Below the pieces are notes generated by a model that was not told the origin of the DNA, made no database searches, and saw only the letters and a program-made list of their open reading frames with translations. This document shows positions 1 to 64,000 of a stretch of DNA of 64,000 bases, one piece after another (within the stretch, counting starts at the first letter, position 1; each line of letters starts with the position of its first letter). The translations under genes were made by a program, and so were the position numbers. Origin of the DNA: Prostheceraeus crozeri (Eukaryota > Platyhelminthes > Polycladida > Euryleptidae). The DNA is taken from contig CAJQUW010008951.1 of the NCBI GenBank assembly GCA_907163375.1, positions 126,501-190,500 on the forward strand, read 5' to 3'.

Positions 1-7
1 TGAAAGA

Positions 8-3000
8 ATGATTTCTCTTTCAGGTGATGTGAGTTCCAGCTCAGGACTCTCGCGACAAGGCAACGAGTGGGAATGTGCCGACTGCGGACATATGTTTACA
101 AGGAAGCACAGTCTCCTTCGACACATCAAACAACGTGTGTGTCAACGCAAAGCGGCGTCAATCTCCGGAGGTGAAGTTGATTCTGACGATGACATCTCCT
201 TTCCTTGCGATTTGTGCCCTCTTTCTTTTGATAGTCACTTTCAGCGATCTTCGCACAGACTTCAACACACGCATGCAAATGATCACTACACCAACGGTAC
301 CTCTACCATCTCCCTTATTAATGTTTCCCATAATAATTTAGTACGCGACTACTGCATGGAGTCCAATACTCAAATAGTAGATTTTCCTGAGTGGCTCCTT
401 CAAAATTCAAACATTATCGAAGCGCTCTTCAACAATTTAGACAATTTTAGAATGAAGGCGCTCATCTACCTTAAACTAAAATATATTAAAATAGATTTTC
501 AAACGGGTCAAGTGACGGAGAGAATACAGTTTCATGTTCCTTCCTCTTCCGCAACCGAAGTTGTAGACTGCGAGTCTTGGCTAAATTTTCACATTCAATG
601 TTTAAAATCAAATGTAGATAAATTCAATCAACGCGACAGCGCTCTCATTTTTGATGGTGTGGACTCAGCCATATTCAAAATTTCCCTATTAGAAAGTCAT
701 GCAGCTCGAGGCACATTTAAACTACCAAAAACGTTGTATAATAAGAAAGCTGTCATCAATGTTGATTGTAAATCACAGTGTTTCAAATATGCAGTCCTAT
801 CCATCCTTCACTATAATGATATCAACGCGCATCGAGATCGCACCTATAGCTATAGACAGTGGGAGGATGAACTAGACTTTGAAGGTTGTGATAGTAACAA
901 CATGAAAATCAAAGATGTAGAAACGTTCGAAAAACATAATAAGATTAAAATTGTCGTTCACGTGTGGGAGAAGGGGTTGAAGGGTGCCCGCTATAATTCA
1001 CGTTCAACTTGTTATGAACGTGTAGTCAACCTCTTATCAGTAAAACAAGATGATAGCGAGGAATGGCACTACTGTGGTATTCCCAAAATCTCTCGCTTGT
1101 ACACTCACTTGGGGCACTCTAAAAGAGGTGAACATTTTGTATGCGACCGCTGCATCCGCTCCTTTTGGAGTAAAGATAAATTTGAAACTCACTATGAATG
1201 GTGCAAGCGAGGTAAATTACAAATGGAACGCATGCCCAAAGATAAAATATTTTCACATAGGGATAATGGTGACGAATTAAGTCCCCTGCGTGTCATTTAC
1301 GCAGACATAGAATGCTACATTGATGATATCATCCACAAGCCAGCAGCCATATCCTGCTATGAAGTATGGCATGACCACTTTAGGAATAGACAAAACAAAA
1401 TGCATACTTGGCAAGGTGAAGATTGCATTTCAAAATTTCTAGAATTTCTCGATAAAGCTGCTAAATTTCAACAATCATATGATTCCCAATTGCAGCGTAA
1501 GTCACTACATATGTCAGATGAAGACAAACAAAAATTTGAAAGTTGCACATCCTGTCCTAAATGTCATAAAACGTTTGATGACGATAAAATTAAGAAAGTG
1601 CGTGATCATGATCACATCACTGGTAAATTTAGAAACGCACTCTGCTCCAAATGTATTTTTTCACTTAGGTTGAGACGTCGTGTACTACCCGTCATTTTTC
1701 ATAACTTTAAGGGCTATGACAGTCATATGCTCATAAAAGGAGGGTTGAGCCAGATGAAATCGTGGCAGTTTACTGTAATAGCACAAACGAGAGAAAAATT
1801 CATGGCAATGACAGCAAAAGTACCAGTAGATAAAACTAAAGAAAATAAGACAGTCTTCTTCGAAATAAAATTTTTAGATTCATTTCAATTCATGTCAGCG
1901 TCACTAGCTTCTCTCGTTCGTAATCTCAAGTTTCTTCCCCATAGTCAAACTTTGAAGAAACACTATCCAAACTTAACGGATGAAATAATCACTCGCAAAG
2001 GAGTCTTTCCTTATGCGTATTTTAGCTCAATGTCTAAACTAAATGAAACAACCCTTCCTTCCATTGACAAATTCAAAAACGATTTGACGGGTGAAGATTG
2101 TCCAGTAGAGGACTATGAACATGCTCAAGAGGCATGGTTAAAATTTGATTGTAAAACGTTTGGCGATTATATGATCGCTTACTTAGAATTAGATGTCATT
2201 TTGCTGGCTGATGTCTTTCAGGAGTTTCGACGAGTGGCATTAGAAGAAGACAAATTAGATCCTGTCCACTTTGTCAGTCTACCAGCCATGTCCTTTAAAT
2301 CAGCCTTTAAAATGACTGGTGAGACCATTCATCTCTTACAAGACCCGGAGATGTATAATATATTTGAGCGCGGAATACGCGGTGGTCTCACATTTGTAAA
2401 TAAACATCATATAAAATCTGAAACAGTAGGTGATGATCATATCCACCTAAAGTACTATGACCAAAATAATTTATATGGTAGTTTACTGTCTAAACCACTA
2501 CCTCATTCCGAGTTTAGTTGGTTAAATCAAAATGAGCTTGAGTATTACTCCAACCCTTCAAACATACTGAAGATTCCAGATGAAGGTGATTGGGGATATT
2601 ATTTTGAAGTGGATTTGATTATCCAAATAGTATTAAAAATAAAACTGCTGATTTCCCACTTGCACCTGAATCTGGCGAAGTGACTGAAGATATGTTTTCA
2701 CCATTCATGTCACAATTTCATAATAACTTAACAGAGTGTGGACAGCCAAGGTACAAACCATGCCGCAAACTTTTACTCACCCAATATGATAAGAAAAATT
2801 ATCTCGTACACTTCTGCATATTAAAATTCTATTTAGAAATGGGCATGCTTCTAAAGTCAGTTCACCGCATTATCAAATTTAGACAGAAAGCCTTCCTCAA
2901 ACCCTACATAGATAGTAACAGTCAAAAACGTGCACTCGCCCAAAATAATTTTGAAAAGGATTTTTATAAATATAAGAATAACAGTCTATTCGGAAAGACC

Positions 3001-3811
3001 ATGGAGGATGTTAGAAAACGTATGAATTACAAACTAGTCGTTGATGAACAAAAATATCACAAATTGACCTCATCACCTCTTTTCATTGATAGAGACATCA
3101 TCGATGAGGATCTTGTAGGTGTTAAAATGATTAAATCAGAAGTTGAGTTGTGCAAACCCATCTATATTGGGCAAGCCGTTTTAGATTATTCCAAGCTTGA
3201 AATGTATCAACTCTTCTACAAAATATTAAAACCATGCCCTCTCGTAAAAGAGGTTCGCTTGCTGGGTGGTAATACAGATAGTTTCTTTTTAGGAATTACC
3301 ACTCAAAAAGATTTAAATTTTAATGAAGTAGGCAAGTCATTAGAAAAATATTTCGACACATCTAACTACATTATATCCCACTCATCCACTCTATTCCATA
3401 CAGAATAAAGCCAAACTTGGTTGTTTTAAGGATGAAACAGCAGGAAAGGAAATAGATGAAATGATTCTCCTCCGTCCTAAAATGTATTCCATGAAACTAA
3501 AAGAATGTGCAGATAGTATTAAGCGTGCTAAAGGTATATCAAAATCCATTGTTCATAAAATGAAACATCGGTCCTATAAGAAGGCCTATAAAAATAAAAC
3601 TATAACGTTTGTCAATATGACAATCTTAAAATCTCAAGTTCATACTGTGAAAACGTACACGTTCAAGAAACGAGCACTTTCAGCATGGGAGGATAAGAGG
3701 TGTTGGATAGGACATAACACATCTCTTCCACATGGACATCCTGACACAAACATACCTCCACCCAAAAGAATAAAACTCACGCTACCACATTCAGGAGATG
3801 TATTGACATAA
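8..3811 (+). pseudogene. POLB: Protein-primed DNA polymerase B, broken by two frame changes
   Basis: This is the replicative polymerase of Maverick elements, which copies linear DNA from a terminal-protein primer. The N-terminus has zinc-finger-like clusters (residues about 23-45 and 66-90, a third near 380-400). Exonuclease motif I, ADIECYID, is near residue 433. An HNH-like insert, RDHDHITGKFRNALC, is near 532, and KGYDSHM follows near 570. Polymerase motif A (YDQNNLYG) is near 818 and motif B (KNNSLFGKT) near base 2975. The reading frame changes near 2617 and again near 3375-3385, so no single product can be made. At motif C (about 3271) the expected DTDS reads NTDS: the first catalytic Asp is Asn. 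The region ends with a basic tail. The family call is certain; loss of function is strongly supported. Confidence 0.93.
11..23 (+). promoter_or_regulatory. Probable 3' splice site at the polymerase 5' end
   Basis: A pyrimidine-rich tract followed by CAG (ATTTCTCTTTCAG) lies at the start of the polymerase reading frame. This suggests that the ATG at 8 is intronic, that exon 2 begins at 24 (needing one base from exon 1), and that the true start is to the left of the window. Confidence 0.5.
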
Positions 3812-3960
3812 TCAACTTTAACTCAGTATTTTGATGTTGCTTTTTGTAGATATACATGGTTGTTTTATGTATCGCATGAGATCGTTTCTTCCTTGTGAAT
3901 ATATGCCTACAGTCAGCCCATTCCCCTATATCTGTGAAAAGACTTTTTCATATACATATT

Positions 3961-3974
3961 TTTATTTCAATAAA
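3961..3974. terminator. Bidirectional poly(A) signal between convergent genes
   Basis: The 14-bp stretch TTTATTTCAATAAA contains AATAAA on the plus strand (3969-3974), downstream of the polymerase. It also contains AATAAA on the minus strand (3966-3961), 45 nt downstream of the leftward 499-aa gene. Confidence 0.6.
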
Positions 3975-4010
3975 CATATCACAATGACTTCACTTTGTTT
4001 TCCGAAACAC

Positions 4011-5510
4011 TTAAGTTACGAGGGATTTAGTATCTTTCACGTGGATGCACTCTTGTAAACCATTGGTAATTTTGATAGCAATAGAGGGTATAGTTTGTTT
4101 GATGACGGGATGATAGAAAATAGATTCAAACATCTTCTCGACTATTCCATATGAAGCGTCTTTATCATGAATGAAATCACGTAAAATGTATTCTTTTTTC
4201 TCGCCAACAGAAATAGGTAAAATCAAATCACTTTGAATGTAAAGGTGCTGTTCATGTTTATCAAGTGTCATTGGTGTTTCTATACCAATCGTATGCGCAG
4301 CAGCAAACACTGTTTGTAGCATTGAAAAGCCAAAGAGTTTTTTCAAATTTTTACTCAATTGACATTGAATGTCATCACCCAGTTTCAGAACAACGCGTTG
4401 ATTTTCAATTGAAAACGAAATGTGGTGTGTCTTTGCATCATATTTACTTTTCATCACATGCTTCAACTTCTGTTGTATATAAGGATTTACTACATGAATG
4501 AAGCTTTCAACTGTATGATATAGACGCGGCATTATATTGATAGCAACTTTAGATTCTTCATAAGACTGGTAAATTTTCTTGATGCGATCGCCATAGATGT
4601 CCACCCACCATTCATCATTAACTGAATCAGCTTTAGTGTGATATTCATGAGAAGCATACACCACACCGCTTCCAATAATAGGCGTATAATGTCTTACAAA
4701 ATGACGCAAGGTTGGAGAGAAATAAACTGTAAGTTTGTCATTATATTTCTGAATAACCAACTTATTTTTGTCCGCCATAATTTTCTCTCCATACGTCTTA
4801 CCCACAGTCTCATTCCATCGTTTTACTAACTCAATAAGTGATAAAGGTTGAACACCACGCTTTTTCAAAATGATGCGTTCTTCGCATTCTACAACATCTT
4901 CATCAAATATTTTAAATCTATAATGAAATTTGTTGATTCGATTTGAATAAACTTTTTTAACATTTGCAGTAGCAATTGACGTTAGATGTAGTCCATGACC
5001 AAAACCAAGATGTGGATAGAATTCACTATCCAACCTCAGCGTAAGACCTTTAGTAAAAGAATGAAAGCGGAGGAACTGTCTCCCACTCCAATGATAGATA
5101 GTAAACTCATAAGCTTTCTTATTTTTATTCTTCATGATGGAAGTATTACCACTGTTGAATGCCTTAATAATTTTCTCATTCCCAAATGGCTCATAAGAAT
5201 CTGATTTTATCTGAATCCATTCATAGTTCCACTTTCCATCTGACGTTAAATTGTATGGGAACTGAAATGCATTATTCATCGTTATTCCATCATGGGTGTG
5301 AGGAGTCAATATCATTTCTTCCAAATCATTCACATTCTGAATATTGCTATCATAGCAAATACTAGAAACGCCAACCTCCCATTCACCTTCTAAATGCAGT
5401 GGCCGATTTAATTCTACTCGATAGTCTGATGGTTTATTTTTGGGAAATTTATTCATAGAAGCATTACTGGGCAAGTAGATTAGAAACGAGTCCTTATTTT
5501 CACTTTCCAT
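4011..5510 (-). CDS. Maverick-associated protein of unknown function, paralogue of the next gene
   Basis: The reading frame is open and encodes about 499 aa from the ATG at 5510; an upstream in-frame ATG at 5540 would add 10 residues. I chose 5510 because the ATGCAAAC motif at 5543-5550 then sits 33 nt upstream, as at other genes of the element. It has no recognised enzymatic motif. The N-terminus reads SFLIYLPSNASM followed by GEWEVGVSSICY, matching the layout of the adjacent 465-aa protein (SFYHILLSNAAT, GNWEVGVTQLVY). Both also share an LFGF/LGFD segment and a late IQSD/IYSN segment, so they arose by duplication. From its place in the element I infer a virion or fibre-like role; this is not shown. 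Confidence 0.7.
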   Translation of the reverse strand: MESENKDSFLIYLPSNASMNKFPKNKPSDYRVELNRPLHLEGEWEVGVSSICYDSNIQNVNDLEEMILTPHTHDGITMNNAFQFPYNLTSDGKWNYEWIQIKSDSYEPFGNEKIIKAFNSGNTSIMKNKNKKAYEFTIYHWSGRQFLRFHSFTKGLTLRLDSEFYPHLGFGHGLHLTSIATANVKKVYSNRINKFHYRFKIFDEDVVECEERIILKKRGVQPLSLIELVKRWNETVGKTYGEKIMADKNKLVIQKYNDKLTVYFSPTLRHFVRHYTPIIGSGVVYASHEYHTKADSVNDEWWVDIYGDRIKKIYQSYEESKVAINIMPRLYHTVESFIHVVNPYIQQKLKHVMKSKYDAKTHHISFSIENQRVVLKLGDDIQCQLSKNLKKLFGFSMLQTVFAAAHTIGIETPMTLDKHEQHLYIQSDLILPISVGEKKEYILRDFIHDKDASYGIVEKMFESIFYHPVIKQTIPSIAIKITNGLQECIHVKDTKSLVT

Positions 5511-5542
5511 ATTATTCACATTGGAAAAATATATTAGCATAC

Positions 5543-5550
5543 GTTTGCAT
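5543..5550 (-). promoter_or_regulatory. ATGCAAA promoter-like motif (ATGCAAAC)
   Basis: On the minus strand this is ATGCAAAC, 33 nt before the ATG at 5510 and overlapping the stop of the preceding gene. It is one of six such sites in transcription orientation. Confidence 0.5.
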
Positions 5551-6947
5551 TAACTCTTCATTCGGAAATGGAGTGTGATACTTGTCACAGCATCTTTATG
5601 AAAAGGAATCAACGCACCAGCATCGTCATAAATGGCAATATCAATTTGTGGGATGTAGTTTGATTTCAGCTTTGTATAATGCACTTTCTTGAAAGTATGC
5701 TCAGATAAAATACTGCAGCTTTTTGGCTGGTATGGTATCATTGCTAGCAATGGAGCTTCAACATCTCCCACACGTACATCTTCACCAATATTGGAATATA
5801 TCTGAAAATAGTTAATACGACGCGATAGCGACATGTCTGCGCTAGCTTTGGTTACAGTACCACTTTTAAAGATATTTTGGTCAAAACCCAAAATGTCCAT
5901 TAGAGTTTTATCCATAATTAGTTCAATACCTTTTCCACTTATAGTGAGAGACAAAGTACCTTCTTTTTCAGAAAATGAAATATGTTGGTCATTAATCACT
6001 TCATTTAAATAATCTACAACCAATTTAACTGAAGTAATAATGCGAGGCATCAACACTCTTGTTTCATGTAAGATACCACCTAAAGGCTCTACACACTTTC
6101 TGTATAAAGATACGGTCCATTCTGTATCAAATTGATTTGACCTTTCACATGGTAAATGTTGCATATCAAATTTTCCATGAACAGCTGCAGAACGATGTCG
6201 TAAGAACTGATGAAAATCTTTTGAACAAACTAATACTAGATCATCATCATTTAATTTACTTATTGCAATATGATTAGATGATTTAATATAAGTCAATGTT
6301 GCCACTTGCTTGCCATCAACTCGAAGGAGATAATTAAATTTCTTCGATAATGTTTCAGGAGTCATGTTTGTCTTTCTTGGCTTAATCACAATCTTCTTCA
6401 CCAACGTCTTCTCATTTCTTGGAATAAGATCTACATAATAAGCTTCCTCTCGATATATTAACTGTTTATGAGCACTTATGTGGTAATTAACGTTAAAATT
6501 ATCATAGCTTGTCAAGGCGCTAGCGAGGTAGCCTAAATCATTTCTTAAATTTGGACTTAAACCAACAATCCAATCTTTCTCAACTACATGATGTACATAA
6601 TTATAATCATCATTGTGCGGAGTAAATTGGACAATATGTTTACACGCTCTATTCAAGAAATCATATATAAACTTTTTACATGATAAGAGATCTTTCTTTG
6701 GCCACTGTGGAATGTATACTCGGCACCCCTTTTCACATTGATAAGCAGCTGTACGCCTCATATTAATAGTCATCACCTCATGATCAAAAGTATAGACACA
6801 GTTGCTATAAACAAGTTGAGTGACACCCACTTCCCAATTCCCATTTAGCTGTTGTGCATGATCAATGGGAGTAGAAAAGAGTGCAGCTCGATTACTAGTA
6901 AATCTCTTTGTAGCCGCATTGCTAAGCAAAATATGATAAAACGACAT
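5550..6947 (-). CDS. Maverick-associated protein of unknown function (465 aa)
   Basis: This open frame starts at the ATG at 6947; the longer frame to 6968 begins with a non-ATG codon. It is a paralogue of the downstream 499-aa gene: the N-terminal NWEVGV motif, the central FDTEWTVSLY (compare VNDEWWVDIY), the LGFD segment and the C-terminal YSN...VGD segment occur in the same order. No transmembrane segment or catalytic motif was recognised. The ATGCAAAG motif lies 22 nt upstream, and the divergent PC4-like gene starts 36 nt away on the other strand, so the two share a compact promoter region. Confidence 0.72.
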   Translation of the reverse strand: MSFYHILLSNAATKRFTSNRAALFSTPIDHAQQLNGNWEVGVTQLVYSNCVYTFDHEVMTINMRRTAAYQCEKGCRVYIPQWPKKDLLSCKKFIYDFLNRACKHIVQFTPHNDDYNYVHHVVEKDWIVGLSPNLRNDLGYLASALTSYDNFNVNYHISAHKQLIYREEAYYVDLIPRNEKTLVKKIVIKPRKTNMTPETLSKKFNYLLRVDGKQVATLTYIKSSNHIAISKLNDDDLVLVCSKDFHQFLRHRSAAVHGKFDMQHLPCERSNQFDTEWTVSLYRKCVEPLGGILHETRVLMPRIITSVKLVVDYLNEVINDQHISFSEKEGTLSLTISGKGIELIMDKTLMDILGFDQNIFKSGTVTKASADMSLSRRINYFQIYSNIGEDVRVGDVEAPLLAMIPYQPKSCSILSEHTFKKVHYTKLKSNYIPQIDIAIYDDAGALIPFHKDAVTSITLHFRMKS

Positions 6948-6968
6948 TTTTATATTGCTAATCTGCAA

Positions 6969-6976
6969 CTTTGCAT
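6969..6976 (-). promoter_or_regulatory. ATGCAAA promoter-like motif (ATGCAAAG)
   Basis: Minus-strand ATGCAAAGTTG, 22 nt before the ATG at 6947, in the short divergent space between the leftward 465-aa gene and the rightward gene at 6983. Confidence 0.55.
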
Positions 6977-6982
6977 AACATC

Positions 6983-7339
6983 ATGAAGACTTGGATTTTG
7001 GACTCTCTACAATATATCAGAGTTGATCGTGATGGAAACGTACATTTCAAAAATTCTCATGGTCATACATCAAGAGGAATTACATTAACATGGCGACAAT
7101 TTGTCAACCTCAATGATATCATGAGGGATTTGGAATATTTTGAAACATTAAGATTCATCTCCTTGGGTGATCAAGTTTGGCTTCAACATTACAGAAATGA
7201 AATTCAAATCTACCATTCTCATTCCGCAAACTGTTTCTCATTTCGCAAATACAATTGGGAGAAGTATAGAAGATATATACATCGCTCCATCATGACATTT
7301 ATTCGTCGTGAGTTCATCGCCCTACTATGCAAATCTTAA
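6983..7339 (+). CDS. PC4-like (p15) DNA-binding domain protein, copy 1
   Basis: 118 aa from the ATG at 6983 (the frame before it starts with TTG). The N-terminus follows the layout of the PC4/p15 transcription-cofactor domain: a W-L-x-S-L strand, a V-x-F strand, and the signature-like RGITLTWRQFVNL resembling the PC4 segment KGISL-x-x-x-Q-W-x-x-L. The second half (VWL, IQIYHS, WEKYRRYIHRS) is shared with the next gene. PC4 binds single-stranded DNA and assists RNA polymerase II. That role for this protein is inferred from the motif and from the neighbouring TBP-like gene. Fold assignment is moderate; paralogy to the next gene is clear. Confidence 0.55.
   Translation: MKTWILDSLQYIRVDRDGNVHFKNSHGHTSRGITLTWRQFVNLNDIMRDLEYFETLRFISLGDQVWLQHYRNEIQIYHSHSANCFSFRKYNWEKYRRYIHRSIMTFIRREFIALLCKS
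7327..7334 (+). promoter_or_regulatory. ATGCAAA promoter-like motif (ATGCAAAT)
   Basis: A perfect octamer ATGCAAAT on the plus strand, overlapping the end of the first PC4-like gene and 28 nt before the ATG at 7362. It is the only plus-strand member of the six-site set, and it precedes a plus-strand gene. Confidence 0.55.
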
Positions 7340-7361
7340 TCAGGCATGACTACTACACATC

Positions 7362-8012
7362 ATGAGTTGGAAATTAGATTCCCTACAACGTATTGAAACG
7401 GATCATGATCGAAACGTCTATTTCAAAGATTCAACTGGAAATGTGAGAAGAGAGTTTGCTTTATCTTATCGTCATTTTCAATCTCTACATCATATCATGA
7501 AGGACTTGAAATACTTCTATATGAAAAGACATTCACGTATTGGAAATCGCATCTGGCTGCGCGTCAACAATCGGCGAATTCAACTCTATCATTCCCAACT
7601 TCATACTAACTTCACATTTCATCAAGGTAGTTGGGAAAAGTATAAAAGGAAGGTACATCGCTCAATTTACTCATTCTTTCATCATGAAGCGCCATCGCTA
7701 CACCATCGTCAACATTCTCCGTCGCTTCAGACTCTACACCAAAATCGATCTCACAACATTACACCAACAGCTTCCAAACAGCAAGTATTACCCGGGCCGT
7801 CCTCAAATGTTAGTGGTGAAGATGAACAATTCACGGAATCTTCAACTCTTCCCAAATGGGACTGTACAGATTCTCGGCGCCCTTTCTCATTCATCGGCGC
7901 AGTCAATGCGCTTAGAGCTACAAAGACTACTACGTCGGATATGGAAGAGGGAGAGGTGTGTGATGTCGAATCTGACTGTGGACAATATGGTGATCTCTAC
8001 TCAATTGAGTGA
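7362..8012 (+). CDS. PC4-like protein, copy 2, with acidic disordered tail
   Basis: 216 aa. Residues 1-110 repeat the plan of the preceding gene: WKLDSLQRIE, FALSYRHFQSL (PC4-like helix entry), IWLRV, IQLYHSQ, WEKYKRKVHRSIYSF. Residues 110-216 are low-complexity, rich in S, T, P, D and E, with a short ordered-looking segment RRPFSFIGAVNALRA and an acidic end (DMEEGEV). The last 329 nt overlap the TBP-like gene in another frame, so either both are real overlapping genes or this frame's tail is partly accidental. An ATGCAAAT motif precedes it. Function is inferred as single-stranded DNA binding and transcription support. Confidence 0.6.
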   Translation: MSWKLDSLQRIETDHDRNVYFKDSTGNVRREFALSYRHFQSLHHIMKDLKYFYMKRHSRIGNRIWLRVNNRRIQLYHSQLHTNFTFHQGSWEKYKRKVHRSIYSFFHHEAPSLHHRQHSPSLQTLHQNRSHNITPTASKQQVLPGPSSNVSGEDEQFTESSTLPKWDCTDSRRPFSFIGAVNALRATKTTTSDMEEGEVCDVESDCGQYGDLYSIE

Positions 8013-8229
8013 CAGTCTATCATTTTTGAAGATTCGTACCAGCAGTTATAGTTTGTGTTATGAACCCGAACTTTTTCCTGCAGCTCTCATTAGTTGTTGG
8101 TTACCTGTGCATGTGGCAATCTTTCATAATAGTAAAGTGATCATTACTGGACTAAAATCTCATGTACAAGCAAATGTGATCCTAGACTATCTCATTGAGT
8201 ATGTACGTACCCAGCGGATTGTAAAATAA
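7684..8229 (+). CDS. TATA-binding-protein-like protein (two-repeat TBP fold)
   Basis: 181 aa from the ATG at 7684, about the size of a TBP core domain. Two repeats are visible. Repeat 1 has IVNILRRFRL, K-x-DL-x-TL, N-x-x-YYPGRP and LFPNGTVQILGA, in the order of TBP's first repeat. Repeat 2 has NMVIST, then YEPELFPAALIS, the TBP signature (canonical YEPELFPGLIY), then VAIFHNSKVIITGLKS. Three of the four aromatic positions that kink DNA in TBP appear as Phe (LF, ELFP, IF); the fourth, in repeat 1, is Pro (GRPQM). The longer frame upstream begins with TTG and only shadows the overlapping gene. AATAAA (8225-8230) overlaps the stop. Its role as a promoter-recognition factor is inferred from the fold. 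Confidence 0.82.
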   Translation: MKRHRYTIVNILRRFRLYTKIDLTTLHQQLPNSKYYPGRPQMLVVKMNNSRNLQLFPNGTVQILGALSHSSAQSMRLELQRLLRRIWKRERCVMSNLTVDNMVISTQLSDSLSFLKIRTSSYSLCYEPELFPAALISCWLPVHVAIFHNSKVIITGLKSHVQANVILDYLIEYVRTQRIVK

Positions 8230-8260
8230 AAAACAATTTTTCCAACATGATGTTTTTATT
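8225..8260. terminator. Convergent poly(A) signals overlapping both stop codons
   Basis: AATAAA on the plus strand (8225-8230) overlaps the TAA of the TBP-like gene. AATAAA on the minus strand (8260-8255) overlaps the TAA of the protease gene. The two convergent transcripts therefore have minimal 3' UTRs. Confidence 0.6.
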
Positions 8261-8717
8261 TCAAATCATGATAGAACTTACAAATCATTTTTTCATTAGA
8301 GGATGGATTACATGAAAAGTTTTGAATAACAGATGGAAATCGAGATACATGTAAACGTTTTAAGATGAAGTACAGTACAAAAGCACCACACGTTGATGAA
8401 AGTGGATGTTGTAGTATGCGTTCATTTCGCTGATATTGACGCGTATGTTTTCTCAACCACTGCTGTGTTGGTATATTTGGAGGTTGAGCAAGAGAGTCAA
8501 ATAGTTCACCACGTCGGTCTTCTCCAATAAAGATCGCTTTCCAATGCTCACCGCCTAAATTCTGAGAATGAGTGTTTAGCACAATAAAGATGGGATAGTG
8601 ATTTACTGCAGGTGGTAAGGTATCGAGTGAATAGACATTATCGAAAGCTTTCAACGTCGCTTCGTCTGCATTACGCTGCACTTTAGTCTTAATATCGTCA
8701 GCAGTCAACCAACTCAT
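8256..8717 (-). CDS. PRO: Adenain-like cysteine protease
   Basis: 153 aa. The C5/C48-type protease triad is visible in order: His in GEHWKAIFI (residues about 56-64), acidic residue in ELFDSLAQP (about 71-79), and Cys in SSTCGAFVLYF (about 107-117). Gln/Asn residues precede the Cys region. Adenain-type enzymes process virion proteins during maturation. The frame is intact. Its start overlaps the stop of the capsid-type gene by one base (TAATG), suggesting translation from the same mRNA by reinitiation. Last gene of the leftward virion cluster. Confidence 0.88.
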   Translation of the reverse strand: MSWLTADDIKTKVQRNADEATLKAFDNVYSLDTLPPAVNHYPIFIVLNTHSQNLGGEHWKAIFIGEDRRGELFDSLAQPPNIPTQQWLRKHTRQYQRNERILQHPLSSTCGAFVLYFILKRLHVSRFPSVIQNFSCNPSSNEKMICKFYHDLK

Positions 8718-9994
8718 TAACGATTATACTGAAGAATCACGTCACGATACTTTGTAATTTCAATATTTGAATCGAAGACTGCATAAATTAATACATTGAT
8801 CGTCTCAGGTAGTGTTCTTTTGAACGTCAAATCCAAACGAATATTATGAGGCACGTTCGCTTGACGATAGGGTGCACTAATATCGCTGTCAGCAGTCAAA
8901 TCAAATGCATAAATAGTATATCCACTCTTAAACTCTTTCATAGTCAGTCCGTTGGTATCATCCGTATTGTAAAAGCCAAAGACATCCATAAAATCAACAT
9001 AACTGCGCATAAATTGATCCGAAGCAAAATCTGGTTTGTAGGGTGGACCAGGATGACTCACACCATTTACACGTAAAGCAATTTCACTTAACTGATTGTG
9101 TTTAAAATTGAAAGGATTCTTCTTTATATTACCATTAAATGCATCATTTTCAACCATTGCCACCATGAGGAGCTTCGGTGCTTCCGATGGAAAGAGGCCA
9201 TCTTTCATGAAACTCTTTTGATCTTTCGGAATTGTAAAGGTGAGAAGCTTTGTATGCTGAACGGGGTAAATGGCATTTTGGCGGTTAAGACCTTCAGCAT
9301 GCCCTCTAATGACACTTGGATTCGGTACTACTCGACGAATGTAAAGTGCAATATCTTCCACATGAATTCTAAAATTGTCAACTTTAGCAAATGCATTCAG
9401 CGCAAATTCAGGCTTATTCAATGTCAGCTTGAGTCGCATGCTGGTATTACAGAGTAAAAACTTTGACTGTCTAAAGAAGTCTAAATTCAGCGGACCATAT
9501 AGCTGACATACTCTACTATCTTTAATCATAGCAGATCGCTTTACAAAGCCACTGTTTGTTTCAACATCAAATTTTCCTGCTTCATCTCTGTACCATCCCA
9601 TGGCTTCCATATGACTTTTTTGTGCTGCTGGATGAAACTGTGATACATGATTGAAATATGATTTATAGGGATAATCGCTTTGACCACCTTCCACCTGCTG
9701 CTCTCCAATCGTTAGAGAAACATCGCGAAGTAATGTAGTCAATGGTAAATTGTTCAGTCCAACTTTATGTGCATCGTCAATAGCAGTTCCATCTGCTTGC
9801 TGAATTCTAAACCTCAAATCAAGCATCGCATAACTCAAATCTATGTAGTCATCACTACCACCAGGAATAACAAATTCAATGGGGCCAGCATTCTCAGCTG
9901 TTCGAGGATGATAATCTACAATACTTGAACTAAGAATATCTGTCTGTATGGCTTGTTGATCGAACAAACAAAAACCGGAAGTTTTACACTCCAT
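8717..9994 (-). CDS. Capsid-type protein, probable major capsid protein (F54H12.2-like family)
   Basis: 425 aa, intact. The N-terminus (SSIVDYHPRTAENAGPIEF, then DYIDLSYAMLDLRFRI, LTTLLRDVSLTIGEQQVEGG and YPYKSYFNHVSQF) matches the pattern of the invertebrate family named after nematode protein F54H12.2, which recurs in Maverick-like elements and is taken as a jelly-roll capsid protein. The sequence is beta-rich with no catalytic motif. It lies between the core-like protein and the protease, as expected for a virion cluster. I infer the major (hexon-like) capsid protein; a minor capsid or penton role is the alternative. Confidence 0.65.
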   Translation of the reverse strand: MECKTSGFCLFDQQAIQTDILSSSIVDYHPRTAENAGPIEFVIPGGSDDYIDLSYAMLDLRFRIQQADGTAIDDAHKVGLNNLPLTTLLRDVSLTIGEQQVEGGQSDYPYKSYFNHVSQFHPAAQKSHMEAMGWYRDEAGKFDVETNSGFVKRSAMIKDSRVCQLYGPLNLDFFRQSKFLLCNTSMRLKLTLNKPEFALNAFAKVDNFRIHVEDIALYIRRVVPNPSVIRGHAEGLNRQNAIYPVQHTKLLTFTIPKDQKSFMKDGLFPSEAPKLLMVAMVENDAFNGNIKKNPFNFKHNQLSEIALRVNGVSHPGPPYKPDFASDQFMRSYVDFMDVFGFYNTDDTNGLTMKEFKSGYTIYAFDLTADSDISAPYRQANVPHNIRLDLTFKRTLPETINVLIYAVFDSNIEITKYRDVILQYNR

Positions 9995-9996
9995 GA

Positions 9997-10452
9997 TTAG
10001 AAGTTATAGCAGCGTCGTCGTTTAGCGCCTGATGAATGATTAGAGCCTCTGCGACGTTTGCGTGAATGCCTTTTGACTGAAGATCGCACCTTACCAGCTC
10101 CGCGATGTTTCCTCCTTCCTTTTCTCATTCGTTTAGGTGATTTCTTTCCTTGAGTAACACCAGCAATGGTCTGCTTCAATGTTTTTAAACCGCGTTCCTT
10201 CCCACGATTCAACAAACTGCTCTTAAAACTTCTACCTCTGGAAAGATCACTAGCAACATCACCAGCAAAGCCAACGGCATTACTTAAAACATTTCGTTTT
10301 AAAGATCTACCGACATTGGATATGAGAGGTGCTACAACAGATTTCAGTGCACCAAGTATGCTACCTCCACGTTGGCGGCGAGCACCGATGTAAATTTGTC
10401 CTCCACCACTTACGTAGGAGGGTCGTGAATAAAATGAGGCAGTTGGATTCAT
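9997..10452 (-). CDS. Basic glycine-rich core/minor virion protein
   Basis: 151 aa. The first half has GGSILGALKSVVAPLI, an amphipathic segment, followed by a Lys/Arg-rich helix region (FKSSLLNRGKERGLKTLKQ). The second half is extremely basic with R/K clusters (KRMRKGRRKHRG, KRHSRKRRRG). Such proteins in adenovirus-related elements package DNA or link genome to capsid, the inferred role here. The stop lies 2 nt before the capsid ATG. An ATGCAAAG motif lies 31 nt upstream, apparently heading the core-capsid-protease cluster. Confidence 0.7.
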   Translation of the reverse strand: MNPTASFYSRPSYVSGGGQIYIGARRQRGGSILGALKSVVAPLISNVGRSLKRNVLSNAVGFAGDVASDLSRGRSFKSSLLNRGKERGLKTLKQTIAGVTQGKKSPKRMRKGRRKHRGAGKVRSSVKRHSRKRRRGSNHSSGAKRRRCYNF

Positions 10453-10482
10453 AGCTCAAACCCTAAACATTGTTAGTTACAA

Positions 10483-10490
10483 CTTTGCAT
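10483..10490 (-). promoter_or_regulatory. ATGCAAA promoter-like motif (ATGCAAAG)
   Basis: Minus-strand CATGCAAAGTTGTA, 31 nt before the ATG at 10452. It resembles the site at 6969-6976 in its 3' flank (GTTG). Confidence 0.55.
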
Positions 10491-10493
10491 GAA

Positions 10494-11759
10494 TCACTGT
10501 CGATCACTTAGATGAAAGATGTCGGCACGACGCATCCAAGAGTTCATACTTGAAGGATAACCAGTCCATTTAACAAGACACCATTCTTCACCTTGCCGTT
10601 TTTTACATCGAATGATTTTCTCTACCAAATATGTTTCACTTTCAGTGACTACCTCAATCTCATCGCGGTAAAAGCTACCCTCAATTTCTTCATTATCGTA
10701 ATCTTTCAACTTGTAGGTGGTCGGAGAGTCTTTTTGATTAATCCTTGATACTGTAAATACCTCCTCTGTCCAATTCGGGAGGTACCCTTTAGCAAAAACA
10801 CTTTTCACTTTTGAGATACGAACTTTATCGCCAATTTTCACATCACTTTTCACATGAGTGCGTTTACGTTGGAATGATTCGCGCACTTTATCTACATTGT
10901 CAGCATTTACATCTACTGGTCTGAGTCCAATAGAACGATGGATAGAGTGATTGTAGGCATGGAGTGTATCTTGTAGAACCTTTGTCCAATTTTGTGTCAA
11001 GTTGGCAGTAAAATGTCGCCACAAACGATTTTTTAATGTGCGATTAAAACGTTCAACGAGTGCAGCTTTATAAGCGCTCTTTACACTAAACAACTCAATG
11101 TCATGCCTCTCAAATAATCTTGTCACATGCTGATTTTCAAACTCTTTTCCTTGATCACTCTGAATTCTTTTTGGAATGCGACCTTCTCGAAAAATTGTTT
11201 GGAATGCTTTTGCTACTCCTTTCCCTTCTTTAGTTTTAAAGGTTGAGCCCACGCATAACGCGAGAAAATATCAATGACGGTTAAAATAAAATTATTGCCC
11301 GAGTTATGTTTTGAAATGGAGGCAACATCGCACAAATCTGCTTGCCACTGTTCATCGATGTCATGAACAATATAATGGCGGGTGCGGTACTTCTTTTTCG
11401 CTTGTTTGTGGAGTGTATAGGTAGCCTGACCCTTTAACCATCGTTTCACTTGTGATTGTGGAAGACCACTCGCTTTTGATAATTTCTTGATAGATGCAAA
11501 TCCTGCCGGATGTTTTACATCATAATAGATTGACTTCAAACGTTCAGTCGATGACGGCTGACTCTTTTTCCTCCTTCTCATCTTTTTTCTTTCTTGCCTT
11601 TCTACATTTACAACAACTGCAGCATTTAGCTTTAGCGGTTTTGCGATCGTGTTCACATTGCTTAGGGGTTTCATTATGAGAGCTGGCGCAGCAAGTGCAA
11701 GTGACAACGACATTCACCTCTGGCGGCTCATTACATGGCAAGCAACACATCTGCTTCAT
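10494..11759 (-). pseudogene. INT: Retroviral-type integrase with chromodomain, two frame changes
   Basis: Integrase of Mavericks, a DDE strand-transfer enzyme. Seen in order: a Cys-rich N-terminal segment (11759-11580, many CC and CxC), a helix-turn-helix-like GLPQSQVKRWLKGQ, the first catalytic Asp in WQADLCDV, the second in QSDQGKEF, and the Glu in ALVERFNRTL. After an SH3-like linker comes a chromodomain (residues YLVEKIIRCKKRQ through WCLVKWTGYP). The reading frame changes near 11545-11565 in an A-rich stretch and again near 11215-11250, so no single product results; homopolymer indel or assembly error is possible. The start is one base after the stop of the upstream gene. Confidence 0.9.
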
Positions 11760-11760
11760 A

Positions 11761-12453
11761 TTAATAGTCTGAGAACATGTATTTCCTAGGAGGAGCTGTT
11801 TTACGTTTTCCTTTTACCAGTTTTAGTGGCGATACAGATCTACGTCGAGTTCTTCCCCTTGTTTGCTTAGTGAGTGTGGGAGGGGATGTAGCAGGTGACG
11901 TCTTAAACCAATTTGTTGGCATTTTCATCGCCTGAAGCATTGGAGTAGTAGCCACTGTTGAATCAAGTTCTTTCAATGTCTCATTATTTAAAGCAAATTT
12001 TGGCACATTATGCTTTTTCAATAGTTTAAGAAAGTATGACCAACCAGGTGGAACATAGCCCTGACGGCGCTTTCTACGTGTCGCATACTGAATCAAGTCT
12101 TCATAACGTGAAGCATCAATCACTTTATTTTCATCTGTAATGATTTCTCCTCTATCATTTACATTGAGATGGGGTTCAATACTGTTGAAAAGAGATATGG
12201 CATGTGCGCGAGATGCTAAAGGTGTAGCAGTCGATACAGAGTCACGCATCTTATTCTTCAAGTTTTTCAATTGCTCAACAGTTTCCGATTGTAATAATAC
12301 AGCACGATGTGGATCTTTGATGTGAACATTTTGCTGATAATCTATTTCTTTCCTATACATTTGATTTGCAAGAGGTTGCTTTACTTGCTGCATGGCAGTC
12401 AATTGTACATATTCATCCTGAGGAATAACAATCATGCGAGAATAAGAACTCAT
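11761..12453 (-). CDS. Conserved Maverick-associated protein of unknown function
   Basis: 230 aa, intact. It carries RKRRQGYVPPGW followed by a short helical segment and NVPKFALNN. The arrangement (basic run, G-Y/F, P-x-GW, NVP) recurs in proteins next to Maverick ATPases in invertebrates, from general recollection of the family. The C-terminus is Thr/Pro-rich and basic (TRGRTRRRS). The start overlaps the ATPase stop (ATGA), implying coupled translation. It lies between ATPase and integrase, suggesting a packaging or virion role, which is inference. Confidence 0.65.
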   Translation of the reverse strand: MSSYSRMIVIPQDEYVQLTAMQQVKQPLANQMYRKEIDYQQNVHIKDPHRAVLLQSETVEQLKNLKNKMRDSVSTATPLASRAHAISLFNSIEPHLNVNDRGEIITDENKVIDASRYEDLIQYATRRKRRQGYVPPGWSYFLKLLKKHNVPKFALNNETLKELDSTVATTPMLQAMKMPTNWFKTSPATSPPTLTKQTRGRTRRRSVSPLKLVKGKRKTAPPRKYMFSDY

Positions 12454-13067
12454 AGTTTGTAGATAATCATGGGAGTTTTCAAAATATCACTTCGAAATCT
12501 AAATTCTTCCGGACACTCTTGCGTAAAGTCAATGAATAAGTAACCGTATGGTTTTTCAGTAGCTGCTTGAAAAATTTCAATTAAGGCTTTTGATCCTCTG
12601 GGTGCAACTTGTCGCGCTAAAATTTCAAATTGACTTTTATCTCGCGGATTCTTGAAAATAGCATAATAGTGTGTATTCAGGTTTCGTGTACGAGCTTCTT
12701 TTCCATCAGGAAACAAATTTTGTGTAATATAGATGATAAAACACCTTTTATGGTGTGCTGCGCGAGTGAACATATCTGTAACATCTTTTGAATTCTTACT
12801 TTCTTTTAATAAATCATCCAATACAACAACATCATTAGACTGAAGTTTATCCACTGGAATAATTCCTTCATGTCGAATAAAGTTGCGACTTTGCAATTCC
12901 TGAAACAGCGACGGTTGATAAATACCATAACACCAAATCACTCGATTGATAGGTTCCTTAAACAACTCCCTTCTTTTATCCAATAAATTCAGCGTGAAAA
13001 CAGTTTTACCTGCATGAGATGGACCTGATACAGTCAGAACTTTATCACATTGAAGTCTGAAATCCAT
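12450..13067 (-). CDS. ATP: DNA-packaging ATPase (FtsK/HerA, A32-like)
   Basis: 205 aa from the ATG at 13067; the frame extends to 13115 only with a TTG start. Walker A GPSHAGKT lies near residues 16-23, Walker B is the hydrophobic run ending VVVLDD near 80-86, and a polar sensor-like IYITQN follows near 115. This matches the packaging ATPases that pump DNA into capsids of Mavericks and related viruses. The frame is intact. An ATGCAAAT motif lies 22 nt upstream, in the gap after the 118-aa gene. It is followed by two genes with overlapping or adjacent starts, apparently as one transcription unit. Confidence 0.9.
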   Translation of the reverse strand: MDFRLQCDKVLTVSGPSHAGKTVFTLNLLDKRRELFKEPINRVIWCYGIYQPSLFQELQSRNFIRHEGIIPVDKLQSNDVVVLDDLLKESKNSKDVTDMFTRAAHHKRCFIIYITQNLFPDGKEARTRNLNTHYYAIFKNPRDKSQFEILARQVAPRGSKALIEIFQAATEKPYGYLFIDFTQECPEEFRFRSDILKTPMIIYKL

Positions 13068-13088
13068 TTTATTACTTTGAGACTCAAC

Positions 13089-13096
13089 ATTTGCAT
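13089..13096 (-). promoter_or_regulatory. ATGCAAA promoter-like motif (ATGCAAAT)
   Basis: A perfect octamer on the minus strand, followed by GTTG, 22 nt before the ATPase ATG. It heads the ATPase-unknown-integrase cluster. Confidence 0.6.
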
Positions 13097-13098
13097 AA

Positions 13099-13455
13099 TT
13101 AACGCTTAGAGCCAAAGATATTTCCCAATAGGTTGCCCACGGCAGGAGCTATCATTGGAAGTATTGCTGAAAGGAAACCGCCCTTTTGTGTTAGAGTTTT
13201 CCTCTTTCTTTGAAGGGCGACTTTAGGATTGGAGATGAAACGCAATTTCGTAGCATATCGCTTAAGTAACTTTCGTTGTTTTGGCGCTAATTTCTTCGTC
13301 CTCAACTTCCTCACATGAGAAATAATTTCACAAATGAATTTATCGTTAGCATGTCGTATAGCATTGTATCGCTGATTTGCTTTCATTCGTCGGAGAGCTT
13401 GAATGGCTGAAGAAAACTTTTGACTTTTACGTTTCGTCATTTTACGTTTCGCCAT
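13099..13455 (-). CDS. Small basic protein with hydrophobic C-terminal segment
   Basis: 118 aa. The N-terminal two thirds are Lys/Arg-rich and helical. The C-terminus is KGGFLSAILPMIAPAVG followed by a short basic end, which looks like a membrane-active or capsid-internal amphipathic segment. Small proteins with a conserved GGFL-hydrophobic tail accompany Maverick virion genes and are compared to adenovirus minor virion proteins; that link is inference. An ATGCAAAT motif lies 39 nt upstream. Confidence 0.68.
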   Translation of the reverse strand: MAKRKMTKRKSQKFSSAIQALRRMKANQRYNAIRHANDKFICEIISHVRKLRTKKLAPKQRKLLKRYATKLRFISNPKVALQRKRKTLTQKGGFLSAILPMIAPAVGNLLGNIFGSKR

Positions 13456-13493
13456 TTTCCGTGTTAGTCTTTGCTAAAACCTATCTTTACCAC

Positions 13494-13501
13494 ATTTGCA
13501 T
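13494..13501 (-). promoter_or_regulatory. ATGCAAA promoter-like motif (ATGCAAAT)
   Basis: A perfect octamer on the minus strand, followed by GTGG, 39 nt before the ATG at 13455. It overlaps no other recognised coding sequence. Confidence 0.55.
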
Positions 13502-13506
13502 AGGTA

Positions 13507-13830
13507 CTAACTATTGCGACATAAGTGACACTCGAAATGAGCAATGTCACAGTGGTTACATTGGCAAAGTTGAATGCAATTACGTATGAAACAGCGTTGA
13601 CAAAAAGCATGCTTACATCTCTTGAAGATGCGCTTTTCATTTCCATCCTTTCGCTTACATACATCGCAACACATAGTTTCACCGTTACTGATGTCTATAG
13701 CAAGTCTTTTTGAAGATATGAATTTGCTAGCCTTTTCTAAATAATAGACGCATGTACAGAAGGAATATACTTCGAGAGTGAGCAGACATAGCTCGAAAAC
13801 CAGTTGTGCTACAATCAAGTACCACTGCAT
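13507..13830 (-). CDS. Membrane-anchored RING-like zinc-binding protein
   Basis: 107 aa from the ATG at 13830; the frame before it starts with TTG. Residues 4-30 form a hydrophobic segment (LIVAQLVFELCLLTLEV), probably a membrane anchor. The C-terminal half has C-x2-C, 13 residues, C-K-H-x2-C-x2-C and then further Cys/His pairs, as in RING-type domains. Cellular RING proteins often act as ubiquitin ligases. Host manipulation is possible, but not shown. The start lies next to the stop of the upstream gene (13833). No ATGCAAA motif precedes it. Confidence 0.6.
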   Translation of the reverse strand: MQWYLIVAQLVFELCLLTLEVYSFCTCVYYLEKASKFISSKRLAIDISNGETMCCDVCKRKDGNEKRIFKRCKHAFCQRCFIRNCIQLCQCNHCDIAHFECHLCRNS

Positions 13831-13832
13831 TT

Positions 13833-14243
13833 TCAATTTTTCTTTATGGAAAGTTGAATGTGAATATCTGAAATCGCTTCAATCACTAGACTGCTACCAT
13901 GATGGTTAAATGCGTTAAGACGTTCAGCAATTTTTATCATATGTCTTTTAAAAAATTCTTGGGGGTGATCTACCACTTCCATTGAATAAGAAGCAAAATG
14001 GAAAGAGCGACTTTCCACCTCTTCCTTTCCAAAATGACTAAACTTAATTTTCGCAACTAATCGCGCCATGATAATGCTATCAGAGAATGTATTCATTAAC
14101 TCTAGAAATAGAGTGCTAGCATCATCGACCACTGCTTCGATGTCGGTCTCATCTTTATGAAATTTTATCACATAATCTTGAACAGCTCCTTTTAAACTTT
14201 GCCTATGAAAACGTAATGTTCCGCAGTCGTTTGAGAAAGACAT
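13833..14243 (-). CDS. Maverick protein of unknown function (136 aa)
   Basis: Open frame from the ATG at 14243. No motif with known function was recognised. It shows alternating strands and helices, with a final segment of the form FNHHGSSL...ISDIHIQLS. It is placed between the exonuclease-like gene and the membrane RING gene, among genes that lack the ATGCAAA motif. A GGGTTAG just upstream could be a 3' splice site. It is likely a real gene because its stop and the next start are adjacent. Confidence 0.55.
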   Translation of the reverse strand: MSFSNDCGTLRFHRQSLKGAVQDYVIKFHKDETDIEAVVDDASTLFLELMNTFSDSIIMARLVAKIKFSHFGKEEVESRSFHFASYSMEVVDHPQEFFKRHMIKIAERLNAFNHHGSSLVIEAISDIHIQLSIKKN

Positions 14244-14303
14244 GATCGCCCTTTATCTAACCCATCCATTGCATGAAAACAACAACTCTTCTCATAGTAA
14301 CAT

Positions 14304-14309
14304 TTATTG
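14304..14309 (-). terminator. Poly(A) signal downstream of the exonuclease-like gene
   Basis: Minus-strand AATAAA about 22 nt after the stop at 14331. Confidence 0.4.
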
Positions 14310-14330
14310 AATAATGGTAACAAGCATGCA

Positions 14331-14879
14331 TTATAAATCAATGGTTTGAAAGAGATAAAATAGATACAGCTGGTAACTATCATACAGCGAGCAATGATAA
14401 CCATACAGGACTTTGGCAGTGTTGAGGTAAGGAGGAAAGAAGCATTGGTTATGAACGTAGCTACTACAACGAACAGACAAAATAGGAACACACAAATCCT
14501 TAAAACGTTTTGTGACTTCATGATAATGTTGATTCACTCTACTATCCCAAGGTGGGAGCAAAATATCATCAATGATTAGATTGGGAAATACTTTCCTCTC
14601 CTTACCAGGATTATTACAAAAGATGCGTATAACATTGAAAGCAGCTAACCATCGTTTAAAGTCAATAAGAAGAGCACTCTCACAAGAAAAGCCATAGTCT
14701 TGCAAATATTTCAGATTAAGTCCATGAATGTGTTTTCTCGCCCATTGATCAACATTGGGATCGCAGTTGGCATGTTGATGATAGACACTAACAATCTGAT
14801 ATGTCCAATTGTTCATAGCAATAGCACTGAGCTCCTGTACAGGTTCACCCTCACAATCCATAAAAATGATGATAGAAGC
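14331..14879 (-). CDS. DEDDh (DnaQ-like) exonuclease-like protein, probable second exon
   Basis: From the ATG at 14861 it encodes 176 aa beginning DCEG, the D-x-E motif I of DEDD nucleases. In-frame sequence upstream to 14879 adds a hydrophobic strand (IIIF), as expected before motif I, and is preceded by TTTTAG, a possible 3' splice site. IHGLN plus a following aromatic-rich helix and F-x-x-WL matches the region after motif I of DnaQ-type enzymes. HCSLYD near the C-terminus fits the H-x4-D end motif. DEDDh enzymes remove nucleotides 3' to 5'. The polymerase has its own exonuclease domain, so a separate role (RNA trimming or proofreading) is possible. The frame is intact. Confidence 0.6.
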   Translation of the reverse strand, partial: ASIIIFMDCEGEPVQELSAIAMNNWTYQIVSVYHQHANCDPNVDQWARKHIHGLNLKYLQDYGFSCESALLIDFKRWLAAFNVIRIFCNNPGKERKVFPNLIIDDILLPPWDSRVNQHYHEVTKRFKDLCVPILSVRCSSYVHNQCFFPPYLNTAKVLYGYHCSLYDSYQLYLFYLFQTIDL

Positions 14880-14913
14880 CTAAAACGGAAATTTACACAT
14901 CTAAGGAAACGTT

Positions 14914-15114
14914 CTATAACATATTACAAAATGAAGAATTACATCGATGCTTTTCACGACAAAATACACAAATGATATGATGGCAACGAAGAAGTAAAAT
15001 GTATCTAATAAGACCACGTCTACGACACTCAAAGCACATAAGCGAATTGTCATAGGGTAGAGTTAGGAAAGGACTAGCAATTCTCCTTCTTTGATTTGCG
15101 TTTTGATGTAGCAT
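14914..15114 (-). CDS. Small RING-like zinc-binding protein
   Basis: 66 aa if started at the ATG at 15114, which overlaps the end of the upstream gene by 41 nt; an internal ATG just before CFEC or use as a spliced exon is possible. The pattern C-x2-C, 13 residues, C-H-H-x2-C-x2-C, then C-x4-C equals the spacing of the membrane RING protein at 13507-13830. The two are therefore probably related. The domain is shorter than a canonical RING. Confidence 0.42.
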   Translation of the reverse strand: MLHQNANQRRRIASPFLTLPYDNSLMCFECRRRGLIRYILLLRCHHIICVFCREKHRCNSSFCNML

Positions 15115-15846
15115 TCTTCTCCGACTTGCGCTTCGTACCACTGCTGTTAAGGATTTGATCAATTATGTCGTCCACGTTGGGTGGTTTCGGAATATATAGG
15201 ATGGATTCCATATGCATGGAGAGAGAGGCTATTTTATTATCCTTGTGTCGACCATAATATAGCCCATTCACTTTGAAAAGGATATCCCAAGTACCTTCTC
15301 CGAGCTCATCACATCTGATGGGTATTGAATGATCTCCCTCCTTCTTATAGTAAGTACACCAATGTGATACCGGTAGGCAAATGTGATTACCATCCCAAAT
15401 CTTTCTATAGGGAGTATCCTTGTCATCTCTCGCCTTCCACTCTTGAGCAAGAGGAGTAGGAATGTCCATATTTAATGTCACGTACTCAATAATATCAAGT
15501 TGGTGGCGAATGTACGGACTCACGGGGATCAGTATGTAGTCCCCATACTGATTGTGCATTATCTTGACATCCGTGGAAGGGAGCATTCCCGTTTGGAGTA
15601 CTACGCTATGATCATCATAACGCAAGGCTTGTTTAAATTTACGCTGTAGCGGTGTAGGATTATGTACCTTGGATGTTTCTTCCACTGGCCTCAGTTGTAG
15701 ATGATCTGACCGTAGCGAACCTTGTAACGTTTGACCGCCATTTTGTCCTACTAGTGCAGCAGATGGAGTAGATGCCTGAAAATGAAAAAAGATTGTATTA
15801 AGTTTACGTTCAAGGGAGGAGAGGGAGGGAAGTAGCGACTTACCAT
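15074..15846 (-). CDS. Spliced Maverick gene of unknown function (two exons)
   Basis: Exon 1 contributes only the ATG (15846-15844), directly followed by a consensus donor GTAAGT. Exon 2 runs 15775-15074 after a TTTTCAG acceptor. Splicing keeps one open frame and gives 234 aa. The frame without splicing begins at GTG (15685), so the spliced model explains the missing ATG. The product ends in a Lys/Ser-rich basic tail (TKRKSEKNATSKRKSKK). No known domain was recognised; a nucleic-acid-binding early protein is only a guess from the tail and position. A minus-strand TATAAATA lies about 100 nt upstream. Confidence 0.65.
15776..15843 (-). other. 68-nt intron, GT-AG
   Basis: The donor ATG|GTAAGT at 15843 and the acceptor ending TTTTCATTTTCAG at 15776 match animal consensus. 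The reading frame continues without a stop across the junction. Confidence 0.75.
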
Positions 15847-15944
15847 TTTAGTTGGATAATAGAACAGGGAACTAGAGAGAGAAAATGTGCGTCCGTCACT
15901 CGTGTGATTCAACGATGGAATGATTCTCACTGTGGAAGGCTCGC

Positions 15945-15952
15945 TATTTATA
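15945..15952 (-). promoter_or_regulatory. TATA box of the right-end gene
   Basis: TATAAATA on the minus strand, about 100 nt upstream of the exon-1 ATG. It would place transcription start near 15920. Confidence 0.55.
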
Positions 15953-15989
15953 AAGAAATGCTTGATTCTCATTGGATGATGATCCTCAT

Positions 15990-16700
15990 TGGACAATAAC
16001 ATCAAGTTGATTCCAAATCTGGCATCCGTTTACCAATCCGATAGTTCGTTTTGAAGCTACAGCCCAAAACGTCCCAAATTCTAACTCTGTCGTTTTTCAC
16101 CAATGTCCCAAAATCTTAAATGGCGTCTCACATGTAAACGAAGGCAGATACGAACAAGCCGATTCTTTCACTGAATTTGTCTCACTCTTAGCTTTCAAAC
16201 GAGCTATCGCACGACAAAATCCGTCCACTGGAAGCAAGCTGTCCAGGGGGGGGGGACGTCAGCCGAAAATTTTTTCTCTCCGATTTCGCTGGAAACATCC
16301 TTCCTAACCCAAAATTTCACGTAGATTCCGAATCTGGCCTCCGTTTTCTCATCCGATGCTTCGTTTGGGCGCTACACACCAAAAACATCACACACTATAG
16401 CCTCAAGACTAATCCTGGCGGTCGCCCACGTCAACCTAGACGGTCGCCCACGTCAACCAGGCGGTCGGACCAACGCACCCGAGTCTCACACTCTGTTGTT
16501 GCAGAGGGGGGGGGACGTCAGCGAACATGTTGTGAACGTGGACCCACCCGGCCGGCACACCACGACAGACCACAACCTCTGTCGTTCCAGAGGGGGGGGG
16601 GACTCAGACACGAAGCACCACGGCGGCCGACCACGACACTCTGCCGTGCCAGAGGGGGGGGGACGCAGCGATGGCCGCCATCTTGCGCGGTCCAGAAGTG
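15990..16700. repeat. Right terminal region of the Maverick: GC-rich repeats with G-runs
   Basis: No gene. A segment of about 75 bp at 16007-16080 is repeated, diverged, at 16325-16400 (both with TCTGGC, CCGTTT, ATCCGAT, GCTACA and CCAAAA in order). GGTCGCCCACGTCAACC occurs twice near 16420-16460. Four runs of 9-10 G stand at 16246-16255, 16506-16514, 16592-16601 and 16654-16662, each preceded by CCAG or CAGAG and followed by AC-x-CAG or close. This is probably part of the long terminal inverted repeat. The partner is outside the window, so this cannot be confirmed. Confidence 0.5.
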
Positions 16701-16981
16701 GAGTTTTGCTTACTACTTACAAGGACATATAGATACAATCCTCATCTTCATATTATGTGCTCTTCTAAATGTTCAATAATCTGCATTTGGTGTGTTGTAT
16801 ACTTACATAAGATCTTTTCTGATGTAATGATGCTACATTTGTATTATGATCAGAGGTGGGCAATCGGATAATCGGACCAAATAGTCCGATTATCCGAATA
16901 CTCGGAACTTCATTTTCGAATCGGACTGTTTGATATTTTAAAGCGATTCGCGATTCGGTTGGATCGTTGTCGTCATAACAT

Positions 16982-17685
16982 AAGTATATTAGGTAGAGTG
17001 GTAACTCAGCATTTATTGAATCCCAAATGTGCATACAGTGTCGATTTCATTAAATGAACATGAGTCGATGCCAGGTCGAGACCCTGTACCAATGTGAGAT
17101 ATGCAGTTTTTACACATTTGGAGAAACGAATCTGACTGATACTGATGGCAATACAAAATAAGGAATAGTTTTCCACAAATCCTCCATCTTACGTCAATTT
17201 GGAGAGGCAATAGTTTGTTAAATTAGCAATTCGATAGGTTCACTAAAAGCTCAGCTTTATTATATATAATAAGATCATTTTCTGAAGCGTGATCACATCA
17301 CAAACTGTCACTCTAAGAGCAAAACCATAGAGGAAGTATATTAGGTAGAGTGCCAACTCAGCATTTATTAAATCCCAAATATGTATACAGTTTCGATTTC
17401 ATTAAATGAACATGAGTCGATGCCAGGTCGAGACCCAGTACCACCTGTGAGATATGCAGTTTTTACACGTTTGGAGAAATGTAGACGACTTTGAATGATA
17501 ATGATGGCAATACAGAATAAGGAATAGTTTTTCACACATCCTCCATGTCATGACAACTGGGAGAGGTAATACAGTATGCTAAATTATCAATTCGATGGGT
17601 TGCCATTACTAAAAGCTAAGTTTTATTGTAATTAGATTATTTTCTGAAGCAAGATCACATCACAAACTACTTACCACTGAAAGAA
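16982..17685 (+). repeat. Tandem duplication, about 352-bp unit, two copies
   Basis: Copies start at 16982 and 17334 with AAGTATATTAGGTAGAGTG. They share long stretches, such as CATGAGTCGATGCCAGGTCG, with scattered differences. Noncoding. It lies inside the hAT-type element. Confidence 0.75.
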
Positions 17686-17689
17686 CAAA

Positions 17690-19050
17690 GCATCATAATC
17701 ATAGAAACTGATCATTATTAACTTTAAAAGATGCTTATGGGTCCACACATCGCCACTCAGATTCAAGAAATGACGCCTTGTGAATCATAAAATCATATGC
17801 CGCTGAAAATGAAGCTAAAAACATGATATCTCAGTGTTTCATACTACTTATTAAGGGGCTTCATGTCGGTAGTATATAAATTTTCAAAAATTTAGCTTTT
17901 TAAAAACTGTTCAAATAATTTTTTGGACCACAGGAACGTAATCACCGTAAAAACTGTATATAAACATTTTCACTGTATACAGACACTTTTTGAGTCGACA
18001 CTCTACCTATATATCCTTACTCTATGGTTGTCATCACACAGAATCATACTGACTTAGTGGCTTTTAATTAATCATTGTGCTCCGTCAATCTCGCTCTATT
18101 TTGCTCCTTCAACCTCGAACGCAGACAATAGGAGAAGAAGTTTGATTAATACTTCTACAAGTGCATATTTTCGTTTTTCTTTACAACACTCATGTAGCCG
18201 GTAGAAGACAACCTTGTTCAATTAGAACAGGGATTGGTTATAGAATTACCCTCTTACTCTCGTCTGTGGTCTCACCGTACCGACCGACCGAATGGCGCCT
18301 TGAAAACGCGTGTGTCAATATTGTTGACTATCAAAACGATGAGACTAATGCTCGCCGCATCTTTGCGCTCAGTCACTCAGACAATAGTCACCCGACAATT
18401 CCAGTTTGTGGATTTTATGCAGCGTCATAGTAATCGTGTATAAGTCATTGATGAAGAAAATGTCTCACTTTTATGTTGGAGTTACACGAGATCACAGCCA
18501 TATAACCACACACAGGAATAAAGAAAGAATATTTTTTTAACCAGCGCTAAGAGCACCTGTAGTGGCCAGAGCTCCCAACAAGGGACACCAACCGCAACTA
18601 CAACCATAAATGTCGTCGAACGGGCGGACAGAGACAGTTTGAGCCCTCCGAGCTCTTTGGAACTGTTCTTCGAAATGAGCGAAGTTGGCGCCTCTTGCAC
18701 GAAATGTTCTACTGTTCTAAAAGTTCAGCAAGGAACCACAGAAATATTTAGGCGACTATAATTATTAATGGAAGCGTCAAAACGTTTTCACCATATGACA
18801 TTACGTACAAACTTATAGTTCTATCACAAAACATCACATATCTCGACTGATTACAATATATCGCTGATTGCTGATTTGTCAATGCCGCAAAACCGAAAAT
18901 ATCCACATCCCAGGGTAGCCTACCGGTAGGCATTCAAAGTCACTACCGATCTCGTAATTAAACTTCGCCCCATTGGCATGGTCTGCGCCAATGAAATTTT
19001 ATCAGGCGTTTAAATTAAGTCCTACAAGTACATTCGTTATCCCAATAAAT
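17690..19050. other. Unique interior of the hAT-type element
   Basis: No coding frame with recognisable content and no further tandem structure was seen. A short stretch near 17995-18030 resembles, in inverted orientation, the start of the 352-bp unit (tables of GGTAGAGTG-like words). Confidence 0.3.
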
Positions 19051-19053
19051 GCT

Positions 19054-22000
19054 ATTATGTTCCCGCCTCTTGACCTCTACTGGCTGGACTCTGTCCTTCT
19101 TTCAAATGCCTGAGGTACATTTCAGTCAATAGTGACTCTATTTTTTTTTGATAGATGCTAATCTTTCCCTATTATAAATATAACTTTTGAGGCTGTGCAT
19201 CTTAAATGTACAGGACCGCGCTTAGTCGGGTTTGAGCGTCCAGGATGAAGCGGTCGAAACGCGATCGTCCTGACCAAGTTCCTGTTGATGACCTCATTGA
19301 AAATAGTCAAATAATTTGTATGCATATTTTGTAGAATTTTATTTCACGTTTTAGCTTAAGGAACTAACATTAATTCTCTTACACACCTGGTAGATTTTAG
19401 ATAGCGTAATCCCGCTGTGTTAGCTAGATCTGGTATTTTGATTGGAAACAGACCTGTCCTCTTATCATCTGAATAGGCGGACTGTCAAATAGGATCTTTT
19501 CATTATATAAGTGATAAACATAATTTTGAACAGAACGATTTACTCGCCAATTCATTACATATGAGGAGAGGAGAAGCGTTGTTTGTCCTTCTAGTAAGCA
19601 TTTTTTAAAATTTTTAGACATTTTAGGATATAAAAATTTTCTCTTAAATCATATTTTGTACCTATTGAAAATTAACTAGTCATTAGCTTGTTTTTTTTTT
19701 AATTTTGTTACCTTGACGCACTTTGCTACGTTGAATTGTTTTTGCAGCACGTCTTGAGTTGAAGGTGGATTATGTCCCCGCCTCTTGACCTCTACTGGCT
19801 GGACTCTGTCCTTCTTTCAAATGCCTGAGGTACATTTCAGTCAATAGTGACTCTATTTTTTTTTGATAGATGCTAATCTTTCCCTATTATAAATATAACT
19901 TTTGAGGCTGTGCATCTTAAATGTACAGGACCGCGCTTAGTCGGGTTTGAGCGTCCAGGATGAAGCGGTCGAAACGCGATCGTCCTGACCAAGTTCCTGT
20001 TGATGACCTCATTGAAAATAGTCAAATAATTTGTATGCATATTTTGTAGAATTTTATTTCACGTTTTAGCTTAAGGAACTAACATTAATTCTCTTACACA
20101 CCTGGTAGATTTTAGATAGCGTAATCCCGCTGTGTTAGCTAGATCTGGTATTTTGATTGGAAACAGACCTGTCCTCTTATCATCTGAATAGGCGGACTGT
20201 CAAATAGGATCTTTTCAATATATAAGTGATAAACATAATTTTGAACAGAACGACTTACTCGCCAATTCATTACATATGAGGAGAGGAGAAGCGTTGTTTG
20301 TCCTTCTAGTAAGCATTTTTTAAAATTTTTAGACATTTTAGGATATAAAAATTTTCTTTTAAATCATATTTTGTACCTATTGAAAATTAACTAGTCATTA
20401 GCTTGTTTTTTTTTTTAATTTTGTTACCTTGACGCACTTTGCTACGTTGAATTGTTTTTGCAGCACGTCTTGAGTTGAAGGTGGATTATGTCCCCGCCTC
20501 TTGACCTCTACTGGCTGGACTCTGTCCTTCTTTCAAATGCCTGAGGTACATTTCAGTCAATAGTGACTCTATTTTTTTTGATAGATGCTAATCTTTCCCT
20601 ATTATAAATATAACTTTTGAGGCTGTGCATCTTAAATGTACAGGACCGCGCTTAGTCGGGTTTGAGCGTCCAGGATGAAGCGGTCGAAACGCGATCGTCC
20701 TGACCAAGTTCCTGTTGATGACCTCATTGAAAATAGTCAAATAATTTGTATGCATATTTTGTAGAATTTTATTTCACGTTTTAGCTTAAGGAACTAACAT
20801 TAATTCTCTTACACACCTGGTAGATTTTAGATAGCGTAATCCCGCTGTGTTAGCTAGATCTGGTATTTTGATTGGAAACAGACCTGTCCTCTTATCATCT
20901 GAATAGGCGGACTGTCAAATAGGATCTTTTCATTATATAAGTGATAAACATAATTTTGAACAGAACGATTTACTCGCCAATTCATTACATATGAGGAGAG
21001 GAGAAGCGTTGTTTGTCCTTCTAGTAAGCATTTTTTAAAATTTTTAGACATTTTAGGATATAAAAATTTTCTTTTAAATCATATTTTGTACCTATTGAAA
21101 ATTAACTAGTCATTAGCTTGTTTTTTTTTTTAATTTTGTTACCTTGACGCACTTTGCTACGTTGAATTGTTTTTGCAGCACGTCTTGAGTTGAAGGTGGA
21201 TTATGTCCCCGCCTCTTGACCTCTACTGGCTGGACTCTGTCCTTCTTTCAAATGCCTGAGGTACATTTCAGTCAATAGTGACTCTATTTTTTTTTGATAG
21301 ATGCTAATCTTTCCCTATTATAAATATAACTTTTGAGGCTGTGCATCTTAAATGTACAGGACCGCGCTTAGTCGGGTTTGAGCGTCCAGGATGAAGCGGT
21401 CGAAACGCGATCGTCCTGACCAAGTTCCTGTTGATGACCTCATTGAAAATAGTCAAATAATTTGTATGCATATTTTGTAGAATTTTATTTCACGTTTTAG
21501 CTTAAGGAACTAACATTAATTCTCTTACACACCTGGTAGATTTTAGATAGCGTAATCCCGCTGTGTTAGCTAGATCTGGTATTTTGATTGGAAACAGACC
21601 TGTCCTCTTATCATCTGAATAGGCGGACTGTCAAATAGGATCTTTTCAATATATAAGTGATAAACATAATTTTGAACAGAACGACTTACTCGCCAATTCA
21701 TTACATATGAGGAGAGGAGAAGCGTTGTTTGTCCTTCTAGTAAGCATTTTTTAAAATTTTTAGACATTTTAGGATATAAAAATTTTCTTTTAAATCATAT
21801 TTTGTACCTATTGAAAATTAACTAGTCATTAGCTTGTTTTTTTTTTAATTTTGTTACCTTGACGCACTTTGCTACGTTGAATTGTTTTTGCAGCACGTCT
21901 TGAGTTGAAGGTGGATTATGTCCCCGCCTCTTGACCTCTACTGGCTGGACTCTGTCCTTCTTTCAAATGCCTGAGGTACATTTCAGTCAATAGTGACTCT

Positions 22001-25000
22001 ATTTTTTTTGATAGATGCTAATCTTTCCTTATTATAAATATAACTTTTGAGGCTGTGCATCTTAAATGTACAGGACCGCGCTTAGTCGGGTTTGAGCGTC
22101 CAGGATGAAGCGGTCGAAACGCGATCGTCCTGACCAAGTTCCTGTTGATGACCTCATTGAAAATAGTCAAATAATTTGTATGCATATTTTGTAGAATTTT
22201 ATTTCACGTTTTAGCTTAAGGAACTAACATTAATTCTCTTACACACCTGGTAGATTTTAGATAGCGTAATCCCGCTGTGTTAGCTAGATCTGGTATTTTG
22301 ATTGGAAACAGACCTGTCCTCTTATCATCTGAATAGGCGGACTGTCAAATAGGATCTTTTCAATATATAAGTGATAAACATAATTTTGAACAGAACGACT
22401 TACTCGCCAATTCATTACATATGAGGAGAGGAGAAGCGTTGTTTGTCCTTCTAGTAAGCATTTTTTAAAATTTTTAGACATTTTAGGATATAAAAATTTT
22501 CTTTTAAATCATATTTTGTACCTATTGAAAATTAACTAGTCATTAGCTTGTTTTTTTTTTTAATTTTGTTACCTTGACGCACTTTGCTACGTTGAATTGT
22601 TTTTGCAGCACGTCTTGAGTTGAAGGTGGATTATGTCCCCGCCTCTTGACCTCTACTGGCTGGACTCTGTCCTTCTTTCAAATGCCTGAGGTACATTTCA
22701 GTCAATAGTGACTCTATTTTTTTTGATAGATGCTAATCTTTCCCTATTATAAATATAACTTTTGAGGCTGTGCATCTTAAATGTACAGGACCGCGCTTAG
22801 TCGGGTTTGAGCGTCCAGGATGAAGCGGTCGAAACGCGATCGTCCTGACCAAGTTCCTGTTGATGACCTCATTGAAAATAGTCAAATAATTTGTATGCAT
22901 ATTTTGTAGAATTTTATTTCACGTTTTAGCTTAAGGAACTAACATTAATTCTCTTACACACCTGGTAGATTTTAGATAGCGTAATCCCGCTGTGTTAGCT
23001 AGATCTGGTATTTTGATTGGAAACAGACCTGTCCTCTTATCATCTGAATAGGCGGACTGTCAAATAGGATCTTTTCAATATATAAGTGATAAACATAATT
23101 TTGAACAGAACGACTTACTCGCCAATTCATTACATATGAGGAGAGGAGAAGCGTTGTTTGTCCTTCTAGTAAGCATTTTTTAAAATTTTTAGACATTTTA
23201 GGATATAAAAATTTTCTTTTAAATCATATTTTGTACCTATTGAAAATTAACTAGTCATTAGCTTGTTTTTTTTTTAATTTTGTTACCTTGACGCACTTTG
23301 CTACGTTGAATTGTTTTTGCAGCACGTCTTGAGTTGAAGGTGGATTATGTCCCCGCCTCTTGACCTCTACTGGCTGGACTCTGTCCTTCTTTCAAATGCC
23401 TGAGGTACATTTCAGTCAATAGTGACTCTATTTTTTTTGATAGATGCTAATCTTTCCTTATTATAAATATAACTTTTGAGGCTGTGCATCTTAAATGTAC
23501 AGGACCGCGCTTAGTCGGGTTTGAGCGTCCAGGATGAAGCGGTCGAAACGCGATCGTCCTGACCAAGTTCCTGTTGATGACCTCATTGAAAATAGTCAAA
23601 TAATTTGTATGCATATTTTGTAGAATTTTATTTCACGTTTTAGCTTAAGGAACTAACATTAATTCTCTTACACACCTGGTAGATTTTAGATAGCGTAATC
23701 CCGCTGTGTTAGCTAGATCTGGTATTTTGATTGGAAACAGACCTGTCCTCTTATCATCTGAATAGGCGGACTGTCAAATAGGATCTTTTCAATATATAAG
23801 TGATAAACATAATTTTGAACAGAACGACTTACTCGCCAATTCATTACATATGAGGAGAGGAGAAGCGTTGTTTGTCCTTCTAGTAAGCATTTTTTAAAAT
23901 TTTTAGACATTTTAGGATATAAAAATTTTCTTTTAAATCATATTTTGTACCTATTGAAAATTAACTAGTCATTAGCTTGTTTTTTTTTAAATTTTGTTAC
24001 CTTGACGCACTTTGCTACGTTGAATTGTTTTTGCAGCACGTCTTGAGTTGAAGGTGGATTATGTCCCCGCCTCTTGACCTCTACTGGCTGGACTCTGTCC
24101 TTCTTTCAAATGCCTGAGGTACATTTCAGTCAATAGTGACTCTATTTTTTTTTGATAGATGCTAATCTTTCCCTATTATAAATATAACTTTTGAGGCTGT
24201 GCATCTTAAATGTACAGGACCGCGCTTAGTCGGGTTTGAGCGTCCAGGATGAAGCGGTCGAAACGCGATCGTCCTGACCAAGTTCCTGTTGATGACCTCA
24301 TTGAAAATAGTCAAATAATTTGTATGCATATTTTGTAGAATTTTATTTCACGTTTTAGCTTAAGGAACTAACATTAATTCTCTTACACACCTGGTAGATT
24401 TTAGATAGCGTAATCCCGCTGTGTTAGCTAGATCTGGTATTTTGATTGGAAACAGACCTGTCCTCTTATCATCTGAATAGGCGGACTGTCAAATAGGATC
24501 TTTTCAATATATAAGTGATAAACATAATTTTGAACAGAACGACTTACTCGCCAATTCATTACATATGAGGAGAGGAGAAGCGTTGTTTGTCCTTCTAGTA
24601 AGCATTTTTTAAAATTTTTAGACATTTTAGGATATAAAAATTTTCTTTTAAATCATATTTTGTACCTATTGAAAATTAACTAGTCATTAGCTTGTTTTTT
24701 TTTTAATTTTGTTACCTTGACGCACTTTGCTACGTTGAATTGTTTTTGCAGCACGTCTTGAGTTGAAGGTGGATTATGTCCCCGCCTCTTGACCTCTACT
24801 GGCTGGACTCTGTCCTTCTTTCAAATGCCTGAGGTACATTTCAGTCAATAGTGACTCTATTTTTTTTTGATAGATGCTAATCTTTCCTTATTATAAATAT
24901 AACTTTTGAGGCTGTGCATCTTAAATGTACAGGACCGCGCTTAGTCGGGTTTGAGCGTCCAGGATGAAGCGGTCGAAACGCGATCGTCCTGACCAAGTTC

Positions 25001-26166
25001 CTGTTGATGACCTCATTGAAAATAGTCAAATAATTTGTATGCATATTTTGTAGAATTTTATTTCACGTTTTAGCTTAAGGAACTAACATTAATTCTCTTA
25101 CACACCTGGTAGATTTTAGATAGCGTAATCCCGCTGTGTTAGCTAGATCTGGTATTTTGATTGGAAACAGACCTGTCCTCTTATCATCTGAATAGGCGGA
25201 CTGTCAAATAGGATCTTTTCAATATATAAGTGATAAACATAATTTTGAACAGAACGACTTACTCGCCAATTCATTACATATGAGGAGAGGAGAAGCGTTG
25301 TTTGTCCTTCTAGTAAGCATTTTTTAAAATTTTTAGACATTTTAGGATATAAAAATTTTCTTTTAAATCATATTTTGTACCTATTGAAAATTAACTAGTC
25401 ATTAGCTTGTTTTTTTTAAATTTTGTTACCTTGACGCACTTTGCTACGTTGAATTGTTTTTGCAGCACGTCTTGAGTTGAAGGTGGATTATGTCCCCGCC
25501 TCTTGACCTCTACTGGCTGGACTCTGTCCTTCTTTCAAATGCCTGAGGTACATTTCAGTCAATAGTGACTCTATTTTTTTTGATAGATGCTAATCTTTCC
25601 CTATTATAAATATAACTTTTGAGGCTGTGCATCTTAAATGTACAGGACCGCGCTTAGTCGGGTTTGAGCGTCCAGGATGAAGCGGTCGAAACGCGATCGT
25701 CCTGACCAAGTTCCTGTTGATGACCTCATTGAAAATAGTCAAATAATTTGTATGCATATTTTGTAGAATTTTATTTCACGTTTTAGCTTAAGGAACTAAC
25801 ATTAATTCTCTTACACACCTGGTAGATTTTAGATAGCGTAATCCCGCTGTGTTAGCTAGATCTGGTATTTTGATTGGAAACAGACCTGTCCTCTTATCAT
25901 CTGAATAGGCGGACTGTCAAATAGGATCTTTTCAATATATAAGTGATAAACATAATTTTGAACAGAACGACTTACTCGCCAATTCATTACATATGAGGAG
26001 AGGAGAAGCGTTGTTTGTCCTTCTAGTAAGCATTTTTTAAAATTTTTAGACATTTTAGGATATAAAAATTTTCTTTTAAATCATATTTTGTACCTATTGA
26101 AAATTAACTAGTCATTAGCTTGTTTTTTTTAAATTTTGTTACCTTGAAGCACTTTGCTACGTTGAA
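19054..26166 (+). repeat. 715-bp satellite array, ten copies
   Basis: Ten head-to-tail units with spacing 713-716 bp. Differences are mostly in T-run length and a few substitutions. The last copy departs from the unit about 50 bp before its end. A minus-strand 65-codon open frame recurs in every unit at the same place but looks accidental. Each unit contains a GC-richer island (first copy 19211-19280) with self-complementary segments. Substitution patterns show dimeric higher-order organisation (see findings). Confidence 0.95.
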
Positions 26167-26499
26167 CTTTAGATTTTTTTCTGTGCAATTGTCAGTTGCA
26201 AGTGCCATTGTATTTTTTATTATCCCTAGTTTAAAAAGCAGAATTTGTATTGATATTTGGAGCACACATTTTTATGAAGTGCTAGGATGACAAATTCGAA
26301 TTGAATTTTATTTCATCCGATATTTGATTCGGATAATCGAATCGCCTTAACAAATGGCAATCTAATCGGACAATCGTAAATTGGAACTTAATTTTTTAAA
26401 TTTGAATCGGATAATCGAATCGGAACTCTGAGTTGGCGAATCAGATAATCGCTAGACGGAACTCCACTTTACAGAATCGCGCCCACTTCTGATTATGAT

Positions 26500-26890
26500 A
26501 AAGATATGAAAATTCACTTTTTGTTCAAGAGATGAAATTTCGTGAGGCATAGTTTCTTTCAGATGAAATTTCGTGAGGCCTAATTTCGTAGTAGAGCTTG
26601 AGCGACTACCCAATATTCAAAAGCGCTGATTGGGATTAAAGCTTTCAAAAGTTTGATCATGATTATGATTGATTTAAGTCTATAATGATGTGATTATAAT
26701 TGCGATTGTAATTAGACAGCCAGAAGCTTGATTGTGATTATGGCTATTTAAGTAGCAGAAAAAGTGACTATGATTGATTATGATCAGTGCGGCTTTATCA
26801 TGATGTTATCTTGTAAACGAAAAATACTGCAAGTCGTTTCTAAATCAATTATAAGACAAGGTCACAAAAAAGAATATCACCATGTCTGTG
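26500..26890. other. AT-rich spacer
   Basis: Contains a short tandem duplication, GATGAAATTTCGTGAGGC, at about 26533 and 26561, and many GATTATGATT words. No gene was seen. Confidence 0.4.
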
Positions 26891-26894
26891 AATA

Positions 26895-27790
26895 GACGTG
26901 CAATTTTACTGTCGCTATGTTGACGATATGTTTTCCATTTCACGTAACTGAAGATGCACAAAGTCTTTTGTCACGTTTGAATAGTGTTCACCGCAAAATT
27001 GACTTCACCTGCGAGCTTGAGCGTCAAAATGTTTCACCTTTTCTTGATGTATGTGTAATTCACAGTTCTGCTGGTAAAGTGAGAACACAAAGGTTCATAG
27101 GAAGAGTTTCTCAAGTTTTCTTACTAACTTTCATTGTTTTGTGCACAAAAAGAGTGTTGTCAAGTCTCTGTTTCATCGGGCCTTATTAGTTTTGTTTTTG
27201 AGCAATACTTTGCTAAAAATGGCTATTCTCCCGATTTTATAGGCAAGTATAAAGTGGCCGCTTTGCCAAATAAAGCTACTCTTTTTGGCCCTGAAAAGAA
27301 GGTTGTATTTATGAATCTTCCATTTTATGGTGACCAAGGTTCATGTTTGATTCGCTCAGAGGTTTACAGAGTGTGTTCTGTGTTTCCTGCTGCGAGGCCC
27401 GTGATCGTGTTTGTTACCAAGCGTGTACCCATTGCCCCTGTCAAGGATGTTTTACCGATGTCTGCGAGTTCTAAAGTGATCTACAAGTACGTTTGTGGCT
27501 ACATTAGTAGAACTCGCAGACGTTTGGCAACTCGTGTCAGGGAGCATGTCCATGTTTGGGTCACGGTTGGTCGATCAGGCAAGCCTCTTACAGCGGTGAC
27601 TATAGACATATTGTGCAATTCTCCTTAGCAACTTTTGCGATCCAACTTTTCGATTGTGTTACGTGCTAGATCGAAAAGCATTTTCTCGATATTGGAGGCA
27701 TTGCACATCAAAGCGCACAATCCAGTTCCTTGTCAGCAAAAGGAATTTGTGACACAGCTTCCGCTGCCATGGTGAACAGCACTTCTTGTG
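26895..27790 (+). pseudogene. Penelope-like element fragment: reverse transcriptase and GIY-YIG endonuclease
   Basis: FYCRYVDDMFSIS at 26904 is the reverse transcriptase active-site region (YVDD). It is followed, after a frame change, by DFTCELE and FLDV, typical of the next RT motif. From about 27480, YKYVCGYISRTRRRLATR followed by REHV matches the GIY-YIG endonuclease of Penelope-like elements. A C-terminal segment ALHIKAHNPVLC lies near 27695. Several frame changes and stops make it nonfunctional. 5'-truncated. Confidence 0.8.
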
Positions 27791-28390
27791 ACATTGACGT
27801 GTTTGCTTACCATCTGCTTCATTACCTGGGTACACCCGATGAGACCAGGTTGAAAGATCTCGGTGTGACTTTCTTTTCTTTTTTGTGACGTTGACTAATA
27901 AATAATTTCGAAACGACTTGTGGTATTTTTCATCTACCAGAAATAATGGTCTCGATTCAAGTGCTATATCATGATGATTGTTTAGAAACTTCCATGCTTA
28001 CACGCACCTGAATATGATTATGCGCACCATACTCATGTAGCGTCTTAGACCACAGCCATAATTATAATCATTATCTCATTGTTCAATCAAGCGTTTTGCA
28101 CTCCTAGGTCCTTTAGTTGTACGAGTTAATTTGGTGCTAGTATAGCTGATAAATTGACAAAGATATCGGAACTCCTAGTCAATTTAATATTTTTAACTAT
28201 CCTTTTTGTACAAGAAAAGAGAAAATATCAGAAATCGATCACTTTAAATTACCAGATTGGCTTGAATTGCATGATGAAAACTTGTTGGTCAATTAAACAT
28301 TTCTGTCAAATGCCAATTATTGATTACACATCAAAGTTTTTCAAAGGCTTCGGAATTCGCAGAAATAATTGCGAGATTCTCAAACGGTTG
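27791..28390. other. AT-rich spacer without recognised genes
   Basis: Only short open frames with no recognisable content. Confidence 0.3.
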
Positions 28391-28397
28391 GTTACTC

Positions 28398-29254
28398 CAA
28401 GGTTGGGCAAAAACTGGTATTGGGTATACCCAATACAAGTTTTGGGCCAAAACTTGGGTCAAAACCCAAGTCCAAGTTTCAATAAATGAGTAGAATGAAG
28501 TAAGCGAAGTTCATTCTTTGTATTTTTTCTGCTGACATGAAGATTCTTATGGCAAGATTCCTATTGCACCCATGAGAAGTGTGGTATTACTGGGAAACGA
28601 TTTTTATTGCAATAACTGTAATTAGTGGCCTTAGTACACGTATTACATTATAAAGCTTTCCTATAATTTAACCTACACTGATATACTGACTAATTGAAGA
28701 TCTTTGATTTAAGTATGATTGAGTTAAACATTGCTCATAACAAAGCAATTGTTTTCATTTTATCATTCAGAAATATATACAGACTTAATAGATATTATAG
28801 CTGCAAGGTGAGTGCACGCTGAAACATTAGAATACGAAGTTGGAATAAAGTCATTTTCGGATAACTGTCAACTGTATCGCAGACAGTTTAGGGGTGCGAA
28901 GATATAAAATATATGAAATGTATAAGATTTTCAATATGCACAGATGCAACAAAATACATGTACATGTATGCTTACAGCAAATACAATATTCACGAACTTT
29001 CAATGCGCGGTATTGTCAAGCCCTAAATGAAATAGCTAATAACCACAAGTATTTCTCGTTTGAAATGTTCTGTGAATTGAGTGAAATTTCGATAAAAAAT
29101 TAGAACTTCATGCTCTTAGCATGTACATGCAGTTCTTATAAGATTCAAATCAAATTATTAATTTTCACTAATTGATTTGTGTAAGTGCATAAATATAAGA
29201 CCCAAGTTTTGTATCACTTACCGAGGGCCGACATAAACCCAAAGTTCAACCTTG
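28398..29254. mobile_element. Non-autonomous hAT-like element, 857 bp
   Basis: The ends are CAAGGTTGGGC (28398) and, inverted, CAAGGTTGAAC (29254). They are flanked by GTTACTC at 28391-28397 and 29255-29261. The duplication is 7 bp, or 8 bp (GGTTACTC) if the last base of the element is counted. No transposase. The left subterminal region repeats CCCAA/TTGGG words. Confidence 0.65.
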
Positions 29255-29261
29255 GTTACTC

Positions 29262-30540
29262 ATCGACAGAAGGAACCGGCAGGAGACGAATTCTGATCGG
29301 ATGAGTCAGGAAAAGATCAAATTTTATCAAATTTGCTGATTAATTAGTGTGATTTTGATCATTTATGATTAATGGTTTGTTAAGTCCTCAAAAGCTGCTC
29401 TATTTTCCCCATAGCCCTTGACAAAGCGCGAAACGTCTGGCATGTTGTGACTGGCTTATTTCAAAATTATTTTACCAAGTCGATACATCTTTAAGAAGAC
29501 GGACGGGTTTTTCGACATTTCGACATTCACCTCAAAAGCTTGATTATGATTGGGAAAAATGATTAAAAATTTAACTAAATTTCATTGACGTGATAATGAT
29601 TAACCAAAAAGTTAATTCATTAAGAATTTGTTTCATTAAATCATTTATTGATGACACTCATGCGACCAAATGTTTGTTTCGGTGTATCCGAGATAAACCT
29701 GAGTTCAGAAATTTGGTAGGCATACATTCCAAAACGGCCTGGAAGATATCTAATGTGTCCTCAAGATGAATTAATTATCAATTGAGTGTTTCCACATTGA
29801 AGAACCTTTGTTTCTATCTAAGTTCATTTGGTTCTCCAAAGTCTAAGTTTAAGCCACTTCGTAGGATTATGTCAAGCCATGTTATGGAGTGGATGGTTCC
29901 ACGCTTTCTTTCTAAGCGAGACCAGTAGATATGATCGTTCCATTGCTGCGTCAACTATAAGCTGTTCAGGCTAGGAGTCAGGCCATTCTGCGACAGAAGC
30001 AATGCTAGTGCCTCTGTTCGAAGAACGTTAAAGCCAGCTTCCTGCAAATGCTGACGTAGCAGGTTGCATCGCTCATTGCTGTTATTTGTAACGATCAAGT
30101 GTTGGTTCAATCTTGGCTTCCAGCTAAATAGAATCGTTTCATCTGATAAGTCGTCTTGCAACTGAGTGTTTTTCTGTAGCAATAAAGATGCTATCAAAAT
30201 TATTAGTCGCAAAATTTCACAAAATCCACCTACAGAAAATATGGCCAGGTTTTGAGCTATTCTCTGGCTTGAGGTTTTTTGTCATTGACTGACCAAATGT
30301 CGGATCTTGGAAGTATTTTATTTCATACGAATAGCTTTGACAGCAGGTTGTAGTAATTTGACTCTCGACTTTCCCATTTTCGAATCCAAGGAATTGGACT
30401 TTGGACAGAAAAACTGTTGGGCACACAAGTGTTTTATGAATATATATGTCTAATATTTCTTAAAATGAAATATATGATGAAACACAGAAAATATATTATA
30501 TATAATATACGGGTCGTCGAAAACGAATGACCCGAATGTT
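29262..30540. other. Spacer without recognised genes
   Basis: AT-rich. A short GC-richer stretch near 29415 (GACAAAGCGCGAAACGTC) resembles sequence often near Penelope-like elements, too little to assign. Confidence 0.3.
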
Positions 30541-30544
30541 TTCT

Positions 30545-30875
30545 GACATTCGATATCTGGATTATCACAGTCGCTATTCTATTCTCGGGATCAAGACTTT
30601 GCAAACGATGCGTTAGCGTCAAGATCTTATCACCGTTGTTAAAATAATTCGAGGTCATATTTCTGTTCCGTTTGATGTTTGCTTTGAAATTTATTCCGAA
30701 AGTCGAACGCGTGGACATAAATACAAATTAAAGAGTCAATTTTCAAATTCATTGTGTCGAGGTAATTGGTTCTCATGTCGTGTTGTTCCATTTTGGCATA
30801 ATTTGCCTGCAGATTGTGTTGAGTGCTCAAGTATTAGTTCTCTTAAAAAAGGTCTTGATTTTTACCTTGGAGATA
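30545..30875 (+). pseudogene. LINE reverse transcriptase C-terminal fragment
   Basis: One frame with a single stop reads RYSILGIKTLQ, DLITVVKIIRG, SRTRGHKYKL and RVVPFWHNLPADCVE, ending SSLKKGLDFYL. This order (TRGH, V-P-x-W-x-x-LP, S-x-x-x-FK/LKK-x-LD) is the conserved end of CR1-group and related LINE ORF2 proteins. No other part of the element is present. Confidence 0.8.
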
Positions 30876-30879
30876 TTGC

Positions 30880-33800
30880 TTGACTTACTTGACTTTCTTG
30901 CATTACTTCTTCTGGTGTTATTATTTTTGCAACATTGTGCAGATTGTTCCGATTGGAGCTTATTTTGAAATACAAATATAGGGATGAAAGATACGCAGTA
31001 ACCAAAGTCTGCACTTTTCATGATGAAATCGTTTCTGAACGAGAAGGCACTTAACTTTCAATGAATATTCGCTTGACAATCTTTAGAAGTTTTACGTCAA
31101 CTTTAAATCGCATCTGATGCTTACTAACGCTTTGAGGACGATGTTGAAGTTATTAAAACGTTCTGCTTAATTTAATTTGAAATAGTTTGATCCTTTACGA
31201 GAGAAAATTGCTTTATTTTCGAATTCAAATGGGAAAATTTCTCTAACCAGGGATAAAAGAAAATTTTTGCAATTAGCATTGAAGACTAAAAGTTTAATCT
31301 CTATGTGTTGTTTTGTGATCTTATTAACTAATATCGAATTCTCTAAATTCATTCTCTGAGAAAATGATACAACCGTTTTTTAGAACATCTTCTATAGTGA
31401 CTCTTCTCTTCAGTCTTGTTCTAGACAGCTTCACTTTGTTGATATGACGTCAACCATTTAAATGAAAATGTGATAGGAAGCAGATGTCAAGTATCAATTT
31501 CCTATTAATGAGATTTCTATCACAAGTTTGTTTGAAGACAAGTGAATAGTGGACAGAATTAATTGTTTAGAGGAGGAATCAAGTATTTTCACTAATTTCT
31601 TTTGGACATATCTTTTCTATGAAACACAAGGGGAAATATATGAGAGTCAGCAATTCATATTTGTTGAGAGTAGCTTAACAACGATGAAGTCGACATATAT
31701 AGAATCAGTGCCGTCAGCAAAGCTTAAATGCCTTTAGAGAAGACACATGCACTATAAATCGCTGAATATGAAAATTACATGCAAATCAATACCCAATTCA
31801 CATACAAATTGAAACTAATAAATCGATACGAGATTCTCGTGTATTTACTGTAAATATGTTTGTCTTACGAATATTGACTTTCGATCACATGTTTGGTATG
31901 TAGCAGTGCGAATAATTCTTAATGTAATGGGCCGATTTACAAAGACGAACGAAAAAAATGTTTTGTCATCTATCTTTAGTGCGTTTTTGTAGTGAGCGAC
32001 TCCGACTGACTACAGTCGTGTCATTTCTTACCACTCTGATAATATAGTACGGATGCTGTTATACCCAGCTGAAAATTTCAATTAAAATCTTGGAATCATA
32101 GCTTTAAGTTAAAGAAGTTTATTCGTGTATCACCATTCAAAATGTGTACACGTATGAAAGTCTATTCTTTAGAGCAGTCGCCCTAACGTATAGCAAATAT
32201 TCAAAATCACTCAGTTAATCGATCCATTCAAACAATAGCCGAAAATAATACTTTCTTTACTAAAATAGAAATGGATATGACATTTTCCATCCCATCCTCC
32301 TCGTCGCCACAAGTCATGCTGGCAATTTCAATTAAAAATGTAAGTTTAAAAACAAGAAGTAGTAGAAAATGATACTTTGACTATTGAAATCACATATAAA
32401 AGGCTATGACAGATGTAGATGGTAGAGTATCAACCCAAAAATATACTAGTATGCAATGAAAATGTCTGAAAAATATTTGATCAATTTCAAAAAAGCAATC
32501 TTTTGCAAATTATTTCTGTGATCACTTACCATCCTTGAGATAATAAAGATATAAATATTCGAGTAAACTGGAATTTGCCAAATATTAAATAGAATGACGG
32601 TTATGTGATTAGAATGTTATATCACTTAAGAGGAAATCAAGTTGATTGCCGAGGAAATTTCATGAATAGCACTATGATTTGAGTCTTCATACGAATAATT
32701 TGGAGCTTGTCGTGTTTCTTGGCATTATTTTCTTGTTTGTTAACTTAGTAAATACAGTTACTAGCTAAAAAGTTCCATTTGTCCGTTAAGCCTACACTTG
32801 TCTAAAACAGATTGTAGTCTTCGGTCAATAAACATCATCTTGCACAATTCAATCATAATTAATATTTAGAATCATGATTGCTCCATGATTACCATTCAAC
32901 GGATCAACATAACATAGAGAGCAACAACATATAAATAAGTTCTATAAGCACATTTTCTATAAATAGGAAATATTCTTGCTGACAAGACTGTTGAGTCCTA
33001 AAGTAATAATCTCTGATGGTAATTAAAAGACACTTCCTCACCAAACCAGCTTCATCTGCAGTGACTCGAAGGATTTGTAAAAAAATCATTCTTCTTTTCG
33101 TCAATTTGCTGTCATAACAGTCAGTGCCTTGGAAATTTCTCCTAACAGTAGATAATGCGCATCTCACCTGCGTTGCTGCCTATCGAAAAGAGTTCATTTA
33201 ATGAAGTCTAAACGGCTATCACGAGGATGTGAGTTGCTACTCTACCTATATAGCTGTTCCATGACTCCAACTTACTCCGCTTCCCTCCTCAAATGTCAGG
33301 GTAACAGCATTGTCATTGAGATTCTTGGAACAACCTGTTTGCTTTTTGAGAAAAATCTATCACGTTTACCGACACAGCAAGGGATTTTCATAGTCTTTTT
33401 TTTGAAATCAGTGATATACTGAGAATGTTTCACACAACATGCAGTATATTAGTATTGAGTATTATTGATTTTACATGACTCAAACTCCTAGTTTCCAATT
33501 TATGCGTCCATGTCTCTTGTTGATGAATTTAAATGCAAACGTGTTTTACTTTTAGAACAGTGATGCGCAAATTATAGGTATATTTAATAGTGCTCCTCAA
33601 GTTCATTCTGAAATGAATTGAATTAAATCATACCGGGAGCTTCAGTTTGGCTATTTGAGCTCCACAACTTACAAAAAGTATCAAAAGGAATAAATAGATA
33701 GTTAAGAAAACGCAAAGATGATTGACAATCGATTTGCAGCAAATGCAATAAAATGAAAATAATGCCGTCAGTAACGTGGGAAAACAGACCGGGCCGTAAC

Positions 33801-34180
33801 TTTTACACCATAGCGGGTTGAAGATTTTCAAGATAATTTTTCTTGACTTCCTCTCAAACCAGACATTTCCTTTGTACTGCGATAATGCACAAGCGACATT
33901 AATTTAATCGGCTTGCAATCATGTCTATCATGCTGGGCATCATTGAAGGATATGATATGAACTTCTCTGAACACATGCACCATGGTAGGAATGATTTCAT
34001 CAACGAATTTATATACCATCGTATTCTAAACGGAATTTGTTATTAGTGGCATTTTGTTTTGTTAATGCCTTATATACTCTAAGCTGTTTTGTCGAATTAA
34101 AAATCCTTTGACGGCGTACAAGTGCAGTTACAAAACAAATATCCTCCTCTGCATATTTATCGAGAAACTTTCATTTCAGT
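30880..34180. other. 3.3-kb spacer without recognised genes
   Basis: AT-rich, short open frames only. No repeat structure or domain was recognised on either strand. Confidence 0.3.
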
Positions 34181-34190
34181 CCACTTACTA

Positions 34191-35320
34191 CAGTCCGTTT
34201 CATAAAAAGTGGATCATCCTAAAATTTGACTAAATAAAACATAAGTATGATACAGAAAGCACTTTTCATGTTATTTCATGTCCCTAATATATGTAAATGT
34301 CCCTATATAATCTGATAAGCTATGATACAGTAACGGTTCTTAAGAAGCTAATATTTTGTGGCCCTACCCTTATTGTCAATGACAATACCAATTCGTCTAC
34401 GCATTGATTCGATGATATCGTTGATTTTTGACTGATCTAACTTTCTCCACTCTCTTTTTAACAGTGACGTAAGTTGTGATACGCCATCTGTAGGTAGCAG
34501 TGAACGGCGAACGTTACGTCTTAGAATATTCCATACATTTTCTATGGGATTCAGATAAGGAGAACGAGCTGGCCAGATAATGTCCTAAGCCCTAATTGAG
34601 ACTTGCATAAGTTGACTCTACTACTCCTGTGACACGTAGCATTATCATCCATAAATAACCAAGTCGATGGATCACCAAGTTGATCTGTCATTTGGCCAAT
34701 GTTCATTCGTAAAGCATTCACATAGCGTTCAGAATTCATGTTTCCTTGCTGTATGTGAAGTAGTTCTAGCAAGGCTGACACTTTTACTTTTGTGAATGCG
34801 ATCTCGTTATTGTTCATTTGTGCTTTGTATTGTTTTCAACCGGTAAGAGATAGATTTCTAGCTGAAAGCAATCAGGAGTGCTGCCAACACCACCGCAACG
34901 AAGTCACGAACCTATGGAACATGAAGTCCAGTTAATCACATGTAGCAGTTACATTATTGTTGATGAATAATGGTGCTATACTGGCTCTGATTGACCGATT
35001 TTCTTTATTTTTGTTTTGCTTGATAGCTTTTGGCTTGTAGAACAACATATTACATAACAAAGGAAACAAATGTAATTTTATAAGAGTGAGGTGTGATTTT
35101 GTGTAACATTGCTAAATGAAGATCAAATTATCTACTACTTTTTTATCTATAACAGGAAAACAACTCATTATTCATGCTTGAAATTTCCAACAATGACATA
35201 AGTAAGCACAACTGACATATCTTCCAAATTTCAGAGAAATTCGTTCAAGTTTGGCGGAGTTAGACAAAGTTGAAGTTAAGGTTATGTTTAAGGGTGATCC
35301 ATTTTTTATGAAACAATCTT
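34191..35320 (-). mobile_element. Tc1/mariner element A, decayed
   Basis: The termini share GTTTCATAAAAA-x-TGGATCA with the inverted right end, each flanked by TA. The leftward transposase remnant (about 34340-34820) has WLFMDDNATCHRSS, the second catalytic Asp region. The downstream PARSPDLNPIEN-type segment is in another frame because of an indel near 34575. The transposase middle is missing. It is a homologue of the copy at 39503-40672. Confidence 0.85.
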
Positions 35321-35322
35321 TA

Positions 35323-36125
35323 GAATGTAAATGCGATTTAAATGGAACATGTATCATCCAAGAATTTGAAGTAAATCAGGCATTACAAATTTATCATCTC
35401 TGTATTTTGGATTTACATGCTGTTGCGTATTAAGCAGAACCAAGAGGTATAGTATATTACTGTACATTGCAAAGCAAAAGTTGCAGAAATAACAGTCAAT
35501 ACGGCACGTAACGTTCTGCATGCAACTGGCATTCCAGGGTTGGTGTGGTGCGCGAGCGAGCGAGATCACTTCATAAGGGCTGCCGATCAGAACACATTTC
35601 ACCAAGGTTCAACAATCAAAGTACACTAGCATGAACACGACAGCAGCTCAAACGTAACGACAGCACGTAATCCGTCACTGAACAATACATCAACCACTAG
35701 CGTTAACCAAGACATCGAACAATACCGTACACAAACAATACAACGGATCACAACACATTCTTATTCCTAGTGCGTGTATAACAGGAACATGCTACGATTA
35801 CACAGTCAATTTCAAACTTGCTAACTATTGTGAATTTTCGCATCAGCCACGTACATGTAGATCATGAAACTTGTCATGTAAACTTTGTGTTAAAACTATC
35901 TCATTGATCAATGTGCAGTGCTCTGTTAAAATTACTGTTGCAAATATCGCAAGTTTTACAAAGTTTGCCAAAGCAAGTACAATGTACACTGTTCAACCAA
36001 CTGGCACTTATAAAAGGTTTAAGCTACAACATGTTTGAAGGCTGATTACTTTGTTTAAGCAAAATTACAAAACGTATTTGTAATTTTATGTAGGCCTAAT
36101 AACTGTCCTTCTATCAGGATGTGTT
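35323..36125. other. Spacer without recognised genes
   Basis: No domain or repeat recognised. Confidence 0.3.
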
Positions 36126-36129
36126 TCTT

Positions 36130-36660
36130 GTTGCATACTTTTCTTGAGTCGGACTCAGTGTGTGCGCCTTAATGGTTTAGGACTCAACCTAGTTTTGGAG
36201 GTAATTTCTGGTGTCCCACAAAAGTCGGTCCTCTCTCTTTACCTTTTCTGTTGCCTACCCTGGTACATTGCATTCGGCATCGGCGGAAAATACAAAAAAG
36301 TATGTTGATGACTTCGGTGTGTTAGTTCCCCATTGCAACAAAGCATCTGCAATAGCATCTACAGACTTTGAAGTTCATCGTATTTAAAGACTGTTTCAGT
36401 CGAATTGACTTTTAATGAACAGCAACAAAACAAAAATTATGTTTTTTTTTTACAAGGGTTTTCATCAGGATAATCTCCTACCTGTTCCTATGTCAGAAGT
36501 ACCAACAGTACGCACTCTTGGAGCCAAAACACTCGAAAGTTTAAAGATGAACACATCGATGTGATTTGCAAAAGGAGGAGTCAAAGAATATATCTATTCA
36601 AGAAGCTGAGGCAATGCAAGTGTAATGGCCCATTGCTTATCGGACTTAATGAAAGGAACT
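36130..36660 (+). pseudogene. LINE reverse transcriptase fragment, CR1/L2-like
   Basis: Reading across frame changes: LEVISGVPQKSVLS (RT motif with SGVPQ), KYVDDFGVLV (active-site YVDD), LTFNEQQQNK and, further on, NEHIDVICKRRSQRIYLFKKLR. These are successive motifs of non-LTR reverse transcriptases. Several stops make it nonfunctional. Confidence 0.75.
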
Positions 36661-36687
36661 GAAGTGGACGATGGAGATCTAATCAGT

Positions 36688-37771
36688 CAATATGTGTTCA
36701 ATAAGTCACGTGGTTACAATCTGCAACGAAGAAAAGGTTATTTAAATACTACGTATAAACAATTAAACAATAGGTAATGTTAGTTAAATATCTTTAAGAA
36801 ATAAGAGCTACCATTATAACCTAATATTCGGTTAAGCAATGGATTGCTACTAAAAATTTTTATAGATTCAACAATACTAATCTCAAAGTCTGAGTTTCCA
36901 CGGTAAATGATTTTAAAGCAATCATTGTAGTTACGAAAACAATGGTTACATTGTTCTAAGTGTTTTGCAATGGCACTATTGCCACTTAAGTGTTCAAGTT
37001 AACGTTGATGCAGACGTCTTTTGGTTTTGCCAATATATTGGCAATCAGGATCAACCTGACATTGAAAGCAATAGACAAGACGCGATTGCATGTCTGGACC
37101 TAACTTACTTTTAAGGGAGAAATATATTCCAGTTTTGAACGAGGTCATAACAACCTTGCATTCCAAGTTAAGTTTACGAAATATTTTTACTAACTTATTA
37201 CTAAATTTCTGTGATGAAGGGGATTTTGATTATTTTATTGAAGTCATTATCAATTGTTACGCGTGAAGAATTGTTTAATTTACGACCTATAAATTTGTTA
37301 ATTGTTGATTGAATTAATTGCAATGGATAGCCATTTCTACTTAAGATATTGGTAATTTTACTACATTCATTATGGAATAGATTCCAATTGGTGGATACAT
37401 TGTAAGCACGATGAAGCATGCATAATACTAGTGTGAGTTTCCAATGGCGAGGACATAAAGCATTGAAATTCAGTAAAAGACCTGTAAAGGTAGGTTTACG
37501 ATACATCTCAGTAAGTACATTGTCCTCATCAATTTTCAGAAGGACATCCAGAAAACGTAATTCTTTATAACCCACTTCTGATGTAAAGTGCAAGTTACTG
37601 TGTTGAATGTTGAGAAAATTATGGAATACATCTATGTGTTGTTCATTGTCAAATACAACTATGATATCATCCACATAACGACGATACACAACAGGAGAGA
37701 AAGGTAAGTCCTGCTATTTATGTTCTAGATTAGCTAAGAAGACGTTAGCGAGGGTTGGACCCAACGGGCTA
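36688..37771 (-). repeat. Left arm of a 1.08-kb inverted repeat: Penelope-like element copy
   Basis: The reverse complement of 37983-39066, nearly identical; one visible coding difference lies in VVFDNEQH versus VVFNNEQH. It encodes, leftward, YRRYVDDII (RT active site), the RT C-terminus and a GIY-YIG endonuclease. 5'-truncated relative to the right arm. The arms are separated by about 211 bp. Confidence 0.9.
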
Positions 37772-37789
37772 CGAAAACTTAACGGGGGG

Positions 37790-39000
37790 TCGAAAATTTA
37801 TTTACCAACGTACCCGTAACTGAAGCAATCAACATTGCAACTAAATTAGTGTACTCACTTAGTAATGCCAATAAACCGAAGTACGAAGAAAAAGTATTTA
37901 AAGACTTATTAAAATTTGCCATGTCTGTTTGCTTTCTTATGAATGACACCGTATACCAACAGGTGGATGGTGTAAGTATGGGTAGCCCGTTGGGTCCAAC
38001 CCTCGCTAACGTCTTCCTAGCTAATCTAGAACATAAATAGCAGGACTTACCTTTCTCTCCTGTTGTGTATCGTCGTTATGTGGATGATATCATAGTTGTA
38101 TTTAACAATGAACAACACATAGATGTATTCCATAATTTTCTCAACATTCAACACAGTAACTTGCACTTTACATCAGAAGTGGGTTATAAAGAATTACGTT
38201 TTCTGGATGTCCTTCTGAAAATTGATGAGGACAATGTACTTACTGAGATGTATCGTAAACCTACCTTTACAGGTCTTTTACTGAATTTCAATGCTTTATG
38301 TCCTCGCCATTGGAAACTCACACTAGTATTATGCATGCTTCATCGTGCTTACAATGTATCCACCAATTGGAATCTATTCCATAATGAATGTAGTAAAATT
38401 ACCAATATCTTAAGTAGAAATGGCTATCCATTGCAATTAATTCAATCAACAATTAACAAATTTATAGGTCGTAAATTAAACAATTCTTCACGCGTAACAA
38501 TTGATAATGACTTCAATAAAATAATCAAAATCCCCTTCATCACAGAAATTTAGTAATAAGTTAGTAAAAATATTTCGTAAACTTAACTTGGAATGCAAGG
38601 TTGTTATGACCTCGTTCAAAACTGGAATATATTTCTCCCTTAAAAGTAAGTTAGGTCCAGACATGCAATCGCGTCTTGTCTATTGCTTTCAATGTCAGGT
38701 TGATCCTGATTGCCAATATATTGGCAAAACCAAAAGACGTCTGCATCAACGTTAACTTGAACACTTAAGTGGCAATAGTGCCATTGCAAAACACTTAGAA
38801 CAATGTAACCATTGTTTTCGTAACTACAATGATTGCTTTAAAATCATTTACCGTGGAAACTCAGACTTTGAGATTAGTATTGTTGAATCTATAAAAATTT
38901 TTAGTAGCAATCCATTGCTTAACCGAATATTAGGTTATAATGGTAGCTCTTATTTCTTAAAGATATTTAACTAACATTACCTATTGTTTAATTGTTTATA
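37790..39000 (+). pseudogene. Penelope-like element: reverse transcriptase and GIY-YIG endonuclease
   Basis: Starts mid-RT with FTNVPVTEAI, then VDGVSMGSPLGPTLANVFL and YRRYVDDIIVVF, the RT active site. A second frame after 38553 continues with TGIYFSLKSKLG, then C-x2-C and QYIGKTKRRLHQ, the GIY-YIG endonuclease. An amber codon precedes YRRYVDD in both arms of the palindrome, and a further stop follows the endonuclease core. It is Neptune/Penelope-like by motif order. The right arm of the inverted repeat is 37983-39066. Confidence 0.88.
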
Positions 39001-39502
39001 CGTAGTATTTAAATAACCTTTTCTTCGTTGCAGATTGTAACCACGTGACTTATTGAACACATATGAACTCAAGTGGACTTGAGAATATAAGACGTTGATG
39101 CTATCGAATCATGCATATATCATATTCATTGAAAAATTGAAAATGGCTGTTTAGTTCACAACGCATTGTGCATGCGTCAAACACCAAAGAGGGTAAATAA
39201 CGAATTCCATGAAAATCCAAGCAGGTCGAAATATTTATCTATACAGGCATTCTTCAAGGTCACTTAAGCCTTTCGTATGCTCTGATTTCATTTGTCAACA
39301 ACAAACACAAAGTCAATATTTGGACAATAAATTGAAATTAATGATCCTAAAGAGGAAAGGCTGCATTTTCCAACCTCTTTTATGCTACACTTAACATAAA
39401 AAGATCTTGATGCAGGAGAAATAATCTTTAAGAAACTATTGTTTTGCTCTGCCGAGTCATATTTGAGACATTGATAACAAAGTATTCACATAACTGAAAA
39501 TA

Positions 39503-40672
39503 CAATCCGTTTCATAAAAAGCGGATCATCCTAAAATTTGACTAAATAAAACATAAGTATGATACAGAAAGCATTTTTCATGTTATTTCATGTCCCTAAT
39601 ATATTTAAATGTCCTTATATAATCTGATAAGCTATGATACAGTAACGGTTCTTAAGAAGCTAATATTTTGTGGCCCTACCCTTATTGTCAATGACATTAC
39701 CAATTCGTCTAGGCATTGATTCGATCATGTCGTTGATTTTTGACTGATCTAACTTTCTCCACTCTCTTTTTAACAGTGACGTAAGTTGTGATACGCCATC
39801 TGTAGGTAGCAGTGAACGACGAACGTTACGTTTTAGAATACTCCATACATTTTCTATGGGATTCAGATCAGGGGAACGAGCTGGCCAAGATAATGTCCTA
39901 AGCCCTAATTGAGACTTGCATAAGTTGACTCTACTACTCCTGTGACACGTAGCATTATCATCCATAAATAACCAAGTCGATGGATCACCAAGTTGATCTG
40001 TCATTTGGCCAATGTTCATTCGTAAAACATTCACATAGCGTTCAGAATTCATGGTTCCTTGCTGTATGTGAGGGACATTTAGTCGCTTGCTTGTAGCTCG
40101 CAAAGAAATCCCTAGTTCTAGCAAGGCTGACACTTTTCCTTTTGTGAATGCGATCTCGTTATTGTTCATTTGTGCTTTGTATTGTTTTCAACCGGTAAGA
40201 GATAGATTTCTAGCTGAAAGCAATCAGGAGTGCTGCCAACACCACCGCAACGAAGTCAGGAAGCTATGGAGCATGAAGTCCAGTTAATCACATGTAGCAG
40301 TTACATTATTGTTGATGAATAATGGTGCTATACTGGCTCTGATTGACCGATTTTCTTTATTTTTGTTTTGCTTGATAGCTTTTGGCTTGTAGAACAACAT
40401 ATTACATAACAAAGGAAACAAATGTCATTTTATAAGAGTGAGGTATGATTTTGTGTAACATTGCTAAATGAGGATCAAATTATCTACTACTTTTTTATCT
40501 ATAACAGGAAAACAACTCAATATTCACGATTGAAATTTCCAACAATGATATTAGTAAGCAGAATTGACATATCTTCCAAATTTCAGACAAATTCGTTCAA
40601 GTTTGGCGGAGTTAGATAAAGTTGAAGTTAAGGCGATATTTAAGGGTGATCCATTTTTTATGAAACAATCTG
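39503..40672 (-). mobile_element. Tc1/mariner element B, internally deleted
   Basis: The termini CAATCCGTTTCATAAAAAG and, inverted, CAGATTGTTTCATAAAAAA are flanked by TA on both sides. Length 1170 bp, shorter than a full Tc1 element. It carries one open transposase-derived frame (next entry). About 90% alike to element A by eye. Confidence 0.88.
39660..40169 (-). CDS. Truncated Tc1/mariner transposase (in-frame internal deletion)
   Basis: 169 aa. Residues 1-33 are a helix-turn-helix start (TKGKVSALLELGISLRATSK). From residue 37 the sequence jumps to the C-terminal catalytic part: WLFMDDNATCHRSS (second Asp) and WPARSPDLNPIENVW (Glu). The middle of the transposase, including the first catalytic Asp, is absent. 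The frame stays open across the deletion, so a DNA-binding, non-catalytic protein could be made. Probably a dead copy. Confidence 0.75.
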   Translation of the reverse strand: MNNNEIAFTKGKVSALLELGISLRATSKRLNVPHIQQGTMNSERYVNVLRMNIGQMTDQLGDPSTWLFMDDNATCHRSSRVNLCKSQLGLRTLSWPARSPDLNPIENVWSILKRNVRRSLLPTDGVSQLTSLLKREWRKLDQSKINDMIESMPRRIGNVIDNKGRATKY

Positions 40673-40674
40673 TA

Positions 40675-41217
40675 GCTAGTGGCTGATACATTCTTTCTTG
40701 TTTTATTTCTGTTCTTGAAGACATAGTACGTAGATAACTCACTCAACATTTGTTTTCTTAAAAGGTTTGTCAAGCTGAAGTATTTATGATGTAATACTGT
40801 TGCACAAGAAATCGGTAAACGGAAGGTGTGCAAGAAGACATTTTAGCTGAAAATAACTAAGGACATTGCGCAATATGAGACAATCAACAATTGAGGCGTG
40901 ACAGGCAATGCATAACAAACCTTGAAATTCATAGTGAAGTCAGTGTTGAACCCACAGAATTAGATTCCCTGGTTGAACCATATTCGATCAAGGTCATAGC
41001 GGGTGAGGAAAAGTAAGACAGTCCGTAATGCATCATTACGAGGTACAGGTGAATCATGAACTTGGATCCGCTTTGCGATTCTCCAACCAGCAAAATGAAG
41101 AGAAATAATGACTTCGTCCGTCATCTCACATCGCGGTGAATCACACCGCGGCCCCAGTAAGTGATCTGAATAGTCGTCTGCAAGCAAGTCGGGTTGGTGC
41201 TTGAACGTTGCACAGGA
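40675..41217. other. Spacer without recognised genes
   Basis: No domain or repeat recognised. Confidence 0.3.
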
Positions 41218-41225
41218 GTCCAACA

Positions 41226-41931
41226 CAGGGATGCGGAGTCCTATGATTTTTATGGGACTCCGACTCCGAGCGGCGATTACTTAAAGCCTAGTTTTTTCAA
41301 AAAACTGGTGAACCTGTATCATAGATCATTATAGGCTTACCTGAACCCATTTTTTAGTGATCATTGTTATGTATCAATTATCAGCAATTTTCGATGAAAG
41401 TTTATCAAATGTCGCTTTAAGTTGGATGCATGCGACTCGGCTCCTCCCATCTTACTGATGTGTGCTTCATACGGGTTTTCTCCAGTCCTTACCAGGCAGG
41501 AAAATCCCCATCCTTCTCCAAAAAATATGAGCACACTTTCGATTTTAATACGACGTATGCGCTTTGGAGGACGTATACACGATTAACGTGAGGATAAGAG
41601 GTAACGTTCTCAAACAAACTAGTATTTCATTTTTGTCTCTGATGTGACCTTTGGTGCGTAGGTGTGATCGAGTCTAGGAAGGCTTGGCTTCTCTATTATG
41701 TCAGCGAGTTAAACAACAATCATTTTTTCACTATCACTGTTCATTCCCTCAACTATTGCAAGCTTTGCATGTACTGCTGTCTCTGTACTTTTGTTTGACG
41801 GAGAAAGTGACATCAAGACAGTGACAGCTATGCACTTGGATAAATAAATTGTTTGCATTATATTTCGGGTCTAGTTATAGGCCGGAGTCTGGAGTCCTAT
41901 TATTTGATAGGACTCCGACTCCGTGTCCCTG
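41226..41931. mobile_element. Non-autonomous hAT element, 706 bp, exact 8-bp target duplication
   Basis: The ends are CAGGGATGCGGAGTC and, inverted, CAGGGACACGGAGTC. Identical GTCCAACA flanks lie at 41218-41225 and 41932-41939. Both ends carry GGAGTC words in both orientations (GGAGTCCTAT...ATAGGACTCC), giving terminal hairpins. A second copy in reverse orientation is at 60194-60956. No transposase. Confidence 0.9.
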
Positions 41932-41939
41932 GTCCAACA

Positions 41940-42765
41940 ATCACACACCGACCCGTTGCTTGCAGACGACTGTTTAGATCACTTACTGTGGCTGCGGTGG
42001 CAGTGTTTCCCCACTTGCTCATCCAACTTAGAGCCCACCCGGTCATCAACTCCCACGTGGTGCTTGGGTTCAGCTCAATCGACTGCGTGCAGGTGTCGGT
42101 CGGTTTGTCGCCTCCATGTGTGTTTGACATTTGCTACTGAGATCTACCATGTACTGAATTATGACCAAAACGTCGATCACCGATCGCCACGTTCCCCAAC
42201 TTACTTCTTAATTCACGAGCGACAAATTTTGACCCAAACACGATTGTCATGCGATGTAATGAAGCCCCCATTATTCCCGTTGGTTTGAAATTTAATGCTT
42301 GAAAGTATATGCTCAGGACATTTTGACAAAGCATTATATTAGACTATTTCAATTTCGGTGGTTAATTTGATGTAGATGCTCAATCACCAGCAAATCAGTA
42401 AAATCAACCGCTTCAAACCTCCGATTGTCTCGCTTTCGTCCGAGATGTCTACCAGAGAAGCAACAATAAAAAAGTTCGTGATATGATCATCTTTGGATAT
42501 TACCCAGTTTTTTATTAACGTTCTCTCATTCCCATTTTCCATAGTGATTATTTCTGATTGAAATAATTTCATGTGAATAGTAGAGCAGATATTTTCCTTG
42601 TTGAGATCCTCGCAAATGATAGGTTAATAGTTGCATTTGCCGGGTCGTCTTCGTAGTTTGACATGCTAAATGAACCATCTATGCTAACATGACTAATATC
42701 AGTCATGTCTATTCGTATTTATTTGTCGGTGTGAATTGTTATGCAATGGTTGTTTTGATAATGGC
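41940..42765. other. Spacer without recognised genes
   Basis: Overlapping open frames on both strands at 41900-42290 have no recognisable content. Confidence 0.3.
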
Positions 42766-42769
42766 AGTG

Positions 42770-43132
42770 ACCAGGGAAATCCGTGATTAATATAAGATAT
42801 CTAAGGGACGCTCAACTCCCATACCATGTACTGGACTGGAGGCCAGTGACTTTGGTAGACTTGATTAATGACGATGGTGTGTCTGGATAAAACAGTGTGT
42901 CTTTGGTCTCTTCTAGTCTGGGTCCAGAATCTTCTTTCAACATATTCCCTGCATGAATGTGCGTATTAGAGTATTGGATAATTGTTTACGTCTTGTTTCA
43001 CGGTTTTATCCAGATGTGAACTAACTACCGTCATTAATCAAGTCTACCAAAATCACTGGCTTTCAGTCCAGTACGTGGCATGGGAGTTGAGCGTCCCTTA
43101 GATATCTTATATTAATCATAGATGTCCCTGGT
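42770..43132. mobile_element. Palindromic MITE, 363 bp
   Basis: About 110 bp at the left (ACCAGGGAAAT...GATATCTAAGGGACGCTC) are repeated inverted at the right end. They are flanked by AGTG at 42766-42769 and 43133-43136. The centre is unrelated sequence. Superfamily unknown. Confidence 0.8.
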
Positions 43133-43136
43133 AGTG

Positions 43137-44135
43137 ACTGACTTTTGTGAGTAACTCATGGTGTATGATGTCCATGTGGCTGTTTTGATGACACAACGAA
43201 ATTAAAGCTAAAGAAGCACGGTGAATTTTCTCTCGATTCTGTCTGCTACAAAAATAAGACATATATCTTATTTAACATATGGAAAGAATGTATGACATCA
43301 ATAATAGATTTTGACATACAGAAACTGAGGTCAAATTGCTTCGAAGATGACTTTCAAAACGTTATGCATTGCTAAAGGATATGATGTCATATATAAATTA
43401 TTATCGCTCTTAAATAGGTTTTCAAATATGAATCTCGACTGTATATTTCTAAGCCATTGCTGTTCCCTACGTTTATTGCATGCGTAAGTCTACTATCTAG
43501 TATAATTTTAAGCTCAAAGTGCAAAAAGGACAATTATTGTGCAAATATAGAATATCATTAGTTATCACTAGAAGGACCATATCAACCTGCGCAGTGATGA
43601 AGCCTAGAGAGACAAAAGCGAATGCTCAAAATGCTACATTGAAAAATAACAGAATGAACAAATTAGTAAGTTCAACGAAGGAGTTTCACTGCGAGTTATG
43701 GTGCATCATGGGCAAGACCAGGAGCATCTCTCCTCTTGTTGGAAGAAAACGAGTATGACTGTCCTACCAAAGTTTTCCAGCCTAGGAAGACATTTGTTCC
43801 AAGTAAAGTATCAATAACACCGTTATTAAAACATTCACAAATTAAATTCACAGTAATGCTTTTGTTGAAAAAGTCAGCGTTTACACTGTTAACTGTTGAC
43901 ACTTAGATGCGATTTCCGCGATTTCGCAGCAATAAAAAGGTTTGGCCAGCTCGGCTCGGTTCGGTCGAATCTTTAACATCAAGGTTCCGTATACCACTAG
44001 AAAGTAAAATAAATGGAATGTGCAATAAAGACAAGCTATCTGAATGGCATTATATTGATTCGACTATATGACTCACCATTCGAACTTTAAAGCGACTGTC
44101 TTTTAACATTGGAGATTATTGGAGTTGATAAAGAA
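43137..44135. other. Spacer without recognised genes
   Basis: No domain or repeat recognised. Confidence 0.3.
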
Positions 44136-44136
44136 T

Positions 44137-44144
44137 TGCGTATA
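44137..44144 (+). promoter_or_regulatory. TATA-like box upstream of the H3 pseudogene
   Basis: GTATATATTC about 55 nt before the H3 ATG, a usual distance in histone genes with short leaders. Confidence 0.4.
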
Positions 44145-44179
44145 TATTCGAGTTTTTCTGTTTTTTCTTTAATCACTGA

Positions 44180-44608
<429 letters not shown>

Positions 44609-44653
44609 ACGAAGACATCTGATGTGAACGCCGCAATCACATCACTGATCACG

Positions 44654-44681
<28 letters not shown>
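44654..44681 (+). repeat. (CT)n microsatellite
   Basis: An uninterrupted CT run just downstream of the H3 pseudogene. Confidence 0.9.
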
Positions 44682-44684
<3 letters not shown>

Positions 44685-44689
44685 GAAAT

Positions 44690-46020
44690 TCTTAACTTAG
44701 CCGTAAACTGTAATGGCAATGAATGATGGAAAAATATGATTCAACCATTACTTTTTTGCTTGTCTCAACTTGCAATTTTTTTACTATACATGTACATTTT
44801 GTCCGCAGATATCATGAACAAATGAGAAAAATAATCGCTACTTCAAGACGAGCGATAATTGACACCATAATTAACCTGATAAATGATCGACAGTGAAGAG
44901 CACGATGTTTGTCTGTGCCGGAATTCGAAGCATAAACTTCATTAAGAAGTCATTATTTTCTTTCTGTTTATATAAGAGGGAGGCACCTTCCAGATAATTA
45001 AGTGAGACTATTGTTTCCAGTCAGATGCGCTGTCCATTAACAGCTTTCCAATTTAGTCCATTCATGATTCGGTTGACAAAATATAAAAAGTCAATATAAT
45101 GTAAAATTTATGACACTCTGAATGCGTTGTCAATATTTATGCTTCAGTGACATGTCACTATCTCCACAGCAAATTGTGGAAAATAAGAATGGTTTTAATC
45201 AATTTATATCAGAAATAGGCAGGAGCTCTTACAAGGACGTTTGTTTTGTCTGTAAAAACGTTTTAGACTTGTTTGAATAAGGGATTAAAACTTTTCCAAA
45301 GAAGAGATGGAAACAAATAATACGGTGATAGAAATATGTATAATGTACTACTGCATTTGTGCAGTCGACAGACATAAATAAGTCATACTCATTCCATGGA
45401 AATCTGACTTCGCATTTGTTACATTTAGCAAGATTATAAAGAAACTAGCTACTCATTTCAGCAGCTCAGTTAAGCAAGGATCAGGATGACTAAATCTGCT
45501 AGATGTAAATAATCGAATTTTTGAAATTAGAAAACATTAGATCTTTGTGTTGAGGTAGCTAAATATTATAGCAAATTATCTAATCAAACTTATTTATGTT
45601 CATTGGGAAGACAAAGCAAAATCGCTTGCCCTTCAAAGCAGTGATACGACAGAACCGGCGGGACTACAGTACATGAAAGATCAGAATGCCCAAAAATCCT
45701 TTTGATTTCTTGTGAAGTCCAATGTTTTGAAAGTTAATTTCCAGTATTTATGCGTCATGTTCAATTCAGTGTGCGACACCGCATCAGATTCAAAAAAACT
45801 TTAAACAGAATATTTCAACTTTGATTAAAAGTTCAGTGGATAGGTCATATAAGATAGCTTGGCTTCAGTCAGAACAGATCAGGCAATGAGATTATTCATT
45901 GACAACAGGAAAATGCGAATGGAGCACAACAGGTTTGGAACCGACTGGCTGGTTGTTTTCACTAGACCCATGTCGACCGTTGACGACATTCAGTCTAGAA
46001 TAAATTGCTTAGTGAATCAT
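44690..46020. other. Spacer without recognised genes
   Basis: AT-rich, no domain recognised. Confidence 0.3.
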
Positions 46021-46029
46021 CACAACATC

Positions 46030-47290
46030 AAGAACATGTACTTGCTTGCTTACTAAATCGGGTAAACGGGAGTCGTACCTCCCGACCACATTTGAGAGCC
46101 AACCGTCCTGTTCCGCCGCCCTCGACACGAGTTCGTCCACTGTCAGGCTTCATGTATCGGACGTACGATAATTTTGGCCGTCCCTTCCGATTTCGCTCGT
46201 GTGAAAGTGTGTATAGAGCGTAGCGCTGTACGATTGAGGCCTCTTTGCGCATCCAGTGTCCTGAGTTGTTTGCGGTAGACGGTATTGATCACAGCTGGAC
46301 GGTTCACTGTTTTGAACACGATGGTGTTATGCACGCGGTCAATCATCTTGATGCCAAGCAAGATCCGGTGGCAACTGGTTTCATCGCATTGATTTTGTCG
46401 GACAGAGTTCTTTTGATGATCTGTGATTCTGCCCAATACAGCAGCACTGAGATGATCAGGGAATCGAAGAGTCGCAGTTTGAGTTGCAGTGAAATGTTGT
46501 TTAATTTCCATGCATTTGCAGTCTCTAAAGTTACTCCAGGTTGTGGCTCTACGTTGCTAGAAGTCGGTGTCATTGGATAAAATTGTCGAACCGAGATACT
46601 TAAAGTCGTCAACGAGTTCTATTTCATTGTTCCTGGCTTTCAGGTGGTATTCTACATCACTTAGTGAGTGACTTTCGCGTTGTTGATCTTTAGACCAATC
46701 TTGGATCCTTCTTCTTCCAAGCCTTAGATGTGACGGATAGCTGCTGGAGTACTGCTGTCAAACAGGGCAATGTCGTCGGCAAAGTCTAGGTCTGCGAGTC
46801 TGGGTTTGTTGGCGTCGTCGTGGGTCACTATACCAAAGTTCATATTTCATAGTTCAAGGCAATCATGATTTCAGCAGGAATACCATAGTGTGGAAGGATA
46901 GCCCACATCGCGTCTCTATCAATGGAATCGAAAGCCGTGCTGAATTTCACGAACGTAACGATCACAGGTGGCTGCTTTTGATGAATACCTTCGGTGATTC
47001 TTCTCACCGTATGTATCTGTTCGCTTCTTCTATGCTCTTCAGCTCATCCGCTTTGAAGGAGCGGTCGGTTTTATCCGCCAGGTTTCGACAGATACCGTAA
47101 TTGACTTCATTTCTATGATTGTGGAAATGTCAACGGGCTGCTGTGCTCTGTCTTACGAGCTTTTGACTTTGTTGACTCACCCATTGTCAGTTTTTCATTT
47201 TCTTCTTTTTCGGTATGGTAGCTTCCACTGCTGCGTTGATGATTGATGCGAGGTTGTCGTACAATTGTTGGGACTCGCCGTAACTGGCGA
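46030..47290 (-). pseudogene. LINE reverse transcriptase remnant
   Basis: Read leftward across several frames: DNLASIINAAVEATIPKKKK (pre-RT linker) near 47270-47200; then AFDSIDRDAMW near 46930 and LADLDFADDIALFD near 46780 (active-site region); then LFDSLIISVLLYW, TLSDKINAM, HRILLGIK, RVHNTIVFKTVN and VYRKQLRTL near 46480-46250; then RKGRPKLSYVRY near 46180. This is the order of non-LTR retrotransposon ORF2. Many stops and frame changes. Confidence 0.82.
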
Positions 47291-47299
47291 GTATAATAA

Positions 47300-50215
47300 A
47301 AATGTAAATGTAACATAATTCGAGAGTATCTGGGTGTATGCTTTGTGATATAAATATTACGAACGGTTCTTTAAACACATAAAGATGATTGCCGGCAACT
47401 TATACATGCAGACCAAACCTTATTTTATCTCAAATAAAGTTTTCAGAATCATAGATTCTAGCCTACAATAGAATCACAGATTCTAGCCTGTTTGAATTTT
47501 GGAAGCATTGTGTATTCCTGAAACCATCTTTTATAAAATTATTCCAGATCGTGAATAATTTCACTAGATGGGACAGTTTATATAACATGTTGAGCTTAGA
47601 GATGCAATAAGTAATGGATTTCAATGTAAACTTTGCAAAATTTTGGTTGATGTAGGTACAACAACACTCTCGCTCGATCTTGGGATACTCACTGAAATGA
47701 AAACTTTGATGACATGTTGGGCACAATGTGTGTCTCAATGTGTTTGATGACAATGCTGCCCTCCTCGTTGGACTGAACCAGCTTAATGTTGAAAAATTGG
47801 AAACGGTTTGGCGACGTTCTCACAAAATTATTTGCGGACAAAAAGTGCAGTTGTGATAGCTTTACCCCCTGATCCCTAAGAAGGGAAGCATCTGCCCTAA
47901 CAGTTTTCAGAAAAATGTTAGAACCTGAAAATTTATTACATAAAATCATGCCCCCAAGCTTTCAAGATCCTGACACTCCCTCGCTGTCTCTGTCCCCTTT
48001 TCAAGAACCCAACAACGCCAATTGTCATTTATTCCCAGATGTTCTATTTTGCATAACCTAGCAGAAATATGCTAACTAATGTATTTCCTACAGCTACTGT
48101 GCATGTGTTCTGTATACTGCACAAGCTCTGTATTTTTCATCTGTGTATCTGCAATGCATGATCTCCACTACATATGAATAAACGCATACTGCTACTACTA
48201 CTACTACCAGGCGAGATAAATTGTTCCGACTCTTAAATGTATGCTCGTGGTCATCAACTACTCGTGCTCATGCAAACTAAAAAGATCTGAATTTAAACTG
48301 CAGTGGAGAGAATTCTCAATTGATGTTGCAAATTACTCCCTCACCAGTGAATAAGTGAAAATAAGTGAAAAAAATCTCACTTCAGTGAATGACTCTAAAA
48401 CACGTTTGCCCGTCGCAGACAAAGCAATTCGTGACATTAGCATTCAGCCGGTGATCGAATTGTTCATTTCAGAATTTTATTATATTGGAAATTAGAATTG
48501 TTGACTGCTTAAAGCTTTCTTGTGTAGGCGGGATATAGATACTGTATACGTGCACATTATTATTGTATCTATGCTATCATACCTTTTTGCATTCTATTTC
48601 TAGATAAGTGAATTCAATTTCTGCTGAGCAAGATATCCATTCATTTATCATGTCCGATTTCTAGATACTCCTTCTCAATCTGTTATTCATAGAGCAAAGA
48701 TGCATTCATAGTACATTCAAAATCGTTATTCTGAGATTCAAATTCGGGAAGATTACGTGTGGAGCTTCTGGATATTGTCACCTTCATCTCAATCTTTCGT
48801 CTAATCGGAAGTGTGTCTCGCATTATACTCACTCGTATGTCTTATATCAACGCGCAGAGTGGCGACACATGTTATGACACCAGACTTAGAAAATGCATGA
48901 GTATAGCACAAACTGCTCGAGATCGTCTGATAACAGCTTGACAATCCGAGTCAGACTACTTGCAGCATGCAGATCAGTTAGGCATTCATAGGAAAAATGC
49001 AAGAAGCATGATAGCCAATTTTTGAAAGACTGAAAGCGACCATCTGATAAGCACATACTTATACAAAGGTGAATGAATCGATGGTAGCCGCATTGGTGAG
49101 ATGAGAGGAAGAGAAGTTCATCATCACCTTGTTGGAGATTAAAGAGAAAGTGCAGCACGAGTTTTCACCAAGCCCATCTATCTGCGTCCAAGCCATAAGT
49201 CGAGGCTTGGAGGGGAAACTTGTTATCAAGAAGCAGTTAAGATCCGCACCTGTCCAATGGAAAGAGTCGAACATCAAACAAGAAGTCAAAGCTTTTATAC
49301 AATGGCTTGTATACAGTGACATGCAGACATCAGTCTTCCAAGATGACTGGGCGAACACGTGGACATTGTTCATTCAGCATGATTGAAGGTGGAATGATGA
49401 CCGAAAATTTCTGACTTTTTATCTGAAATCAGTGAATTTCTCTATGAAGAAGAATTTACGACTGTAATTGACAAGGCATTATCGCAGTTTGAAGCGGATT
49501 AACGCTAAGACGCTATGTCGAGAGGGATCGTGCAAATCCCAGTATCCAAGGACAGCTAAGTGGCCATGAAATAGCAAAAACACTGGGAAAATCAGAAAAA
49601 TCATCTTCCTTTGAACTTTCCATGTCTTTCAGATTTTCATCCTACTTTTAGGGATGAATGTTGTTATTCTTGAATAAAATGTCTTTGCGTAACATAGTCA
49701 TCTTATATTAATCAGAAATGGGAAATAAGTATGACGAAAAGGAATGCACTTAAATCTATGAAAGTTGCCATAACATAGGCATAGGTATATGGATAGGAAA
49801 AAGTCAAAAGAAATTGAATTCACTTATTCAAAAATAGAATCCAGAGAGGTGTATTATATCAATGATCGTTTGGGTCATTATTCTGATTATTTGTTTTCAA
49901 TTGGCTTGTGTTTGATTGACTTCAAAAATGTATTTAGCATTATCATAAATTTTAAAGAAGACCTACAACTAATTAGATTGGTCAATAAGTCGTTACATGT
50001 ATTGCTGTTCATCGCACAAAAATGTTATCCAAGTGCGAAAAATTGCATTGTGTAATATAATATTGCACTCTCGCTTATACAGAGTACCGGTAGGGCTGTT
50101 ATTCGTGTATTTCATGTGTGCTATGTAGAAATTGAATAATGTCTAATGGCATAAGTTTACCAAATAATGTCTGACGATCAATGCCCTAACCCATCGCTAT
50201 AGAGACGCACGCCAC
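47300..50215. other. 2.9-kb spacer without recognised genes
   Basis: A short CTA trinucleotide run lies at about 48190-48209. The 85-codon plus-strand frame at 49129-49386 is not recognised and has no context supporting a gene. Otherwise nothing seen. Confidence 0.3.
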
Positions 50216-50219
50216 CGTC

Positions 50220-50345
50220 TCATCCCCGACCAACTGGTTTTTAATAAGCTGGCCACCGACCGGCCGGTTTTCAATACGCCGGCCGGCGAGTTTTGATGAC
50301 GCCGGCAGCCGGGCCAGCCGCCAAAACCCCGGCCGGTTCAACCTT
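50220..50345. repeat. GC-rich CCGG-word stretch
   Basis: Repeated GCCGGCCGG/CCGGCCGG words with GGTTTT or GTTTT spacers, compositionally unlike its AT-rich surroundings. Possibly the degenerate end of a transposon. Confidence 0.4.
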
Positions 50346-50349
50346 GGAG

Positions 50350-53300
50350 CGCAACTCTTAAATAAGGATGAACCGGACAGTGGATTTCAATTTCCTGTCG
50401 AAGACGTTAGAGTCATCACCGTTAGTGTGTATAGAGTTAGTGCAACCACTCAATGTGAACATTTTTATTTCGTCTACGCCACTCTCAAAAACCACCTCAA
50501 CCATACAATTTGAATTTGCTGATTATGTGCCACTCATAAAATTTTCGAAATAGAAGATCTTTGTTAGAAAAGTCAATTCAAATTTGTCGTACTGTGCCGC
50601 TACCGCAGCCACTTTTCCGAGCTCGATGTTTGCACCATTTCAAGCAGCAAACATCATTACAAATGACAACACTGACATTTAAGTGCATGGAATTGAAGTT
50701 ATAACGCATCATTTCAAAATACAAAATATGCAGTTAAGCTACATGTATTGTAGCATTTTTTGCATCTTCTACTACTATAACTTAAATAACAATATCCACA
50801 AGACAATAAAATCCTACAGTGCCTCTTTAGGGCATGAACCGTGTATGTCTTTGGAGCATTGCTTTTTGTGTGAGTAATAAATTGATGGGCAGTTTATTTG
50901 CCATTTATAGACATTTTAAAATGCTTATTTGACGATTTTTCACGATTTCAATGCTTTTTATTATTTTCTGAACAATTTTTAAAAATAGTTTGTAATTTTG
51001 TTCTTTAATTTTTGTATTTCCTCCAAAATGTGCATACATGCCAGTAATGTGGCGGTAATTGTACGTGCAGAAGTACGTTCGAAACCGCAGTGTCTCAATT
51101 AATGTACAAGTGAAAATATTGAACATTGCGGTGGACGATCGTATCCCGAATGTGTTCCGACCATGATTAAATGAGAATCTAGAACATTCAGATTGCTTTG
51201 CGCCTACAGTTCATTTCGAAAAGAAAACATGACTATTTTGCCTGAAGAATGTTGAAAGCAAAAAACTGACAAAAATCGTTTTAAGATTGGTTAATGATGT
51301 CAAATTCAAATCACGCAATTATCAAAACCTAACACCGTCCACAGTGGTATTCATGATGACAGGGTGCTTTTTTGACTGCGTCGGAAACAGGGTTGGCCGG
51401 TAAAAACCACCCTGGCTTTTACCACCTGGTAAAAACCGGTAAAAACCTGGTAAAAACCACCAGCTTCTGTCACCATTTTTCGGCTAAAACTGGCAAAAAC
51501 TGGCTGAAACTATTTTTCCAGCATAACTACTTAAGTTTTTTGGGTACATACAATATAAGGGATCATCGTCACTCCTTACTTTATTGATGAACGTTAGTTG
51601 CAATAAGTTCATTTTATTTTTTCATCATTCGATAAACATTTAGGCCTGTATTTCCAGAATTCAAACCTTATGAACATCATATTTCAATCAAGAATATGTT
51701 CCAAGTATAGGCTATACTATATAGGTGTAAGAATATGAATTATTATAAAAAATATTGTTATAATGCTGTTGTGCATTCTTTTGAGCGTGCACGCATTTTG
51801 CTGCTTTACAAATTTCATTCATTGTAAGATGCAACATTGTAAGATGCAACATTGTAAGATGGTGGAAGGAAATCAGTAAAATGATGGCAGACTCAGGAGC
51901 TTATGAGGTGAACAAAAAGAAGTTCTTAATGATGCCTTAATGGAATAGGAAATAAACGTCATTCATAGAGTTTCCAAAAATTATGGATATTTTTATTCAA
52001 AATAATGAATAAAATTATCTATGATCAAATATTATTCGAATATAATTCGACTTTTCTATCTAGTCATGTCAATCTTCTGTGAGCCGTCAAAAACAGCAAA
52101 TAACAAACAATGGGTCTCATTCATCAGCAGGGAAACTGCAAAGATACACAAATCGCATACACGTATCAACAGCAGTACTTGTCATGCAATATTTTACGCA
52201 TAACTGTGTACATATTAATAAGCAGCAACTGTCATTTAATGTCGTCAATTGTTCTTGTTTCCAAGGAAGTATCGGAGAAGAAAGCAAAGTAAACGCCCTT
52301 TCCGCCTCAACGCTTGTAGGCGGTATAGCCTTCAAAGATTTGGAGAGTTTTCCAAGGTGGCAGGCCGGTTACCAGTCGATTTAAAAATATCGAATTCACC
52401 TTTTATATGATTGAGTACATCGACTGATGAGGAGAGTGAAGTTGCTCCACATGCCACTTACCCAATCTCGACAATGTGAAGTCCAACAATTCACACGGCT
52501 GACATGGCTGTAGGAGTCTGACGCTGTTTTCGATACCGACGCTGAATGTTGCAGTTGCCAATTTGATAAATCATCTTGTCAAAACTACGTGATCTAATAT
52601 AAATCTCACTTAGATGATTTGGGATGAAAAGAAATGAGATTTGAAAATATTTCTACTGCCGAAGTTGGGCTCTATCTTATTGTGACATTCTTTATGCATA
52701 CATTGTACTCTAAAATGATACACACGTAGCTTTCAAGCGTATTTTTCGTTCACAATCGATCTGTCGTTTTGTTGGCTAAATGAAGGAGGAAAATTATTGA
52801 AGGGAAAAATATTTGTCGAATAAAATAAGAATAACAAGCTTAAGCTCTCTTTCCTCGACCAAAACCCCTAGTCATTCCCAATTTGCGGATTGCTTTTAAG
52901 TCATTCAAAATGCCTCGATCGCCACGATTCCTTCTGGTTCGAAGAATTCAGATCATTACACACATGCTGTCTTGATCATGCTCATCCGTCAGATTCACTG
53001 TACAGAAGTTTTTATCATTATTAAAAGTCACGTGACATCTTCAGGAGACAAGCCATTAATGCCCTATACTTATGCAGAGTCTAAAATACAAGAATGCTAA
53101 GTGATTTTTAGATAAATAAAACATTTCCCTGACTGAAATATACTAAAAAAGTGATATGTTCTTTCACAAATGGACAATATTGCTCTGACGTCAATGTCCT
53201 GGTATATATCATGCATTTGGAGGATTAATTAACACCCTCTGTCCAATATTGGCGTTAATGTAACTGAATCTCTTACAATTTCAAAACACAATAATGCATC

Positions 53301-56300
53301 GATTCACTTAATGAATAAGTTCCTAGAGCCTTTTATGGAAAAATAATTATACCTTTGGATTAATGTCGTTCGGAAAGATATCAAATCATGCAGCTCTATG
53401 AGGAGAATCAAATCAATGCAGTAGTTGTAGATTCTGGCTTGAAGGAGAGGCGTTGTCAAGGCAGTTTGGCGATGCATTATCAAGATGATTTTGTCTTTAC
53501 AGAAAAATAATGATGATCGTAAATCTTATCAAGTACACTGATGATGCATCTGCAGTAAAGCCCCCGTTCCTCAGGCATCGTTGTCATGGAAACAACTGCC
53601 TACACTGTAATCTTGTTTCAATGTTCATGTCCATTCTAGTATTTTGTTATTATAGACTGCCGGATTTACGTGGTTTGAACCTCGCTGTTTCAGAGGAATA
53701 AGCTTACAGGAATTTGCGTGGAATCAACAACTAGTCAATATTTAAGATTCTCAGATAGTGCGAACGCTCCATTTACACGATAATTCAGACAATATTAACG
53801 TGATGAAATGAATGATGCAGAGTAGAAGACTTCTGAAATTGTTTCAGAAATTGTCATTCGACTAAATCGTCATGAATTTTTTAAATAGGAATATTCGAGG
53901 GTCTGCTCCTCCTGAATTTGAAATTGCATGCGAATAGGATTTTTTTTGATAGGCCTTTTTATGCTCTAACGAGCCAGCGCAATGTGATCAATGTAAAATA
54001 TACATCTGCAATTATGCAATGGTGTTGAATGATTCTAATTAAGCCTGAAGAAAGCGCTTCTGCATTTACAAAATTCATACTATGACATGGAGCTTGACAC
54101 AATATTCGGCAACGTGTTTGACCGTCTGGTTTTGAACAATAATTGCCATCCGCACAGTCGACATACAAACTTTACCTTCCAGTCTTGTTGGCATTGTTCA
54201 CACCAATGATTTTGCTGCATTTATTGATGAATTTCTTTGTCCAAATGTCTTCATTGCGCAATTTCTCGCAGTGCTATTCGATCAATTCAATTTTGCATTA
54301 GCGTGTACTACTGATGAATTTCTTTACAAACTATAGCAAAACACAGCGGAGGGAATAGCACGCGTTTTATGTGGCAGTATGACTCAATCATAATCTTCAT
54401 GCAGTCGTGGCGGAGCTCGCAATGGCGATGATAATTTCTTTTCTATGATGAAACTACATGCACATTGTTTCCACGAATTAAAATGAATGTGTTGATGTGT
54501 GTGCTGCCATCTGCATGCATTTCTCATCAAATATTCACATCTTTTTTTCGAACTATGCATGTACATGTGTATATGTGAATTTAAGGCCTGTTAATGATAT
54601 CGTATTTCTATCAATATGACAGATTTTGCTACGAATCTGATCGAGGCAAAATTTAACGATCTTGACATGACAGCTTCCGTATACAAACGATATGTGAATG
54701 ATGTATTCGCCAATTCTCTCAATGGACATGATACTGATGAATCATTCTTTTTAATTTCCTCATCTCTGTCAATACTCACATTGAATTTTCCAAAGAAGTT
54801 GAGAGCGAAAGTAGTTTGGTCTTTCTTCTGACGACAGCAGGCAGACCGGATAATTGTTTTGATATTTCTTGATTCATGAATGCGAATACTGGCTCTTCAC
54901 TTCTTGGTCCGCTTACTATGCTAAAAATATTAAAATCCTTTTCTACATAGTTCGCAGAATTTCATCCATTCAAGTAGTGGATACGAGCCTACCAGTTTAA
55001 AAAGTATTTAAATAATAACGGCAACTTCGGAGCGTTTTATCGTTGAACGAATAAAGTCGAATGCGGATTCGTCACCTTTACGATGTAAAACCGTTAACTA
55101 GAACTTTCCTTGCACTGCAAACAAAGAAAAAGCAGCAAAATCAGAGTGAAAGATATTAGCAAAGCATTGATTTCACGGTGTCTGGATCTATCCTATTTCT
55201 AAAACTTTCAGTGCTTCTCAATTTTTCAGTAAATAGGAAAGATTGGATACACAAAGTGTAAATTGTTGCTTTCATCGTCATGCATCAGACATGATAGACA
55301 CATTGCCCTGATCCCATAGCAATTGGATCCATTCCATGGAAATCAGCAAATAACTCTTCCCCACTGCTATCGTCTATTCCAAGACTTCAAAGTAATTTAC
55401 CGCAAATGTCTGAGCATACAAAGTTATGATATACATGTTCATGCGTCACAAATACTACGAATGAATGACTAGTTTCCATTTTAGAGGATATGAAAGCGCT
55501 AGTGTCTGAGGAATATTGCATTTATGTCCCGTAGAAATGAATGCTACTGGCATTCTAACCGATGATTATTAGAAATCACAATTTATTTTCTATGCATGGA
55601 TATCTAAGAAGCATCACTCTGAAAGCATGGTTTAAAAGCTTGACAATTGACTAATTTCTATGGAGATTTGAAATAAGTAGCCTACTTCTTCCGGACAATA
55701 ATGCAGTCCGAGGAATTATAGCAACTTTTTGAGGGCATGAATAGGAAGACATCCGAGTACGCACAGCGCACGATGATATTTTCGTTTTCTTTGCAAAGAG
55801 CCAAATTCAAGTGTTTGAATGAACTTTATTTTTTATTGACGCTTTATTTCAGTATTATCTAGGCCTATAGCCATCTTCAAACACTGAATTTATGAAAATA
55901 CAAAATAAGATTCAAAATTCACATCCGGACATAAGAGATTCAAAAGTGAAAAATATTGCAGAACTATGTAGAGAGTTCTTTAAGGCAAGTAGCAAAGGGT
56001 TACATAGTACCATTAGTATTCTGCTAATTGACCTGACATAGAAAATAGAGGAACATTATGAGAAAAAATCTGATTACCATAGTATAAAGTAATTTTTATG
56101 TGTGTGCTCATGCTTACAATGGAGGGACAATATATGAACAAGCTTGCACAGTAATTGTCATTGTCATGTAATGATCTCAGTCAGTTCGGCACTTAGATTT
56201 AGGGAAACATGAAACTTTTCAGGACATTTACAAGTAGTATTCAAAAACAAACTTGATGTGAGAAATTCCTGTGAAAGTAAAGACTATGGGTACCAAATCA

Positions 56301-57425
56301 TTCAGGCGGCCGCTGCTAGATGAACGCGGTCTGCTAGCCATGAGAGCCAAGCCATCTTCATTTGAGAAAGATGGTGGTTGCTTTATTTCGCTTGGTAACT
56401 TACGGTTTACAGTGTACAATACACTTTAACTCAGTGCAATTTCAATGCACACGCAATTCAGCAGACACTAATGCCAACTATCAGTATTGGTTTATTGATG
56501 TAGAGATCGACAGGATTGTCTCCTTTAGTAGGTTGGAATTATTATGTAACTCAGGCTTGAACATAGAAATAAAATAGCCCTCCTCTCCCTAGCTATTCGA
56601 TTACTGCTGGAATTATTATACTTTAGGAAAATATACAACACTACAATTTTCTATGGAAAAGAAGATAAATGAAGACAATGAATTAAAAAATGGAAATAAG
56701 AAAAAATAATTACGAAATTCCATCACTATAAGGGAAGACAGATAGGACCTCGACAACTCCACAAGTTAGCACTTCCCATCTTTAGAAAAACTGAAAGTAT
56801 TTGCAGAAACTAAGACACACAATTACGTCTGTCAGAGTTCATCCTCTGACTGGAGAAAGACGCCAAGGCAAACAGGAATTTTAGAGCGTCTATAGACCAT
56901 CCACCTGTCATTTCAACGAGTAACGGAAGAAAGCCGATGCCCAATCCAAGCAGACGCTGGTGATGACGATTTTTCTTTCTTCTGCTTCTTCAAGGGTGTG
57001 GCCGTGCTAGGTGGTTGCTCGTACTCCTGGATAGAAGCGACAACCAGAAGGTCGATGACAGCAGCTTTGCCTGTACTCTGTCGGCTTCCCAACGACATCC
57101 AACGGCGTGATCTCCCATCGGATCATTCTCTCGGAAAAATCATTGCATTAAGTTAGTCTCCAGAACATGGCATGGATATAGATTTGAACAAAGCCTGATT
57201 TCTGATGCCCCCAAAAATCTCTCCAACATTATTCTTCCGATTGACATCCATGCAATCATGCATGAGAAGCGTCGTTGAGAGATTCGGCTTGGAAGAGTCA
57301 AGATCTCCTCAATATTGCAAAAGAAACTGTCATGAAGGCGGAAATGAGGGAACCTGAAGAGGACAATTAATTAGCAATTGCATATTTCTTTATTGGCGAC
57401 AAGTGCAAAGGATGTCGTGTAACCA
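50350..57425. other. 7-kb stretch without recognised genes
   Basis: No coding domain recognised. At 51388 CAGGGTTGGCCGGTAAAAACC looks like one end of a hAT-type element, followed by several GGTAAAAACC words, but no partner end was found. GTAAGATGCAACATT is repeated near 51822-51860. Confidence 0.3.
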
Positions 57426-57820
57426 GCGATCCAGAGGTGGAACCGGTCAATTCTATGACCGGTTTCGAGTGAACGGTCAAGAGCAGTCAGTTATACTTTG
57501 AATACAGAACTTTTAAGTTTTACAGTTACTTTTCCCGCACTGTCTTTCGAAGCAACTCATTTTTTCCTTTGATGATACGTTATGCAGACCACTGACTTTT
57601 CTTTGCATGTAAACAATCATAACTGTAAAGTCTGATTTTCATTCACTACCAAATTAAGCGCCGGCTCTATGTCAGCCGATTGCGCATCTTTCAGTTGCTT
57701 ATCTGACACCACTGACGAAACTGATCAGGCGGAATATATATGGTGCTCGAACTTGATCGTTTTCTTTGGCTTGAACGGGGCAGAGTGCATCACATGCGGC
57801 GATCTGGTTGTCGCTTTTTG

Positions 57821-57998
57821 GTCCTACTACTACACATCAGAATTGGATTTTCATCGGTTTAATTTGAGTACATTTTATGTGTTATCACTTGTGATGTCAG
57901 TAGGATAAGGAAATAAGTTCTATTAATGGAAAATTGGCCGTAACTAGGCCATGTGGGATACCTTTCAGGTAGGAAGTTGAGCAAGACATCAAGTAAGA
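57821..57998 (+). repeat. Direct repeat copy 1, about 175 bp
   Basis: Matches 58896-59074 with scattered differences (both contain TCATCGGTTTAATTTGAGTA and TTGGCCGTAACTAGGCCATG). The pair brackets the Penelope-like endonuclease fragment. Confidence 0.85.
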
Positions 57999-58109
57999 AT
58001 TGGTCAAGTGGTCTCCGACGTTGGGGGCAGAGATATATCACCTGCACATTTGCTTTGGACTACTTTGTCTTCCGAGCTCAGCCAATACCTCCTCTACATC
58101 CCATCTTGC

Positions 58110-58420
58110 TGTCTTTGACATGTGCTTCTACTCACTGCATTCACATAATCCGTTGTCACCGCTGCCAAACACTATATGTGGCTAATCGTCAAATCCTCTT
58201 CGGCAAAGGATCGGTGAGCACCTAAGACAGATTCATGGTACCGGAGCTACATATATCTCAAGAGACTTTCGTGAAATCTGCTCTCCTGATGATTTCACGT
58301 TCTTTGCGATCGATCGGGCCTGCAATGACTGAACGCATCTACTGAAAGAATCGAAATGGATTCGAAGCCTCAAAACTATCTTTCCCAACGGTCTGAATGA
58401 CAACGTTGGGACAGTAAGTG
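58110..58420 (+). pseudogene. Penelope-like GIY-YIG endonuclease fragment
   Basis: HCIHIIRCHRCQTLYV near 58135-58180 corresponds to the Cys-containing start of the GIY-YIG domain. After a frame change near 58195-58210 follow RIGEHLRQI, then RDFREICSPDDFTFFAI and, after a stop, SKWIRSLKTIFPNGLND, the conserved end motif (W-I-x-x-L-x-T-x-x-P-x-GLN). The RT part is missing. Confidence 0.75.
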
Positions 58421-58847
58421 ACGCCGTCTGTTGCTGACTTTCAAGTCTGATTGCACGGATCACCTCAACAGTCTTATCCGTCAAGCATGCAGCACTGAGT
58501 CCGTTTCCGTTCGCTTCTGCTACAAAGCAGATCGGAATTTGAGAAGCATGTTAAGATGAACTTTACTGTACATATCATGTCATTATCAATATTTTTTCAA
58601 TTTACTTCGACAAGTTCATATTTAGCGATCTTGTATTATGCATATCGTGATATCTCCATCCTTTATTTTACATTCCACGTATGAAATTTTACATTCCACG
58701 TATGTGAATACTCTTCGAGCCCGCGTTCGTTTTGTGTCCTGTCACTTCAGTTCTGCCATCGAGAGTCTGTTCAAGACGAAATATCTGGCATTACATTTAT
58801 TTTGTCTTCAAATAGCGTTATTTTGGTTTCTGTCTGCACGGGGGTTC

Positions 58848-58865
58848 AGAGAGAGAGAGAGAGAG
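58848..58865 (+). repeat. (AG)n microsatellite
   Basis: A short AG run immediately before direct repeat copy 2. Confidence 0.85.
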
Positions 58866-58895
58866 GCATGCGTTCTCAACGATTTTTATTGCGTC

Positions 58896-59074
58896 ATACT
58901 ATTACACATCAGAATTGGATTTTCATCGGTTTAATTTGAGTACCTTTTATGTGCTATCATCACTTGTGATGTCAGCACGATAACGAAATATGCTCTATTA
59001 ACGGAAAATTGGCCGTAACTAGGCCATGTGAGATACCTTTGAGGGGGGAAGTTGAGCAAGACATCAAACAAGAA
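58896..59074 (+). repeat. Direct repeat copy 2, about 175 bp
   Basis: Partner of 57821-57998. Direct repeats around a truncated element are common in Penelope-like insertions (pseudo-LTRs). Confidence 0.85.
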
Positions 59075-59079
59075 AGCTA

Positions 59080-60180
59080 CACTTACTGAGAGCATATGAA
59101 GTCAAGCTGACACATTAAATGTTAAAATGCTGCATACTGTATTTTAATGAAAATCATCATCCTGTAGGAATCTCAGATAACAACATAAAATATATGAAGA
59201 TTATTTCTACTGTACAAAATGATACATCTGCAAAGAATTTTGAAGAAAAATATATAAAACGCATACGAAACTACAGAGTAGGCACTAAGCTTGCCATAGA
59301 ATCGACCTACATCGTCTGACCTGAAACTACACGAAGAAGATAAATTAGGGAACTAGACTTGCCAATAATAGACCAATTGGTGACCAGCTCTTCATAAAGC
59401 CTCTCAAGAGGACCGGTCTGTACCCCATCCGATCTAGTCTTGACTCGCAAGCAATTATGAAATATAAAAGACCAGTCGAATGATAACATCTCCTGACCAC
59501 CACCTTCCAAACTTTGTTCTCTTCACTGTGCAACAGACCTACAGTACAAGGCTTAGCAACTGATGAGAATCCCAATAATAAAAATCTTCAGTCTGAGTTT
59601 GAGGAGTAGCTTGCCGTTACTATCAAAAATTCCGATACAAATCCATTATTTCGGAAAAACAGTCAGAATCGAGAAAGATACCGGCATCTTTTACTTAATA
59701 ACAATGAGCGACATTTCAGCACTGGTGGTGCTAGATTGTCTTCTGAAAGAAGCAATCTTGGTCCAGCGACTGTCGTAAGTCTGGTAGTTCTGAAGCCAGC
59801 GTCACTTAGATGAATGTGGTAATATGCTTTATTGTTTAGGGAGCTAATATTTAGTGTTCATATCTCGATGACAATATAGAGAGAAGGTTCCGCGATCTTT
59901 CTGTTTTCATTTAATTATAATTGTTTTCAATAATGTTCTTGTTGTCTATTTACGATGTGCATGTACATGTAGAGGATGAACCTGACTGTCTAATTCTAGC
60001 AGTAAATCTAATCAATTCAGACTCTTAGTCAAATACCTCTACTATAGTAAGTTAGACTGAATTAGTCAAATTTTCTTAACTTTTTCCTTGATAAACTGAT
60101 GGGCTTTAGGCCTACCCACCGTACATGTGTACTGTACGTACCTATATGCCTATGATTATGAAGTACTGCATAGATAAGAG
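59080..60180. other. Spacer without recognised genes
   Basis: No domain or repeat recognised. Confidence 0.3.
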
Positions 60181-60193
60181 TATGTATCTGTAT

Positions 60194-60956
60194 CAGGGAT
60201 GCGGAGTCGGAGTCGGAGTCCTATCATTTTTGCTGGAGTCGGAGTCCTATCAAATGATAGGACTCCAGACTCCGGCTTATAACTAGACCCGAAATATAAT
60301 ACAAACAAATTATTTATCCTCGTACATAGCTGTCACTGTCTTGATGTCAACTTTCTCCGTCAAACGAAAGTACAGAGACAGCAGTACATGAAAAGCTTGT
60401 AAAAGTTGTATGAATGACCCGTGATAGTGAAAAAAAATTGTCCTTTCACTCGTTGATTCAGTAGAGAAGACAAGCCTTCCTAGCCTCGATCACACCTACG
60501 CGCTATAGGTCACATCAGAGACAAAAATGAAGTTTGTTTGAGAACATTATCCTCTTGCGCTCACGTTAATCGTGTGTGATGGGTCCTCTAAAGCGCATAT
60601 TAAAATTGAAAGAGTACTCATATTTTTTTGAGAAGGATGGGGGATTTCTTGCGGGGTAGAGACTGGAGAAAACCCGTGTGAAGCACACATCAAGAAGATG
60701 GGAGGAGCACAGTCGTATGCATTCAACTGAAACCGACGTTTGATCAACTTTCATCGAAAATGATTGATAATTGATACAGCAATGATCCCTAAAAATAGGT
60801 TCAGGTAAGCCTATAATGATCTATGATGTAGGTTACCAGTTAATTTTTCAAAAACTAGGCTTTATATATTGGCCAACCGGAGTCGGAGTCGGAGTCCTAT
60901 CAACCCCCAGAGTCGGAGTCGGAGTCCTATCAAAATGATAGGACTCTGCATTCCTG
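60194..60956. mobile_element. Non-autonomous hAT element, 763 bp (second copy, inverted)
   Basis: Homologous in reverse orientation to 41226-41931. The left end is CAGGGATGCGGAGTCGGAG. The right end, inverted, is CAGGAATGCAGAGTCC. The flanks ATCTGTAT (60186-60193) and ATTTGTAT (60957-60964) match at 7 of 8. GGAGTC hexamers are amplified at both ends compared with the other copy. Confidence 0.87.
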
Positions 60957-61039
60957 ATTTGTATTGTACATTGTGTTGACCGTCCGATTGGGTCGGGTCA
61001 CAAAAATCTCAATCGGTTCCACCTCTGAACGATACTCAA

Positions 61040-62240
61040 GGACTTTACAATATCGAAGACCCATACCAAGTCGAACAGGTAGACAGGTTTGATCTTATTT
61101 AGCATCCGTTATTGAAGCACACATAATACTGGCGAGAGGTGGTCTAGAAGTAATGGCTAGTGGCGAAGATGATCGACTCACATCCACCCTTTGCTGCGAA
61201 TCCAAGCTGCAGAGGGGAAAGAAAAACTTGCTTACAAACTAGCGCGACGGCACATGAACTCGATGAAATTTTACGTGCAGAATTTCCGAAAAATGTGATA
61301 CCTCACAAAATGGCATTATTCTCCAATTTTTAAAAGTTATGATTCATTTTATGCCAAACTCATGTCAGCTGATGGATACCTCGTAGGATAAACCTAAATA
61401 TTTTGAATAGGAAAATAAAACCGTCTTTTGCATTGTTCAGCTATTATGTACGAGGGGCGTGCCAAAGTTTCAGTTATCATCATTCCTTAATTCTTTTACA
61501 TTCATTATTTAGTTGAATAAAGTACAATAAGCTGATTGATAAAGCGCAACTTTTCTGTTTTAAGGCACATGTGCTAAGCATTTTTTAGCCTAAGAGAGTG
61601 GATTAATACATCAAGGTTTGATTAATGCATTGTAAAATAATCAGTGCATTTTGATGTCACATTAATAGCTTTGATACATTTATCAACGATATATTTAGAT
61701 TCAAGGCTTAAGGACTAAAGTAGCCAGGCTTGGTCTCGTGTAACAGTACGAAATGCGCAAGACATCATTACTTAAAAGCAGTTTTCATACTTTTCATGAA
61801 AGACAAAGCTTGCGTCTATCCTATTTCATCTTCTCATAGACGCTTGGAGATTCTGTCACTTGAGAACAAAATATCAGGGGAGATAGGATCGATCATACGA
61901 CAAGAATTATTGAACTGCTACGACCAGGATATTTCTACAATCAAAAGAGACTGAAGATTTTATTGTATGTGTCTCGCAGATTTTTATCAGTACGACTAAG
62001 GCAATCAAAAGTATGAAGAAACACACTCAGTCATCGACAGAAGGGATTATAGTTCTAACCAAGCCGGACTCAGATGTAAAGGTTTGCAGTCATTGGTTTT
62101 CTCAAAACACGACCCGAAATTTTCTTTCGCGCACGAACGCAAAGACCATGCACTAAAAGCAACTCGAAAGTCTTCTGTAAAATACATTTTGCAAGTATTT
62201 AATTCATCTATGGACAGCAGTTCTCAACATACTCTGACTA
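61040..62240. other. Spacer without recognised genes
   Basis: No domain or repeat recognised. Confidence 0.3.
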
Positions 62241-62249
62241 CTACCAATC

Positions 62250-62800
62250 TTAATCAGGACTAACCAGTCTATTATCCAGGACGCAGTGCATCGTCAGGAC
62301 TACCGAGTCTCTCTGTTCAACATGGGCGATGAATCGTTTTACTGTTCCTATCATGGTTGGAGCCCCATCTGATGATACAGGACATCACATGCTCACTGAT
62401 GCCAAAACTGCGTGTTGTTGCACCTCCCCACAGAAGAGTAAGTCCTCTTTAAACATTACTCCCTTGTAGTAGCGAAACACAATGAATTGAGCCTCGCTTG
62501 GAATGACCGTCGACTCGTCGAGTTAAATTGATGGCTTACACATTGATCTGAGTGAGATGATCTGCGATGTTTCGAATACGCGTTGTTCGACAGAGGGATG
62601 GCAGAGAGGCGCTTGACGCCTCTTTCCCGAGCACGATCTCTGCCATTGTCAGATTACTGAGCAGTTTCCTAATCATGTGTGGATTCCTCTCCCGCGAAAT
62701 CATCCAATCGACATGCTAAGACGCCATCCTAGCATCTAATCGATGTCGTAGCTGTTCTTCGAATTGGTCAGTCGCGAATTCTTAAACTTCGCTTCTTCGC
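62250..62800 (-). pseudogene. hAT transposase remnant, ZBED5/FAM200-like
   Basis: Leftward and across frame changes: NPHMIRKLLSNLTMAEIVLG near 62690-62630, RCRTTRIRNIADHL near 62600-62560, VIPSEAQFIVFRYYKG near 62510-62460, then SSDGAPTMIGTVKRF and VVLTMHCVL near 62370-62290. The DGAP-x-M and MHC-x-L motifs with this spacing are typical of hAT-derived ZBED5-like proteins. Stops and frame changes make it nonfunctional. Confidence 0.78.
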
Positions 62801-62809
62801 GAAAGTAAT

Positions 62810-63365
62810 CGATTTCGTTCGTTAGAAAAGTACAATGAACCTTCATAAGATACTCATTCAACTTGCTTTTCTAGGCTTTCGTTTGTAAGCACATTCGTGC
62901 AGATTACATTTTGGGGTTTGCTCATCCCATTGTGCACTATTGATGTGAATTTGAAGTTCAAAAACGCTCATTGATAGTCGCACTTAAGGCTGTTCTTGTG
63001 TTCTATCAGTGGCCTTTCTTTTCTACCAATGACACTGACAAGATGTAGACGCTGACAGCTTGCCATGCTGTGAGTCGGTATATTCGCTAACTTTCCAATG
63101 ATGGTGCCTTTTATCAGTGTTCGTGTGCAGAGGATACACAGACTTTAAATAACACCCATTATTATAGTACATGAGAGGACGTCATAGGAGGAGCTGGCAC
63201 CTTCGCGTGAAAAGTGGAATCTGTCTCTGATTGGATCTCATCAGGCCCGAGTTCCATCGGAAGACATATGAACATGCAGAAAACAAAGTCCCTGAAGTTT
63301 TGAAAACTTTTTTTTGAATTACAGAGATCGGTCTTCATTCCCGTGGAAATGAATTTCTTGAAAGT
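62810..63365. other. Spacer without recognised genes
   Basis: Could contain further decayed 5' transposase sequence; nothing recognisable. Confidence 0.25.
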
Positions 63366-63369
63366 GACT

Positions 63370-63640
63370 GTAACGTGTTCAGTGTGACTGTGTCGTGTTT
63401 GTGTTAAGTTCGTGTCGCGTTTGTGCGTGTTCCTGTCGTGTTTGTATCATGTTCATGCCACGTTAGCGTCGATTTTGTCTCGTGTTCATGACATGTTCGT
63501 GCTATATTTCTGATTTGTTCGTGTGGCGTGTTCGCCGTGCTTCGCTGTGTTTTCACCGTGTTTGTGGCATGTTCGTATCGTGCTTCTGTCGTGTTCGTGC
63601 CGTGTTTGTGTTGTGTTCATATCGTGATTGTGTTGTGCTC
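63370..63640 (+). repeat. Degenerate TGTTCGTGTCGTGTT minisatellite
   Basis: About 270 bp made of variants of GTGTTCGTG and CGTGTTTGTG with 8-16 bp periodicity. Open frames across it on the plus strand are by-products of the repeat. Confidence 0.8.
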
Positions 63641-63644
63641 ATGC

Positions 63645-64000
63645 TCGCAAACCTCTACTATGAAGCGGATCGAGATACCAAGACTCGTAATCTGCAGGAA
63701 CGTGGTGCTCATCTGAAGAGGCTCCAGGATTAAGTTCTGTGAGTGACTCCAATACGGTGATGCAAATTTGGAAGAGGGTCAGTACAGTTTTTATTGAGAT
63801 GTACCTCATATGTTCTGCTTCCTCCTTCTCGCTCAGTTGACTATGACTCCGACTTACGACCGGGATTTTTCGGTATCGTGGAAGCGGTAAGCGGGGTTTC
63901 GAATGTTCGTTCGTTAAACAACAAAGTCGATGATGCTCTTGAAGTTTGGGTGATCGATCCATTGACATCATGTTTCTTGTTGAAACTTGGCACGATTATT
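63645..64000. other. Window end without recognised genes
   Basis: A 110-codon minus-strand open frame (63639-63971) has no recognisable domain and is not called a gene. Confidence 0.3.

Follow-up and report, generated by a model that had tools for sequence, protein, structure and literature searches.

TBP homologues are known from viruses (PMC7221094, PMC12529657 and PMC12917281), and a giant-virus TBP is mentioned in PMC11464507. KSHV ORF24 carries a virus-coded TBP-like domain that serves late promoters whose TATA word, TATTWAA, departs from the standard; according to PMC12529657, it is a large, multi-domain protein that works with five other viral factors, keeps all four Phe, has Asn at the position of T124 and lacks the TFIIB glutamates. 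The TBP homologues of large dsDNA viruses, as described in PMC7221094, have diverged at TFIIB-contact positions, and several of these viruses encode viral TFIIBs. According to PMC12209930, the TBP of Giardia has three of its four intercalating Phe replaced, prefers single-stranded DNA and belongs to a host without TFIIB homologues. A literature search for TBP in Mavericks, Polintons or adintoviruses found no report, the founding Polinton and adintovirus papers lying outside its scope; the main texts of PMC11071296, PMC11071308, PMC10120064 and PMC8097293 contain neither the word TATA nor TBP, and PMC12220804 and PMC13037468 do not mention TBP, the letters TATA occurring in them solely as part of an author's name in the reference list. 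Here we describe a Maverick element of the flatworm Prostheceraeus crozeri whose altered TBP probably serves to switch on the element's own capsid genes at a modified TATA box.

The window, meaning the whole 64,000-nucleotide stretch of DNA that was analysed, contains an ORF of 181 codons open from its ATG (7684-8229, +); the chance of a given codon run of this length staying open at any one place, at the local composition, is about 5e-6. The preliminary description had read its product as a TBP with both repeats in order. The Pfam TBP model (PF00352) matched the protein (P0001) with E = 1.3e-19 and 70.2 bits (cut-off 22.9), in two stretches corresponding to both lobes, and an NCBIfam scan returned ten TATA-box-binding-protein models, the best at 3.1e-18 and all under their own strict cut-offs. 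A phmmer search against the PDB gave 35 sequences at E ≤ 0.01, named TBP, TFIID or fusions of these with one exception by name, the ECU04_1440 protein. A profile of 62 family members again found 35 sequences of TBP/TFIID kind (best 1.1e-24), and its full-length match aligned family positions 2-176 with positions 10-185 of 2z8u, the two direct-repeat lobes in order. These matches bear out both parts of the earlier reading, and on their strength the product is a two-lobe TBP homologue; the words YEPELFP, LFPNG and IFHNS, which had been singled out, are all present in the translation.

Searching a protein database with P0001 collected 61 proteins (of 97 candidates) at E ≤ 0.001, with identities of 34-81%, and PF00352 is matched at E ≤ 0.1 by all 62 family members, P0001 included. 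A family HMM built without P0001 recovered it with E = 2.6e-72, a search in which none of 1000 shuffled versions reached E = 10. The 19 family rows sampled for a tree of 32 rows form one side of a branch of length 1.41 with support of 100/100. No relatives of the TBP family, the capsid or the ATPase were found in the viral contigs scanned, nor of the TBP and capsid families in genome contigs, collections from which the window's own genome is possibly absent. A TBP search of phages found none, and one of plasmids gave five haloarchaeal TBPs at 26-31%.

Residues of the 62 family members were mapped by alignment to yeast TBP, in yeast numbering and with gaps lowering some totals; the DNA-contact positions were taken from Table 1 of PMC12529657, and the TFIIB glutamates and basic N-lobe face from the description in PMC7221094. 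The C-lobe contacts are retained at N159 (62/62), V161 (62/62), F190 (61/62), P191 (62/62), F207 (62/62) and T215 (61/62), as are the TFIIB glutamates E186 (61/62, with one Asp) and E188 (62/62); every member has Ala, Thr or Ser in place of L205, and V213 is mostly Ile or Met. In the N-lobe, N69 is kept in the 50 members without a gap there and F116 in all 62. Five other N-lobe positions have changed: F99 has become Pro in 58 of the 59 members aligned there, A101 is Met in 62/62, L114 is Gln in 58/62, V122 is Gln in 62/62, and T124 is Leu, Met or Phe in 62/62. Lys138, on the face used by other factors, is Glu in 42 of the 62; the yeast residue numbers of the basic N-lobe face are those we assume. 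The alignment thus indicates that the N-lobe minor-groove surface is rewritten across the family, with the C-lobe contacts mostly kept.

Three of the four DNA-kinking aromatic positions had been said to be Phe, and they are F116, F190 and F207; the fourth intercalating Phe of TBP, F99, is the one replaced by Pro. Since the Giardia TBP also lacks some of its intercalating Phe (PMC12209930), the missing Phe says more about how the protein binds than about whether it is a TBP. For comparison we used 11 of 13 TBP loci from viral contigs, together with yeast and M. jannaschii; the two loci left out were one identical over the match and one with equal scores but differing. The set Pro-Met-Gln-Phe-Gln occurs in 18 of the 19 sampled family rows and in none of the 13 comparators, with P99, M101 and Q122 in 19/19 rows and Q114 in 18/19 (P0049 has Leu). 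The comparators are uninformative on the glutamates, because they were picked by the words YExE[LQI]FP.

Set against the described systems, the element protein shares with cellular TBP and TBP-related factors the two lobes, most C-lobe DNA contacts and the TFIIB face, but it is only 21% identical to yeast TBP and its N-lobe contacts are rewritten. Like ORF24, it has polar residues at the L114 and V122 positions (PMC12529657); unlike ORF24, it has Pro for one Phe, Leu, Met or Phe at T124, the glutamates kept, and the form of a bare TBP core. With the TBPs of large dsDNA viruses it shares the standing of a TBP homologue in a dsDNA-virus lineage and an unconserved N-lobe regulator face (PMC7221094), whereas it retains the TFIIB contacts, and the part of the element within the window yielded no TFIIB. 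We regard the protein as a member of the TBP family whose carrier, within the literature searched, is of a new class and whose DNA surface shows a distinct, conserved change.

Such a combination could also be expected of a host shut-off or decoy factor that keeps its grip on TFIIB, has altered DNA binding and ties up host TFIIB. The near-invariant glutamates and the loss of one intercalating Phe in 58 of 59 members would suit this role. We nevertheless consider it improbable, as the three remaining Phe, N69, N159, V161, P191 and T215 are retained in nearly every member and the N-lobe residues that have been replaced are no less conserved than those retained, a pattern that argues for specific DNA binding.

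The preliminary description had also held that a Maverick element encodes this protein, and the genomic context agrees. In the 2.05-Gb host genome P0001 has at least 150 matches, the window's own included, and those listed are 99-100% identical and without stops; the best scores come first among the matches listed, so intact copies are favoured. P0046 likewise matches at least 150 places, with stops in 14 of the matches listed. Forty loci, representing 39 distinct places, were fetched; protease and capsid homologues adjoin the TBP gene in 37 of them, and an intact TBP frame was recovered by the filter in 30. Three loci of lineage D, with TBP at 42% and capsid at 44-58% over the matched stretches, keep the gene order of the window, with protease and capsid homologues beside TBP in all three. 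The three loci of lineage C (L036-L038, TBP 42-44%) have no protease or capsid homologues beside TBP; in L036 and L038 the gene lies close behind polymerase-like frames and beside a right-end-gene homologue, and L036 has two further homologues of right-side genes. In this lineage the TBP gene has moved or the element has been rearranged. Because many copies and divergent lineages have the TBP gene among element genes, and the gene is found in the own-genome lineages B, C and D, it belongs to the element. Element context is thereby proven for the own-genome loci and not for the 61 database homologues. Matching lengths were tried as a way of placing TBP and capsid database homologues on shared contigs; they gave one TBP/capsid coincidence (7106) where 0.52 was expected from shifted lists, which was not used, and a 1771-bp coincidence of P0002 and P0064 was reached in 5% of shifts.

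Between the window copy and lineage B, its sister (three distinct loci), dN/dS was 0.18-0.23, and against lineage C it was 0.34-0.40, values in which dS may be lowered by a second open frame that overlaps part of the TBP frame. The ratio of about 0.2 indicates that the TBP-like gene is under purifying selection and, with the 61 homologues, excludes a frame with neither homologue nor conservation. The host has a separate, canonical TBP, whose exons match yeast TBP at 80% and 94% identity across the stretches they cover and have the canonical residues at the DNA- and TFIIB-contact positions mapped; another host locus, at 39-41% and with one stop, resembles what we take to be TRF2. That the element carries a captured host gene by chance, a reading for which nothing spoke, is hardly credible, given the far lower identity of the element protein to yeast TBP, a gene order common to lineages 42% apart and homologues in many other sources.

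The element is roughly 16 kb or more in size, its left end lying outside the window. The RVE integrase that is a trait of Mavericks and Polintons is recognizable by domain matches at 10494-11713 (-), with a C-terminal chromodomain and broken into two frames overlapping at 11213-11252 (Chromo, E = 3.5e-7, exceeds its cut-off; rve, E = 7.6e-4, and IS481, E = 1.8e-7, stay under theirs). A probable protein-primed DNA polymerase B, so named from its motifs, occupies 8-3408 (+) in two frames, 8-2683 and 2680-3408, which overlap at 2680-2683; no polymerase model matched in the Pfam and NCBIfam scans of the element ORFs. With polymerase and integrase each in two overlapping frames, this copy is broken in both, and its TBP is intact.

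Two proteins presumed to be structural follow on the reverse strand, one of 509 aa (4011-5540, -) with no Pfam match and one of 465 aa (5550-6947, -) that is partly related to it, at about 30-40% over 44-63 residues. Between these and the TBP gene lies a tandem pair. Its first member, of 118 aa (6983-7339, +), has five database proteins, one of them its own sequence, and no convincing Pfam or PDB match. The second ORF (7362-8012, +) has a homologous part that ends near 7700 and overlaps the start of TBP; beyond about 7700 it is an open frame overlapping TBP. The overlap (7684-8012) covers the first 109 TBP codons and is open at full length in five of eight lineage B rows, one place counted twice, and shorter in three. 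A PC4/SUB1 identity considered for the pair was rejected, as PDB and Pfam profile searches gave nothing alike.

Beyond TBP, an adenain/Ulp1-type cysteine protease (8256-8717, -) matched Peptidase_C48 at E = 8.1e-4, 1 bit below the cut-off, and Peptidase_C5 at E = 0.038. The adjoining 425-aa protein (8717-9994, -), presumed to be the major capsid protein, which in Mavericks and Polintons is a double jelly-roll protein, has 263 database relatives at E ≤ 0.001 and no sequence match in Pfam or PDB. One of these, P0069, 86% identical, is labelled as a protein of a Pseudomonadota MAG and probably comes from a eukaryotic contig in the wrong bin. Next come a basic protein presumed to be a minor capsid or core protein (9997-10452, -; no significant Pfam match), a probable packaging ATPase (12450-13067, -; weak Pox_A32 match, E = 0.022) and an Adeno_PX-like core protein (13099-13455, -; E = 0.0024, under the cut-off). 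The right-end gene (15074-15846, -) is predicted to be spliced, its ATG (15846-15844) being followed directly by the donor GTAAGT (15843-15838), with a pyrimidine-rich acceptor whose CAG ends at 15776. ATCATG is the start context of six of the 19 listed window ORFs. At 16240-16665, near the presumed right end of the element, there are four runs of 9-10 G; further on are a direct duplication (16982-17306 and 17334-17668, 84% identical) and a tandem satellite of about 715 bp (18976-25873, ten copies in two variants). Neither an Rfam nor a tRNA scan gave any hit in the window.

The word ATGCAAA precedes six of the element's ORFs. On the reverse strand it lies within AATGCAAA at 5544-5550, at -10 from the 4011 gene's first ATG and -40 from ATG 5510, which aligns with the lineage D start; within TATGCAAA at 6970-6976 (-29 of the 5550 gene), 13090-13096 (-29 of the ATPase gene) and 13495-13501 (-46 of the 13099 gene); and within CATGCAAA at 10484-10490, at -38 of the 9997 gene that heads the 9997-capsid-protease run. 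On the forward strand it lies within TATGCAAA at 7327-7333 (-35 of the 7362 ORF). These heads are those of the 4011, 5550, 9997-capsid-protease, ATPase and 13099 units, all presumed structural, plus the small 7362 gene. The totals are ordinary, with 21 occurrences in the window against 23.3 expected and 9 in positions 1-16000 against about 6, and six of these nine lie at most 60 bp upstream of an ORF start on the same strand. Six of 17 element ORF starts thus have the word within the preceding 60 bp, always on the coding strand; random placement gave a mean of 0.32 heads and reached six in 0 of 20,000 trials. When all 7-mers were tested, none of 5000 random placements reached six heads, and a single one of 5000 random-ATG draws did.

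Among the lineage B rows that cover it, the word is unchanged in 16 of 22 at the 7362 head, 6 of 8 at the 4011 head, 20 of 22 at the 5550 head and 8 of 10 at the 9997 head, rows L024 and L051 being one place. Its mean identity is above that of the flanks at all four heads, and its conservation between the window lineage and lineage B is unexceptional (ranks 18-58 of about 120 against flanks).

Motifs were compared among the window lineage, B and D, the lineage C pieces fetched holding no structural genes. At the lineage D counterpart heads ATGCAAA is absent, and those first fetched have TAAGCAA or TAAGCTA in its place. TAAGC[AT]A was predicted for the ATPase and 13099 heads before these were fetched; the 13099 head has TAAGCAA at -37, as predicted, and the ATPase head has TAAGCTT at -34, missing the strict pattern by its last base. 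In the first copy TAAGC therefore stands at five of five structural (late) heads, at -34 to -38; the second copy has the same two words at the ATPase and 13099 heads, and the piece fetched of the third contains neither gene. A 5-mer common to all five heads arose in 0 of 5000 random draws in a 20-bp window and in 64 of 5000 over the full 60 bp, so that the lineage D signal owes part of its strength to the fixed distance. TAAGC is missing from three other lineage D heads (protease, capsid and 13833; 0/3) and from a second 13099-like gene, which has TAGGCAAA. The protease start has TATATA at -52 in two of three copies.

Given the lineage D word, the motif is better written as a GC-centred variant of TATA than as ATGCAAA. 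The presumed structural units are shown by these comparisons to be headed by a GC-centred TATA-like word, mostly TATGCAAA in the window and TAAGC[AT]-like in lineage D, at about -29 to -46 of the ATG. The suggestion that ATGCAAA serves element-specific promoter recognition is thus upheld as to place, a related word occupying the same late heads in lineage D, and not as to wording, which differs between lineages; recognition itself is something we infer.

A host POU or octamer factor might instead read the motif, leaving the TBP-like protein to act elsewhere or at ordinary TATA boxes. In favour of this, ATGCAAAT, which we take to be a POU octamer-like word, stands at three of the six sites. The other three read ATGCAAAG or ATGCAAAC, however, and the corresponding heads of lineage D have, within a narrow range of distance, TAAGC[AT]-like words that are not octamers; the position near the ATG fits a core-promoter element, and the five changed N-lobe DNA-contact positions are a feature of the whole family. 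A POU reader is therefore unlikely in our judgement. Distinctly improbable is that the element TBP simply supplements host TBP at ordinary TATA boxes. Its overall TBP homology and retained TFIIB face would allow this, and in two of the three lineage D copies a TATAAA lies at -51 of the 9997 head as well; but groove-lining L114, V122, T124 and A101 are all changed, and no TATA-like word lies at -45 to -25 of the motif-bearing heads of the window.

The TBP gene itself is preceded by TATAAAAG, a probable host-type TATA box (7641-7648, +) 43 bp upstream of its ATG, and by an initiator-like TCATTC (7671-7676, +) whose A lies 32 bp after the first T of the box. At the right-end gene, TATAAATA (15952-15945, -) is likewise followed by TCATTC, its A 31 bp on. 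The window has no TATAAA-N(20-28)-TCATTC pair besides these two, against 0.30 expected, and 4 of 100 shuffles reached two; the looser TCAKTY gives four pairs against 1.55 expected, reached in 5 of 100 shuffles. In sister lineage B, TATAAA is present in 20 of 23 rows and TCATTT in 19 of 23. TATAAA also stands at -43 of TBP in lineage C, where no TCAKTY was found with it, and at -46 or -47 in lineage D. The box, TATAAAAG in the window, shares its bases with codons of the upstream gene, and selection on that gene's protein may account for its conservation. In the gene-call extensions of homologues, I-K-x8-H occurs in 9 of the 12 with enough residues (0 of 2000 shuffles) and is missing in P0028, P0049 and P0057. 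It was set aside as a sign of a conserved TATA box and initiator, with which it is only compatible, as the own-genome DNA there doubles as the last codons of the upstream gene.

We return to the reading in which the element TBP acts at the modified box. The TBP gene would be made early by host Pol II from its ordinary TATA box; the product would then bind the modified late-gene box, bending it with its three Phe, and recruit host TFIIB and Pol II to the late genes. Use of host TFIIB is suggested by the retained glutamates together with the lack of any TFIIB match in the ORFs scanned; neither TFIIB nor RNA polymerase was found among the element ORFs scanned within the window. Loss of the basic N-lobe face may let the protein work apart from TFIIA, TAF1 and Mot1. 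Ordinary TBP excludes the guanine amino group, and Gln at two groove-facing N-lobe positions could accept it. That an element-specific TBP brings host TFIIB and Pol II to the late genes by way of a modified TATA box appears to us somewhat likelier to be right than wrong. On the fuller scheme opinion is nearly balanced, and we put it forward tentatively: a two-step Maverick programme in which host TBP would act early at TATA boxes, the element TBP would read the GC-centred variant at all structural heads through host TFIIB and Pol II, and box and protein would have changed together between lineages.

TBP genes have been reported from large dsDNA viruses; the carrier here is an integrating element of roughly 16 kb or more, with no TFIIB or RNA polymerase found in the part within the window. 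If true, the proposed arrangement would amount to a natural and minimal case of host Pol II being redirected by a single general transcription factor. It would open to testing the timing of Maverick capsid genes, the question of whether Mavericks act as viruses, and the lobe-by-lobe rebuilding of TBP specificity, and the 150 or more copies and several lineages in one genome would offer natural pairs of protein and promoter to compare.
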